This document shows positions 1-64,000 of a DNA stretch of 64,000 nucleotides, piece by piece. The stretch covers positions 1,240,001 to 1,304,000 of the forward strand of contig JAGTJL010000011.1 of assembly GCA_020746875.1 (NCBI GenBank), in the 5' to 3' direction. The notes under the pieces are model-generated. The model did not search any database and had not been told where the DNA came from. It saw only the letters and a program-made list of their open reading frames with translations. The translations under genes and the position numbers were made by a program. Numbering within the stretch: the first letter of the stretch is position 1; each line of letters opens with the position of its first letter. Source of the DNA: Rhexocercosporidium sp. MPI-PUGE-AT-0058 (Eukaryota; Ascomycota; Leotiomycetes; Helotiales).

Positions 1-44
1 ACACTAACAGTCCTCTCGGTAAAGGCTGACTGGCAGTATAGAGC

Positions 45-2415
45 TTAATAAATTAATGAGTATGTACTTAGCTTGTCTAATTGCGGCAAGTTCAGTAAGC
101 CATGCTTATATCTTGAGATGAATCTTTGTGTCGTAAGGTTATTAGCAAAACTTAGCACATATAGTAAGTATGTCTCAGCTGCTAAAGCGTTTGCTACCGC
201 TGGAGAATACTCCGGCTGCTTCTTTAAAAACTCTCTGACCGACAAGTGGGCAAATCGGAAAGTATTAAGCGTCGGGTTATAAATAACAAGGTTAAAGCAC
301 AAGTATAAAACTTGCTTTATTATTAGTTTATCGAATTGTCCTCGAGTGATATAAGATAATACAGCGAGAAATTCTTCCGATAATAGCTTTCGCTATGCAC
401 AAAGGAGTTAACTTAAAGTGCCGGTAGTAATTTCACAATTGGCGTTCGCTATAGTTAACTTCAGTTTCTGATATAGTTCAAAATATAGCTCCTTTAATTT
501 CAGGGGCAGTCGATTAAGACGTTCTTAAATTACTTCATCTGTTTCAAGGCTGCATAAGCTCTGCAGTTGCAGGCTAGCCCACCGGAACCTTATAGCAACA
601 TTAATATAGCCTGACCTTAATTAAAGAAGTTTATAGCACTTACATATTATTGGCGTCTTTATAACTTTCTTTATAATTTTCGTCCTTAAATTCTCTTTAT
701 CTCTGCTCTAATATAATAGCTTTCCTTTCCGAATAAGGGACTCGATTTCCTTTTAAATAAATAAGATAATATTATTCTTATTCTTATTTAATAAGAGTTT
801 AAGATTAAAATAACTCCGTAAATGCTATATAATATCCTGATTATTACGACTTAATATAAAGATCTTGACTAAGCTTACAGACTCTTAAAGAATTAACTCT
901 AGAGCTTCTAAAAAATCTGCTTGTTTCTTTAAATTATACTTATTAAGTATATTAATCACAATAGTTGTTATCGGAAATTACTTTATGAGCTAAATAATTA
1001 GTGCAGAACTTTTATTTATACGTAATAATCCTATAGCAAACTCCTTAATTTCCCGCTTCTTATAAGCTGCTACGGTAAGAGAAAGTAAAGGGCATCCTAG
1101 TTAAGTACTTAAAAGCTATTGTGTAATACTTACTATAATCGCATTAGGGTTCGAACGTATAAGTTCAGCAGTGTTCCGTAAATAATAAAAGAAGACTAGA
1201 GCTAGATTATAGCTATTTTAAAACGCTATTTTAGTATCTTTAATTATAATAGATTTATAATATTAGCGGCCTTTTTTACTAGAAATAGTCCTGACACTTA
1301 CATTAGCTTGCTCTTCCTAGAACCTAGAACTCCGTAGAGCTATAAAATAAATAATATACTTTCCTTCTTTTATTTATTAAAAAGAGGATCCGAGAGGAGC
1401 TATTAGCTAGTGCCGGGTAATACTTCTCTCTTAGCTTACTCGTGATATTGGACGTATAATTCGGGAGAAATCTAACGTAAAATCTTCGTTCTTTAAGATA
1501 CTTTAACTTATGAGTTATATAATTAGAAGTAAATTATTAACTCACTCTCGAATCTATTTATAAGACTTGTTAAATCCGCACTTATTCGATTTATTAGGCT
1601 ATTAATATATTATAGAAGTCTCTGAAGTTCTACGTGTTAATTAACTTAATCTAAATAATATTAGGTAGAGGATATAATAAGTAAACGGCCACGCATATTC
1701 TGTATTATAATTATAAAGGCATAGCGATTGATAGCCTCTTGAGTAGTTCCAATAGCATTAAAAGCCGACTCGATGGCTGATTATAAAAGCAGTCCGCTCT
1801 TTAATCGACAGATTATAAAAGGTGTTAATATAAGTTCTCTATTTTAATTAGTAAACTCATTTGCGGTATTTTAATTAAAGTAGCTCCTCGCTTTCGAAAG
1901 ATAAGTTATAATTGCGGCATAGAACTTAATAAGCGCTCTTTAGAGCTTATTAATAGCAGCAGATCGGGACTGCAGATAGACATCCTTAAAAATAATATAT
2001 TAATAGATATTTTCTGCAATCGAAGTCGCGCCCTCGACTACGAATGCGAATTTACTGATATTATTTACGGTAATCTATCGACATTTAATCACGTCTTCTA
2101 ATACTTTAATATTATAAACCTGCAAGAGGAACCTGATACCAGCTCACGGAAGTGCAGTATAAACCGAATCGTACTAAGCAGCTGTATCGCTAACCTACTT
2201 GAATATATTAATTCACTTAACTATTTTAGTGAACAAATCCATAAAGACGATAGTTTCTCTACTTTTCCTTAAGTATTGCTATCTCTTCTTAATATATTCC
2301 TGCTTTGATTGCGTAATGAGCTCAAGGAGATTAAATAGTATGCCAAGTTTATTAGGACAGCTGAAGTTAATATTCTCCCTGTCTTTGTCGCTTAGCTCAG
2401 CTGCTGCAGAAGCCT
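45..2415 (-). pseudogene. RIP-degraded NACHT-type NLR gene (STAND receptor relic), C-terminal end beyond the window edge
   Basis: Reading the minus strand from about 2415 down gives recognisable blocks interrupted by TAA/TAG codons. Near 2100-1850 lies a segment resembling the DUF7708/NACHT N-terminal domain of fungal STAND proteins (AGIRFLLQV, VEGATSIAENI, then ALIKFYAAIITYLSKARS). Near 620-545 is RWASLQLQSLCSL, the block that follows the NACHT module. At 390-45 is the winged-helix part with LSEEFLAVLSYIT and TFRFAHLSVREFL, a hallmark of fungal NACHT-ankyrin proteins. Ankyrin or WD repeats, if present, would lie left of base 1. Such proteins are intracellular non-self/incompatibility receptors. 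The stops and the AT-richness fit RIP (C to T on both strands). The middle (1700-700) is too degraded to place the P-loop. Certainly not functional; the family call is fairly sure. Confidence 0.72.
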
Positions 2416-3900
2416 AAAGGTTATTACTAGATAAAAAAACGCAAAGTTAGCGTAGCCTTGTTCAAAGTTACTGGATCTCCTCACGTGTTTGGTCTTCGGG
2501 CCTGTATAGGAGACATATTGCTAGCTAGAAGTATTAGCAAGATGTATTGGAGGTAAATCTACAATGAACTTATCAGTCTTTGATATATCTCGTGTAAAAC
2601 TCGGCTCCTGATGGATGTTGAAATAAGCGGCAATTTATGCTATTCAGCTGATGATGTGTGATAGTAGCTGAGATGTTGCGACAAGGCAGACTAAGGCCTG
2701 AAGCTTCGGCCAATCGGACTGCAGTCACGAGGGGAAAGAATTCTGTCGATGAGTTTCCTCTTCTGAAGCCAAGACCGTATGGCAGAAACTTACACCAGCT
2801 TGTCAAGGGACGTAAAATTTACTGCCCACTGAGCTTATACGATCAAGTCAGTATCGAATTTCTTCATGGCTTTCTCGCACATGTTCAAGTAGTACAGATC
2901 CAGCTTAATCCAGGTTGAACTAACAGAGGTAACATTGCCGTTTGGTTCTCGTCCCCGCCGTCTCCACCTATGAAGATCCGCTAGCCAACCATGGACCAGC
3001 ACCAACAGGATCATGGACAAGGAATAGTGCTTGAATCCCACCTATCATCGAGACACGCCTCAATCAAGAAAGACGGCGCGACGAGGCAGCAGTGATTATC
3101 CTAAACACCTTTCCATCATTGTTCCCGTCTCACAACACAGTCTGCTACTACGTTATTCTTGTTCTAACCGCGATTCGATACCTCTATATGACGTGTGGCA
3201 ACGTGAAGTCTCCCTGGCTTAGGTCAAGCGATTCAGCCTTCCGATAGTCGCCGCGCAGCAATATTATCGAAGAGTGTTAAACAGCGCTTTCCTTACGCTC
3301 TGTCTTTATACAGACTATAGCATAGGCACAAGCTATACCGGTAGCCTCAGAAAACCCTCTCGATCGTGATAGGCTTTGCGTACTATCACTTGATCGGTAT
3401 GACTGCCCACAGGCTTCGACGTGCTAACACGCAAATGCAGATAATAAAGGAGTCCGCGGGCTCTTAACGCTACTAATCTTAAAGGTACTAATAAGAAAGG
3501 TGAACGCAGAGCAGGTGAAGGAAGGTTAGGCTATAGTGAAGCCGTAGGGGCTTTTCAATATAATCAGGGGAACGAGTACTGGAGTATGTGCTCGCTTTAC
3601 CCCCAGAAGGCCGAACTAACTTTCTAGTATTATTGCTATTATACCAAGGCACCTCGAAATGGGTGTCGAAGAATATATCGAGAAGTATACTAGCATGTTC
3701 CAAATAATCTTCGGAAAGAAAGGTTTACCTGTGAATTTATAGGGAAAGATCAAAGGCCGGTTTTATTCTACAGTTCTGAAGTAATATATTAAACGGATTC
3801 TCAAGAAGTGTTATTTAACAGAGAATGCGTTACTTAATAATAAAAATAAGAAATGTAAAGTATATATGAATTACTTATTATAATACTTAACTTAACTTAT
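2416..3900. other. Non-coding stretch between the two NLR relics
   Basis: About 2420-3760 has near-normal base composition, unlike the flanks. Short open frames exist on both strands (for example 2658-2918 + and 2835-3041 -), but none shows a family signature, a convincing start or splice signals. I see no supported gene. From about 3760 the sequence becomes AT-rich again. Confidence 0.5.
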
Positions 3901-3910
3901 TTGCAGAGTT

Positions 3911-5240
3911 ATGTGCGCGAAAACCTTCGAGATTATAACTACTGTTCTATTGCGATTTTATACCTCGGACAACGCGCTGAATAATACTCTAGCTACTATC
4001 TGCGAAGCTGCACAAGCGACTGCTGCTGCTACTAGCTTCTTCGAACCAGTTATAATTAGGCTATAAGGGCCCGAGTTTATTAATAGAGGTTTTAGCGCGA
4101 ATAACCCAGTCGAGCAACTATAGAATAAGGCCTAGTATATTTAGTGTAGCAGTAGTAAAACGGAATTAAGTGCGCTGCTAAAGTGCTTTATCTTAGTTAG
4201 GACAAGCAATCTTAGGGGAAAGCTTATTGCTAAAGGATCTTTTAAATTCTTTACGGAGACTCTAGTTAGTATTATAACGCAAACAAAGGATATTGCGAAG
4301 GTATTTATAGAGAGGCACCGGCTATTATATAAGAATAGGTGCTATTTTAGATTTAATATTTAGCAAGGCTTCTAGGGCATCGTTTTAGAGGAGTATAAAG
4401 CCGCAGCCCTGATAGACGCAGCTACTACCGAGTATATAAATGGGCAGGACTTGAAGTCAGCCGCGCGAGAATGTGTTATGAACTTAAAGTAGAAGCATTA
4501 TATGTCTGCAGAATTAGATTCTCTTAGATAATGGAATACTGATACGCTTTAAGTTCTTCTTCAGTTCTGCCTAGAAGATATCATAAGGGTAAGCCCAGTA
4601 GAATTACTCATTTCTGAAGCCTGTAAGTAACGCGAGTGTTTAGTGGAATGATTCTAGGCGACGAATGAGTTATAATAAGTAAGTTATAATCTTTTTAAGA
4701 AGCTGAATTTGAAACCAAGTAAGGCAGAAGGTTATTACTACCTTTCCCTTTGATCGAAATGACGACCTTATGAATTGACATGATATATTCAAGGCCATAG
4801 ATCAGCTTCTTACCCTGCTATCACGTAGCCGGTCGATTGCACTCTGGGGTCTTAGGGGGTATAGGTACGTAAAGGGAATAACCTGCTGTTATCTATGCTA
4901 ATACGATCTGGTAAAACGCAGATTGCCTTGTATGCGTGTTGTCATCAAGACAGAACTTCGTGTTCTGTGTTCTGGGTACTTGCAGATTCTAAGGCTACGT
5001 TTACTCTGGATTATACCAAAATTACCAGGGTCGCAGGCAATCACCAGATCTAAAAGGCGAGGATCTGCTACGGGCAGTGCAGCAGTAGATTAAGCAGCAA
5101 ACCGATTGGCTCCTTATCCTCGATAACGCTGACGATTTGAGAATTTTCAAGACGATACCTAAGATGTTACCAAGGATGCTGCCATCACGAGACATAGATT
5201 CGAGGCGCGAAAGTGAAAAAGTGGGGCATCCAACGGAAAT
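3911..5240 (+). pseudogene. NB-ARC (NLR-type) gene relic
   Basis: One plus-strand frame from ATG 3911 reads for about 830 bases with many TAA/TAG codons and an otherwise protein-like text (for example EYKAAALIDAATTEYI). I cannot assign this N-terminal part to a family. From 4749 a clear NB-ARC module follows: PFDRNDDL and DIFKAIDQLL, then ALWGL leading to the P-loop, GKTQIAL at about 4911, CSVFWVLADSKATF, GEDLLRAV, and the Walker B block WLLILDNADD at about 5110-5140. This is the nucleotide-binding domain of fungal TPR/kinesin-light-chain-type NLRs. The P-loop is split by about 55 bases that look like a decayed intron, there is a frameshift near 5035, and several stops. The C-terminal repeat domain is not recognisable after 5240. 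Dead gene; the NB-ARC call is strong. Confidence 0.75.
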
Positions 5241-8200
5241 GATAGCAGTGAGGTGGTGGAGCAGCAGAGAAGGACGGCAGATGTAGCCCGTAAAGCAGGT
5301 CCTGGGAGTGCACAAGTTAACAGGTCTACAAAAGCCTCCGATCTCCCCCTTAATAGTCTATCCAGTTTGCATTCTTTATCTAGTAATCGGATTCCAAAGG
5401 CACTCTACTGCGTTTACTTTATTCTCAACATAACCGCCTTTGCTTTTGTTCACTACGATCCGAAGCCACCATCGAACACCAGTATTCGGAAATCCTCTTC
5501 CAAATCTAATAAGAATTTAGCAACCGACTCGAGCAGCGTACTAGCTAAAGCGCTACCAGGGTTAGGAAGAGCGGCAGGCGATAATAACTGGTATCAGCAA
5601 GTTATTAAAGATAGCGTGGCCAGAGTCCGAAGTGCACAGGTCTATAAGAATAATCTAATAGGAACTCAAGGCATATGTTCAAAAGAAAGTCTTATAATAG
5701 CTACTATACTTATCTGATTATACAGAAGCCTCGATAACAAAGAGGGATGGGTTTAATAATAGTACCGATAATGAATTTTCATTTTTAACACGATTACTGT
5801 TATAAAACTACAAGTTTGAATCGGCGGAAGAGCGACCGGCTATGGAGAGCACTGTAGGACAGGATGCCAATCAAGCTTTAAATAACATTCTTGGATCTCG
5901 TGGATCTCGAGCTGGTAGTACCTATAGTAAGCGAGCTGAGTTCCTTAAGTAGAATGCACAGAATCTTTGCTCACGAGATTACAAATAAACTAATTATATT
6001 ATATTACGATAACGAGTCGGAAGAGAATAATAATCTCGGTCCCGGACATGCTTATTACATTATAGAAAGTGAGTAACCAGGTTGTGATACCTTCGATATA
6101 GAACACCTACTTATACTTTCCACTTGTACAATCCACGAGCATAAGAATAATAGTAATAGCATCAATAAAACCATGCCTTATCAGACTATTAAAGGAACGA
6201 GGTCCAACTCTCCTCCTCTACCTCTACCTCACGTGATTATGTCATATCGCTGCTTCCTCGTAATAATAATGAGAAAGGCAGCAGAGAACTTATTACCGAT
6301 CCTGGCGAGTCGGGGGACGACATCTGCTCTAAGCGGCGGACGGTTTCCACTCCATAAGGCCGCAGGACAGTCTCCTGTAATAACCTATTGCAATTATCTA
6401 AGACTCTGTTAATAAGCGACAAGGATAATAAAAAAGATAATAGGACGCTTAATATTTCTCTCGACGCCAGACTTATTAGCTCTTCCAAAAGTACTCCTGT
6501 CTCTAAAGTTACTTCTTTAACAGAACTTAAAGTCTGCTTAATAATAACTGATATTAACTAGGACTAAGACGTTTATAAAATTATTAATAAAAAAGACCTT
6601 AATAATATTACATATTATCTAGTTGATTAGCACCTTATACTGCTGCCTAAGCACTCACTGGGATATGCAAAGGAGTTAGTAAATAAGTTCGAGGCCCGTA
6701 TTCGAGCACAACGCGGGGTCGAGCGAGGCTGACTAAGATCGAATACTAAACAGAAAGCTGGTGTGAAAGCTAAAGGGAAGAAAGCTCGAGGTCGGCCGCG
6801 GAAGCAAACGTAAAGAGAAGCGTTATTTAGCATATCTTTAGTAACTAAGTATTTTAGTAAATGCAATTTATTTAATTAAAGCCCTTTAATAATTTAACAA
6901 ATCTTATTTCTATTTGCTTCGTTTCCTATATCCTCGCGTTTAACCGAGTTAACGGATAAGGCTCCTAACTTATTATGCAAATCTTATTAAAAAGCAAACA
7001 TATATATAATACTATAAAATATCGTGCAAAGTAGTTATTTACTTCTACTAGTATTATACGTAAGATACCGGCTGCGCATATAAGCTTCGTTACGTTAATT
7101 CAAGAGTATATTTATACTAACTGTATTTTAGTATTAACGTGAGTTTTATGCTAATTATTTTCTAGTACTAATCTTTTTTAATACTAGAGATTTAGTAAGA
7201 ATAACCTGCTTAAGATTAATAAAGTCCGACACGGAATTAACTGCTACTCAGAGAGTATTATTAGCACAGCCCCTTTAATTTATAAGCATATCGATTATAA
7301 ATATAACGTCTTCAGACCTTCGAAATTGACTCTTATTTTATATCTCTGCTTATTATTTGTTTCGACGGTTTTTATACCTTAAATATTATCTAGATTAGTG
7401 AAAAGACACGATATTAAGTCCCCGACCGTACCTAAAGATCTTTAGCGTACCTAATACTTAATAACTTACGTCTTCTTAAAGCGATCTCCTGGTTTTCTAC
7501 CTTTTTAAAAGACTTGTTACGGAAATCAAGCTGCAAATCTGGTCTGAAGTACTGCTATTACCCAGGATTCTTGAATTCGAATTTCGGAATAATTACGTTA
7601 AGGTTCTAAAAAGCTTACATTAACCTTCTGCTTTCCTTAATATTAATAAAAAGTCGCGAGCCCTTTTCTTTTAGTTATACCGGAAGGTCGACTTACTTGT
7701 TTTAGCCGCTAATAATAAATCTTAAAAAATAACGGCTAAAGCAGTTTAGCACTTTAACCCGAAGATTAATACGATATATATTAATAATATTCCAATATAA
7801 CTAATATTAGTAAATTATTACCTTAATTAAATAGCTACTGAAATTTCTTTCAGGGAATTATAATTCCTTGCGATTAATTAGCCGTAGCACCAAAGGCACC
7901 GAGCCGAGTTAGTAATATTTTAATAAATGGTAATAAAAGGTTACTCTTTAAGGCAGCTTTAACGTATGCCGAACAAGGAACCTCCTTATTAATACTTGCT
8001 TTAGCACGCCGGCGGGCGAGAGTAATAAAGGCGGCAGGAAGGGGCATAAAGGAAGGAGTGCGAGGGCGAGGGACGGCGGCAAGCTATTATAATTAATTAA
8101 TATATTTTAATTCACTTAACTTCTTTATCTTTTGACTTAAATAATATCGAAAACTAAACTTAAAATAATAAAACATAAAGGAAATATACTTTTTTTACTA

Positions 8201-8459
8201 CGCGAGCAGCGGAAAGATTGGCGGCGCGAGCGGCGTTAATAGCCTTATAATAGGCAGAGATACGATTTATTTTAAGTTTAATATATTTATAAAAGAAAGT
8301 TATAATAAAAAGGCAGTTATTTATATACTCTTATTTACGCGTTTAATATATTTGCCTTAATTACTATTTGACGTTTTTCTTATTATTTATTATATTTATT
8401 AAGTACTTATTTACTTCGCTAAAGCTTAGTATTATCTTTAGCAAAAGGGTGTATTATAT
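5241..8459. other. Degraded AT-rich repeat DNA without an intact gene
   Basis: 5250-5720 holds a 154-codon open frame with no family signature and a Ser/Lys-rich text; I do not support it as a gene. 6880-8460 is strongly AT-rich with isolated GC-rich patches (around 8000-8090 and 8200-8240), typical of RIPed repeats. A possible transposase tail is listed separately at 6500-6880. Confidence 0.45.
6500..6880 (+). pseudogene. Possible DNA-transposase C-terminal remnant with an AT-hook-like motif
   Basis: In one plus frame the text runs from VTSLTELKVCLI (about 6510) through KELVNKFEARIRAQRGVERG (about 6665-6730) to KKARGRPRKQT (about 6775-6810). It is interrupted by a few stops and followed by AT-rich DNA. 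A basic tail with an RGRP AT-hook core after a helical segment is common at the C-terminus of fungal pogo/Fot1-like transposases. No DDE catalytic block could be read upstream, so the family is a guess. A TA-flanked MITE at 8468 would be the sort of element such a transposase mobilises, but no link is shown. Confidence 0.3.
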
Positions 8460-8460
8460 A

Positions 8461-8780
8461 AGTTATACAGTAAGGTGCCATGGAAGTTCGCACAGGTCCG
8501 TGCTGACCCACTTTACTGAGCCAACTAGATGCTCTGATTTCGCTGCCAAAAAGATATAATTGGTTCGGCGTGCACGTACCAGTGCGAACTTCCATGGCAC
8601 CTTACTGTAGTTAGCCAGTTAAGCGAGCCTAATCCAGAGCATTATAACTAAAGCGCTAGCAAGCTCTCTTATTCAGGGAGCTCGAATACACGATATATAA
8701 TAATTAAATATATAACTGCGCAACTTTAAATTAATTATCTTTTTTGCCTTTATAGAGCTTCAAGGCGTGTTTGCATAACA
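8461..8780 (+). repeat. Dispersed repeat R1, left copy (LTR-like), interrupted by a MITE
   Basis: After removal of the MITE at 8468-8607, the sequence GTTATAGTTAGCC... through GCGCTAGCAAGCTCTCTTAT to about 8771 aligns with 23192-23370 (GTTATGGTTAG..., GCGCTAGTAAGCTCTCTTAT). The copy may end with ATAACA at 8780, inverted to GTTATA at its start, as LTRs do. No partner LTR or coding part is attached here, so it could be a solo LTR. The differences between copies are mostly C/T or G/A, as RIP produces. Confidence 0.55.
8466..8609. mobile_element. MITE of about 140 bp with perfect 26-bp terminal inverted repeats and TA target duplication
   Basis: Bases 8468-8493 (CAGTAAGGTGCCATGG...) are the exact reverse complement of 8582-8607, and both sides are flanked by TA. 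The inverted repeat continues imperfectly inwards for about ten more bases. Ends beginning CAGT plus a TA duplication are typical of pogo/Fot1 (Tc1-mariner) elements. There is no coding capacity. The related repeat copy at 23192 shows the uninterrupted site (GTTATGGTTAG versus GTTATA-MITE-TAGTTAG), which confirms both borders. The element keeps normal base composition inside AT-rich DNA. Confidence 0.85.
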
Positions 8781-9323
8781 GAAATTCATTACGTAACTTT
8801 TGTCGGGTGATCCTGTGATTTATACCGCAGTACTCAGATAACGCATTAAAGAAACCTGCTAATTCATAAGTATATCCGGGGAGCTCTTAAGAGTTATACT
8901 CTTAGAATCTCTCTGGTTCTTAAGATTACCCTAGCTCTTAGAACACCTCCTCCTGGGGCCTAGTAATCGCCTAGGAGCGCTCGTAATATTAATCTTATAA
9001 TCGTATAAGCGATAAGAAGAGAGAATATTACTTTCTGCTTTAAAGAATATATAAGTCTATTCAGCGTATTCTGAAAGAATTATTAGTTTTGCGTTTAGTT
9101 CTTAAATAAAGATAATAAACTATGCGGGAGATTAACGACGTTAAATAAGTTCGATAATTAATTCCGTAATAATAATAGCTTTTACTTATTCTTAGCTCCG
9201 TTAATCGATTAAAGCATCGATTTTTTAAAAAGTAATTACGAATATCTTATTATTTGATTTCTGTTTACTTAATATATAAATAGCAGTAGTATTAATAAAA
9301 AAATCTTTATAGGCGAGGTATAG
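8781..9323. other. AT-rich non-coding DNA
   Basis: I see no gene or RNA signature. The composition matches RIPed repeat DNA. Confidence 0.5.
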
Positions 9324-9644
9324 AAGATTATATTAAGCATACCTTTCCATAACTTAACTACCTTTGCATAAAGCTCCGGCTTCCGTGCTTTAAACCTCGG
9401 AAGCTTTAGTTTCCGGTAAAAGGTTATTTAGGGCTAAAACAGTAGCTTTCGGAAGCCTTGGCTTCCGTGTTTTAAACCCCAGAAGCTCTGGTTTCCGGCA
9501 AGAGATTACTTTAACTCGTAAGCTCGCAAGCAAATACTCAATTAAGCAATACAAGCAAACATACACGTGATTAGCTAGAGTAGTTATATAGACCTAGAAA
9601 TCCCCCGTATAATACAATCATCATTCAAATCAAATGTCTTCTTT
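9324..9644 (+). repeat. Dispersed repeat R2, left copy
   Basis: This segment is the inverted partner of 40034-40293. Shared text includes AGATTATATTAAGCATACC, CTCGTAAGCTCGCAAGCAAAT, the CACGTGATTAGCTA block, and TCCCCCGTATAAT followed by AATCATCATTCA. The left copy is about 60 bp longer because a unit built around GGCTTCCGTG, TTTAAACC and GGTTTCCGG occurs twice (about 9381-9420 and 9455-9500) but once in the right copy. No coding frame. The element class is unknown; a solo LTR or non-autonomous element is possible. Confidence 0.7.
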
Positions 9645-9672
9645 TCAGTCTTCTATAGAGCAAGCGTCACAA

Positions 9673-10267
9673 ATAATATAATTAATTATAATCTTTTCTT
9701 TTTAATTAAATGATTTCTATAAAGAGAAATAATTGAAGAAAATAATATATTAATAATAACTTTATTAGACTTATTAAGAATTTTTTTATAATTTTAAAAC
9801 TATAAATTCGTCTCGCTACGGAGTGCGTCTCGCGACGCAGGGACAGACGTTACGTTTCATTGTATTCTATAAGTTACAGTGCAAGTCGACGCTTTGAAGT
9901 GGATCCTTTCCAATCCTGCCAGTGCCAGGCGGCAAACCTCAAAATAAAGTCTCAGACACAGACGGATCAGCTACACTTGGTTGACGAACAAACAATGGCC
10001 AAGTCATTTCCCTTCTTGTTTGGTCATTGCTCTTGTTGGCAGCCAATTCTTCTTTGAAGCTGTCCATTTTATTTTGTATCACATTGTCTAACGTCCGTCC
10101 CTGCGTCCCGAGACGCACCCTGTCACGAGACGAATCTATAATTTTGGAATCACAAATTTTTTCTTAATAAGTCTATAAAGTTGTTATTAATATATTACTT
10201 TCTTTAATTATTTCTCCTTAAGGAGACCACTTAGCAATAAGAAAAAGAGTATAGTTAATTATACTAT
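9673..10267. mobile_element. 595-bp palindromic element with about 178-bp inverted arms and an unmutated core
   Basis: Left arm 9673-9851 and right arm 10090-10267 are inverted copies. Both carry GAAATAATT, TAATATATTAATAA, ACTTATTAAGAA, and an inner GC-rich block with GTGCGTCTCG and CGCAGGGAC. The outer arms are AT-rich and diverged by transitions. The core 9852-10089 has ordinary composition and contains GTGGATCCTTTCC. The design fits a non-autonomous TIR element. A half copy (inner arm block plus start of the core) recurs at 12739-12830, which shows it is a repeated family. No transposase and no certain target duplication are seen. Confidence 0.65.
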
Positions 10268-11201
10268 CGATCGTTTTAATCACGCTACCGATCACCACTT
10301 CTGCTGTTCCCCCCTATTTAATCGCGACTATTAAAGTCTTTTCAAAATTCGGAGTACTTAAGGAAAGGTCTTATCACGAAATAATATGGCTCCAAATTTT
10401 AAAGACACTCAGAAAGGAAAAGAATATAGTCCGGGAGTTACGCCGGTGCGATGAGAGGGTCCATATGTTTCAGTGCTTAGTAATATACATTAGCTTAGAT
10501 AAAATTTACTATGTTCACGCCATGGTTCGCTATATTTTACTTAGCCAAGATTCTCAGGCCTACTCACGTGTGTGGCGTAAGAGCAGGTTTCTCGAACATT
10601 CTATCAGCAGGTGAGCACGCTGGTGCCTGGGCAGGTGAAGCATCCCGCGAAGCGCGGGCTGCCCAGAGAAGCCTTTCGGAACGAAGTCACAAGTGAGGAA
10701 TATCTGGGCACAATGATTGAATTGATTAAGTTTTTTGATAGCAATTGTATGTACTGTTTGTTTGGTTCAAATTATAGAGATTGTATCTAGCCAAGATGCA
10801 GAACTTTTGGGGTGGGATGTCGATTCCGTTGCGGTCTTTTTGCGTCGTCAGGTGGGGCGGTGAGCGAGGTTGTCCGACAGGGGGTCTGACTTATGAGTAC
10901 AAACGTCCTACTGTATTAGCTAAGGATCGCTGTACCCAAAATCACTTCTTGACTCGTCATATTGAATTAGGCAATGTATATTAAGCCAATCGCCATGTTC
11001 AGTATTTAGCTTGTTAACAATTCCTATCGTGTCTTTATTGTCTTCTCACATTTCGAGACTGCTGTTATACTGTTGTCTAACTAGAGTGACTCGTGCTTGC
11101 TACATTGCAAGTAGAGGACCAACAATTGTGGCCTCTTCCTTAGCCGCCCTATCAAATGCAGCAATATAAAACGCAAGAACAATATAGAGACTTGGTCACA
11201 G
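10268..11201. other. Intergenic DNA
   Basis: Composition becomes normal from about 10430. Open frames of 61-67 codons at 10511 and 10781 (+) have no recognisable family, conserved start context or splice partners. I see no supported gene. Confidence 0.45.
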
Positions 11202-11725
11202 CTATCGTGATACATATCCGTCAACGACAAAGTAGGTAATCGGTCCTAGGAATGCAAGCAGCGTCAAAGTGTCCAGGTTAAGCAGAGCAGCCTTTTTCTT
11301 TGGTGCCACAACAGTATATCCAGCCCGAAAAGTCGTTGCGGTACACATCAAGTAAAGACTTATGACCTGCCACCCCATTTGTATACCAGATATGTCGAAA
11401 TTCATATGCACAGGGGAATCGCAAATGTCCTACAACATTTAGTATTTGGTACTTGTTCTCTCTTGTCATTCCAACCTACAGCATAGTCTGTTGTTTGTGC
11501 ACACGTCTGGATTCTGCTCAGAAGGAACGACGATTTTGCGATGTCATTCGCTTTTCTTGCTTCTTTGTTCGCCTCATTTGATTGCGCGATCGTAATGATT
11601 CCAAAGCACAGGGCCGAGATGAGGCCGATGAAGCCCATACATGTGTTAAGGATGCTGAGGTATAAGGATATTCGGTGGGGCTGAGGTGGAACGAGCATCT
11701 GAAGGCTATTTTGAGGCGGTGTCAT
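11202..11725 (-). CDS. Small two-pass membrane protein, 157 aa, two exons
   Basis: Two minus-strand frames join through a 50-nt intron at 11430-11479 (GTAGGT...TGTTGTAG, with TACTAAAT as a plausible branch site). Exon 1 is 11725-11480 (82 codons) and exon 2 is 11429-11202. The joined phase is clean, giving 157 aa. Residues about 19-47 form a hydrophobic helix (LYLSILNTCMGFIGLISALC), followed by a charged helix rich in Ala, Glu, Lys and Asn. A second hydrophobic stretch near residues 135-151 (LDTLTLLAFLGPITYFVV) ends close to the C-terminus. I do not recognise a family. It resembles the small SLATT-less membrane orphans seen beside fungal repeat islands. It lies just right of a RIPed block; no function is claimed. 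Confidence 0.55.
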
Positions 11726-12738
11726 CGGCCCAGTGTATTGAATGTTTGTGCAGTAGAGTGCTTTGCAATGGGAATCGAAGATAATGGGAGGTGAGGCAGT
11801 TTCTAAATGTGATTTATATGGAAGGTTTTGAGAACGCTCCGCCCCCTTGTGGCGTACTCAGCCTCATCAGCCGAAACACTGTTTTTACCTTCACGGCCGA
11901 GAGACGTTGGCGAGAGGCTGTAAATGAATAACTGGCTATAACCTGTCCGATGAATGCACAGCAATTGCACCTCTGTTTGTTTCCATCGCGATCAAGAAAA
12001 TGTTTGGAGATAAGTCAGTTATTTTGTGGTTCTTCTCATGTCACATGAGGTCAGCGCCAGTTCTGCCTTTTCAAGGTACCTCCCAGTATAAGCCACACAA
12101 GCCACAGGCTTACCCCGCAATACCTTGAAAGCTGGAAGTGAAAAGTCGGAAGTTTGTCACGCAGAAGCATTTCCCCAGAAGGGGACGGCCGATTTTGTTA
12201 GCTGCGCACAGGGCCACTTTTCGCTCTAACTAAATCGGAGGATGTCGGGAAACAGGAATTTTCCGGCAGGCACGCGCAGTCACAAACGTCGCAGCCACAC
12301 GCTTAGCAGCCACAAATTTTATTAGAATTTTACCGAGGTTACTATAACCGCACCGCCACTGACCAAGGTCCTTAATCGCTTAATTGGAGGAGGTATCGGC
12401 CTATGTGGCGACGGCGTATAACATAGCATGCACTGGCCGCCACAACACTAAGAATAACTTTTTAGCATCATAATAAGACTTGGAAATCCATATCTAATCA
12501 TTCTATAAGTTTAAGAGGCGAAAAGAGCTTAATAGTAATATCGTAGGTCGAGGGATCCTATCATACTATAATAAGAGGCTCTTTATAATTCAGATAGGCG
12601 GCGACGACGCGATTAAAATTTTCGGAATTAATAAGTCAGGAGTATTCGGGAGAGGCATACAACGTAATTAAGATAAAAATATATTGAAATTTTGATATAT
12701 TTAGAGATTTAGAGTCGCTTGAATTCGAAGTACCTACG
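11726..12738. other. Intergenic DNA, turning AT-rich after 12460
   Basis: 11730-12450 has normal composition and probably includes the promoter of the small membrane protein gene. 12460-12730 is AT-rich and degraded. No gene is supported. Confidence 0.45.
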
Positions 12739-12830
12739 ATTTGTCTCGTTACAGGGTGCGTCTCGCTACGCAGGGACAGACGTTAGTTATTATTGAGTAG
12801 TCGTTGATTTGGTGTGGATCCTTTGGTTTC
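12739..12830 (+). repeat. Half copy of the 595-bp palindromic element
   Basis: The block TTTGTCTCGTTACAGGGTGC and CGCAGGGACAGACGTTA, followed by TGGTGTGGATCCTTT, matches the inner left arm and the beginning of the core of the element at 9673-10267. The order and orientation are the same as there. The opposite arm is absent, so this is a truncated copy. It ends about 170 bp from the coiled-coil gene. Confidence 0.6.
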
Positions 12831-12996
12831 TAGTGCTCTAAGTAAATGTTTTCGCTCTAAAGCAAAAGTTAGAGGGGTTTGTTCAATTTGATTGAAAGAA
12901 ATGAAGGAACGAATGCCGAGTATGAACGCCTAAGAAAAGGTCAATCTAGGTTCGGTCGGGAGGCGAAGCAGGGAAGTGACGAAGTCAGAATTTGAC

Positions 12997-13950
12997 TTAC
13001 ATTCTTCTTCTAGCTCCCGAGGGACGCCTACCGTCTCCGAGGATGTTATCTCTCTCGAGCCAGTCGTCTCGGAATCGAACACGGCCGTCCTCATCATCCT
13101 CACTAGACAATGCGAGTACTTCAGCAAGCGCCTCCACGTCTCCAGGATAGTCTAGAATGGGCACACTCTCGTCTTCCGAAAAATCTTGAGCAGGAGGACG
13201 AGCAGCCAGGATTGCTCCTATCGATGCCAGGTTTGCTTCTAGTGCCGATTGCCGCTGCTCTCGTCGCTCCACTTGGCCATCCTCCCTCTGGTGTAGCTCT
13301 ACCTGTGCTCGTTCCCGAGCTCCATCACGTCGCCGCGCGTGATCTGCCTCTCCTCGAGCTCTATCTGCTCGTCTGTTCTGCTCTATCAGTGGATCGATCC
13401 TAGCTTGAATCTCACCTCGTCGGTTGCTGAGTTCGCCTACTTGTATAAGTGAAGACTCGGTCATGGGAGAGTCCAGTGTGAAACAGGTCCAGCAGATTTG
13501 CAAAATCGCCTGGTTAACGTCAGCCAGTGCGGTTAAATCTTCTGGACGGACCCCATCCATCTCGTTGGGTGTTCTTCTCAGGACGGCCAGTCTCTCGATT
13601 GTCTGCTCAGCGCCCCAGACAATTTGCACTATTGCCATTTGGGGAGAAAGGTCTGGTGCCAGTCCGTACATTTCTCTTCTGTCGCGCCAACTACGCTCTT
13701 GCGCGTCGGTATTTGGCGGAGTGGGAGCAGCTCGTACGCGGTTCCAGAGATCGAGGAACTCGGTAGCTTGCGGCTCTGATCTGTCTCTTAGCATGGAAAG
13801 GTAGCTCTGGACATCTTCCTCGAGCGTCCAAGGTTGTAGGACGTTGGGTCCCACAACAGGAGCTTGAGCGAAGTCTCTGGCTCGGACTCGGCTTGCCACC
13901 CATTGCTGGAAGGTAGGAACTGGTGTTTGATCGATGGATGAAGATGGCAT
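12997..13950 (-). CDS. Hypothetical coiled-coil protein, 317 aa, single exon
   Basis: The frame is open from 14058, but I chose ATG 13950 because it has a good context (CTACAACAATGCC) and the upstream part reads like a leader that may contain a 5'-UTR intron (GTATGT near 14012, ATCAG near 13968). The N-terminal half is mixed helical sequence with a WTLEEDVQSYLSML and ATEFLDLWNRV type text. Residues about 180-245 are an unbroken charged helix, rich in Arg, Glu, Ala and Gln with heptad-like spacing (ARIDPLIEQNRRADRARGEA and on), predicted coiled coil. The tail is acidic (DFSEDESVPILDYPGDVEAL) and ends in basic residues (GARRRM). No catalytic motif is visible. It is transcribed away from the tetra-SUMO gene, whose start lies 1.3 kb away. 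Family not recognised; intactness argues that it is real. Confidence 0.55.
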   Translation of the reverse strand: MPSSSIDQTPVPTFQQWVASRVRARDFAQAPVVGPNVLQPWTLEEDVQSYLSMLRDRSEPQATEFLDLWNRVRAAPTPPNTDAQERSWRDRREMYGLAPDLSPQMAIVQIVWGAEQTIERLAVLRRTPNEMDGVRPEDLTALADVNQAILQICWTCFTLDSPMTESSLIQVGELSNRRGEIQARIDPLIEQNRRADRARGEADHARRRDGARERAQVELHQREDGQVERREQRQSALEANLASIGAILAARPPAQDFSEDESVPILDYPGDVEALAEVLALSSEDDEDGRVRFRDDWLERDNILGDGRRPSGARRRM

Positions 13951-15287
13951 TGTTGTAGATTTGACTGATGTGTTGATGAGCTGGGTTTCTGGAGGATTGT
14001 GAGTGAAGTTACATACCCTAGAATTCCGAGGTGTTCTGACTCGAAGATATCTGTTCAACTGCGACTAGTAATTGTTTTGATCTTGTTTTCCTACCATGTC
14101 TCCAGGACTTGGCCCAGAACTATTGTTTTGCAAGTGGTACACTTGAAGCAATACACTGCATCGATATCAGTATGTAACGAATGAGCAACAGAATAATGCC
14201 TTTGTTCTATGTTCTGATTTTTCGTTACTTTGTTCCGCGAGGATCACAAACAGCCGACTTACCTGCACAAGCCTTACAGAAGGAGCTAGACTCTAAGAAG
14301 ATCACTTTGTCAGAGAGATGATTAACAGCCTGTCAAAGAGTATTACAACACGGCCCAGATATGACCGAGTTATTTTGAGCGAGATAATATCCCAAACAAA
14401 GAAGAAATAGAATCCATTCTTGATCACGTGGTTTGGCGATTCTTCTGGATCGATTGAACCGCAGCGTCCAGTTCAGTACTTTCAAACGAAACCATGCGCA
14501 GAAAATCTGCAAAGCTGATCATCAAACGCTTTTCCACCACTCACTTTTACTATTGGATCTCTTGAGTGAATCTGTTGATTTCAAGAAGGTTGTTAGTCTT
14601 CTGGCTCCAACCTTATCTCCGATGAACAAATCGCGCTTCGCATCGGATCGCGTCACTGCGACAACCAACATCTATAGACACAATCCTTCTCTGAGCTCCA
14701 CGAACCAAGAAAGAAAAGAATATCAAGCTTACTGCCGCCCTGGAAACATCTGCAATTCTATCAGGAGGCAAAGCATCCCAAGTGAATCGAATCGACGTGT
14801 TCTGTTTCCAATTGCGACAGTTCCTTATCCTGCTTATCGGAAACCAACATCCGCGCAGCCTCGCCCCTCCAGCTTTCCCTGCAGCCTGCTCTCGAAGCAA
14901 ACACAACTACCTCCTCATCTTCTACACGATTCGACTGAGCTTCTTTTGGTCTCTGGCCTCTTTCCGCGAATACCATTGCACATTATTTTACCCTTCCCGA
15001 GTCGTCTTCTCTACGAATAAAGAAACAAACAAAAGCTCAGCCTTGCAGCCTTCTCTTAAGCTTCACCTCTCAACAAGGCCAGCTGCTATTCACTGTAAGT
15101 TTGCTACCATACTTCATCTCGATCCAGACTCGAAGGCTTGCAGTTTGACTTCTATCGCCTACCAACGCTTCCACTTCTTTAACTTGCACACTTCCCTCTC
15201 GATTACTAGGCTAGCAGACTGATCTCTACTCTCCACAGCCGCCGTTGTTACCTATACACACACACACTGACCTTCGAATTAACAACC
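13951..15287. other. Divergent intergenic region upstream of the tetra-SUMO gene
   Basis: Several overlapping open frames (14433-15020, 14782-15222) occur here, but their texts are low-complexity Ser/Pro/Leu without a family signature, and frames on both strands compete. It is best read as promoter and 5'-UTR. Pyrimidine-rich runs and an ACACACACACAC run at about 15257 precede the ATG at 15288. Confidence 0.45.
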
Positions 15288-16683
15288 ATGTCTGAACACA
15301 ATACACCGGAAGCCCCAGCAGGCAGTTCAGCTCCTGCCGAAGCCCCCGAGGCAAAGCCAGAGCAGAAGCCCGGAAGCTTGGAGATTAAGATAAAGGATCA
15401 GAACGAGAATGAGACGTTCTTTCGTATCAAGAAGCATACCAAACTCGGCAAGGTCTTCGAGGCTTACTGCAATCGACAGTCACTCACCCGCAATACTGTC
15501 CGCTTCCTCTTTGAAGGTACTCGTGTTCAAGAGAATGACACACCGGAGGGTCTGGATATTGAGGACGGCGACATGATACAGGCGGTTTTGGAGCAGGTTG
15601 GCGGAGAGGGCACAGCAGAGCCTGTTGCCCCTGGCGCCGCCGCAGCCGCAGCAGAGGATGAGAAGCCACAAGAGAAGGTCGGAGCTATCAGCATCAAGGT
15701 CAAGGACCAGAACGAGAATGAGACCTTCTTCAAGATCAAGAATCACACAAAGTTAGGCAAAGTCTTCGATGCATACTGCGAACGTCAGTCTCTGGCCCGG
15801 AACACTGTCCGATTCTTGTTCGAGGGTGCTAGAATCCAAGACACCGATACCCCAGAGACTTTGGAGATGCAGGATGGTGATATGGTGCAAGCCATGCTCG
15901 AGCAAGTTGGTGGTGCGGCGGAGGTCGAGGCAGGCGCTGCTGCTGCTGAGAAGCCAGAGCAAAAGTCCGAGGGTGGAGAACACATCAGCATCAAGGTCAC
16001 GGACCAGTCGAGACAAGAGATCGTTTTCAAAGTCAAGCGCACTACTCAATTCAAGAAGGTGATGAATGCGTACTGCCAACGCCAAGGACTCGATATGAAG
16101 GCCGTTCGTTTCTTGTTCGATGGAGACAGACTTCAAGAGGATGAGACACCTGCTTTGAAGGAAATGGAGGATGGCGACGTCATCGAGGTATTCCTGGAGC
16201 AAATTGGAGGCGCAACTGATGAGGAGATGGAAGGTGGTGGTGGAGAGGCAAAGCCAGAGCCGCAAAGAATGTCCATCAAAGTGAAGGATTCCCGCGGAGA
16301 AGAGGTTGAGTTCAAGTGCAAGAGCACTACTGTCCTCAAGAAGTGAGTTGATCTGGCACCGGCCATTTCTTTCTTTTCGAGTCTCTAGTGAGCTTTACCC
16401 TCCAAATTGCTTCTCTGCTAAGAGAAATGCTGACTTCTCATCCAGACTCATGGATGCCTTTTGTCAACAACAAGGCCGTAGGCTCGATTCTCTTCGTTTC
16501 TTTACACCGGATGGAAAGCGGATCAATAATACTGATACCCCTGCATCACTAAATTTGGAGGATGGAGATCTCATTGACGTTCATGAGGAGCAGCAAGGTG
16601 GTGGCGATCAGGTCTTTTATTTTCCTTGCAAACATGGAAATGAGTTCACGAATTTTTTGACGATGCAACGATACCATGACTGA
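15288..16683 (+). CDS. Tetra-SUMO protein: four tandem SUMO domains, each with a Gly-Gly end, 430 aa
   Basis: ATG 15288 has a strong context (ACAACCATGTC). Exon 1 is 15288-16342, the intron 16343-16445 (GTGAGT...CATCCAG, 103 nt) and exon 2 is 16446-16683; 1293 nt in total. After a Pro/Ala/Glu-rich leader (1-30) come four SUMO folds at about 31-106, 133-209, 233-308 and 328-404. Each has the SIM-binding beta strand (FFRIK, FFKIK, VFKVK, EFKCK), the AYC/AFC helix, RFLFEG-like strands (RFFTPDG in the fourth), DTP/ETP, DGD, and the C-termini EQVGG, EQVGG, EQIGG and EEQQGG. Linkers of about 24-26 residues are Ala/Glu/Lys/Gly-rich. A 26-residue tail follows the last Gly-Gly, as in SUMO precursors. 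Ordinary fungal SUMO is a single domain of about 90-100 aa, so this is not the housekeeping copy. It could be a precursor cut by Ulp proteases or a fixed polySUMO-like scaffold; sequence alone cannot decide. Confidence 0.9.
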
Positions 16684-17116
16684 AGGACATTTTCTCTTCT
16701 TTATTCTGAGATTTTGCGGCAGATGTCGCAGAGTAGCTGAGCATCACGGACACATGGAGCGGAGCAGATCTTGCTATTTTCACGGGCGCAAATGGGGCAA
16801 ACGATCTGGACAGGCGTTTACAGATTCTGCGCTTTGCGTTACTTTATTCAGATCATCGATGTTTTCTACGCATAGTATATTAATACAAAATTCTGCAAAA
16901 TTTGTTTATCTTCATCAGTTCGCGGTGTCCTAAATCCTTTTTCATCGTCAATGCCAATTCATTCAGATAACAGCTTTTCCAACGGGAAATATTAGTCGGC
17001 CAGAGGTCAACAAATAGGCGAATAACGATGCAAAACTCGCGTACCGCCTATTCTCGTATGGTTCTCATCTCATCACAAAAACCAAAAAGTATTAGTCAAA
17101 GAGTCGTTTCATTCGT
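16684..17116. other. 3' flank of the tetra-SUMO gene
   Basis: No gene is seen. The 85-codon frame at 16676-16933 overlaps the SUMO stop and has no family text. Confidence 0.5.
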
Positions 17117-17389
17117 CTAGAACCTCTCTCCCTTCTCCCCATCAGCCACACTTCCCCCCCTCTCCCTCTCACCCTCCTCCCTCGCCCGTCGTCTCCTCTC
17201 CCTCCTCCGTCTAAACCGTCTACAATGCTCACAATAGCCACTCGCGCCCTTCGGCGGCTCTACAAAACAGACCAACAGATCTGGACATTCTTCTGGGATA
17301 TAGCCGGATAGTGATTGCGACTCGCAGCAGTACATTACGCCTGTTGTGTGCTTGCAGTGGATGTGGTGGATGTTGGCGTGTTCGCACAT
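17117..17389 (-). CDS. Small Cys-rich protein with an Arg/Glu-rich tail, 90 aa
   Basis: ATG 17389 follows CCCCTCTACA, an acceptable context. Residues 1-60 contain eight cysteines and several histidines: MCEHANIHHIHCKH, MYCCESQS, EECPDLLVCF and GYCEHC. Spacing of the C-x2-C and CxxH type suggests metal binding. Residues 62-82 are almost only Arg and Glu (FRRRRERRRRAREEGERER), a charged helix or possible nuclear/RNA-binding tail. Short Cys/His proteins starting MC(x)H are common but uncharacterised in filamentous fungi. No signal peptide. It could be a first exon of something longer, though the stop is in frame and no splice partner was found. Moderate confidence. Confidence 0.45.
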   Translation of the reverse strand: MCEHANIHHIHCKHTTGVMYCCESQSLSGYIPEECPDLLVCFVEPPKGASGYCEHCRRFRRRRERRRRAREEGERERGGSVADGEKGERF

Positions 17390-18060
17390 TGTAGAGGGGA
17401 CTAGGTGGGGTTGGGTATATAGTGTTAAAATTACTGGGTGGCTTGAGTTAGGTTGTAAGTTTGTGTTGTGTATGTATGTATGTAAGTGTGTTTGAATTTT
17501 GTTTCAGGGGAGAGGGAGGCTGGCCGGTATAGCTTAATATACTGAATGAGAACAATGGGGTTGTGAAGTTCTTTGCTGTTGAAACAGTTGAAAGCTTTGG
17601 ATTAAAAAAGGCGGCATTGTTCTTTGCCTTGTAATGTCTTTCTTGGATGGGACAATAGCTCTTGTCTGCCTGATCGAGGACTTTGTTCTTTTTGATGGTC
17701 TCCTATTTGGCCGTCCTAGCATTCCTGAGGCTCGGCCTCTCAATTGAGCGAGTTACAGTCGATATACTGCGGACTTGTTCACTTCATGGAAAAGCTTGAT
17801 GCAAGTTTTGGTGTTCAAAAATTAGATATTTGAATCTTCGTGTTTGTCTAGTATTGCTGACTTCCTACATCCCCATAAACGCCACCGTTTCGAGTGACCT
17901 GTATATCCCCTTGTATTCTAAAATTACATCTTCTAAGTATTTATCTCAACGCTTTCTCTCATCCTTCAACCAGTATCTACCTGAAAGCAATGGTCTCCCG
18001 TTTTGTCAGGGTGTCAGGAGTGGAATCTAGTATAAGAAGGGTCGGGGGTTCTACGGAAGG
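17390..18060. other. Intergenic DNA up to the edge of the retroelement block
   Basis: Normal composition with no supported gene. At about 18060-18100 the sequence switches abruptly to AT-rich DNA just after TCACGTGTTAATATC. Confidence 0.5.
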
Positions 18061-18069
18061 TTTACAGGC

Positions 18070-21000
18070 TTAGCATAAATCACGTGTTAATATCTTTATT
18101 TATTTACTTTAAAGGGAAGTAAAAAGGATTTAAAAGGCCAGAAATTAGTTTAAATTATAATTAATATACTTTAAACGTTTTAAATAATAATTCCTTATTA
18201 TTTAAACCTTATATTTTGATTTCTTTATTTATATAAAAATAATTCATTACTTATTTAAAGCTTTTATAAAACAATTATAATAATTAAAAACAAAAAAAAG
18301 ACAACTTTAGCGGCAAAAGAGATATTACAATTATCTTTACTTTATTTTATTAATTAATTATTAAATACCTTTTAAAATAATTATAAAAATAGTTCGCTCA
18401 CGCGTAGCGAGTAATTCTAGCGCTTTAACGGAGGTTTAAAAGGTCTTATAAATAACGACGAAAGAGGCTCGAATGCCGAAGAAGCTATTAAAGCTAAGCG
18501 ACGACGAATCTTAGAAATTTAAGCATAAATTAAGCGAAAAAAAAAGAGAAGGTAATTCGGAATCGAATCGAAGAGTTAGAAGAAGTAATGCGGGAACAAG
18601 AGGACTTAAAGAAAGAGCTAGCGAATATAATATAAAAGGAATAAGAAGAGAAGAAAGGCAGAGGATATATAAAGGGAGGAAAGCGTCGACGCGCGAATAC
18701 GGCCGGGGACCGCTATCGTAACGAACTTATAAGACCTTTTCGAGATGACTTCGAAATACGTTTAATACCGCATCGACGAATCCCAAAGATGCGAGAGCTT
18801 TTAATATATAAAGGCAAGAGCGCTAAAGAGGCTTAGTCTTTTATTTAAAGTATTAATTAGAGGTTCCGTTAAGATAAAAAGATAATATATATTATAAATA
18901 AAGATAAGATTAATAAATGCGTTCTTGCTTTCGATAAGAAAGTGAAACGAAGGTAGACCGGGTTCGAATCGAAGGCTAAGACAAACTTACTTATTTAAAA
19001 AGGGTTTAAATAATAAATACTAAACTTAATTATAAACCCTGGAAATCGAGAGCTTGCGGTGTTTAATCGGTATAAAAACGCTTAATAGCGCGAGAATAAG
19101 TCGGTAAATAATTTCGTGTCTTTTCTTAATAACTTAAAATAATAATTAAAGATTAAAAACGATACGGCGAGATAACGGACCGTTTACGCTAAACTAAAGC
19201 CTGAGTTAAAGAAAGAAATTACTAAACTTAATATTATTAAAATCACTAAAACTTACGAAGAGCTAGTATCTTTAGCTCGTCGTATTAAAAATGCTAATAA
19301 AGTAAATAATTAAAATAAACTCCGAAAGAATACCGATAAGGCTCTGAAAAAGGATAACAATCGCCCTCGTAGTAATAAGCTATCTTATATCTTTTCTTTA
19401 AACTTAGACCGAAGGCAAGACGAGTTCAGTAACACGAATCGGACTCTTATCGGTGCTAGGTCGGGGGCAGAAGGATCGAGTAGTAAGGAATGCTACCGCT
19501 GCAAAAAGCCAGGCCACTTAGCAGCAAAATGCCCGGAGGTTATATAAATAATATAATATATAACGAGTTCCGTATAAAGTTCATAATATACGCGATTACC
19601 GAAAAGATCTCACTCGACCGCTAATTCGACAATATATACGAGAAAGTCTTAAATAAGCTTAAGTATAATATTCGTATTAAGAAATATAAACTCGCCGGAG
19701 ATTACACGGCTTTTATCGAATTCTTAGCCGTATTAAACTATAAACTACGAAATATTATTATTAGACGGGCTTATAAACGTATTATTATCGCTATTCGCGA
19801 AATACCCCGAGTCTCTTTTTATAATATAAATATTAACGACTCGCGTAGTATTTTAAAAAAGGAAAACTAGCGTATAACTTCTCCTTCGCCGGCTACTAGC
19901 GCATAAAGACTCCCGATCTTAAGACAGTCGCCGGATATCCGCTAGCGTACGCCCTTTCTTTCGCTTGTTTTACGCCGACTTAAGTCCTTTATATTTCTTT
20001 TTGCATTTAAAGACGTCTTCTCCGATACTTACTTTTATTATAATAAGACCGGCTATTAGGCTAGCGATTATCTTAAGCGCCGTAGAAATTAAGCTCTCGA
20101 TAAGTTAATTTCCTAATTAGTCGTCGGCGAAGACTTAGAAATTAACGAGCTATTAAAAAACTCTTAAGCCGTAATAAAGACTTATACCTTAGCGTAAGCT
20201 ATAACTTATAAAAGAACTTAATATTTAATTTCCGTATTTTTATTAAAAAACGATAATTCTTAATTAATATTAAATTAAGAAAGAATAGATTCTTTATTAA
20301 AATACTTATATATATTAATAGCGAAGCGAATATTTTCGGTATAATTAAAACTTTTCTTATATACCGACTTATTAAATAATTTCATATTTCTTTCGTAATA
20401 CTCTTTTAATTAATCGTCCTAATTAGTTATAATAATAGAAAAAGCAAGCTAATCGATACGGCCGTTTTACTTACTTTAATTATTAATCGCCGGCGAATTA
20501 ACTTCCTTTTTCTAATAATTGACTTAAGAAATACCGACGTCTTAATTAATCGGAAGTTCCTTAAGTATTACGACTTAAAGTAATTATATATAAAGAACCG
20601 TAATTAGCTAAAATAGCTATTAAATATACTTATATAGCTGTACTTTAATTAGCGAGTTTTCGTTAATATTAACTATTTCAATAAGCTAATCGTTAAGTCT
20701 TATTAGCTTAATATAAAATAAAAGAACGTTTTTATAAATATAAATAATTATCGCCGAAAGTAAGCTAAGCTTGCGGCAGTCGACGATTTTTTTAAAATAA
20801 ATATCTTTATACGACTTACTGCCAGCGTCTCGCCGACTCGTCCTTCGAGCTTTACTAAAGAAATTAAAAAACGCTTGCGTATTATAAAAGATTAATTAAA
20901 CCTTTTAATATTTTTTTTAATCCGGTATTATTATTTAAAAATAAAAGAACTTCTAAAGCTCTCCCGGCGAATCACTAATTAAAGGCGCTTATAATAGAGA

Positions 21001-23182
21001 TTTTCTTAATATCGGTAATAGCGATATTTATGACGTACCTCCGATTTAAGAAAGTTAAAAAAAATAATATAAAAACTTTCGTAATATCGGTGTATAAAAT
21101 CGATTAAGAGCTGACTCGCCGCCGGCGAAAGGCTTTAAACTAATTAAGTATCGAACTCGCATCGATAAATAAAGACTTATTCTTAAAAGAAGCTTTAAAA
21201 GCTAAATACGTATAAAATAATAAATTAATAAATAAAAAGCTTTTTATTAAGTATTAAGAATATATTCTTTTCTTTTCCCGGCGAGCCTCCGACGAGTTAT
21301 TAACGCATCGCTAGAGCGTAGATTATTAAATCGAGCTTATTAAGGAAAACGACTTATCCTTTGAATTTCTCCGACGTATAATTAAAAAAATAATTATTAA
21401 AGATTAAGCAATATATTATCAATAACTTATATAAAGGCTTTATCGAGCCTTTTAGCGCATTATATACGGCCTTTATCTTTTTCGCTAAAAAAGCCGATAG
21501 CAATCTCCGATTATACGTCGATTACCGGAAGCTGAATGCCTTATTTAAGAAGGACTCGTACCCGATCTCTTTAATTAATAAGATAATAATACGTATGTAT
21601 AAAATAAAGGGTTTCATAAAGCTTAATATTTAATAAGCTTTTTACTATATTTATATATCTCTTAAGAGCGAAGATTATACGACTTTCCGGACTCGATATA
21701 ATACGTATAAATATAAAATCCTTTTTTTTAATTTTATTAACGATTCGACGACTTTTTAGCGATTTATTAACGAGATTTTAATAAAATACCTCGACGATTT
21801 CTGCGCGGCTTATATAAATAATATTCTTATATATTCGCTTACTCCCGAAGAGCACGAGGTTCACGTTAAGAAGTAATAATAATATTATAAATATACGGAC
21901 TTTAAGCCGATATTAAAATATCCGAGTTTAACGTATAAAAGATAAGGTTTTTAAGTTTTATTATCGGCGTTAATAATATAAAAATAGACTTAGAAAAGGT
22001 TAACGTAATTAAGAATTAATAATACGCCGGCAACGTACGAGGCGTATAAAACTACTTTGGTTTCTGTAATTTCTATCGCCGGTTTATTAAGGATTATAAT
22101 CGTATCGCTCGACTCCTTATAATGCTTACCGGGAAGGATATGCTTTTTAACTTCGATAACGCTTATAAAAACGCGTAAGAAATTCTTTAGGAAGTCTTTT
22201 AATTTATATTAGTTTTTTATTATTATAACTCGATAAAGTAGACGCGGCTGAAAACCGACTCTTTAAATAAGGTCGTTGCCGGAATCTTATTTTAAATATA
22301 AGAAAACGGCACTTATTACTTAATAAGATACTTTTTTAAGATTATAATAAACTTTAAGTTAAATTACTTTATTTATGATAAAGAAATACTAACGATTTTC
22401 TAGTTATTTAAGTAATATCGCTTAAAGCTCTTAAATACTTAGAAAAATATCTTTATTTATATAGACTATCGAGCTTTAAAATACTTTATAATTATTAAAG
22501 ACTTTACGACTAAGCAAGCTCGATAAGCTAAATTCTTCGCGGATTTCTATTTTATAATTATATATTGCACCGGAATAACGAATATATTAATTAATACCTT
22601 ATCTTAACAGGATTAAGACTTTACGATGATAGAAGCACGTAAGCGAGCTATTCATAATTAAAAATTAATTTTAACTAATAAAATTAACTAAAGAATCGCT
22701 AGCGATCTTCAGCTTCTCGCCGGCGATTATATAAATATTTATATCGAAGTCGTAAAAATAATATATTTAATACTTATAAAAGCCTTAATCCCGGGGAACG
22801 GACTAGAGCCCGAGCTAAACGTAAGAGTGCTAATGGACTTAGAGACTCTTACTGCGGAAGAGCTTAACCCGAATTTTATAATAGCTTATAATATTATAAA
22901 ATACGATATTATTAATTAAATACTCTTAATTAATAAGTCGTCGCCTTCGCTAAAGCTTTTCCGACAAAAAGCTAAGGAATAGTCGTTAGATTACGAGTTA
23001 GTAAATAATAAATTGCTTTTCTAAAGACGCTTAAAAATACTTTTAAAACCGCCGGAGCTTCGCACAATATTAATTCGATACATATACTCTTAGCTATTAA
23101 TAGCATATGCAGGGATCGGAAAAATAAAGGTATTATTAAGCCGCAAATATTATTAAAATAGCTTTATTACGGATATAGCTCG
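18070..23182 (+). mobile_element. Ty3/gypsy LTR-retrotransposon relic, RIP-degraded, truncated in integrase
   Basis: Plus-strand reading with scattered stops gives the gag-pol order. A charged coiled coil lies at about 18480-18640, then gag text (RPFRDDFEIRLIPHRRIPK at about 18740) and a CCHC zinc knuckle CYRCKKPGHLAAKC at about 19491-19533. Reverse transcriptase follows, with LYVDYRKLNA at about 21508 and [17 protein letters not shown] at about 21788. An RNase H-type block with LKYFIIIKDFTTKQAR, YCTGITN and LS.QD lies at about 22470-22620. The start of integrase (GIGKIKVLLSRKYY) is near 23110-23160. It stops at about 23182, where repeat R1 begins. No LTR could be recognised at the left end. 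It is clearly related to, but inverted relative to, the element at 27554-34286. All frames are dead. Confidence 0.85.
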
Positions 23183-23191
23183 TGTCGTGCA

Positions 23192-23370
23192 GGTTATGGT
23201 TAGTTGGCTAAGCAAGCTTAATTAAGACTATTAAAACCATGGCGCTAGTAAGCTCTCTTATTTAAGGAGCTTGAATACGCTATACGTAATAATATAATAA
23301 TAGTCATATACGTAATTACGCAGCCTTTAATTGACTTAATATTTGCTTTTATGGAGCCTTAAGGTATGTT
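23192..23370 (+). repeat. Dispersed repeat R1, right copy
   Basis: Uninterrupted homologue of 8461-8771. It starts GTTATGGTTAGTTGGCTAAG at the point where the gypsy relic ends, so it is probably the terminal part (LTR) of an element that inserted into or joined the gypsy integrase. It also serves as the empty-site reference for the MITE at 8468. Confidence 0.55.
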
Positions 23371-23379
23371 ACACGATAG

Positions 23380-26300
23380 TTATGAGCCCCGTGAGCTATA
23401 AAAGCTTTTTAATCGTATATATACGCCGACGTGGCTTTATAGAGGTATTTTATATCGCTATTTAAAAGCTGTCGCAACTCTTTAAACTCGTCGATAACTC
23501 TTAAATTATTAAATATTCTCGACGCTATATTATTAATATATCTTAAATAAATAATATCGCTTTTAAAATTATTTACGGACTGCACCTTAAAGGCACGGAA
23601 GGATTAAGCGACATAACACTTGCGATTGAATTTTTATATTGCGTTTATAAATATATTAAATATGATAAACTTTGCCGCTCTTATAATAAGCTATATTCTA
23701 GAACTTTGATTAAAGGCTTTAACGCTTAAGAGCACCGCTTAATAAGTAGTAAAGATATAGTTAAACTAATATTACGTTAATATTATAGCTTAGAAAATAA
23801 TAAACTTATAGCCGTCTTTAACGCTTAAGTCGTTTAATAAAGATATTTTAATAAAAAGAATAAGTCTAAAAGAAGCTAGTCTACTTTTTTACTTAATAAT
23901 TACAGAAATATAATAAATTTATATAATATAAGCTAGGGAGTATTAGTATACGCTAGCTAAATGAACGAGCTAAAACAATAAGTATATGGCTTTATATAAC
24001 TGGCTCTCCGAAACGGTAGACGACTCGTTCTTGGACTTTGCGATTAGGAAATTAATCGGTAAAAGTAAATTAAATATATAATCGTTAATTAGTACACTTT
24101 AGCGCGATATAGCACCGTTAAAATCGTTAGTTTTTACTATTATAGTTACGGAATACGAAAAGGTTTTGAAGGAAGTATATAAAGGAAAAGTCAACGTTAA
24201 TTAATAAATAAAAGACTTTTTAAAAGCTTATAAGAATATTAAGGCGTATAATATACCTGACGTTAAAGGCATTATAGCTTTAAAAAAGTAGCTACGTGTA
24301 ATAAGAGCTTATATATACTTAAATTAAGTAAATTTTATTTTTAATATAATTATACGCAACGATTAACTTAAAAAAAGCATGAGTTTATTTTTAATAATTA
24401 TATATAAGTACTTTTCGGCATAGATTAAGAGTATATTATATTTAAGAAGCCTAAGCATTAAGGAGGAGAAGGCGGTTAATATTTAACCCTTGGAGGAATT
24501 AATATTAATATATCGGATATAAACTTTAATAGATCTCGTTCTCGAGGCTAAAGTAGTTTATACTTATGCGATATGAATAATAAGCATTTCTTTAAGCCGC
24601 TTAAGTATTAAAGACTACGTTATATAATTAACGGAACGACTTTTAAAAGCATAAAGTATATATTAAATACTAATAAAGTATTAATAATTCGTAAAAAATT
24701 AGAAATTATAGATTTTAAAGAGCTTAAAATAATTATAATTAAAGAAAGATAAAAGTATATCGTAGTCGCTAAAATTACCGGAGCTAATTATAATAATAAC
24801 TCTAAACTTATTATAAATGCCAAATCACTTAATACCGCTGTACTTATAAGTAATAAAAGCAAAGGCAAAGCTTTATAAGATAGTTTAAATATTAATATAA
24901 TTATAATCGACTTAAAGCTCTTTAACGATATACTTTACAATAAGGCTTTAAGTCTTAGCATTTATATTATTATAAAGTTTTAACGCTACCTTCTGTTAAA
25001 TAGCACGCTTATTAATAATTTCGGTATTATTTACTGAGTTAATAGTATTAATAAACTCATCCTCGTCAGTTTTAAACGTATTACAGGAGATATAATTAAT
25101 ATTAATACTTTAAGTTTATTAATTATTAATAAGAGTATACGCATCTTCGAAAACGCTTTATATAATCCTAAAGGATTATATACTCGGAATTTAATATTGA
25201 GTAACGTGGCTATTATGAAAGGGTTTAACGTTAATATTATTTTTAAGAGCTTCCTCATATAATCGGGGATATAGTATAATAATATTAATACGACTTTATA
25301 AGTAGTAGTATTAAAGATAGCTATATAATAAGAAACTTATAGCGTAGGTAGAACCTTATAATATTTAAATATAAGCCTGTTAATAATTGCTCGCGCTCTT
25401 TATAATTATATGCCTTTATAAAAGCTCGTAGATCTCCTATTATAATAATGTATTTAATAATTAGTAGACGACTGCACCCTCTTAAGAAGTATATTTTTTA
25501 ATTAATACGTAGTTTTTTACGACCTTAAAGTAATATAATATAAATATGGTACTTACGCGCCGGTTACCTCGGTAAAATGGCTTTAGAAGCTTTAATAAAG
25601 TATATACGTAATATTTAAATTAATAGAATTACGCGTATAAAATATAAAAGTTATATTATAATATACTTAGGTTAATAACTATTGCGTAAAGAGTTAAATA
25701 ATAAGTCTTTAAGACCTTTTTTTAAAATCGTATAAGACTTATTTAACTACTTTATAAATTATAATAAGATATATTAATTATTATTAATTAAAGACGAATA
25801 TAATGGAAAGCTCTTCGCATTTACGCTTATTAGTAAATCCTAAGACTTTATTATAAGCGTACTTAAGACGTTTAAGATATAGACTAAACGCTAATACGGC
25901 CTTATTATATATAAAATTAAGTTTAATAACGACACGTCGGTAATTAGCATAAGATACTGGACTAAGTATAATTAATAAGCATTAAATAGTGGCATAAAAC
26001 TGGAGCTTACTCTGGTTTATACGTATAAGCCAAATAAAAATATAAAAAGAGCTGGCGAAGAGCTTATTATTAAAGCTTTAAAAATAATAATAAGTATTAA
26101 CTTATTATTTAAGTTATAACTAGAAGCTATTTTAATAGTTGCGTACCTTTATAATATATTATTACTTATTAAAAGAGTTATATAATTACTAAACGAAATA
26201 TTAAAAATATAATTTAAATAATATTTTTGATAATACGACTTAAAAGTAGTAAAGAGACTGCTAGTCGATTTAAGGCTTAATTAAAGTAATATTTTTACGT

Positions 26301-27280
26301 ATAATATTAAAGCCTACGCAATAATTAAAGACCGATAAGTTCTTCGTAATAAAAGAGGCTTTAAGGTTAATCTTAAGGGGCATATTAAATACTTAATTAA
26401 CTATTGCGTAATTAATATATATAGGATTTGAATACCTTAACTAAAGTATATAATACGTACTTAAAACGTTATTTTTAATAAGGTATAGTTTTATAATAAG
26501 TAAGCAGTAGTCGGCTAACTATTATTAATACTTAAATAAGTCGTTAATATACTTGTAAAGACTAAAGCCGCTTAAGACGCCGAGTTAGCTATTAAATACG
26601 TAAAAAACGAATATATATAAGTTAAAAATAATATTAAATTAGACAAATTATTATCTGACTCGATGGAAGTCGACGAAGTTTTTAAGGAGGTAGTTTTATA
26701 CGTAATTATAAAGCTTATAACTTTAAAAGAAGCGGAATTACTTGTTTTACGAAAGCACTAAAATAAGCTAGTTCTTTTGAATTCACGAGTTAATACGTTA
26801 AAAGATAATATAAAGCTTAATAATAACGATATAAATATTTTAATAATATTAAAAAGCTTAAGTATATTAAGATAAACTCGAAGTTAAACACGACGAAACG
26901 AACATTTCGAGCCTAAGAGGAGTATTATAAGTAGGAAATAATTACTTTAAATTAAGGGTGCGCATAACTCAATACTTTAAGTTATAATTTAAAATAAATT
27001 ATAAAACAGCTAGAATTAATTATTACGTTAAACTAAAGTAATTAGTATAAGCTTTGGAAATGCTTTAGAGTACGAAAACACCTCGTTAAAGGAGGATTTC
27101 TGTAACGTGGCTGAGAGTAGAGCTCACACCAGTACGCCATCGGAGTCAAAAGACTACAGTATTCGGCCTTAAGGCAGAATACGCTCTACTTGGTACATAT
27201 ACTAATGAAGAGAATAGCCTCACGTGATAAACACATGACAATTACGGCAAGCCTGAAGAAGATTAATAACTCCTTTTGGA
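23380..27280 (+). mobile_element. Ty1/copia retrotransposon relic with PPT and 3' LTR start
   Basis: The plus strand shows copia polyprotein fragments in shifting frames. LVDDCT (integrase core, from the usual FVDDYTR) lies at about 25450. KRAGEELIIKALKI near 26040-26080 comes from the usual NGRAERAGG block. The post-integrase block KVNLKGHIKYLINYCV.NIYRI lies near 26360-26430. No reverse transcriptase is readable, so the 3' part of pol seems lost. A polypurine tract AAAGGAGGA (27088-27096) is followed at 27101 by TGTAACGTGGCTGAGAG, the expected start of a 3' LTR, and this LTR piece has nearly normal composition. Heavy TAA/TAG load and AT-richness indicate RIP. I cannot find the matching 5' LTR. 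Confidence 0.7.
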
Positions 27281-27553
27281 AAATATACCGTTAAATATAT
27301 TATTATAATATTTTTTTAAAAATAATATAACTTAAAAAACCCTCGACGAAATGCTTTAAGTATTAAACTAAAGTTAATTTCGCCTTATTACTCGAGTTCA
27401 GCGGAGACGTTAAGTAAAAGAAGTAATATAATTAAATAAACGGTTTAAGAGTGTTAATTGCACTATGTTGCCTATCCCTCCCGGTAATAAGTAACAACTT
27501 AGTCAATTGTGGTGAGACTCGATTACATAATGCAAAGCTTTGGTTGTATTTTA

Positions 27554-27808
27554 TGTTACGGCTGGCTAGAGGTTAATACGGTGCAAAAGATAGCTTTATA
27601 TTTAGACTTAAAGCTACGCTCAGAATTAAAAAGAAAAGATAAAGAGAAAAGGAGAGCTCTTTATAAAAGGGAGCTCTAGTATAAATACACAAAGGGTCTC
27701 CTTAGCCTTTCCCGATTAAGCCTAGCGCTATAGTTGCCATGTTAAGGCGATACTATAAGTAATGCCGAGCTCACTCGGTTAAAATATAAGGCGCTAAAAA
27801 TCGTAATA
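27554..27808 (-). repeat. 3' LTR of the gypsy element (255 bp)
   Basis: Aligns over its full length with 34032-34286. Ends TGTTACG and CGTAATA (mutated from CGTAACA). Shared blocks include GAGCTCTAGTATAAATA, CCTTTCCCGATTA and GCCTAGCGCTATAGTTGCCA. Differences between the two LTRs are almost all transitions, so divergence here reflects RIP rather than age. Confidence 0.9.
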
Positions 27809-30800
27809 TTACCCCTCCCTCTTAAAGAATTACGTTCGCGCAGTTATAGCTATAACCGTATCGTCCTCTAAGTCGTTATAGTCGTTAATATTAATATTAT
27901 AAGCCTTTAGCTATTTAAGAAGAGCTTTTGGCGGGCCTTTAGCGTTAAGGTGCTCGAGGTGGAATCGTTTAACCATATACGAAGCCGTTATAACATTTAA
28001 GTATAAGTATTATTCTAAATCCTCGTCGGCGCTTAACCACTTAATATAATAAAATAACTTATTTCGCACGACTTTAAAACTAAAAATGCCTTTAATTTCT
28101 CACTCGTCTTACTTAAGTAAAAGCTAAATAAGTGCCGGCGTAACCTTAGCTTATTTAAGTAAAGGGTTGTCGACGTATTTACAGAGCGAGTATGAGTAAA
28201 AGACAAAGTAAATTAACTAATTCTTTAAGAACTTAACTCTTTAATTCTTTCCTTTTTTAACGACTACTTTAATAAGGCCGTACTACTTGTCGAACAGCTT
28301 TTTTAAAGGCCGGTCGATATTCCAGTTCCGAGTATCGACTAATATTAAGTCGCTAACGTCTTAATCGACAGCGCGTCGACTACAATTAATTAAGCGTTTC
28401 ATTTTCTTTTATTAAGCTTTTAATAATAATTATATAACTTTTATAACTTCTTTTATATATAAAACGACTTATAAAGCCTCTTCGCGGTTAAGCTTCTTTA
28501 TTACCGTAATAAATAGTTTTAAGTTTATTAAGTCCCAAAAGGTCCTCGACTTCACGCCGTTAAATAGCTAAAAAGGCGTGAGATTACTAAGAGACTCGTA
28601 AAGTAAAATAAGTTGCGCGATATTTATAATAAATAAAAAGTTACTTTAATTATCTTAATAATAATAGTAAAAGAAGCGGAATCGTTACTTAATATATTAA
28701 TTTATTACTTTAGTTTAATTGTCGACGTTAAGATTATATGCCGTCGTTAGCTTTACTTTAATACTAAAGATGCGGTAATATTCTTTCTAAAAAAAGAAGA
28801 CAAATTACGGTCCGCGATCTAAAAGAATTAAATCTAATATATTAAAATAATAAGTTTAATAAATAAAAAAAAGGATAACTATTCCTTTAATTATAATTAT
28901 ATCGTAATAAAATATAAAGACCGGTTTCTTAGACAGGCGGTCTATAATTATTATAATAAAGTTATAATTACTTTTGTTTAATAATAACTTTATAAAATCT
29001 ATTATAAAGTATTAATACGGCCGAGCAAAAATAAGTAAAAAATATAAGAAATTAAGTATCTTATTTCTTTTAATCTTTTATTTAAAATAATTGTAATTCG
29101 CGATATAACGGCCTACGTTAATAAAAAGGCTATTCTAATAATATTTACGGCTTAATAATACCTTTATTTTCCCGATTCCGGCATAAGCGACTAAAGGTTG
29201 CGAGTGTATATGCCGTAATAGCGACGTTAAAGCTCCGGCGGTTTTATAAGCACTTTTAGACGTCTTTAAAAAAGAAGCTTACCGTTAAATAACTCGTAAT
29301 TTAAGTCGTTCTTATAGGCTCTTTGTCGGAGAAGCTTTAATAAAAGAGACTCTTTATTAGCCGTAAGTACTTAGTCAATTACGTCGTATTCGGCAATATT
29401 ATAAGTAATTATAAAGTTAAAGTCTAATTCATTTAAAATAAATGCCTTTAAGTCGATTAATACTAAATCTTATTTTAAAGTTTATTTTACTTCTTAGTTA
29501 GCCTTTTAGTTTACTTCTTAGTCTATTTTTTAGTTTATCTTCTAGTCTACCTCTTAATTTATCTTTATAAAAGCTAAAGAAACGACTAAAGTAACGGCTA
29601 TACGACTACCTCGTACACATCGCCTTATAATTTCTAATTAAATATTTTACGCTATTATTAAATGAAAAGTAATTTTATAAAAAAGAAGTGTATTTAAATA
29701 CTTTAATTAAACGGCCTTAGCTAAAAGACGTTTTTTTTTTAAAAATATTTTATTTATTAATTCAGTTATTTATTTAAAAAACCCCGCTTAATATGTTTCT
29801 CGATTAAGCAGTCGCGATAATTTAAAAAAGTCGACGGCTATTAGCTAAAGGTTAGCAGTAATTAAAGGGTTAATTTTATCGTCCGTAATAAGTTATTAAC
29901 TACGAATGGCTCGCTTACGGGCCTCTGTTACCGTAAGGTCTTAATCTCTTTAAAAGAAAGTATTAATAAAAGTATTTATAATTTCGGTATAATATATAAT
30001 CGTAAAATAAAATTCCATAAAAAACTCGGCTTAACGTATTTACTTAGCTATAAAATCTTTAATAATTATAAAATACTTTAAAACTTAGTAATTTATATAT
30101 ACGTAAACGTTTTTTTAAATACTTAATAATTTTAAGTAATATTACTTAAACGACTAAAAAATTACTAATATTTCTTTATCGTAAATCGAGTAATTAAGCT
30201 CAGGATCTGCTATAATCTTAAAAAAGTAACTTATAAAATAAAAAATGCCGTCTTCTTAAAGTTAAAATAATACTTTAATAACGACTCCGTTAAAGGAGTT
30301 AGTCTCTAGCCGCGTTTACTTTACCGGGTCGTAATAATAAAAGACCGGTACAAATTAGAGGGCTTTCCAGAAAGTTTTTTACGCGTTTTTACAAACGTTA
30401 TTAAAGTTAAAGGGCACGTCCTTCTTAATAAGCATTATAAGAGGTCGAGTAATATAATTATAATCTTTAATAAACTAATAATAAAAGTTATAAAAATTAA
30501 AATAACTTTATACGCCACGTATATTACCGGCGTATTTCTAGTTTTTAATTACGTTAATCTTTTCTGGGTTTATTTTTATATTATTAATATTAATAATAAA
30601 ACTTAAAAACTTTATCTTTTATACGTTAAACTCGGACTTCTTAATATCGGCTTAAAGTTCGTATATTTATAATATTATTATAACTTTTTTAACGTATATC
30701 TCGTGTTTTTTAAGGGTTAACGAGTATATAAGGATATTGTTTATATAAGCCACGCAAAAGTCGTTTAAATACTTTATTAAGATATTATTAATAAACCGTT

Positions 30801-33800
30801 AAAAAGTCGCTAAATTATTCATAAAGTTAAAAAGAAGGACTTTATATTTATACGTATTATACTTAATGCGAAAAGTCGTATAGTCTTCGCTCTTAAAGGA
30901 TATATAAATGCGGTAAAAGGCTTATTAAATATTAAGTTTTATAAAGACTTTTGCCTTATAAATATAAGCTATTATTTCATCGATTAAAAAGATCGGGTAC
31001 AGGTCCTTCTTAAATAAAGCATTTAACTTCCGGTAATCGACGTATAATTAGAAACTATTATCGGCTTTCTTAACGAAGAGAATAAAGACCGTATATAATA
31101 TATTAAAAGGTTTAATAAAACCTTTATATAAGTTATTAATAATATATCGCTTAGTTTTCGATAGCTATTCTTTAATCATACGCCGAAGAAGTTTAAAAGA
31201 TAAGTCGTTCTCCTTAATAAACTTAATTTAATAATCTATACCTTAGCGGTACGCAAGTAACTCGTTAAAGGCTCGCCAAAAGAAAAGAAGAATATACTCT
31301 TAATACTTTACCGAAAGCTTCTTACTTATTAACTCGTCGTCTTATATATATTTAACCTCTAAGGCTTCTTTTAAAGTTAAGTCTCTATTTATCGATGCGA
31401 ACTCGATATTTAATTAATCTAAGGCCTCTCGTCGACGGCGAGTTAACTCTTAATCGATTTCATATATCGATATTATAAAGGTTTCTGTTTTATTCTTCTT
31501 AGCCTTTTTAAGTCAGAAGTACGTCGTAAATATTACCGCTATTAATATTAAGAAAATCTCCGTAATAAACGCCTTAGGCGAGTAATTCGCCGAGGAGGCT
31601 TTATAAGCTTTTCTGTCTTTAAGTAATAATCCCAGATTATAAAATATTAAAAGATTTAATTAATCTTTTATAATACGTAAGCGCTCCTTAACCTCTTTAG
31701 TAAAGCTCGAAGGTCGAGTCGGCGAGACGCTAACTGTAAGTCGTATAAAAACCTTAGACTTAAGGGAATCGTCGAGTGTCGCAATTCTGGCTTGCCTCCG
31801 GCGATAATTATTTAAGTTTAAGAGAGTATTCCTTCGTTTCGCATCGAGTTAATAAGACTTAACGATTAACTTATTAAAACGGTTAATATCGACGAAAACT
31901 CGCTGGTCGAAGTACGGCTATACGGGCATATTTAACGGCTATTTTAATCGGTTACGGTTCTTCGTATATAACTACTTTAAGTCGTAATACTCGAGGAACT
32001 TCCGATTAATTAAGATATCGGTCTTTCTTAAGTTAATTATTAGAAAAGAAAAGTTAATTCGCTAGTAATTAATAATTAAAGTAAATAAAACAGCCGTATT
32101 AATTAACTTACTTTTCCTGCTATTATAACTAGTTAAGATAATTAATTAAAGGAATATTATAAAAGAAATATTAAATTACTTAATAAGTCAGTATATAAGA
32201 GAAGTTTTAATTATATTGAAAATATTTATTTTATTATTAATATATATAAGTGTTTTAATAAAAAATTTATTCCTTTTTAATTTAATATTAATTAAAAATT
32301 ATTATCCTTTAATAAAAGCATAAAAATTAAATGCCAAGTCCCTTTATAAATTATAACTTACGCTAAAGTATAAGTCTTTGCTACGGCTTAAGAGTTTTTT
32401 AATAACTCGTTAGTTTTTAAGTCTTTATCGACGACTAACTTAGAAATTAACTTATTAAGGACTTAGTCTCTTTAGCGCTTAAGGCAATCGCTAGCTTAAT
32501 AGCTAGTTTTATTATAGTAAAAGTAAGTGTCGGAAGAGACGTTTTTAAAAACAAAAGATAATATAAAAGACTTAAGGCGACAAAGAAACGGAGCTAAAAA
32601 TAGCGAGCACGGGCGAACCTTTATTAATAATTTATAAATAAGTATTAAAAGTCTTTATACTATTATAGCCAGCGTAAGGAGGGTTACACGCTAGCTCTCC
32701 TTCTTAAAAATGCCGCGCGCGTCGTAATTATTAAAAGTAACGTTAACTTAAGCTTTATAAGTCGTTACGGCTTCTTTTAATATAATATTACAGGATTCCC
32801 GGTTTATAATAATTAAGAATTCGTTTAAAGCTATATAATTTCCTTTTATTTTATACTTTATATAAATTATACGCTTAAGGGCTAGGGAGATCTTTTTATA
32901 TACGTCTTTAAATTAACAAAAGTAAATAATCTTATTAATAATAATATAAAAGATAAATTTAATTTAAAAATTATTATAAGTTATATTACTTATTAATAGC
33001 TAATTATATATTCTTTTAATAACTTAAACTCGGTTATAATTAAAGAATCGTTAGTTTAAGGCCGTTAAAACGTCGGCGGCAATCTCGAAAGTACCGGTAA
33101 ATTCAAAGTTTATATATTAAAAAATAATAATCTTCACCTTATTAATAATATATCGAAAGTAAGCTTTAACTTATAATATTCTACTTTTAAAATTACTTAA
33201 GTACTCTTTTATAAATAACTTTATTTCTATTTTTTAAATATTATACTTAATATCGCTTTTATAATTATTAAAAGAAATATAAAAGTACTTGACTTTAAAA
33301 GGCTTTATAGCTCGGACCGAGTTATTTAGCTTTAATAAATAATAATCGGCGGTTAATTAGAGGTTTATCGTAAGAATACGTATTAATCAGTCGTCTTAAG
33401 GGGAAGGAGTACAAGTCTCGTAGCGAGGATTATAAGTAGTATATTAATCGAGGGCCTACTTAATAACGGCAATAATAATAAAGCTAATGGAGATCTCGAT
33501 TAATTGATTTACTTTTACTTATTAAGCGAGGGTAAGGCCCTTTATAATAGCGGTAAGCTTTAGTAAAGCGTTAAAGTAATTCTAAGGTTTATCCTCCGAG
33601 TCAGAATCGAGTTCTTCGAAGTTATCGGGTTCTTTTATAAGAGTCTCGACTAAAAGAATAAGAATATCGGTAAAGCTTAACCGTAAGAGGGCGCTTCTTT
33701 TTCTAGAGCTTCGTCGACGGGGGGGAGAAGTCGGAAGTGATAGCAGCATAAAGTAAAGAAGCGTTTAAGGTTATTAATTAATTTATTAATTAAACATAAG

Positions 33801-34031
33801 TCGAAGTCGAAGTTCGAATAGCGCGCGTTAAGTTATATAAGATAAGTTGACGGCAGGGAGTTTTCTAGCTTTCTTTAAGGCAATTTATTATTAATAAAAA
33901 AGTACTTATTTATTAAATAAGCTAAAGTATTAAAGTTCGTCGTTAACTTATTATAAAAGTAAGGAAACGTGACGCGTAAGACTTAGTAAAATATAACGCT
34001 TTATAACGAAGGGATTCTTAGTCTTTTCTTA

Positions 34032-34286
34032 TATTACGGCTAACTAAAAGTTAATACGGTATAAGAGATAGCTTTATATTTAAACCTAAAGCTACGCTTA
34101 AAATCAAAAAGAAAAGACAAAGAGAAAAGGAAAGCTTTCTATAAGAGAGAGCTCTAGTATAAATATATAAAGGGTCCCCCTAGCCTTTCCCGATTAGGCC
34201 TAGCGCTATAGTTGCCATGCCAAGGCGATGCTACGAGCGATGCCGAGCTCACTCGGTTAGAATACGAGGCGCCAAGAATCGTAACA
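34032..34286 (-). repeat. 5' LTR of the gypsy element (255 bp)
   Basis: Same length as the partner at 27554-27808. It begins TATTACGG (mutated TGTTACGG) and ends CGTAACA, followed directly by the TTTTA target duplication. Confidence 0.9.
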
Positions 34287-34499
34287 TTTTATGTATTTAT
34301 TTAAGTTTAAAGAGCTACTTCTAATGTGTCGATAAAAGCTTTATATGTAAGAGGCTTTTATTATACGCTAGTCTTAAAGTAGCTAGCGTTAAGTGCTTTT
34401 TGTTTACCTCTTGCGATATGCAACTCTTATATTAACTTATTCTTTATATTTACGTAGTTCTGTGAATATTATTATTTATATATTAATAACTCTTCTTTA

Positions 34500-34660
34500 A
34501 GACCTTGCTTTTCTTTTTACTTATTTAATTAACTTAATATCGAACCTATTAGTCTCGATTAGCTTACGTAGTACCGAGTAAGCCTTTGACTTAGTTATAG
34601 CGTCGGCGGGGTTACTGATTCCGTTTATCTAGTAGAGGGGGTCCCAGAATCGCCTCCTTT
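34500..34660 (-). pseudogene. Ty1/copia polyprotein C-terminal fragment
   Basis: The minus strand reads NGISNPADAITKSKAYSVL, then RKLIETNRFDI. This is the end of the copia RNase H region, where NPADAMTK is the conserved block, with a stop just upstream. The gypsy element inserted about 200 bp downstream of this C-terminus. On the other side of the insertion, 27471-27482 reads GGGAGGGATAGG on the minus strand, a candidate polypurine tract of the same copia element. The gypsy copy may therefore have landed in its 3' untranslated part. Confidence 0.6.
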
Positions 34661-34689
34661 TACAAGCTGCACAATTAAATGAAGTCGAC

Positions 34690-34973
34690 ATCTTAATATG
34701 CTCGTGCTTATAAACTGGGACCTCGGGTAGTAGTTTTTAATCGGAGTTTATAGCTAAAACGATCTCATCCACGATGTCTGGCGTGTAATATTATGTAAAG
34801 AGGGTAATCGAATCATTTAGTGAACAGTCCTCCGGTAAATGTATCTCTAGATCAAATTCATCGATCTCCATAAGCTGAAATTGAGTACCTTTCTTTTGTA
34901 AAGGCTTCGCTTTCAGTCTAAGGGTCCCCGGATCAGTTGGATCTGCTTGTACGTCTTCGGGCATAGTAGGCAC
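34690..34973 (-). pseudogene. Possible piggyBac-like (DDE_Tnp_1_7) transposase fragment
   Basis: Frame from 34973: an acidic stretch (EIDEFDLEIHLPEDCSLND), then SITLFT, a TAA, and YYTPDIVDEIVLAIN continuing in the same frame past the stop. A Pro/Asp-rich lead followed by LF, a short gap, then a (F/Y)xPD-x-I-x-E-I block is how the N-terminal part of piggyBac-type transposases reads. Only this part is present, with no catalytic Asp blocks. The TAA in place of CAA is the usual RIP change. Moderate to low confidence. Confidence 0.35.
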
Positions 34974-35200
34974 ATTAAAAGATAACGATTTCTGGTAGGG
35001 AAAGAGGGTTTGTTAATGTTATTTATTTATCCCATCCCTTAGCGCCTATGCCCTGTAGTTAGGGCAACCTTAGCGCCCCGCACCCTGTACAGCACCTGTA
35101 AGGACCTGTATGTGGCAGTAGAGGGGATAAATCCTCTCGTACTTTTAAAACTGCTGGAACTCAGCGGTATCGTCGGTCCTAGACCGTCAGACCCTAGCTG

Positions 35201-35285
35201 TAACGACAGGTATGCTTCGGCTAGGTCAGGGGTCCGGAACAGGTCCGAGTCCCCTCCGACTCCTTATGTATATGTCTCCCTCTTG
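35201..35285 (+). repeat. Dispersed repeat R3, left copy
   Basis: Nearly identical to 40553-40637 in the same orientation (AACGACAGGTATGCTTCGG, CAGGGGTCCGGAACAGGTC, CCCCTCCGACTCCTTAT). The copies are 5.3 kb apart. It probably derives from an LTR or non-autonomous element; no coding meaning. Confidence 0.7.
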
Positions 35286-36289
35286 TACAGTAGCTCTGTA
35301 GTTTTTGTATTCTAAGTATTAAGTTTATCTTCACGTCCAAGGTTCTTGCGTCGTTACACTAGCGGTCCAGCGGTCCGATATCACGTAATAAGATCGCGGA
35401 ATCTAGGGGCTTATTTACCCTTTAATTATTTACCGATAATAATAGTTATATAATATATAACTTATGAAACCCTAAGTATTAGGATCTCTTAGAGTAGCGC
35501 TTCCAAAAGTAATACACTCCTAATATCTTTTCTTTAAAACCCTCACCCTCCTGAGCCTGTGCTCCTGAGTATTGCGCTATCCCGGGGTCAAGTGTCACGG
35601 GACGCGGGGCGTTCGTAATATGTGGGTCAAATCAAGTGACATTTCTAACCAATTAAACGCTAGCGCGAAAAGGTACCGACAGTTGGGGGGGGGGGGGGGG
35701 GGGGAAACACATGAAAACATATACAAACAAAAACACATACAAATATTTGTATAGTATACCTCGCGCGACAGCGGTAAGCCCTCTCTCTTCAGTCGTGCCT
35801 CCTTGCTTCCGGAATAAATAACCTTTTAAAATATAAGTCCGTGCTCGCCCGGGGGGCATAAAGCCGCGAGTGGTCCGCCCCCCTTTTGGAGTGCAAAAGA
35901 AGCCTTATATAATAGGTAGGTCGATACTAGGGCAAAATATAAGAAATCTTTATAAAGATTTAATGAATTCCTGAATTTACCGTCGCCGGCCTTGAATCTG
36001 ACGAATAAGAGGCCAGCCAATTTTGAATCGTAAGCACTAATCTTCCTTCATTTTGCTTCAAGTTCATTCAAAATCTTCAAAAAATTTGCCGTTAAATAAC
36101 AGCCGTAAATCTGGTTCAAAATACCCAGTTTCCAATTGACCCACAACCTGATACCAGCCCTAATATTAAGTTCCAATTTGAGAATAGGCGCCCTCTGGTT
36201 GACAAGTAAAGAGTCGCGTGCAACTTGCTCTCGTGGGCCTCTTTAATAGGTGACGTTGTCAACGGAATTTTGAAAGGTCGCTTGTGCCT
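35286..36289. other. Mixed repeat edge and intergenic DNA
   Basis: 35340-35580 is AT-rich. A run of 20 G lies at 35685-35704 (listed separately). From about 36000 composition is normal and leads into the 3' end of the DUF3433 gene. No gene is supported; the frames around 35572-36020 are short and split by the G run. Confidence 0.45.
35685..35704 (+). repeat. Homopolymer of 20 G
   Basis: Direct count of G between CAGTT and AAACAC. Flanked on the right by an ACA/AAC-rich simple sequence. The true length may differ, since such runs are error-prone in sequencing. Confidence 0.9.
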
Positions 36290-38002
36290 CTATCTAGGGT
36301 GTCCTGTCCCTTCTGCTACTAGACCATTTCCTGTCCTCTGAATTGCCGCTAATCCCTGGATATCGATAACTCTGTTTGCTTGGTTGAGAGTGCAACGCTC
36401 ACTTCCGAGAAGGTATGAATTCGCCAGCCATTCGTAGAACTTCCCGTCGTAGCCAGGGCTTTGGTTGGCTTCCGTTAACAGCGTGTGATATGTGTTGCTG
36501 TCGTAAAGTAGACTAGCGTAACCCGCAATGCCACAAGGTTCTTCTGGACATACTGGCTTATGCTTGACTAGGTAGAAGATCATGAGGATCGTGAGTATGG
36601 TCAGGACTGCCAGAATGGCGATGGAGGTGTATGCAGACCACGTCACTACCATTAGCCTAGTTTCAGACACGGTGAGAACACCAGAGACGTTTTCATCGGT
36701 TGCGAGAGCATTGAACAAGTGTACCTTTGCGAAAACGGCAAAGACACTTGAGAAAGCTTCTGCGCTAGAAGCAATCAACGCGTCTGGTGATAGAGGTGAA
36801 TTAGGATTCCGTTGCCTGGAAATTCCGAGGATCAATTCTCCAAAGGCCGAGGTGAAATCTGGCGAATCTGAGTTCCCAATGTTGCTCAGACTTAACATAT
36901 CTTGTTCATATCCTCTCCAGTTATCAATTCGAGCATCGTTGAACTGGTTTTGTGTGTGAAAAGACAAAGGGTTGAGACTGGGCGGTGCGGTCAAGGTCCC
37001 TTGTGTCTGCTTGTAGTTAGGTTTGCAGGACACGACGCTCAGATCATCAAGTAAATATGAAGCTGAAGGAGCGTATGACCCAACAAAGTAGCTAACGCGG
37101 CTGAATCCAGCGTCTTGCTGGCAATCAATGGTGGATTGTGTCTTCAAGAAGGTCTTTGACCCCGGCCCTACACCACCTTTGAATGATATATCGCATCCCC
37201 TATCTGTGGCTGAAACAGAAATTGTGCCAGAACCGCTTGTATCATCAAGTCTTGAGATGTTGTACACCTGGACATTGACACAGTCGAGGTCTGCGCCATA
37301 ACCAGTAGCGTTTAGGCTCGACTGAGTCAAGTTCGCTGTCGTTGGCACGATAAAGGTTGGATAAGCATAGGTACCATCCGTATACGTAGGCCAAGTGCCG
37401 CCATGTAGTCGTACAGCTGTGACAGTCGCAAAGATGGGTGCATAGTCGACCAATGCAATCTCTGCAGAGGTACTGTAAGATGTCTGAAGCACGAAGGTAC
37501 CTGGCTTGTCCAAAGCGACGGGCACAGGCGTGAATAGACGAGCTGCAAGTGGAAGAAGGGCAATGTTGTTGACCGTAGTAAGTAACAGACAGAATCCTAG
37601 GAAAATGTGATGATTCTTGAATGCTGGAAACCACCTGACAAAGGACATGTATCTTCGATAGTCAAGAAGGAGCGTCTTATCCATTGGGGAACCTCCAGAG
37701 CGTACGAGTTCTCTCATCGGAGTCTCCTCGGCCAAACTGTCCACAACGGCTGCCCATGCAAGGCCGAACAGAATCATTATCAACGAAGGTAGGGATGTCC
37801 ATAAAAAGCCAATATTCCAAATCGAATCCAAATTATGGTTGCCAGCGCTAGCGTTGATGACAACGTTTTGTTTGATCGAAGTGAACCCTTGATTCTTGTC
37901 AGATAGATGATGAAGAACTCCAAGGGCTACCAATATGCCAATCTCCAGCAAAGTAAGAATCGCCAACGTCACCCAGTGAAGTTTCCAGCTTCGCCACGCC
38001 AT
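36290..38002 (-). CDS. DUF3433-type multi-pass membrane protein, 570 aa
   Basis: Single exon from ATG 38002. Hydrophobic helices lie at about 10-31 (LAILTLLEIGILVALGVLHH), 63-87 (IGFLWTSLPSLIMILFGLAW), 135-158 (LGFCLLLTTVNNIALLPLAA) and 455-478 (ISIAILAVLTILTILMIFYL in character). The block SGGSPMDKTLLLDYRRYMSF between helices 2 and 3 matches the ...SLLLDY pattern of fungal DUF3433 proteins. Between helices 3 and 4 lies a roughly 290-residue region with several NxS/T sites (NLTQSSLNAT) and paired cysteines, likely outside the cytosol. The C-terminal tail is soluble. DUF3433 proteins are common in Pezizomycotina and have no known biochemical role. The gene is intact and diverges from the secreted-protein gene at 38513; the 510-bp gap should hold both promoters. 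Confidence 0.75.
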   Translation of the reverse strand: MAWRSWKLHWVTLAILTLLEIGILVALGVLHHLSDKNQGFTSIKQNVVINASAGNHNLDSIWNIGFLWTSLPSLIMILFGLAWAAVVDSLAEETPMRELVRSGGSPMDKTLLLDYRRYMSFVRWFPAFKNHHIFLGFCLLLTTVNNIALLPLAARLFTPVPVALDKPGTFVLQTSYSTSAEIALVDYAPIFATVTAVRLHGGTWPTYTDGTYAYPTFIVPTTANLTQSSLNATGYGADLDCVNVQVYNISRLDDTSGSGTISVSATDRGCDISFKGGVGPGSKTFLKTQSTIDCQQDAGFSRVSYFVGSYAPSASYLLDDLSVVSCKPNYKQTQGTLTAPPSLNPLSFHTQNQFNDARIDNWRGYEQDMLSLSNIGNSDSPDFTSAFGELILGISRQRNPNSPLSPDALIASSAEAFSSVFAVFAKVHLFNALATDENVSGVLTVSETRLMVVTWSAYTSIAILAVLTILTILMIFYLVKHKPVCPEEPCGIAGYASLLYDSNTYHTLLTEANQSPGYDGKFYEWLANSYLLGSERCTLNQANRVIDIQGLAAIQRTGNGLVAEGTGHPR

Positions 38003-38512
38003 TTCTGTAGCTGTTAAAGTGTTTATGCTAGAGACAATCGCGAGACAGAGATTCCTTCTGTTTGTCGCTGTGGATTACTTCCTTCTAACGACCCACGAGG
38101 TATGTGAGAGCCTTGTGTAGTAGCTAGAAACAGACATGCCGTCGTGCCGTCCTGCAGAGAGCTGTGGAGGGTGGTACAGCATAGGATTTGGGCCATTTGA
38201 AAGAGTCAGTACAGTAGCGTATGCGACAAAAAGTTACGAAGACAGTCACCCGACGGCGCCCGCTCCTCTCCATGTAGCGACGACAAATAATACAAGCAAG
38301 GGACTGCAGAATTTTTTCTTTTTCGATTTTACCCCCCATGTGGCTGCTTCATGGTCATGTAGTTAGTTGACCAAGGTGGAACAAGCCGACGCTTGGTTCA
38401 GCTCGGCGCATTTGTGTAATGAGCCACTCAAGGCTGGCCGCGATACATAAAATAGGGCTTGAGTCACCCCGGACAAGCATATCTTTTTCAATCTCTATGA
38501 CAATGGTTGACG

Positions 38513-39368
38513 ATGACGCAAGCACTGATCTCATCATTTATCATTCTACTTTGGCAGCAGACTACACTGGCCCAGACCCTCGACGTAGCAGCATGCGTTG
38601 GACCTCTGTCTGCAGCTACTGCTTGTAATTCATACCAGAGCATACTCAGTGAATGCAACAGCTTCACTGGGCATCAAGCAGCATCCTGCTACTGTCCGCA
38701 GACTGTGCTGAATGCCATAGCTGGGTAAGATACCAAGCCAAAATGTGTGGTTAGACACTAAGCATTGTAGGTGCGAGAGCGAGTTTCGCATATGCTTCGA
38801 AGGCTTTGCGTACGATTCTGATTTCGAAGGTCCCAATGGCATATTCGGACTATGGCATTCTGCATGTGACGATGTGCTCACATACGTGCCCTCGACACCA
38901 GCAATAACGAGCCTCAGCTTGACATTCGATCCGGCGAATTGCTTAAGTGCAGAGAGCTATTGCCAGAACTTCGGGGCTTTAACGGACGCCTGCACCGTCT
39001 CGTCGTCCAATGAGTTGCAAAGCTGTCTGTGCCGGGTCACTGTCCTCGACCTTGCCTCTCGCTGCGAAATCGATGGCAGTATTTCATGCTTGTTCCGGGT
39101 GCCGACAACAACGAACTTGTTTTCGTACAAACACTGTAGTGGGTTGAAGGGATCGACAGCAGTGAGCCTATCGATGATAAGCACACAGATTGTGGTGACT
39201 TCACAGGTATCTATCTCAACATCGAACCTTCAGCCTAGCTCAAGTCCTACGTCCGCCATCTCGCCGCCGACCAACACGCCAAGTAGTTCCGCTCAGCGCA
39301 CGTTTAGATGCTCGCAATTATCTTTAAGGATAGCGAGTCTAATGGCAGTCTACTTTGTTTTGTCTTAA
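38513..39368 (+). CDS. Secreted, probably GPI-anchored protein with two tandem Cys modules, 269 aa
   Basis: ATG 38513. Exon 1 is 38513-38724, the intron 38725-38770 (GTAAGA...CATTGTAG, 46 nt), exon 2 is 38771-39368; 810 nt. The N-terminus MTQALISSFIILLWQQTTLA is a signal peptide. Two Cys modules follow with the same order, C-x(6-9)-C-x9-C-x10-C-x-C-x10-C-x(6-7)-C: one at about 28-83 with CYC, one at about 142-195 with CLC. After them comes a Ser/Thr/Pro-rich stalk (SSSPTSAISPPTNTPSSSAQ) and a hydrophobic C-terminus (LSLRIASLMAVYFVLS), as in GPI precursors. The CxC arrangement recalls CFEM-type domains but the CFEM Asp is not evident, so I do not assign that family. Likely role: cell-surface or wall protein. 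An effector role is possible but unproven. Confidence 0.65.
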
Positions 39369-39674
39369 TAAATGAATGGAAGAGATCGATTGATTTGATT
39401 TGATTTGATTTATTCCTATTGGCTGTTTAGGGCCCGGCTTTATGTAGCCCCACTCCTAGCTGACCTGAGCTAAATACGTAATCATGTCACGGGATCAAAA
39501 TCATCCTACAGCCCACGCATTTGCTAATCCGCTATCCTCTCTCTTATGTAGCCTCTTCACATCTTAGACTGCTAGGAATTCTGTATGAGTGTTGCCGATT
39601 ATAATTGTGAGCTTAGTCTTCTTATATTTAAAGCAAACTTAATTACCGCTCTCACTACTATTAAGTTAGGTTTC
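39369..39674. other. Intergenic DNA
   Basis: Contains a short GATTT repeat (about 39390-39411) just after the secreted-protein gene, probably in its 3' flank. No gene is seen. Confidence 0.5.
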
Positions 39675-39961
39675 TGTCACGAACAGAGAATCACGTGTGT
39701 CTTGGCCCTGAGGCTCGGCAGCCTTGCTGCACAGAGAAGCTAAGACAAGGATAGTATTACGGGGACCAAGGGTTACGTGATATGCTAGCTTGCTAGACGT
39801 TTAGCCGGGCTAGCACTCGGAATCGAAGTTCTATATAAACAAAGTAGTTTCTTAAGTAGTAGAGCTTCGTGCTTAATTTCATATAACAGTTTAATTATTA
39901 CTTATAACGTTTTACTTTTATTGTTACGGCTGACCAATCCTAGTCACGTGTTATCGTAACA
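39675..39961. repeat. Candidate solo LTR (about 287 bp)
   Basis: Starts TGTCACGA and ends TATCGTAACA, an imperfect inverted terminal pair of the TG...CA kind, and has a TATATAAAC box-like stretch inside (about 39832). There is no internal region next to it. A target duplication is not convincing. Its ends resemble those of the gypsy LTRs at 27554 and 34032, but the interior differs. Confidence 0.4.
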
Positions 39962-40033
39962 TTTATCGTAAGAATTCTTCGCTTGTTTATTTTATTTTAT
40001 AAAACACCAACCGACGAGCTTGTACGCCGCGTA

Positions 40034-40293
40034 TGAAAAGAAGAGATTTGGTGTGAATGATGATTCTATTATACGGGGGATATCTAGGTCTATATAACTA
40101 CTTTAGCTAATCACGTGTATATTCGCTTGTATAGCTTAATTAAGTATTTGCTTGCGAGCTTACGAGTTGGCGTAATCTCTTACCGGAAGCTTAAAGCTTC
40201 CGAGGTTCAAAGCACGGAAGCCGAAGCTTTATGCGAAGGCGGAGCTTTATGCAAAGCTAATTGAGTTATAGAAAGGTATGCTTAATATAATCT
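40034..40293 (-). repeat. Dispersed repeat R2, right copy (inverted)
   Basis: Reverse complement aligns with 9324-9644. It carries a single GGCTTCCGTG...TTCCGG unit against two in the left copy. The surrounding 40300-40550 is AT-rich. Confidence 0.7.
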
Positions 40294-40552
40294 TATATTA
40301 TTAAGCGAGTTTAGCCGAGGTTTAATATAATCTTATACGGAATAACAGGATTACAGCTTTTTTTTGTTTTAGCACGGTAAAGCGTTCGCTTTTTGGCAAA
40401 AAGTATGTTATTTATGTCGTTTAATTTCTTGACGCCGCTATTTAAGCTATGCGTGTACTTATATATATAAGTTATTTATCGCTAGAGTTTATTACGAACT
40501 TCGTAAAGACGGAGGTGTTTATTTTAAAGCGTTTATATAACGACAGTTTATA

Positions 40553-40637
40553 TAACGACAGGTATGCTTCGGCTAGGTCAGGGGTCCGGAACAGGTCAGA
40601 CTCCCCTCCGACTCCTTATATATATATCTCCTTCTTA
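40553..40637 (+). repeat. Dispersed repeat R3, right copy
   Basis: See the copy at 35201-35285. Here it is preceded by a small tandem duplication (TATATAACGACAG twice, about 40534-40562). Confidence 0.7.
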
Positions 40638-41777
40638 TAGCAGCCACAGCTCAGGTCCAAAGACGAAAATGGAAATTGCTTATGTCGAGATTCCGATATC
40701 GAATTACCTATTCCAGGATGCGTGAGTTGGGAAATGGTATGGTCTGTCGAAGGCAACCTAAATCCACAAGGCTGCTAGAATGATGCCTGCCAGAGCAGCG
40801 TAGCGGCGAGATAAGCTAGATGGTATTTGGAGTGCCATGTCAAATTACGAGATATCGAAGATGATGCATATCAATAATCAAAGCTTCGGCCATGATGGAT
40901 GAACATATTGACTATGAGATTCGATTATGTCAGTCTAATCCAACATTCCCAGTTTAAGTAGCGAATAGAAAGGATTAGCGTTCATGTAAGGTTTTCAGGG
41001 TATTGACCCCCATAACTGCTATGCAACTCGCCTATCGACAACCCAGCCAACCAAATACCCAGTAGTCAACATGCAAACGCTCGGAGTTGACCTCGATCAG
41101 GAAGTCTGAGACAGAAATAAATGAGGCGAGTTTGAAACATGCGCTGAGCCGACTTCCGCGCGCTGGCCTTTCTCTATCCTCACTCTCCTTCGACTTCTGA
41201 TGAAATGCAAACACCGTGACCACAATATGAAGGAGAATGACATTTGAAGATGAATCCAGTCAGCAAAGTATCTCCCCATAATGTCGTTCGCTCATTGCGT
41301 CCGCTGCTCAGTTTTGGTATATGACAGGAGCGCGATCGCGATCAAGGCTATTATTCTCCTGTATCCTGCGTGCTGTATGGAACCTAGCTCACCAGACTGT
41401 CAGTAAATGAAGTTGGGTCGTTGGGAGAACTTCAACTGAAAACCTTCTTTGCTCTACTGCCGCTCGGGTTTCGGGCAAAATTTGATTTCAAACATACATG
41501 CATGTATGCTCGTTAATTTGAGCTGAAAGTTGGCGCAGCTCACCTGGATATCGAGCTTCCGTCACCCGACAGAATTTGCGTCGCGCTCCAGCAGTTCAAC
41601 AAGGACTGTTCCAACATTTTGTAGGCTCAACGACCATGCCCCTATTTTCCGATCCGAGGATGGCCTTTTTTCCCACCCACCCTGGACATTAGGTTCTCGA
41701 AAATTTACTCTCTTACTTACAGAATGAAGTGTCGAAGCTTGCATTTGCACGACTGAATTTTTACCTGATCTCTGACG
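40638..41777. other. Intergenic DNA
   Basis: Normal composition. Open frames of 60-65 codons on both strands have no family text. No gene is supported. Confidence 0.5.
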
Positions 41778-42972
41778 ATGACTTTCCGAATATTTCGGAA
41801 TCTGTCTCTCTCATTTTCTTTGTTTCTCGCTGCATCTCTTGCTGCCGAAGTTCCTCAGTCTGTTCAATGGTCATCAGCCTCCAAATCGGACAAGCGGGCA
41901 GTGTGGATAACGTCGCTATGGACGAAACTGTGGGCGCAGTGTCAACTTTCAGCGGGAGCGGTGATTGGGTATTCGATACAGTCTCCATACCTTTTCCCAA
42001 TGGTATTTCTGGAATGCATATACAGCAGACTTTCCGAACTTCGACATGTTTGTTATATCCACAGAACATAAGACATTACCGGATGGCACAACATATCCTG
42101 CGCAGATTAGGAAGCTTGTTCTAGGAGCTCCGGAGTTTAATCAAAGCTGGCTTCATTTCCCTCCCGATCCAAGATGGAATGGAAATCTTCTACCAAGCTC
42201 CATGTTTGCTCAGGGCCTCACATCTTCGATATCTTATGGCATGCACATCGACTCTCCAGCTTTGGGAATACCAGGTCCCTTAATCATCGGAGGTCATGAC
42301 CACAGCCGGGCCTTGGGAATTGTTAGTAGCCAAGCATATAGCATCAACCACCTACCTATCGACCTCCTCGAGATGGGGATTGGAGTTGCGGAGGGCGACT
42401 TGCCATTTGACTTCAAGTCAAAAGTCCGGATTACTAGTAGCAGGCAACTTATTAATAGGTCTAGCTATGCTAGTCCTTGTCGAAGCTCCAATCCCCTATA
42501 TCTACCTCCCGAAGAGCACCTGCGACGCCATCACAACCTTTCTGCCAGTAACATAGCAGGAAAAATATGGCCTCTACTTTTGGAATGCTGATGACCCCAA
42601 GTATAAACTCATCATCTCAGAATTCAGCCACCGCCATTAGAATGAGCGATACTTCTCTTGCCAGATCGGACAAACGGTTGGGTGGACAGCTGGAAAGGTG
42701 CTTAGACTGTTCTCGCTCAGAAGAGCACTGCGCCCTCGGAGGAAGCCTCTACAACGAGTTCTAGCAGCGACTCCCCATCATCACCTAATAGAGTGTTTTC
42801 ACCTGGTTCTGTAGCTGGGATCGTGATTGGTATCGTTGTAATTCTCGTTCTCGCTGCTGGTGTTGTCTTTGTGTTCTTTCGTCGCCGGAAACGAGAGCAG
42901 AGCGATGAGATTCGACAAGCTCAATCAGATGGATACCTAATTACGTCCCGGAATGAACACTGCTGTATATGA
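41778..42972 (+). pseudogene. Aspartyl protease-family (A1-like) gene with C-terminal membrane anchor, broken by frameshifts
   Basis: ATG 41778 opens with a signal peptide (LSLSFSLFLAASLAAEVPQS) and VPQSVQWS, the usual start of a fungal SapA-like aspartyl protease family. Homologous text then moves between frames. Around 42290-42370 it reads GIPGPLIIGGHDHSRALG and LPIDLLEMGIGVAEGDLPFD. Around 42490-42590 it reads PYIYLPKSTCDAITTFLP and YGLYFWNADDPKYKLII, with a TAG between. Near 42811-42890 come a transmembrane helix (VAGIVIGIVVILVLAAGVVF) and the stop-transfer FFRRRKR. No catalytic DTG or DSG is evident. At least three frame changes and one in-frame stop rule out function. Composition is normal, so this gene decayed by indels, not by RIP. 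It may be the remains of a surface-anchored family member. Confidence 0.7.
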
Positions 42973-44102
42973 AAAAAACGCGGGAAGAGAAAATACAGAA
43001 AGTCAGGATTTGGGCCCAATGAGTTAGGGACTGGGACTAGGGTTTCTCGCCCTGTAGAATTGGAGGGTTGATGAACTACACAGAATCGCAGATGGATATA
43101 CGGCCATAGTTGTCCATCACACTTCGCCGTTACAGAAATTATGAGCCTGGCAGCCCACTCTAGACATGTAAGATGTTTCAGAATTCTAAAAACTTCATGT
43201 GAAATATCGCTATCTCGGCATGACACGTTATAGCTTAGGCTAAGAAGCATCATCAATCTCGGTAAACTCAGCTCGGTAAGTTAAACAAAAAACCTCATTG
43301 TCTGAAACGTATCAAGATAGTGTAAAGGTCTAATTATAAATCTGTGAGAGGTCTTTGTCAATCTTTGAGGCCTACAGTTCAATATCTAAAGCTGGGCGAT
43401 TTGCAGCAGGTATTATTTTTGCACTTAATTAGTACTTTCCTCAGTGATTTACAGACCGAGATACCGTTGTCGCAGATACCTCTTTCATCTCCATAAAACC
43501 GTATCTTCGTGCAAGGCAATACAATCGAAATCGTGGAAAACATTCACCCCCTACTGGGTCATGACTCATCATGATGCTTCCGGAGCTCATGGGTAAGTCT
43601 TTGCCCTGCTTTCTAGTTGGTATAAATTTGGCCCTTCGCTGTCCCATCAGACATACTTATCGCGATTCTCTACAGAATACTCCAAAATTACGACCACAAC
43701 ATCTGCCGAGTACATTTTTTGTCTCAAAATGGTTGGCAGGCGCGGCTTCTTCACTGGAAGAAATGAAAACACGGGTTTTACGAGAGAAAGAACAGCGAGG
43801 TCGGCCAAAGAATACAACATCTGTCTGTCAATACAATTTTCTGTCTTCAAAACTTCTAATTTCAACATCTTATAGCAATCGAAAAATTTGCTTGTTGTCT
43901 CATTTATCTTGCGGAAAGAATGGGGGTTTAGATCGGACCTAATCCTCGTGATGCGGGGCGTCTCATGGATCTTGGGCTCGCGTCCGGCATTTGATTTCGC
44001 GATTTTAACGCTTCCATTCATTAGCATTAAATCCTTCGGGCAGGCACGAAACGTTAATCATTCGGAACTGGAACACAATATCAACGAAATGAAAGTTATC
44101 AA
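42973..44102. other. Intergenic DNA between the protease relic and the HET gene
   Basis: Frames at 43571-43942 (+), 43647-44027 (-) and 43888-44130 (+) overlap each other and show no family text. This region could hold a lost N-terminal part of the HET gene, but I could not read one. Confidence 0.4.
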
Positions 44103-45653
44103 ATGCCTTATCAAGCTGAGCCAAGCATAGATCCCGTATGGCGACGCAACACTTTGCGGCAAGCCGAACTATGGATACGCAAATGCCTCAAACACCACAA
44201 GGAGTGCAGAGACCACGGGCATGGAATAGGGCTCCCAACTCGTGTGATTGATGTTGGTCCTTCAGATGGAAGCAAAGATCCACGTCTATATATTCCAGCA
44301 AAATCGACCGCCGTCGAAGATGATCAGGAGCTTAAGGTCGACCCCTCTTACGGCCAAATGTCATGGGAACAACTCGTCAGGAACGAGGGCCCATCTGCAG
44401 AATTTCGATATGTGTCTCTTAGCTACTGCTGGGGAGAGAAGCAGAACTTTGTTACGACACTTGAGAATCTGGAGAGTTTGAAAGCCGGCATACCATGGGA
44501 CAGTCTTCCTCAGACTATGAAAGGCGCAATTTCAATTACTCGAGGACTTGGCATTCGTTACCTCTGGATTGACGCATTATGCATCGTTCAAGATTCTCTA
44601 GAGGACTGGACAAACGAGTCCGTGAAGATGGCTGACGTTTATGGAGGAGCTTTCCTGACGTTATCAGCAGCACATGGTGCAAGTGTTCACGATGGCCTCC
44701 CTCGACTACCAGGGACTGAGAAACATAGGTTTCCTTTGCAGAAAGATCCCCTGTATAGCCGCGCTTGGGCATTGCAGGAACGAATATTGTCGACACGGAT
44801 TCTCATATTCGGAAGCGACCAGATGTATTGGGAATGTCACTGCAGTCGCGAAGGTGAAGATGGCAAAACACTTCCAAAAACAATATCTTACAGATTGCCG
44901 CTCAAACCAACACTCCAAGACTGGAATTTTGTTGTCATGGACTACTCGTCGCGTTGTTTGACCAACGAAACGGATAAGCTTCCAGCATTGTCAGGGCTAG
45001 CTGACGTATTTCATCGAGCAACGAACTATACTTACATTGCTGGACTTTGGAGGGAGACGCTGCTCAAAGATTTGCTCTGGAAACAGCAATGGATGCTGTA
45101 TGGTAATCAGGTTGAGCCTGGGCTTCCTTCTCAGTACAGAGCACCCTCGTGGTCCTGGGCTTCCATTGATGGCAACGTCAGATGGGGTTCATCTTCCGGA
45201 GAGTTGTTGACGGTTACGACGGTCGTGGGTACTTGTGTTGATCCATGCCATGGTATCTCTGGAGCTCCAATCGGAGACTGGATCTGTCTACGTGGTCCCC
45301 TTTTGGAAGGCAAAATTAAAGGAGACAAAATCTCTTTCAAGGGCGGTGGCAATTCTGCCCATTTTCTCGACCCAGATACCTCATCGGACATTCCCATCAA
45401 TCGAGAGGATGAAGCCTCACGCGATATGCAAGATTATTCGAAAAGAAAAAATGTATGGTCACTTCTTATCGGTACGAGGTACCGTAAAGATTATCTTGAA
45501 GGCTACGGTCTCATTTTAGTGCCGAGTGGGAATCCTACAGACCGGGTCTTTCGACGAATTGGTTACTTCATAACACTAGGTCCGAAGGGAGAAAAGCCGA
45601 TATGGAAGTCTGTATTTGACGAGTGTGATGACTTGACAATATTTATCATCTGA
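44103..45653 (+). CDS. HET-domain (heterokaryon incompatibility) protein, 516 aa, intact
   Basis: Single exon from ATG 44103. The HET domain occupies about residues 95-260 with all its blocks: YVSLSYCWG, then GIRYLWIDALCIVQDSLEDW (about 152-171), ES.KMADVYGGAFLTLSAA, and RAWALQERILSTRILIF (about 222-238). Downstream are the usual HET-protein extras YIAGLWRETLLKDLLW and RAPSWSWASID. HET domains, related to TIR, trigger cell death when incompatible nuclei meet, or act as outputs of NLR receptors. Many HET proteins begin with a CxxC/CRLC zinc-like segment. That is absent here, so either the protein is a short form or the start is further upstream. A broken paralogue follows 1.2 kb downstream on the same strand. 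Confidence 0.88.
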   Translation: MPYQAEPSIDPVWRRNTLRQAELWIRKCLKHHKECRDHGHGIGLPTRVIDVGPSDGSKDPRLYIPAKSTAVEDDQELKVDPSYGQMSWEQLVRNEGPSAEFRYVSLSYCWGEKQNFVTTLENLESLKAGIPWDSLPQTMKGAISITRGLGIRYLWIDALCIVQDSLEDWTNESVKMADVYGGAFLTLSAAHGASVHDGLPRLPGTEKHRFPLQKDPLYSRAWALQERILSTRILIFGSDQMYWECHCSREGEDGKTLPKTISYRLPLKPTLQDWNFVVMDYSSRCLTNETDKLPALSGLADVFHRATNYTYIAGLWRETLLKDLLWKQQWMLYGNQVEPGLPSQYRAPSWSWASIDGNVRWGSSSGELLTVTTVVGTCVDPCHGISGAPIGDWICLRGPLLEGKIKGDKISFKGGGNSAHFLDPDTSSDIPINREDEASRDMQDYSKRKNVWSLLIGTRYRKDYLEGYGLILVPSGNPTDRVFRRIGYFITLGPKGEKPIWKSVFDECDDLTIFII

Positions 45654-46062
45654 TCGTTGATAAATGAAGACTTCAAATGCAAGTACATCGTCTACCACCT
45701 GATGGGACAATCCTAACTTCTCATCTGAAGCAAACTTCGCGCTTCTGGGCATCGCACCGAAACAGCACTTCGTCATCGTCATCGTCATCGTCATCGACAG
45801 TATCTATTACTAAAACTACTCCATCATTCGCTTCTCTCTCTCTGGCCTACATCATGCTCGTTAAGTGGGGAGTTTCCCACCGGGGCACGACTGCAAGGTT
45901 CAATGTCTCCGTACAAACACACTTTCCAGTAACCCCAGGGCGCTCAAATACATGGCACATCAACTGATAGATTATTTCTGTCCATTTTCGACACAAGTTT
46001 ACAGGGGGGTGCCTGGGTAAGACAAGCTCAATCTCTCAGACCCCATCCCTTTTCTTTCAGTA
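45654..46062. other. Intergenic DNA with a (TCGTCA)n microsatellite
   Basis: Four to five TCGTCA units at about 45770-45796 create a poly-Ser open frame (45677-45967) that I do not accept as a gene. No other feature is seen. Confidence 0.5.
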
Positions 46063-46405
46063 TGTCAAATGAATAGAATAGAATATAATAACACGTGACT
46101 ATTCTATTCTATTCAATGAAATCAGCTCTTATTATATTCTATTTAACTAATATTAGTAATTATTCTATTAAGTAAAGCTAGTATTAAAAAAAGAAAAATT
46201 GGCTATTTATTACGTATAAACTTATTTAATAAGACTTTTTTATTAGAGTTTTAAGCTTAATGTTACTTTATTTCTTTTCTAAAAATAGAGTTGAATAGTT
46301 GAATAGTTGAATAGTTGAATAGCTAATTAACTAAATAAAATAAACTATTCTATTCTATTTAACTAAATAAAAATTTGGTTAATTAGTTTGAATAATTCTT
46401 TGACA
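46063..46405. mobile_element. Candidate AT-rich MITE-like element (about 343 bp)
   Basis: Short terminal inverted repeats TGTCAAA...TTTGACA bound an AT-rich insert within normal DNA. Inside are a perfect 16-bp inverted repeat (46070-46085 with 46100-46115, TGAATAGAATAGAATA), four tandem TTGAATAG units (46291-46322), and more GAATAG motifs on both strands. No coding capacity. The borders are tentative because no target duplication is obvious. Confidence 0.4.
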
Positions 46406-46835
46406 CGCTGTTTTCTTTCCATGCCCCCAAATCACTCTCAGTCTCCTAACTTGGTAATATCCAGACGATTTGGCCGTACTTTGAAAAATTCATGTTCATA
46501 CTGCTTGTAGCGACAATAAACAAACTTCAAGATGTGTGTCGGTTGCTGCACAAATCCCGTCAATGAATAGTCTGACCAGAGAGTCGTTTGCACGGAAGTT
46601 CAAGGGCCACCCTCTGATGAGGTGCTATCACCCCCTGTGAATGTAGCAGCCTATGGGGGAGGACAAACCCCGCATGCAGGAAAATCAAGGCTACATGTGA
46701 TATCAGCGACAAGGCTTTTCGACATTGGATCTGATGAATCCATGGCCCGATCGTCTCACAACACACCAGATCTCATCGTTAGAGAGATCGACCATCGTTC
46801 GAAGGGTGATAATCGGACGATATTGTAGACGTAAA
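46406..46835. other. Intergenic DNA upstream of the second HET gene
   Basis: Normal composition; no supported gene. Probably contains the former promoter of the HET relic. Confidence 0.4.
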
Positions 46836-48554
46836 ATGGCCTCTAGCGTTCCCCAAGTGATGGCTACCTCTCCACTCTGCGCAACTTGCACAGCAGTATT
46901 CTCAAGCAAGTCTCGACCTATTCCGCTACGCTATCACAAATCATTCTTGGGTACAATTCTAAGCAATTATTACTGCTTGAATCGACAGCACACTCCTTTG
47001 AGGACGGTACCTCGAGTGGTTGTCGTCTCTGCAAGCTGTGGCTGTCCCTGGATGTTCATTGGAATTTCTACGTGGCACCTATGAAAGAGAACAAGACTCT
47101 CTCCGAGTAGAACAAGTACATCCTCATATTCTCCCTCGTAATAAAAGAGGACAATTATCCTCAGCTGATGATCGCCTTGGCTGGGGGACCACGTAAGATC
47201 AGTCCAAGAACCATGTGGGCGATACAGCTAATTCCAGACGGGGGCGAGTTAAGTACTCGGCGGGACCTGAATTGGAGAACATGCCAGCTAATTGTGTGAT
47301 AAACGTGTGGTAGAGAAGTATCAGCTTGAGCTTGGCACTTGGACGGGCTCGAACTCAAGCTTGAATATCGTGAAAGAATGGATGCAAAAGTGCAATGCGG
47401 GTCATGAAAAATGCCACTCGTACAAACAACAAGTAAAATCAAACGAAAGTCCATCTCGCCTTCTCTCACTAGGTTCAGCGACCTCTCTACACTTATGTAT
47501 TTGCGACGAGAATCTAGGAGATGTGCAATATGCCTCTTTGAGCCATTGCTGGGGAAACAGCATGCCTCTGAAGTTCATGACTTCAAGTGTAGAAGTCATG
47601 AAGAAACACATCTCCCAAGAAATCTTACCCCCGAATTTCCGTGACGCTGTTGAAGTGTGCAGAAAATTAGGCTTGCAATACCTCTGGGTCGACTCCCTGT
47701 GCATCATCCAAGACTCGGCTGAAGACTGGTAGAATGAATCTGGTCGAATGCACTCAGTGTACTCCAACGCACCGCTAAATATTTGTGGCACCGCCGGAAA
47801 TCCAAAGGGATTGTTTATCCAGCGAAAGAATGAGCACATACATACTGGTCCAATAAAAATTGAATGGGATGTTCTACGTGGAGGCATCTATTTCTGTATG
47901 ATACAAAGTGTCTGGCATCTAGAGGTCTATTCCAGTCGGTTGAATTCACGTGGCTGGGTACTTCAGGAGCGTCTTCTGTCTCAGCGAAATTTGCATTTTG
48001 AGGAAAATCAACTTTACTGGGAGTGTCAGCAACAGACCGCTTGTGAGCTCACACCTGATGAATTTTACGGCGGTATGCACCCAGCGTCTCATACCCAGAA
48101 GGTGTTGGGTTCGGAGCATGGAGAAGCAATGAGAGATGATACAGAGACTGGCGAAAACAACGCTTTGAGTGCGTGCGCGACTTGGAATATGATAGTTGAG
48201 ACGTATTGCTCGTCCAAATTAACGTTTGGAACGGACAAGTTGGTCGCCATTTCTACGCTGGCAAGGCACTGTCAGACACACCTAGGCCTTGAAGGTGAGT
48301 ACTTAGCCGGGCTTTGGAGTAGCTACTTGGGGTATCAGCTGTTGTGGGAGACGCATCCTTACTCCCATGGCAAAAGACAACAAGGTTACCGGGCTCCCAC
48401 GTGGTCCTGGGCATCGATTGACGGTGCAGTCTATGAATCTTGCAGGATTGCCTATGGAGACGAGCGTGATATCATGATCCAAGTCAAAGGATGGAAGATT
48501 GATCTAGCTTCGAAGGATAGATATGGTGTAGTTTCGGCTGGGTATATCACCTAG
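46836..48554 (+). pseudogene. Second HET-domain gene, inactivated (in-frame stop and disrupted N-terminus)
   Basis: ATG 46836 opens an N-terminal segment with CATCTAVFSS, followed in another frame by GTSSGCRLCKLWL (about 47003-47043): the CxxC and CRLC pair typical of HET proteins, so a frameshift or unspliced intron lies between. From 47292 one frame carries the HET domain (YASLSHCWG, GLQYLWVDSLCIIQDS, then EDW) and stops at TAG 47730-47732, exactly where family members have EDWQxES. The same frame then continues for 270 codons with NESGRMHSVYSNAPLNICG, RGWVLQERLLSQR, YLAGLWSSYLGYQLLW and APTWSWASIDGAV. A CAG to TAG change is the minimal lesion. The 3' end touches the converging zinc-finger/RBR relic. 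Confidence 0.8.
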
Positions 48555-49936
48555 CCGGCCGACTTGCGAAAGTGGTGATTTGCGCAGACACGACTAGTCG
48601 GCGCCATCCTGAGTATAATTTGAAGGTTGACCTTGATTGTTTTATCCCCACGAAGGGGGAATTCCTTCCAGAGCCTGCTTACTTTGTTGATTCTGCTCTT
48701 CAAGATGGAATATACTTTTGTGGGAATTTTGATTTTGGCTGACTGAACCAGTGTTAGGGTGAGTTTGCCGTCTCCCAGGATGTCGAATTGTTTGTTATTC
48801 AACGAGCATGCCGACCTGGCGTCGGCTTCATCTTGAAACCAGGCCGTAGCTTTTACCCGTTTGCCTTTCAACGTAGGCGCAAGATAGAAGTTCTCGAGCG
48901 GGCCATGCTTCTCCAATTGCGACCGAACATCAATGCTGACTTCCGCTTCGGACGCTCGGTAACTGATCGGTCCTAGTTCAACGTGTCGTGGTTTGTCTTG
49001 CGGAGAGATGATAGCTCGTTCGATATCTTTGGATGTCGCATGGCTTGGCACATCGCTCAATATGATAGTCCAGGCTACAGGATTGTGCGAGGAGCCACTT
49101 CGACTCCCTCGACTGGAACTTCGCTTTCCAGTGGATGATCTGACGAGTTGACCTAAGCATTTATATCTACCTTCATTGAACTTTTGTGCCACCCTGTTTG
49201 CTATATCACCATTGCCAAAATTAACCCACGCCCTTCGAGTTGCTTTGTGCCAAGATAAATAGACCTTTCTGCAATTTGTCCCCTTGGTATCAAGGGGCAT
49301 TGGTGTTGCGCTGAGGGTAGACTTCTGCTCCTTGAGCCTGGTGCTCAGCTCCCTGGCAAATAAAGGGTCTTCCACTTTCACCATAGCCTTGGTCTCCGAA
49401 AACGCAGCATGTCCAGGGATGCGAATACAATTGACGTTCAAGTCAAAACCCAAGGCTCGAAAGATCTCGACTGTTGCTGCGGGTGTAGTTCCTGGGGGAA
49501 AGCCTGTAATGCATGCAAGGGAGAAGTCTGCCGGCAGAGACACTTTGATAACATGACCGAATTCATTGAAATAGACTGATGCTCCTGAAAGATTTCGAAC
49601 AAAATCGTCATCGTGATCTTGGTCCTGTTTATTATATCAATACGAATTTCAAGACAAGTGAAAGGAAGAATTGTTTGCCTTCTCTTCGTTCATTTCAAAG
49701 TCCTGGTTAGTGCTCATATCCACTTCAGGGCCATCTTCAACTTGCAGATATGGGCAAGAGCCGTTTTGACAACCTCCAGGGCGCGAGAGAAATCTGCACA
49801 GAACTTTTGCGCGGGAGTCTGAAGCCGCTTCAGGAGAGCTTATGATATCCTCATGAATGAATTTGCAAGAGCCTCCGTTTCGACAGGATCCCTGAGCAAA
49901 GAACTTGCACGTTATCATCTTGTTCAGCGCCATCAT
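48551..49936 (-). pseudogene. CCCH zinc-finger / RBR-type E3 ligase-like gene, truncated and interrupted
   Basis: ATG 49936 or 49933 starts two CCCH fingers (CKFFAQGSCRNGGSCKFIH and CRFLSRPGGCQNGSCPYLQ). Downstream in the same frame come DDDFVRNLSGASVYF, then VSLPADFSLACITGFPPGTT, KVYLSWHKATRRAWVNFGNG, WTIILSDVPSHATSKDIERA and WFQDEADARSACSLNN (RRM-like units). This order matches a large fungal family whose C-terminal half is a RING-IBR-RING ubiquitin ligase. Here the text leaves the family after SRLWKE and ends at 48551, so the RBR half is gone. Two TGA codons (first at 49649-49651) interrupt the frame between fingers and RRMs; they could be CGA to TGA changes or mark a very short intron. 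It converges on the HET relic with a 4-bp overlap. Confidence 0.65.
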
Positions 49937-50581
49937 GTCATGGGTTAGGAGGGCTGGAAGGTCGAGCCCGTGTTCAAAGCCCGGAAGGTGCTGTTAGGCA
50001 GAAGTTGTAAATAACATCGAGGTGTTCACTGCATCGCAGGCGGCTCCACGGAGAGCTAACTGCTGCCCACTCGGGTCGTCCATCACGAACCGAGCCGTAC
50101 AAACTTGGCACGAACCAACACCCTTAGTTATCCTCCACATCGTAATCACTCCGCTTTAGATTGATTCGTTTGGATGGAATCTGGGAGGAAGTACAGACTG
50201 GTCTTTGCCAGTTCTGCTCACCGAGTTGCGCCCCTGCAGGTTGCCAACTTCGCCTTACAGATTGAGCGGTTTCTATTGGTTGAAAATGGCCTGCTGGACT
50301 TGCCCGTGTGCCGTACCTTACTAATAGGAATTTTGCATGTGCTCTGTAGATTTATCTACCTAAGAAGCCTTGCGTGGACCAGGCGCTGGCTTGTAACTCT
50401 ATCGCACCGGATGAGGGGGATAAAGCTCCCTATCGTCCATCATTTCCATCGAGCAAAGAAGTAGAAGACATACCATCAACTATATCCACACAATCGCTGC
50501 CACTTTCAAACAGTCTTGCACAGAACACAGTCAATGTAACATAATATACCGACAATTACTACACCACCCTCTCTGCCCACC
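49937..50581. other. Intergenic DNA
   Basis: A 96-codon frame at 50174-50464 (+) is hydrophobic/basic without family text; not accepted. No other gene is seen. Confidence 0.4.
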
Positions 50582-50752
50582 ATGGACGATCGCATTTCTA
50601 GCCAGGCTCGCAAAGAGGTCAACGACAAGATCGCTCAGCTAAGTCCATCCAAAGAGAAGCATGAGCAGAACAAGCGTGACAAGGAGCAGTGTGAGAAGAA
50701 ACAGCCCGAGAGAGGTACTGTATGTTCCCCACTAGGCTCTTCAGAACCCTGA
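50582..50752 (+). CDS. Doubtful short charged ORF, 56 aa
   Basis: ATG 50582 has the best start context of the area (CCCACCATGGACG). The text is a Lys/Glu/Gln-rich helix (MDDRISSQARKEVNDKIAQL, then KEKHEQNKRDKEQCEKK) ending at TGA 50750. It may be a genuine small protein, a first exon, or the remaining front of a dead gene. Family not recognised. Confidence 0.2.
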   Translation: MDDRISSQARKEVNDKIAQLSPSKEKHEQNKRDKEQCEKKQPERGTVCSPLGSSEP

Positions 50753-51384
50753 GAACCGAGATACTGGCGACTATCTTCAAAAAGTAGGGTGGCGGTAGCA
50801 CGAGTACTAGCTAGACATCAAAGACTCAAGAACCACAGCCGAACTTTGATGCACGCATGGAAGAAGTCATTATCGCTCATCCGTAAGATGCAATTGCGTC
50901 TTGTAGTTCGCTTGATAAAAGAAGCTGGCTCAGAAAGGTGCTTGGTAATATATATTTCCCAAATTTCCTTGGCTGACCGAATTTGACTTCAACCTGGGGG
51001 TAAGATTACTTTCATAAGGCTGAGGCAGCAGTCGCTCCTGTTGAGACACCACGCAATCTCTACCTGTAGCTAGCTATATTAAAAGAGAAAAGAAAGAAAT
51101 AATTGTATGCGGCATCCTCGTCTTGGTCAATAGACTGCTCAATACCTGTCATTTTTTAAACATTATTTCTCTCAATCTCATCCACCTCTAATCCATTCTT
51201 TTGACGATTGAAAGTGCATTGCATGCAGGTATGTCGTGGCGATATAGTAACGCGTCCTAAACTTTCCTCTGCTGGACGGCAATAGGCGGGTCCAACCGCC
51301 CCCAAAGTCCCGTTGCGCCGTCATCCACATGCACACGTCCATCTCATCGTCTCGACCACTTCTAAGTCATTATACGCTAGAATC
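50753..51384. other. Intergenic DNA
   Basis: No supported gene. Confidence 0.4.
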
Positions 51385-52884
51385 ATGGAATACGACGAGC
51401 GCCTCGACCTTATACACGAAGTGCAGTTATCCTCTTGGGTCAAGAAGGTCCACTAGGTGCGTGGGAGTGGGGAACTTGCGACATGGGTTTCGACCTTTCA
51501 CCTAAATCAGCTTCCCTATCGAGCAGACGGCAACATCAAGTTCATCCACAGCGGCTACAATCTGGGCCAGAAGCTAATCTTTAGCGATATGACCACCTAG
51601 TTAGTCCGTTTCGCTCAGGTCGGCTCTGTCTGCGATATGTTGGCTGATGAGAAGGTCGCTATGGAGGTAGAAACGCTGAGTCGTATCCACGAGGAGACTG
51701 ACATCCCCGTTCCAAGGACTCATGGCTGGGGTCTTGCTAAACATAACCCCCTTGGTCTGGGCCCTTTTATCGTCATGGATTTCATCGAAGGCGTCAGTCT
51801 CGAAAGCATCCTTAAGGAAAAGGCCGACAAGAGACTTATGAGAGGAGATATTAGCGACAGCGACATCGAGTACATCTATAGGCAGTTTGCTCAGGTTCCG
51901 CTCAAACTCTTTCAGCTCGACTTTGATTATATTAGCAACCTCCCAACACCGACAACGGGCTTCCAGGCGCCCGTTCGCCCGCTGACCTTTAAGGTTTATG
52001 ATATCATTCAGCTGGGAGGAGTGAACACTTTCGGTACGTGCCGAGGCTCCCTTATAGTTCCATAGGTCTTCCACTGACCTGTATCTAGGTGACCGAAGCA
52101 AAGGGTTTGCGTCGACAACTGAGTATTTCCTATACGTCTTCAACCAGGATTGGGAACAGCTTATTCAGCAGTCGAACTGTGTTGCAGGTGAATATGATGC
52201 CAGGGCGAAGCTGTCCTCATTCAAAGCCTTACGCGCCCTGAGACCCGACTTCGTCCGGAAAGACTATGATAGGGGCCCGTTCAAGCTCCTCTGCGATGAT
52301 TTTGGCCTGGCGAACATGATCGTCAGAAGCAAGGATGATCTGACCATTGTCGGGGTGGTGGACCTTGAGTGGTCATATGCCGGTCCTGCTCAGCTCTTTG
52401 ACTCTGCTCCATGGTGGCTTCTTCAATCGTGATTGACTCTCTACGACGCCGAGTTCAAGAGAGAGTCAGCCCAGTCAGCCGCGATTCTCAATCGATACCT
52501 CAGATACCTGGAGATCTTCAAGCGAGTCCTGAAGAGGAGGAGGAACAGCTGCCGGGACGCCAGTCCAAGAAACTTTCTTCGCTGGTGGAGTGGTCTCAGG
52601 CCTCAGGCGCCATGTGGTTTCACATACTTCTGCAAACTGGCTTCAACTATGTTAGCAGTATTCCTTTTGCACAGTTAAGGAAGCACATCGGGACCCAGAA
52701 GTGGGAGAAAGTCCGGAACGGATTCCTCGGCACCAAAGCAATCAATGCTCTAGTGACGAAGAAGACGGTCCAGCTAGACCAGTATAATGAAGCCTTGGAG
52801 CAGATACGGAATCTCAAGTATAGAGTGGACAATGGAGATACAACGGAGGAGGATTTTATCAAGGCTATTGCTGCACATTGCTAA
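51385..52884 (+). pseudogene. APH-type phosphotransferase/kinase-like gene, inactivated
   Basis: ATG 51385 opens a frame of the fungal phosphotransferase (APH, PF01636-type) family. It reads EVETLSRIHEETDIPVPRTH, LGPFIVMDFIEGVSLE, then after a clean 55-nt intron (52034-52088, GTACGT...CTGACCTGTATCTAG) GPFKLLCDDFGLANMIV (catalytic-loop region), VGVVDLEWSYAGPAQLF and APWWLLQS. Lesions: TAG at 51454 (VH*VRG), TAG at 51598 (TT*LVRF, probably from TGG), TGA at 52430 (LLQS*LTLYDAEF), and a one-base frame change near 52530 after which the other frame reads on to TAA 52884 (QLPGRQSKKL to KAIAAHC). Composition is normal. The canonical catalytic His/Asp of APH (HGDxxxxN) reads CDDFGLAN, a variant common in these fungal members. 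Confidence 0.75.
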
Positions 52885-53881
52885 TAATCAACGCCTGCCC
52901 CTCTTTACGCTGACGGGTAACTACATGTTAAAGGTCGAGCTTCTTTCGGATCAGCTTTCAGTTTCAACGAACCTCAATATACGGCTGGGACGAGGAGCAA
53001 GAGGAACAGGCGCTTTGGAGCGCAGTTGCCTTCCGTTTGTGCTGGCCGCCTTTGTAATTGCTCTCTTGACCGTATTGTATCTTTTTTAAAGAGCAATCCT
53101 TGGTGCGATTCATGAGACGAGCAAATCCTAGTTTGTCCAGCGATGCTGCTCCAGCTTGGCCGCTAATTCTTCTTCATTATTACTCAACAGAGACTCTTTG
53201 TAGAAGAACCTTCGGGTGAACCTACAATAGGAGCAGGTACAGTCGAGGGAAGTGGGTTCAAGGCGAGGAAGATAGGGATCAGTTGCATGGGCCAAACACC
53301 TCAAAAGAAGATGAGTTTGACATTGGAAGGAGACATAAGGCGCAACGTCTTTACGGAAACAGTCCGTGTGTTATAAAATGATACATCTATGAACGCAGCT
53401 TATTCACTTCTATGTTATTATTGTATTGTGCAGCTCTAAACCCTTTGTCGTAATGCTGATGTTCAAGGATATCTACTTTTATGGGGATCTCTTCTGGCTC
53501 CCTCTGTATAGCGAGTTTCAGCGCAAATTATAAGTTAAGGAACAAAGACTCGATATCTGAGGTGACAGAGGAGAAGTAACTTGGTAGCAAGACTCAAGAG
53601 ATTGCATAGTATTGACTCACTACAGAGAATACAAATGGTACGGTAAGTAATTGGGTACAGACGGGACCACAAATTCCAATAACATCATACCGTACTATCA
53701 CGGCCTCCAAGCCTCGAACATTACATCAAACACTAGAAAATACTGGCAGTCAATTCACAAACATGACGGAGTCCTAAGCCAGAATACGTGAAGGAGCAGC
53801 GGGAGACATGTAAAAAAAAAAAACACCCACACACATCATCACATCCTAACGAATACGGTAGGTTCATAGAAATACTAACCT
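52885..53881. other. Intergenic DNA
   Basis: Normal composition. The 100-codon frame 52787-53089 is mostly a shadow of the kinase relic. A run of A at about 53813-53823 and an ACACACAC stretch precede the zinc-finger gene's 3' end. No gene is supported. Confidence 0.5.
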
Positions 53882-55105
53882 CTACTTCAACAATTTCAGC
53901 CCACTAAATCCCATACTCTTCATCTCCTCCTGCACATACTCTACCATGCGCCTAAAGGTTACCTTCCCTCCATCACAAGCACCACTCTCAAGATGCTGTG
54001 CCAGCGCACTGACAGTCGAGAATTGCCTAACAGCCTTTTTACTACTCCCTTTATCTATCATCAAGGCACGGGGGCAATGGAATGAGATATCCTCGGCCAC
54101 TGATAAGGTTAGGGGACTTGCTGGCTGAGTGTGGACGCGTGACGACAGATGTTGCTGAAGTGCACTGGGCTTGAATGTACGAGTACGCGACGGCGGGCAA
54201 AGGGGGCATTTTTGAGGCCTACTCCGAGTGCGAGGTTGGAGGGTAAGTATGGAGTGGAAGTTCGTGCTGGTTGAGAGAGTGGAAGTGGGTGTGAGGATCG
54301 CAGAGGGTGGATAGGAGTCGAGGAATTCGGTCGAGGTCGGGGTGAGTATCGGACTCCGAAACTGGGATGTTGAAGTCGCAGACGGGTTATCCTCTAGCAG
54401 CCACTGTGCCGTGATTCCTCCCGATGTTATGATCTGCCCCGTATCATTTGCTGCAATAGCCGCATTCAGTTTCGTTTTCGTGATACCTGATTTACATTTC
54501 CCAGACTCCAAGTGGTGCAACTGCGCCGAGGGGCAATTGAACTGCTTCTTGCACTCCGTATGGGCTACACACTTAATATTGCTCAGCGGAACATGTCGCA
54601 CCGACGTTAGATGCTGTTCCAGAGCATTCCGATTCTTGAAAGACCTTTTACAATTCTTACACTTCGTTTCCTGATTGCCCTCCTCTTGTTGGTTTTGTTT
54701 CTTCTTGTTGCCTCTCTTCCCCGGTCTGTGTGCCTTACTACAACGAAGATGATCGGCAAGTGCATTTTCATTTTTGAAATCGCGCTCGCAATCGCAGCAC
54801 CGAAATTGTGTCGCGGATGCTGCTGGCGTCTTCACTGGGATAGGGGCATGTGATTGCATGTGTAGTGCGTGCAACGGTCTCGTAGGAGAGAGGATGCCGC
54901 AGTCGTAGCAGTAGGCATGCAGGCTGTCTCGCTGGTGGGCTTCGAGGGATAGTTTCTGCCCGAAGCGTCGCCTACACTCAGGACAGGGGTATTTATCGAC
55001 GGCAGCTAGGCGACCTTCGAGGAGCGATTCATAGCTGTCGGAGGGATTGGAGCGGGGGCAGGGGCAATGCTTGGATGATTTTTGGTGTTGGATCAGAGAG
55101 GGCAT
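53882..55105 (-). CDS. C2H2 zinc-finger protein, 407 aa
   Basis: Single exon from ATG 55105. C2H2-type fingers, in order: YPCPECRRRFGQKLSLEAHQ with its two His (about residues 38-64), FRCCDCERDFKNENALADHL (about 101-126), TKCKNCKRSFKNRNALEQHL (about 147-171), a CVAHTECKKQFN...HH...GKC unit (about 178-204), and QKCPLCPPSRTRTFKPSALQ (about 300-326). A last half-unit FSTVSALAQHLESGACDGG and the helix VEYVQEEMKSMGFSGLKLL end the protein. A basic linker (KRGNKKKQNQQ) lies between fingers 2 and 3, and a Ser/Thr/Pro-rich spacer separates fingers 4 and 5. This arrangement is a recurrent fungal family of unknown target; DNA or RNA binding is inferred. No lesions. Confidence 0.8.
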   Translation of the reverse strand: MPSLIQHQKSSKHCPCPRSNPSDSYESLLEGRLAAVDKYPCPECRRRFGQKLSLEAHQRDSLHAYCYDCGILSPTRPLHALHMQSHAPIPVKTPAASATQFRCCDCERDFKNENALADHLRCSKAHRPGKRGNKKKQNQQEEGNQETKCKNCKRSFKNRNALEQHLTSVRHVPLSNIKCVAHTECKKQFNCPSAQLHHLESGKCKSGITKTKLNAAIAANDTGQIITSGGITAQWLLEDNPSATSTSQFRSPILTPTSTEFLDSYPPSAILTPTSTLSTSTNFHSILTLQPRTRSRPQKCPLCPPSRTRTFKPSALQQHLSSRVHTQPASPLTLSVAEDISFHCPRALMIDKGSSKKAVRQFSTVSALAQHLESGACDGGKVTFRRMVEYVQEEMKSMGFSGLKLLK

Positions 55106-57302
55106 GGTGGTAATTGGGATGATATCAACGTAATATGTTGGTCACAATAATGGATGGAAAGGGTGCTACATTCAATGGGGGAGGAAACATATGAAAGAGG
55201 GGAAGAAAGCGATTTGGGTAATAAATACACAAGACAGGCATGGCAGGATTGCGGGGTAAGCGGGATAAGCGACGTTTGTGTCTGTCATTGGCGGAGTTCC
55301 TATGTCAGGTTACTTTGCTGATATAATAGAAGCGATGGTTTCCTTCAGATAGACTCAAACTGCACGATTCGTCCACGTGTTGATGTTAGCTTCTTTCTCC
55401 CGTGAACTCTCGCCATTTCCACTTAGCAAGCAACGCTTTAGCTTTTCATATCCCCCTCTTTGCATTCATCGCAACTGGCCGGCTGTCAAAAAGCGGCTGT
55501 ATCACTAAGCTTTCTATGTGCCCTGGTGTAGTTGTCGGTATGCTGCCGTGAGCATCCTCGACTAGGTCGGCGGTTGCAGGTAGACCTGCTGTGGAAGAAG
55601 GAAGAGCATCTCGAAGCTCCGAATCAACTAACTCCATCGGAATACTGGTCAGATAAGATGCAGCTGTGTCCGGGCCTGATAAGAGTCCAGTCCTCTTGAG
55701 ACTTCCTCCGAGACGAGATAGCGTCTGCGAGGTAATCCTCTCTAGCCTGAGCTACTGCGTCGGATGTGGAATGGAAAAGAGAGAAATGTATGTATGTTAT
55801 GAGAACTAAACAAGAAAAGCATGTGTCTTCCACGAATTAACTCCCCAGGGATTCATCTGGAATGTACCTTACGATGTTGTCAGGAAGCGGCGTTCCCCTG
55901 CAGCAGAGAGAAAGGGAGCAGCACCGGGCCTGCTTCGAGACCCGACCGAAAGCAGCAATCGAAAGCGAGTCTTCAAAAGCCCACCAAGAACATCTTGAAC
56001 GACAAGAGTACAAGATTTAAGCATCATAATCAGCAATAAAGTTTTCTCATAATTATGAGGGTATATCTTCGACAATCTTGAGATTTATCTCTCCTGGCTG
56101 TTTCGCGTTGCTCTTCAAACAAACAAAGCCAATCTGACCGACCTCAAAGCTCAGACCTCATCAAGGTCATCACTTGACAACTCTGACAAACATCTATTTC
56201 TTCACAACTGTTCTTTGACCTACAATCCCCTTTGCGATGCAGAAACAAGAGAAGCAGAGTTTAAGCTTATGCGAAGAGAAAAAGTCAATAAATTCTCCTT
56301 GGCCCACTAATTAAACGAAGCATCGCGTGCATCTAGACCCGATACAGCGGTTGCCATGCCGCGATCGTCCACATGAATCTGCAGCCATATGATGGCTTGC
56401 AGGCTTACGTGTAAATATAGCAGAAACCATTTCTATATTCGGAAGGAGAGGAAGTGAGTTGAAGTCTGAGGGCTGTCGGGCTGGACGGTTGAGCAGATGG
56501 GGGTGGGTAGTGAAACAAACAATTACTGTGACGGGACGAGCTGGCTGGCTGGCTGGATCAAAGGAAAAGGGATAAGGGATGAGAGATAGTAGAGGTAGAG
56601 GGATGATGTTCGCCTTGAGACTAATAGATGAGGATATACTTGGAGAATGGACTCAATCAGGTTGTGGCAGGTCTAATAAATGAGCAGTAAGATTGCCTCT
56701 CCAATCAAGTCTGCTACTTGTACTAGATTTATTGATTTATTTATTTATTTCATTGAGCAAGGTGAGTGAGACGCAATAGAAATACTAGAAAGCACAATCT
56801 CGCCTCGGCTCCGCTTGGCTCGGCTTGGCAATCGCCGACACGGGCACGGGCCACCCCGAATCTCTTCTCCGCCCAGACTCCAGATCAGATGCCGACGACC
56901 TGACTTGACATGACTTGACGTGACCAGCAAAACCACCTCGAACCACGATCCTAACCATCACCATCAATTCGCTCCTTAATACGTGTGGCGTCGTTCTCTT
57001 CAGTTCGGCTCAGTTCAATCAGTTCGAATCAATTCTCTAAAAGAGACCTCCCTCACCTTCCTCGCATTCCCTTCGGATTCATCTCACTCACTCCGTCCTA
57101 GCGACTGCAAGACGTCAGCGTAGTCGTCTGCAACCAGAACCAGCCCAGCCACACTCCATACCAAGCTTGTGCCGCCCAACGCATAACCTCCTTTCAGCTG
57201 AACCTATTCGAGTACCCTCAACACCAATACCCTCACAACCTCCGACAAACCCAAATACATTTCTTTCGAATACACAGCGACCATAGAGAGTAGACAGACA
57301 AG
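55106..57302. other. 2.2-kb intergenic region between the zinc-finger and Rho3 genes
   Basis: Short frames on both strands without family text. Simple repeats at about 56538-56556 (GGCT units) and 56728-56750 (ATTT units). The 300 bases before Rho3 are pyrimidine-rich, typical of a promoter and 5'-UTR. No gene is supported. Confidence 0.5.
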
Positions 57303-58164
57303 ATGCCGTGCGGACTCGGAGGAAACAAGACTACCCAGCGGAAACTGGTGTTATTGTACGTTTGGCCCCTGGCGGAGAGAAGGAGAGAAAGAGACATTGA
57401 TGCGCCACTTTTGAGGAGTCGTGGATAGCTGGAGAGAGGACAATTTAGCAGGAGGAGAGCTGACAATTTACACAGAGGCGATGGCGCGTGCGGCAAGACC
57501 TCGTTGCTGAATGTGTTCACAAGAGGGTACAGTCCATCTAATCCATTGGAAATTATACCGTGGGATTAACAATGTCCCAGGTACTTCCCAACAGTCTACG
57601 AGCCCACAGTCTTCGAAAACTACGTCCATGGTGAGTACCCCTTCGCCGATCTGTCTTAATTCATTCCTGGTGGGCAAGTCTAACCCAGCAATAGACATCT
57701 TCGTAGACAATGTCCACATCGAACTCTCTCTCTGGGACACAGCAGGCCAAGAAGAATTCGACCGTCTCCGATCCCTCTCCTACGACGACACCCACGCAAT
57801 CATGCTCTGCTTCTCTGTCGACAGCAAGGACTCCCTCGAGAACGTTGAGTCGAAATGGGTTGGCGAAATCGCCGAGAACTGCCAAGGCGTGAAGCTCGTC
57901 CTTGTGGCCCTGAAGTGCGATCTCCGCGAGCAGAATGCCGATGACGAGACACCCGCGGAGGGTGGACAGGTTAGGGAGAAGAAGGACATGATCGATTATA
58001 ACCAGGGGTTGGAGGTTGCCAGGCGGATCAATGCCCTGAGATATCTCGAGTGTTCGGCCATGCGCAATCGCGGTGTCAACGAGGCGTTCACGGAGGCGGC
58101 CAGAGTGGCGTTGAGTGTCAAGCCCAATGGAGGGAAGGACGACTCAAAGTGTAATGTTATGTAA
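57303..58164 (+). CDS. rho3: Rho-family GTPase, Rho3 type, 207 aa, four exons
   Basis: Exons 57303-57355, 57476-57526, 57581-57630 and 57695-58164, all with GT-AG introns of 120, 54 and 64 nt; 624 nt in total. G1 is GDGACGKTS at residues 19-27, the effector loop is YFPTVYEPTVFENYVHD, G3 is DTAGQEEFDRLRSLSY, the G4 region is ALKCDLRE, G5 is ECSAMRNRGVNEAF, and the C-terminus is the CAAX box CNVM (prenylation). The sequence VHIELSLWDTAGQE and the NVFTRG start match fungal Rho3, which directs polarised exocytosis and actin at the hyphal tip. An acidic/basic insert (about 140-160) varies in the family. Intact; a housekeeping gene that marks the stable compartment. Confidence 0.95.
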
Positions 58165-59424
58165 GGGGCAGGTTGAGACGGAGTTGGCGTTGGTGGATTC
58201 AGCGATCGTTTTTTGCTATTGGTGCGAAATTGCGCACTGTATATATTTCATTTGTAATGCGGGTATGGGGTATAATGTGGAATTCCGCAGACATGGCATT
58301 TGGGATGGTTCGGAACGTTGATTCAAGCCTTCGAAACACTTCCTACGATTACCACCCTCGGACCTCATTCCCCCCCATACTTCGGCACTCTTCGAATCTC
58401 GAACTCCCCACGGAAGCTCGAATCGGAATATACCCACTTTCATTCGATTCTCAGCGCGCGCCGATTTCCCTCGTTGCTTTTCTACCTACTTCTACTGTCG
58501 ATCTACAACAATCCGAATCGCAATGCTTTTCCACCTGGCTTCACTTCTGCACATACACTAAAACGACAACCATTGAGGGGATGGCGTCTGGATACAATGT
58601 AATGCAACAAAGCAGTACATTTTGCCTATTTGTTCGATCGTGGCTCGTTATTTGCTTGCTTGGTCACTGTCGACTTCCAAGGGAATGTTAGGGGAAATGG
58701 ACATGGGAGGTTGCCCAGTCAGATGGGAGATGTGTATGGAAAGCAGTACTGTACTTGATTATAATGCACAAAGACATCAATCAAACCTACACGGAGTTGA
58801 CAGAAACCATTTTCGGTTTCTTTCCATCTACAACTGCATCTCGAGAGAGGATGCCAAATTTTCCTTGTCCAAGGGGTGGTGGAAAGACCTCACGAAATCA
58901 GCTTGAAGCCAAGTGCGTTTTCTTTCTGCAACAAGCCGGATGTAACCTAAATAACTTTCCACACTCTTGGATTCCCGGTATGTGATACATCATATTTCAT
59001 GAAGGACAACTTCAGCCTCGGAGGGCAGTGAAAACGCGGGGTAGCACTAAGACCATTTCAAGAGTGTGCGAGTGGAGTGCGGGGGAGCTTTAAAGTACTC
59101 CACCAAAGAAAGCACCCCCCTTTACATTTAAGCTTAAAACCCCCATGTCCCTTGCAGATACCTTCCATCTTCCATCTGGCATTTCATTTCACATTGTAAG
59201 CTCTTCTTACGTTCTAATATCCACCCGGACCTCAACCCCTCTGATTCACCCAGTCTCGGAACATCGAATCAGAATTAAGACATTGAGATACAGCCACACT
59301 TCTCTCTCTCTCTTACTTACTTACCTACCTACCCAAATCAACTCAACCAAACAAACCACATACTCTCAATATTCCAAGAAGAATCAAACAAGCAAATAAG
59401 AAAACATAAACAACAACAATAACA
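58165..59424. other. Rho3 3' flank and epoxide hydrolase promoter
   Basis: Open frames 58173-58691 and 58622-58906 have no family text. TCTCTCTCTC and TTACTTACTTACC repeats at about 59302-59333 and an AACAACAACAATAACA leader directly precede the hydrolase ATG. No other gene is supported. Confidence 0.5.
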
Positions 59425-61506
59425 ATGTCCGGCATCGAAAAATACACCGTCGCCGTCCCCGACGCCAAACTCCAAAAACTCAAGCAGAAACTCGAACTCG
59501 CCGACTTGCCCGAATATGAAATCGAAGGCACAGGCTGGAAATATGGCGTCCCTGCGTACATCTCCCCTCTTCCCTTCCTCCTCTCCTCCATATTTTTACT
59601 TTGAAGGAGAGCGCGCCTAACCACCCAAGTAGATCCGAAACGAAACGCCTCGTCTCGCACTGGCTGACCTCCTACTCCTGGCGCTCTCACGAAGCGGAAC
59701 TCAATAAACTACCGCATTTCAAGACGAAGGTTGCGGTTAATGGGTTTGGAGAGTTGGGGGTGCATTTCTTGCATCAGGAGAGTGCTGGGGGGAGGGAGAG
59801 GGCGGTACCGTTGCTTTTTGTGCATGGGTGGCCTGGGAGCTTTATGGAGGTTACGAGGATGTTGGGGGGTTGGGTGGTGGGTGATTTTCTTCTTCTTCTG
59901 TTGCAATTTGTTTGGGGGGGAGATGTGAAGTTGGTGGGAGAGGAGATGAGGTCGGTGCAGGCTTCATTTTCCCAGTGTGTAGGTTTGAGAGCCTAGGATT
60001 TGGGCTCGTATTGCGTGGGATGAAGATTGAACCAGTGACTGACAGTGATCAGGTGGTGATGGCAAGCCAGCATTCAACGTGGTAGCTCCCAGTCTACCAA
60101 ATTACTGCTTCAGTGACCCTGTCAGAAAGGTATGTCCATCCATATCCATCCTCGTTTCCACCTCCTTTTCCTTTCGCCTTCTGTTAGCAATCCGAGAAAG
60201 GCAGTAGTGCTAACGAAAATCTAGCCTGGCTTCGAGATCAAACAATACGCGGAGACATGCCATAAACTCATGCTCAAGCTTGGGTACAAACAATACGGTA
60301 CTTACATCTTCATTCCCCCCATCCTCGTTCCAAAAGGTGTGCTCTAAGCTGACATCCACCAGTTGTCCAAGGCGGAGATTGGGGTTTCTTGAGTAAGTTA
60401 TCCCCTATCCTCAGTCCATCTTCCTTCATCCAAAGCAAGCCGAGACTAACACAACCCCAGTCGGTAGAGCAATCACCCACCTCTACCCCGAATCCTGCAA
60501 AGCCATGCACACGAACTGGATCTTCGCATCTCCTCCCGCCTGGACAGCCGAGAACCCCGAGCCAGAGTATTCTGATCGGGAGAAACTTGGTCTGGCGCGA
60601 GGACAGGATTGGTGGGCCGGCGATGGGAGGGGTTATTTGGCTATTCAGAGTACGAAGGTATATTGGGTCTCCATCTTTCCTCTCTCTCCCTCAACTTTCC
60701 AAGTTACGAAAAAAGCGTCTTTCCTAACAACGGAACCCCCACACAGCCAGCAACCATAGCAGCCGCACACCGCGACCCTATCGCCCTCCTAACCTGGATC
60801 TACGAGAAACTCGTCGGCTGGTCCGACGACTACCCCTGGACGGACGACGAGGTCTTGACGTGGGTGAGCTTGTATTACTTCAGTGACGCGGGACCCGAGG
60901 CGAGTAGTTATCATTATTATGAGGGCATGCATGGGAGTGTGATTACGGTGCCTGTTGTGCAGTGTGAGTTGTTTCTTCTTCTCCTCCCCCCTCTTTCCTC
61001 GTCTTTCCCTCCATCTCCTCCCTATCTTTCAACCCTCCTGAACCCCCTGAGGGCACGGCCAAATCTAGGAAATTTTAGATGGGTTGTGGACGAATGAGGA
61101 ATATGTACGAATGCTAACAATCACCCCCATATCGTAGCATACATCAACGTCCCCCTCGGCCTAGCCGACTTCCCAGTCGAGATCTACAGCGCGCCAAAAG
61201 CATGGTGGAACACATTAGGTTCGTCTTTCCCATCCCTTCCCATCCCCAACTGCCACCTGTCATCTCCAGCCCCTCCTCTCAACTCAATACTCTCTCTCTC
61301 TCTCTCTCTCTCTCCCATACATCACACTAAACACTAACCTCCACGCTTACTTCAATACAGGACCCATCGTCTTCTCCAAAACTTACAACAAAGGCGGGCA
61401 TTTCGCAGGCTGGGAGCGCCCACAAGATCTGGTTGACGGGTTGTGTGAGATGTTTGGGGAGGGAGGTGGCGCTTATGGTGTTGTGGAGGGGAGGAGTGGG
61501 TATTAA
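59425..61506 (+). CDS. Microsomal-type epoxide hydrolase, 399 aa, nine exons
   Basis: Exons: 59425-59555, 59633-59880, 60053-60129, 60225-60297, 60363-60392, 60461-60657, 60747-60963, 61138-61218 and 61361-61506; they sum to 1200 nt. The 5' site of intron 2 is the least certain. Residues about 1-110 form the epoxide hydrolase N-terminal domain ([44 protein letters not shown]). The alpha/beta-hydrolase core has the oxyanion motif [11 protein letters not shown], the nucleophile Asp in [15 protein letters not shown], cap Tyr residues in SSYHYYEG, and the catalytic His in [11 protein letters not shown]. It opens epoxides to vicinal diols by water addition. The number of introns is unusual but each fits. 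Intron 8 has a (CT)n run. It converges with the flavin monooxygenase, a plausible partner that could make epoxide or hydroxyl groups. Confidence 0.92.
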
Positions 61507-61783
61507 TTCTGTCGGGGAATTGAATAGGGTTCATGGATAGCTTTGGGTTTGGTTATGTTGAGTATTACGCTTGGTTCTATTTTGTATTTTTTTGGTTTTG
61601 CTTCAATCGATTCAGCTTCAATGAAGTCGCAATGTTGTTTTTTTGCTATGCCCATCCGTTCCATTCTCCATCCACACTACAGCAGCGCATCGGAAGCAAA
61701 GGATGCATAATGCAACCCAAAGGGGACATGTTGACTCCTATCGAAATTCCCATGCAGTATCTTTCAGCTCGGATCAAACGTCT

Positions 61784-63249
61784 CTAGATGTGGCCGAGCT
61801 GCTTCACGGCTGGAATAGGCGGGAGCGAGGAGGAAGAGAACGGCAGAATTCCACCAATCATAGCAGCAACAAGCTTAGCAGCCCATCCAACAGCAGAGAA
61901 TGTTCCGTACAACAGGTACATTCCGAGAGCATTGGTCTTCAATTTATCGATCTTACCCTCGTATAAGACCTGCTTCTCCCACTGTTCGATCGATATCTGG
62001 CCACGGAAGACCTTCTCCAGCAACAGAGCTTGCTTCGCACTTGCAGTAGTACTGAGAGCCATGTGTGGGCGGACGAGATTGAGACACTCGCCGGTGATGA
62101 GCATGCGACCTCCCATGGCAATTGCGCGGGGGCAGGCAAGGTCGCTGATGGCGGTGACGAATGGTTGTGTGGTCTTGTCGACAACTTCGGCGAAAGCAGC
62201 GCACATGTCCGAGCTAGCCATCGATTTGTACTTTGCCCAGGCATTGAGGTTCATGCTTCCCGCTGGGAGGGTATTGCGGTGGACGTTGCCGGATGTGTCG
62301 GTCATCATCTCGGTGAAGTCTGGGGAGTTGGCTGCAATGGGATGGTACCAGACCCAGTTGTAGCGGCGGTGACCAACTTCAAGAGATCCATCTGCTCCAG
62401 GGATGATGTACCTAGTTGCTAATTAGTAACCAAGACTGTATATTTTGGTTGCGCGCAGGCATGCATACAGAAGGATATAGTTGTCCTTGAAGCAGAAGTA
62501 CGTAAGCTTCAAGAATGTGTTCTTCGTCTCCTCAGATAAGTCGGCCTCGAGTACAGTTCCTCTGAATGCGACATAACCTGCATAGACACGCTCAACTTCG
62601 GGAAATATCTGGCTGCGCAAGGTCGAATTGGCACCATCAGCAAGAATGACCATATCAGCACCTAAGATGGTGCCGCCTTTACCTGGCTCCTCAACGAAAG
62701 GGACCTTAATAGCCAACCCAGTGTCAGTCATCTGGTCTATACGGCATCCAAGAAGAAGCGTCGCAGTCCCATCCGTCTCTCTCGCAGCAGGTGGATTTGG
62801 ACAGAAACTGCTGGCAAGACCATCGAAGTTGGCACGAAGGCGGTGGTAGATGACACCCCAAGAGGTCATCTTGAGAGGTCTATTTACTTCACGAGTAACA
62901 GCACCAGCCTTGTCCAGAAACTGAAGACCGGAGCTCTTAAGACACCATTCCCCCTCGACATCGTCATGAAGGGCCATAAACTCGTCGAACTCCGGGTGGG
63001 TCGTGATACCAGCGGCGAGATCGGATCGTTCGGATTGGCCACTTTGTTCCATGATGTAAACTGTGTGCCCCAGGCGCTTGAGGACGATGCCAATCATAAG
63101 ACCTGTATTAGAACCACCGACCTGAGGGCTATCAGTATCACAATATCTTTCAATTTGGTCGTTGCCGCAATCGCAATTAGAGTACTTACAATGACGATGA
63201 CCATGGGCCTATCTGGAGTAATGACATTCAGGGGCGTGCTGGGTGCCAT
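61784..63249 (-). CDS. FAD-dependent class A monooxygenase, 446 aa, three exons
   Basis: Minus-strand exons 63249-63190, 63121-62469 and 62411-61784 with GT-AG introns of 68 and 57 nt; 1341 nt. Residues 16-33 give the Rossmann strand and a GxGxxG-like turn (MVIVIVGGSNTGLMIGIVL, with Gly-Gly-Ser-Asn-Thr-Gly). ILADGANSTLRSQIF is the DG motif region of flavoprotein hydroxylases. ITGECLNLVRPHMALSTTAS is the second FAD-ribityl block, with GE in place of the common GD. The C-terminal end carries a weak hydrophobic segment (WAAKLVAAMIGGILPF). Closest in style to the 2,6-dihydroxypyridine 3-monooxygenase-like group, so an aromatic ring hydroxylase is likely; the substrate is unknown. It ends 277 bp from the epoxide hydrolase stop, tail to tail. 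Intact. Confidence 0.87.
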
Positions 63250-64000
63250 GTTTGCGTCGCTCGATCTCTCTCCTGCTCGAGGGAAGTGTTGCGCAGATGA
63301 TGGTGTTGATGTTGAAGCTGCAATTTTCGGGAGGGATAGCAGACAAAGATATTGTTTGTATCGGCGTTTGGTCTCCACTCGAAGGTGAGTGTCTCAGGGC
63401 CCTAAAATCTCACCTTAAGATTATAATTGCGCGGTTCCTTCTAGTCTGATCCACAAGATGAGGTGAGATGAGACGACGACACAAAAAAACAAGATCAGGT
63501 TTAAGGTTGGAGGAAGGAAAGCTTGTGTAACTCACCGTCGTGCTCGTGCTTGGCTGCACTCGCTTAAGGGTCGAGGGTGCAACAACGCGTGACACCAAAA
63601 CACAAACAAACCTCCTCTTGCAACACCGACATGAGCCCGGACGTTGTACATCGACACTCTGTCAAAAAAACCCTTCCCCGGCCACCAGCCTTTTGCATTA
63701 CCTCGAAATCTTCAAATGATAGAAAAAACCCAGCAATTTTTAGACACTCTCCGCCTGGCTTGTGCTTCTTCGTCCCTCACTGTCCTCCTATTGTGCGCCC
63801 CCCTGATCCTTCTTCCTTATGTTGCGTCCCGAGTCTTTGAGTACTCGGTCAACATACATCTATTCCCACGATGGTGGGTAGTACGGCTTCAAATGACAGC
63901 AGCCATAAGAAGCTCATACCCCCCTCTCCACCCCCGCGTTCAGCCATCTTCTCATAGGGCTTGTACCACTTCAATCTGTTTCCTGCATTAAGAAAGTCAT
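63250..64000. other. Upstream region of the monooxygenase and right window edge
   Basis: An open frame from ATG 63716 to 63991 (+) starts MIEKTQQFLDTLRLACASSS and contains one hydrophobic helix (LTVLLLCAPLILLPYVASRV). It could be the first exon of a membrane protein that continues right of the window, but a stop is in frame and no splice site is confirmed. Nothing else is supported. Confidence 0.3.

Follow-up and report, generated by a model that had tools for sequence, protein, structure and literature searches.

The locus considered here raises the question of why a filamentous fungus should carry four SUMO domains in one reading frame, either as a precursor from which separate modifiers would be released or as a chain that is left whole. 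The window, i.e. the whole stretch of 64,000 nucleotides that was analyzed, spans positions 1240001-1304000 of contig C3 in an assembly of 62.7 Mb and 60 contigs. Translation of the joined exons of the gene (Table 1) yields a product of 430 aa without an internal stop, with the 103-nt intron between them being predicted from its sequence signals. The gene sits in five one-kb bins (13001-18000) that do not display RIP-type dinucleotide indices, and is flanked by AT-rich blocks that do, in 18 of 18 one-kb bins on one side (18001-36000) and in 8 of 10 on the other (1-10000). Further along the window are two ORFs with HET domains (heterokaryon incompatibility; 44058-45653 and 47733-48554), the second of these matches being slightly under the Pfam cut-off. 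The presence of a HET-domain ORF, along with the AT-rich blocks of RIP type, suggests that the host is a filamentous ascomycete.

Table 1. Features of the tandem SUMO gene, numbered by position in the window
Feature	Positions	Strand	Details
Possible 5' UTR intron	15095..15238	+	GTAAGT ... CTCCACAG; inference, by eye only
Tandem SUMO gene	15288-16342 + 16446-16683	+	start ATG 15288, stop TGA, one predicted intron
SUMO unit 1	15288..15605	+	29-aa N-tail (AKPEQK) + core 15375-15605; GG codons 15600-15605, then Glu
SUMO unit 2	15606..15914	+	26-aa tail/linker (EKPQEK) + core 15684-15914; GG codons 15909-15914, then Ala
SUMO unit 3	15915..16211	+	22-aa tail/linker (EKPEQK) + core 15981-16211; GG codons 16206-16211, then Ala
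SUMO unit 4, exon-1 part	16212..16342	+	18-aa tail/linker (AKPE) + first strands of core
Predicted intron, 103 nt	16343..16445	+	GTGAGT donor, CTGAC branch-like site 16430-16434, CAG acceptor
SUMO unit 4, exon-2 part	16446..16602	+	GG codons 16597-16602, then Gly
C-terminal extension, 26 aa, past last GG, and TGA stop	16603..16683	+	frame translation

The Pfam Rad60-SLD profile (PF11976) detected four stretches in the product (E 4.9e-79), with the cores at residues 30-106, 133-209, 232-308 and 327-404. This bears out the description in an earlier note on this DNA, which had read four SUMO folds, each ending in Gly-Gly, from a single frame of 430 aa. In a sequence search of PDB, the top matches of the full product were SUMO chains and SUMO-tagged fusions (among the best 60 of 156 matches), headed by 4bkg, a linear diSUMO-2, and the exon-2 stretch (16447-16602, 52 aa) matched SUMO chains by itself. 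A structure model of unit 3, the sole unit modelled singly, displayed a SUMO fold (mean pLDDT 80.8); all 50 PDB matches listed for it were SUMO chains or SUMO fusions, as judged by title or by sequence match, with an rmsd <2 Angstrom in 45 and a target TM of at least 0.90 in 40 of them. The model of exon 1 (351 aa), for which the input alignment had 6 rows, all of them from the same genome, contained three folds with pLDDT <50 between them (1-27, 103-131, 206-230 and 303-351), and the linkers are accordingly predicted by this model to be disordered. Given its low overall confidence (mean pLDDT 58.3, pTM 0.29, the third domain reaching only about 55-65), it is suited solely to placing the borders of the domains. 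The structures matched by its fold were linear ubiquitin chains, USP7 and ISG15; these matches stem from the number of beta-grasp domains and are uninformative on their arrangement. An identity of the product with polyubiquitin was rejected, as it scored 260.6 bits against PF11976 versus 132.5 against the ubiquitin family, and its PDB matches were SUMOs.

The C-terminal Gln-x-Gly-Gly, which is the maturation and charging end of the SUMO family, is present in all four units, in the form of EQVGG, EQVGG, EQIGG and EEQQGG, with the following residue being E, A, A and G, respectively. None of the four has a proline after the Gly-Gly, a residue that reportedly inhibits the cutting of fusions by SUMO proteases when in this position (PMC8863084). 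As in a polyubiquitin-like precursor, there are thus several modifier units in one frame, with each Gly-Gly followed by a cleavable residue. Invariant columns in the alignment of the units number 4 among the last 5 and 20 among the remaining 72, and the invariance of the GG end is therefore not special by itself, being common to 20 further columns. The Gly-Gly codons are GGC GGA, GGT GGT, GGA GGC and GGT GGT in units 1 to 4. That four Gln-x-Gly-Gly ends have been preserved through this synonymous turnover, despite freely changed codons, favors a precursor over an uncut scaffold, which would have no need of them and for which they would be superfluous.

The segments between the cores had at first been taken as Ala/Glu/Lys spacers of 24-26 residues, a description that has to be revised on both counts. 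With the present core bounds they measure 26, 22 and 18 residues, and every one of them carries KPE or KPQ at the position of the tail motif, as anchored by an alignment with the SMT3 of the host (EKPEG) and yeast Smt3 (AKPEVKPEVKPE). KP[EQ] occurs in all four tails but in only 1 of 100,000 within-tail shuffles, with the caveat that the motif was picked after alignment; local alignments of the individual tails with the host SMT3 tail were not significant (shuffle fractions 0.16, 0.57, 0.28 and 0.71). The sequences are hence suggestive of a resemblance to SUMO N-terminal tails. The flexible, lysine-bearing N-terminal tail of the SUMO family would thus have its counterpart in each unit, as marked by KP[EQ] in 4 of 4 and by low pLDDT in the exon-1 model. 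With tail-like linkers, every unit has the appearance of a complete SUMO, with tail, core and GG, which is the pattern expected from head-to-tail duplication of a SUMO gene and again favors an Ulp-cleaved precursor over an uncut tetra-SUMO.

The units have diverged considerably, with 39-75% identity between their cores. Units 1 and 2 are the closest, at 75% in protein and 72% in DNA (over 226 nt). In each of the six pairs of units, synonymous differences have reached saturation or come close to it (pS 0.69-0.81), with a Jukes-Cantor dS that is infinite in four pairs and 1.96-2.39 in the other two, whereas pN is 0.17-0.42 and lies far under pS in each (pS 0.81 and pN 0.17 for units 1 and 2). 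In the latter pair, the 68 differences over 229 bases comprise 36 transitions, 7 of them in RIP context, and 32 transversions. Third positions at all conserved residues show 17 transitions and 15 transversions, and the 20 fourfold sites show 11 transversions, 3 transitions and 6 unchanged positions. RIP as a fast source of these synonymous differences was rejected in light of the many transversions and the mere 7 of 68 changes in RIP context. The synonymous saturation, the abundance of transversions and the paucity of RIP-type changes together indicate, at the level of sequence, that the four-unit array is old and constrained at the protein level. Relatives are accordingly predicted in other fungi. 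Pattern searches for relatives gave no confirmed case among 35 matches in prokaryote genome contigs and 9 in viral contigs, as is expected of a fungal gene.

These figures also bear on whether the locus could be a conjugation-dead relic or an artefact, such as a pseudogene, an assembly error or fused copies. A lone copy adjoining RIP-affected AT-rich DNA is what such an explanation would have in its favor. However, the four-unit frame is open, the excess of pS over pN extends to every pair of units and the intron signals are canonical. Duplication or collapse of SUMO copies in the assembly, which the earlier note had named as a way in which its reading could fail, was rejected since even the closest pair of units shares no more than the above 72% of its DNA. 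Hence, we regard a relic or artefact as very improbable.

The genome of the host has a single copy of the tandem gene, among four matches scored. The same note would have been refuted if all fungi of the group used this gene as their only SUMO, and for the host this is answered by an ordinary, single-unit SMT3 on contig C4, which has one predicted intron at a different position and ends in EQIGGGN. The cores of the tandem units are 51-58% identical to that of this SMT3, and yeast Smt3, human SUMO1 and human SUMO2 are all more distant from each of the four; the cores of host SMT3 and yeast Smt3 are themselves 58% identical over 76 columns. In a tree of 8 rows, only one of five inner branches was firm (units 1 and 2, 100/99). 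The placement of units 3 and 4 relative to SMT3 was not resolved, and units 1+2 and unit 3 grouped weakly with the human SUMOs (58/81). As the tree is largely without firm branches, we do not propose an order for the duplications. Past the last Gly-Gly of the tandem gene, the frame (16603-16683) has a CAG at the position of the TAG of host SMT3, as would result from the loss of a stop; the host SMT3 ends right after GGGN, whereas the frame of the tandem gene continues for 26 aa.

Other components of the SUMO system were detected in the same genome. A Ulp1-type protease on contig C2 has as its best PDB matches 6dg4, titled 'Ulp1-like SUMO protease' (E 3.3e-46), and then yeast Ulp1 (1euv, E 9e-23), and a Ubc9 on contig C34 was identified by its GTVCLSIL motif. 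A genome with SMT3, Ubc9 and a protease of the Ulp1 type would have at its disposal the enzymes that mature and conjugate SUMO. There are also 13 ThiF-type matches, unsorted as to E1 subunits, and two MIZ-finger matches. Matches to the C48 (Ulp) family number nine, of which the one on contig C2 was compared with PDB and the others were judged by eye; this is more than expected from the Ulp1, Ulp2 and NEDP1 types that such a genome should have. A probable polyubiquitin array, in the form of three untranslated matches at 228-nt spacing, lies on contig C60. Some further ORFs were noted as well. An 874-aa ORF (contig C12:734823-735242) appears by eye to combine a sirtuin domain with a following Ulp-type C48 protease domain. 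A 1029-aa ORF (contig C13:342000-347500) has an NLR-like P-loop (GLGGIGKS) and a terminal ubiquitin-like domain, and by eye a further exon would let it finish in LRMRGG; an NLR-like-ubiquitin fusion with a GG end would be unusual. A short ORF (contig C45:2370062-2370247) contains a SUMO-like domain that scores weakly (25.3 bits against a cut-off of 23.8) and has HELIGC at the position of the GG, beyond which the ORF continues, and a ubiquitin-like ORF (contig C59:514640-514852) ends in LRMTGC in place of GG.

Of the two readings that had been offered for the locus, a precursor and an uncut chain, both are sound, and the sequence evidence leans to the former. We consider it probable that the gene encodes a SUMO polyprotein from which Ulp1 releases four isoforms. 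One mRNA would be translated into four complete and non-identical SUMOs, head to tail; a Ulp1-type protease would cut past each Gly-Gly to release four isoforms, every one bearing an N-terminal tail of its own, and the mature GG end of each released unit would be charged by E1. The final 26 residues would be discarded if Ulp cuts after the last Gly-Gly, and the four isoforms would supplement the ordinary SMT3 made from another contig. Expression, cleavage, E1 charging and conjugation of the units are what we infer from the above features.

Under the uncut reading, the whole protein would be a multivalent platform for proteins with multiple SIMs, such as STUbLs, much like the head-to-tail fusions made in the laboratory. 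Phe37, Lys40 and Thr43 (yeast numbering), which we take to form the SIM groove of SUMO, are kept in all four units, and the exon-1 model has flexible linkers between the folds. Moreover, SIM binding of RNF4 to isopeptide SUMO chains agrees with values from head-to-tail linear fusions (PMC4083429). However, positions near the groove vary (Ile35 to Thr and Arg46 to Gly in units 1 and 2, Ile39 to Cys in unit 4), and a Ulp1-type protease is encoded in the genome. Given also the tail-like linkers, which fit complete SUMO units, and the preserved GG ends, we view an uncut tetra-SUMO as unlikely.

The residues that presumably contact the protease fit the favored precursor reading with some exceptions. 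Arg64 and Arg71 of yeast Smt3, which we take to be Ulp1 contacts, are kept in all four units. Other positions depart from yeast Smt3, namely Arg46 to Gly, Asp68 to Glu, Glu90 to Gln and His92 to Val or Met in units 1 and 2, and Ile39 to Cys and Ile96 to Gln in unit 4, which also has one residue extra in its central hairpin (FFTPDG versus FLF-DG). As these departures fall on what we take to be contact faces, some of the units are perhaps poor substrates of the whole machinery. Together with the differences between the GG ends (EQVGG, EQIGG and EEQQGG), the change of Asp68 to Glu on the presumed protease and E2 faces of units 1 and 2 is consistent with a mixed product, in which only part of the junctions are cut to give mono- and oligo-SUMOs with different fates. 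A three-SUMO form could also come about through retention of the intron, as by frame reading this would bring a stop immediately past 'VLKK' and leave three SUMOs and a stump. The positive evidence for such a mixture consists of sequence differences, and we deem it distinctly improbable.

The position equivalent to Asp68 of yeast is of further interest to the precursor reading, as it is Glu in units 1 and 2 and Asp in units 3 and 4, and presumably Glu in human SUMO1 and Asp in SUMO2. Among the matches of the unit 3 model is 9gnx, which by its title is SUMO1 E67D with SENP5, and we take residue 67 of SUMO1 to be the equivalent of Asp68. The split between Glu and Asp gives a hint that one unit does not simply substitute for another. 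It is conceivable, though we would stop just short of calling it probable, that a single transcript of the precursor gives rise to four different SUMO paralogues, all of them conjugatable and in a fixed ratio, with units 1 and 2 carrying the Glu of SUMO1 and units 3 and 4 the Asp of SUMO2, and diversity arising via proteolysis rather than from separate genes.

Several known systems resemble this arrangement in part. Rad60, Esc2 and NIP45 have several SUMO-like domains of the same Pfam family per protein, which to our knowledge lack the GG. The tandem units differ from these in being GG-ended in 4 of 4, and the host has a separate Esc2/Rad60-like ORF on contig C12, which ends in VEVHIQ without GG. 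In polyubiquitin, the head-to-tail, GG-ended modifier units are near-identical and joined directly, whereas the fungal SUMO units, though likewise head to tail with GG ends, are diverged, and each has a tail of its own, with linkers of 18-26 aa. According to PMC11371177, hydrolases convert polyubiquitin to monomers. Linear SUMO-2 fusions made in the laboratory, such as 4bkg (named linear diSUMO-2 in PMC4083429), are likewise peptide-linked SUMO chains, but are engineered from identical units, whereas the tandem gene is natural and its units are non-identical and have tails.

A likeness is also seen with SUMO-like concatemers of grass genomes, namely DSUL of maize and, at the GSUL2 locus, two genes of rice (Os07g38700 and Os07g38710), in which SUMO-like domains also lie head to tail in one protein and ordinary SUMO genes are found elsewhere (PMC6680281). 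The paper describes them as independent fusions that its authors think to be very recent, several of them without an internal or terminal GG. The fungal gene, compared with these plant proteins by description only, carries GG in every one of its four units, which diverged long ago and have tail-like linkers. We infer an origin independent of the grass locus, since the units are closest to host SMT3 among the four SUMOs compared, although the tree leaves units 3 and 4 and SMT3 unresolved. The proposal of the earlier note, that under either reading SUMO is delivered in a novel manner, was consequently too strong, in that concatenated SUMO genes were known already, several of those in grasses differing by their lack of GG ends (PMC6680281, as above). 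In fungi, most have one SUMO gene and some more than one, polyphyletically, according to PMC6638150, and the supplementary tree of that paper may include such a gene. A literature search over titles and abstract openings, its scope lying outside most subscription papers and bioRxiv preprints, gave no tandem or fused fungal SUMO among the matches listed. With grass concatemers known and no fungal case among those matches, only the variant and not the kind is new: as far as seen, this is a fungal gene with four units that all end in GG. The suggestive likeness of the linkers to SUMO tails is also newly noted here.

Should the protein be left whole, it would be the natural equivalent of the linear poly-SUMO chains that serve as laboratory reagents. 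If it is a precursor, a filamentous fungus would have five SUMO species, offering a ready test of paralogue discrimination by Ulp proteases, E1 and SIM readers, and fungi would be the second setting, besides grasses, in which SUMO has gone the way of polyubiquitin.
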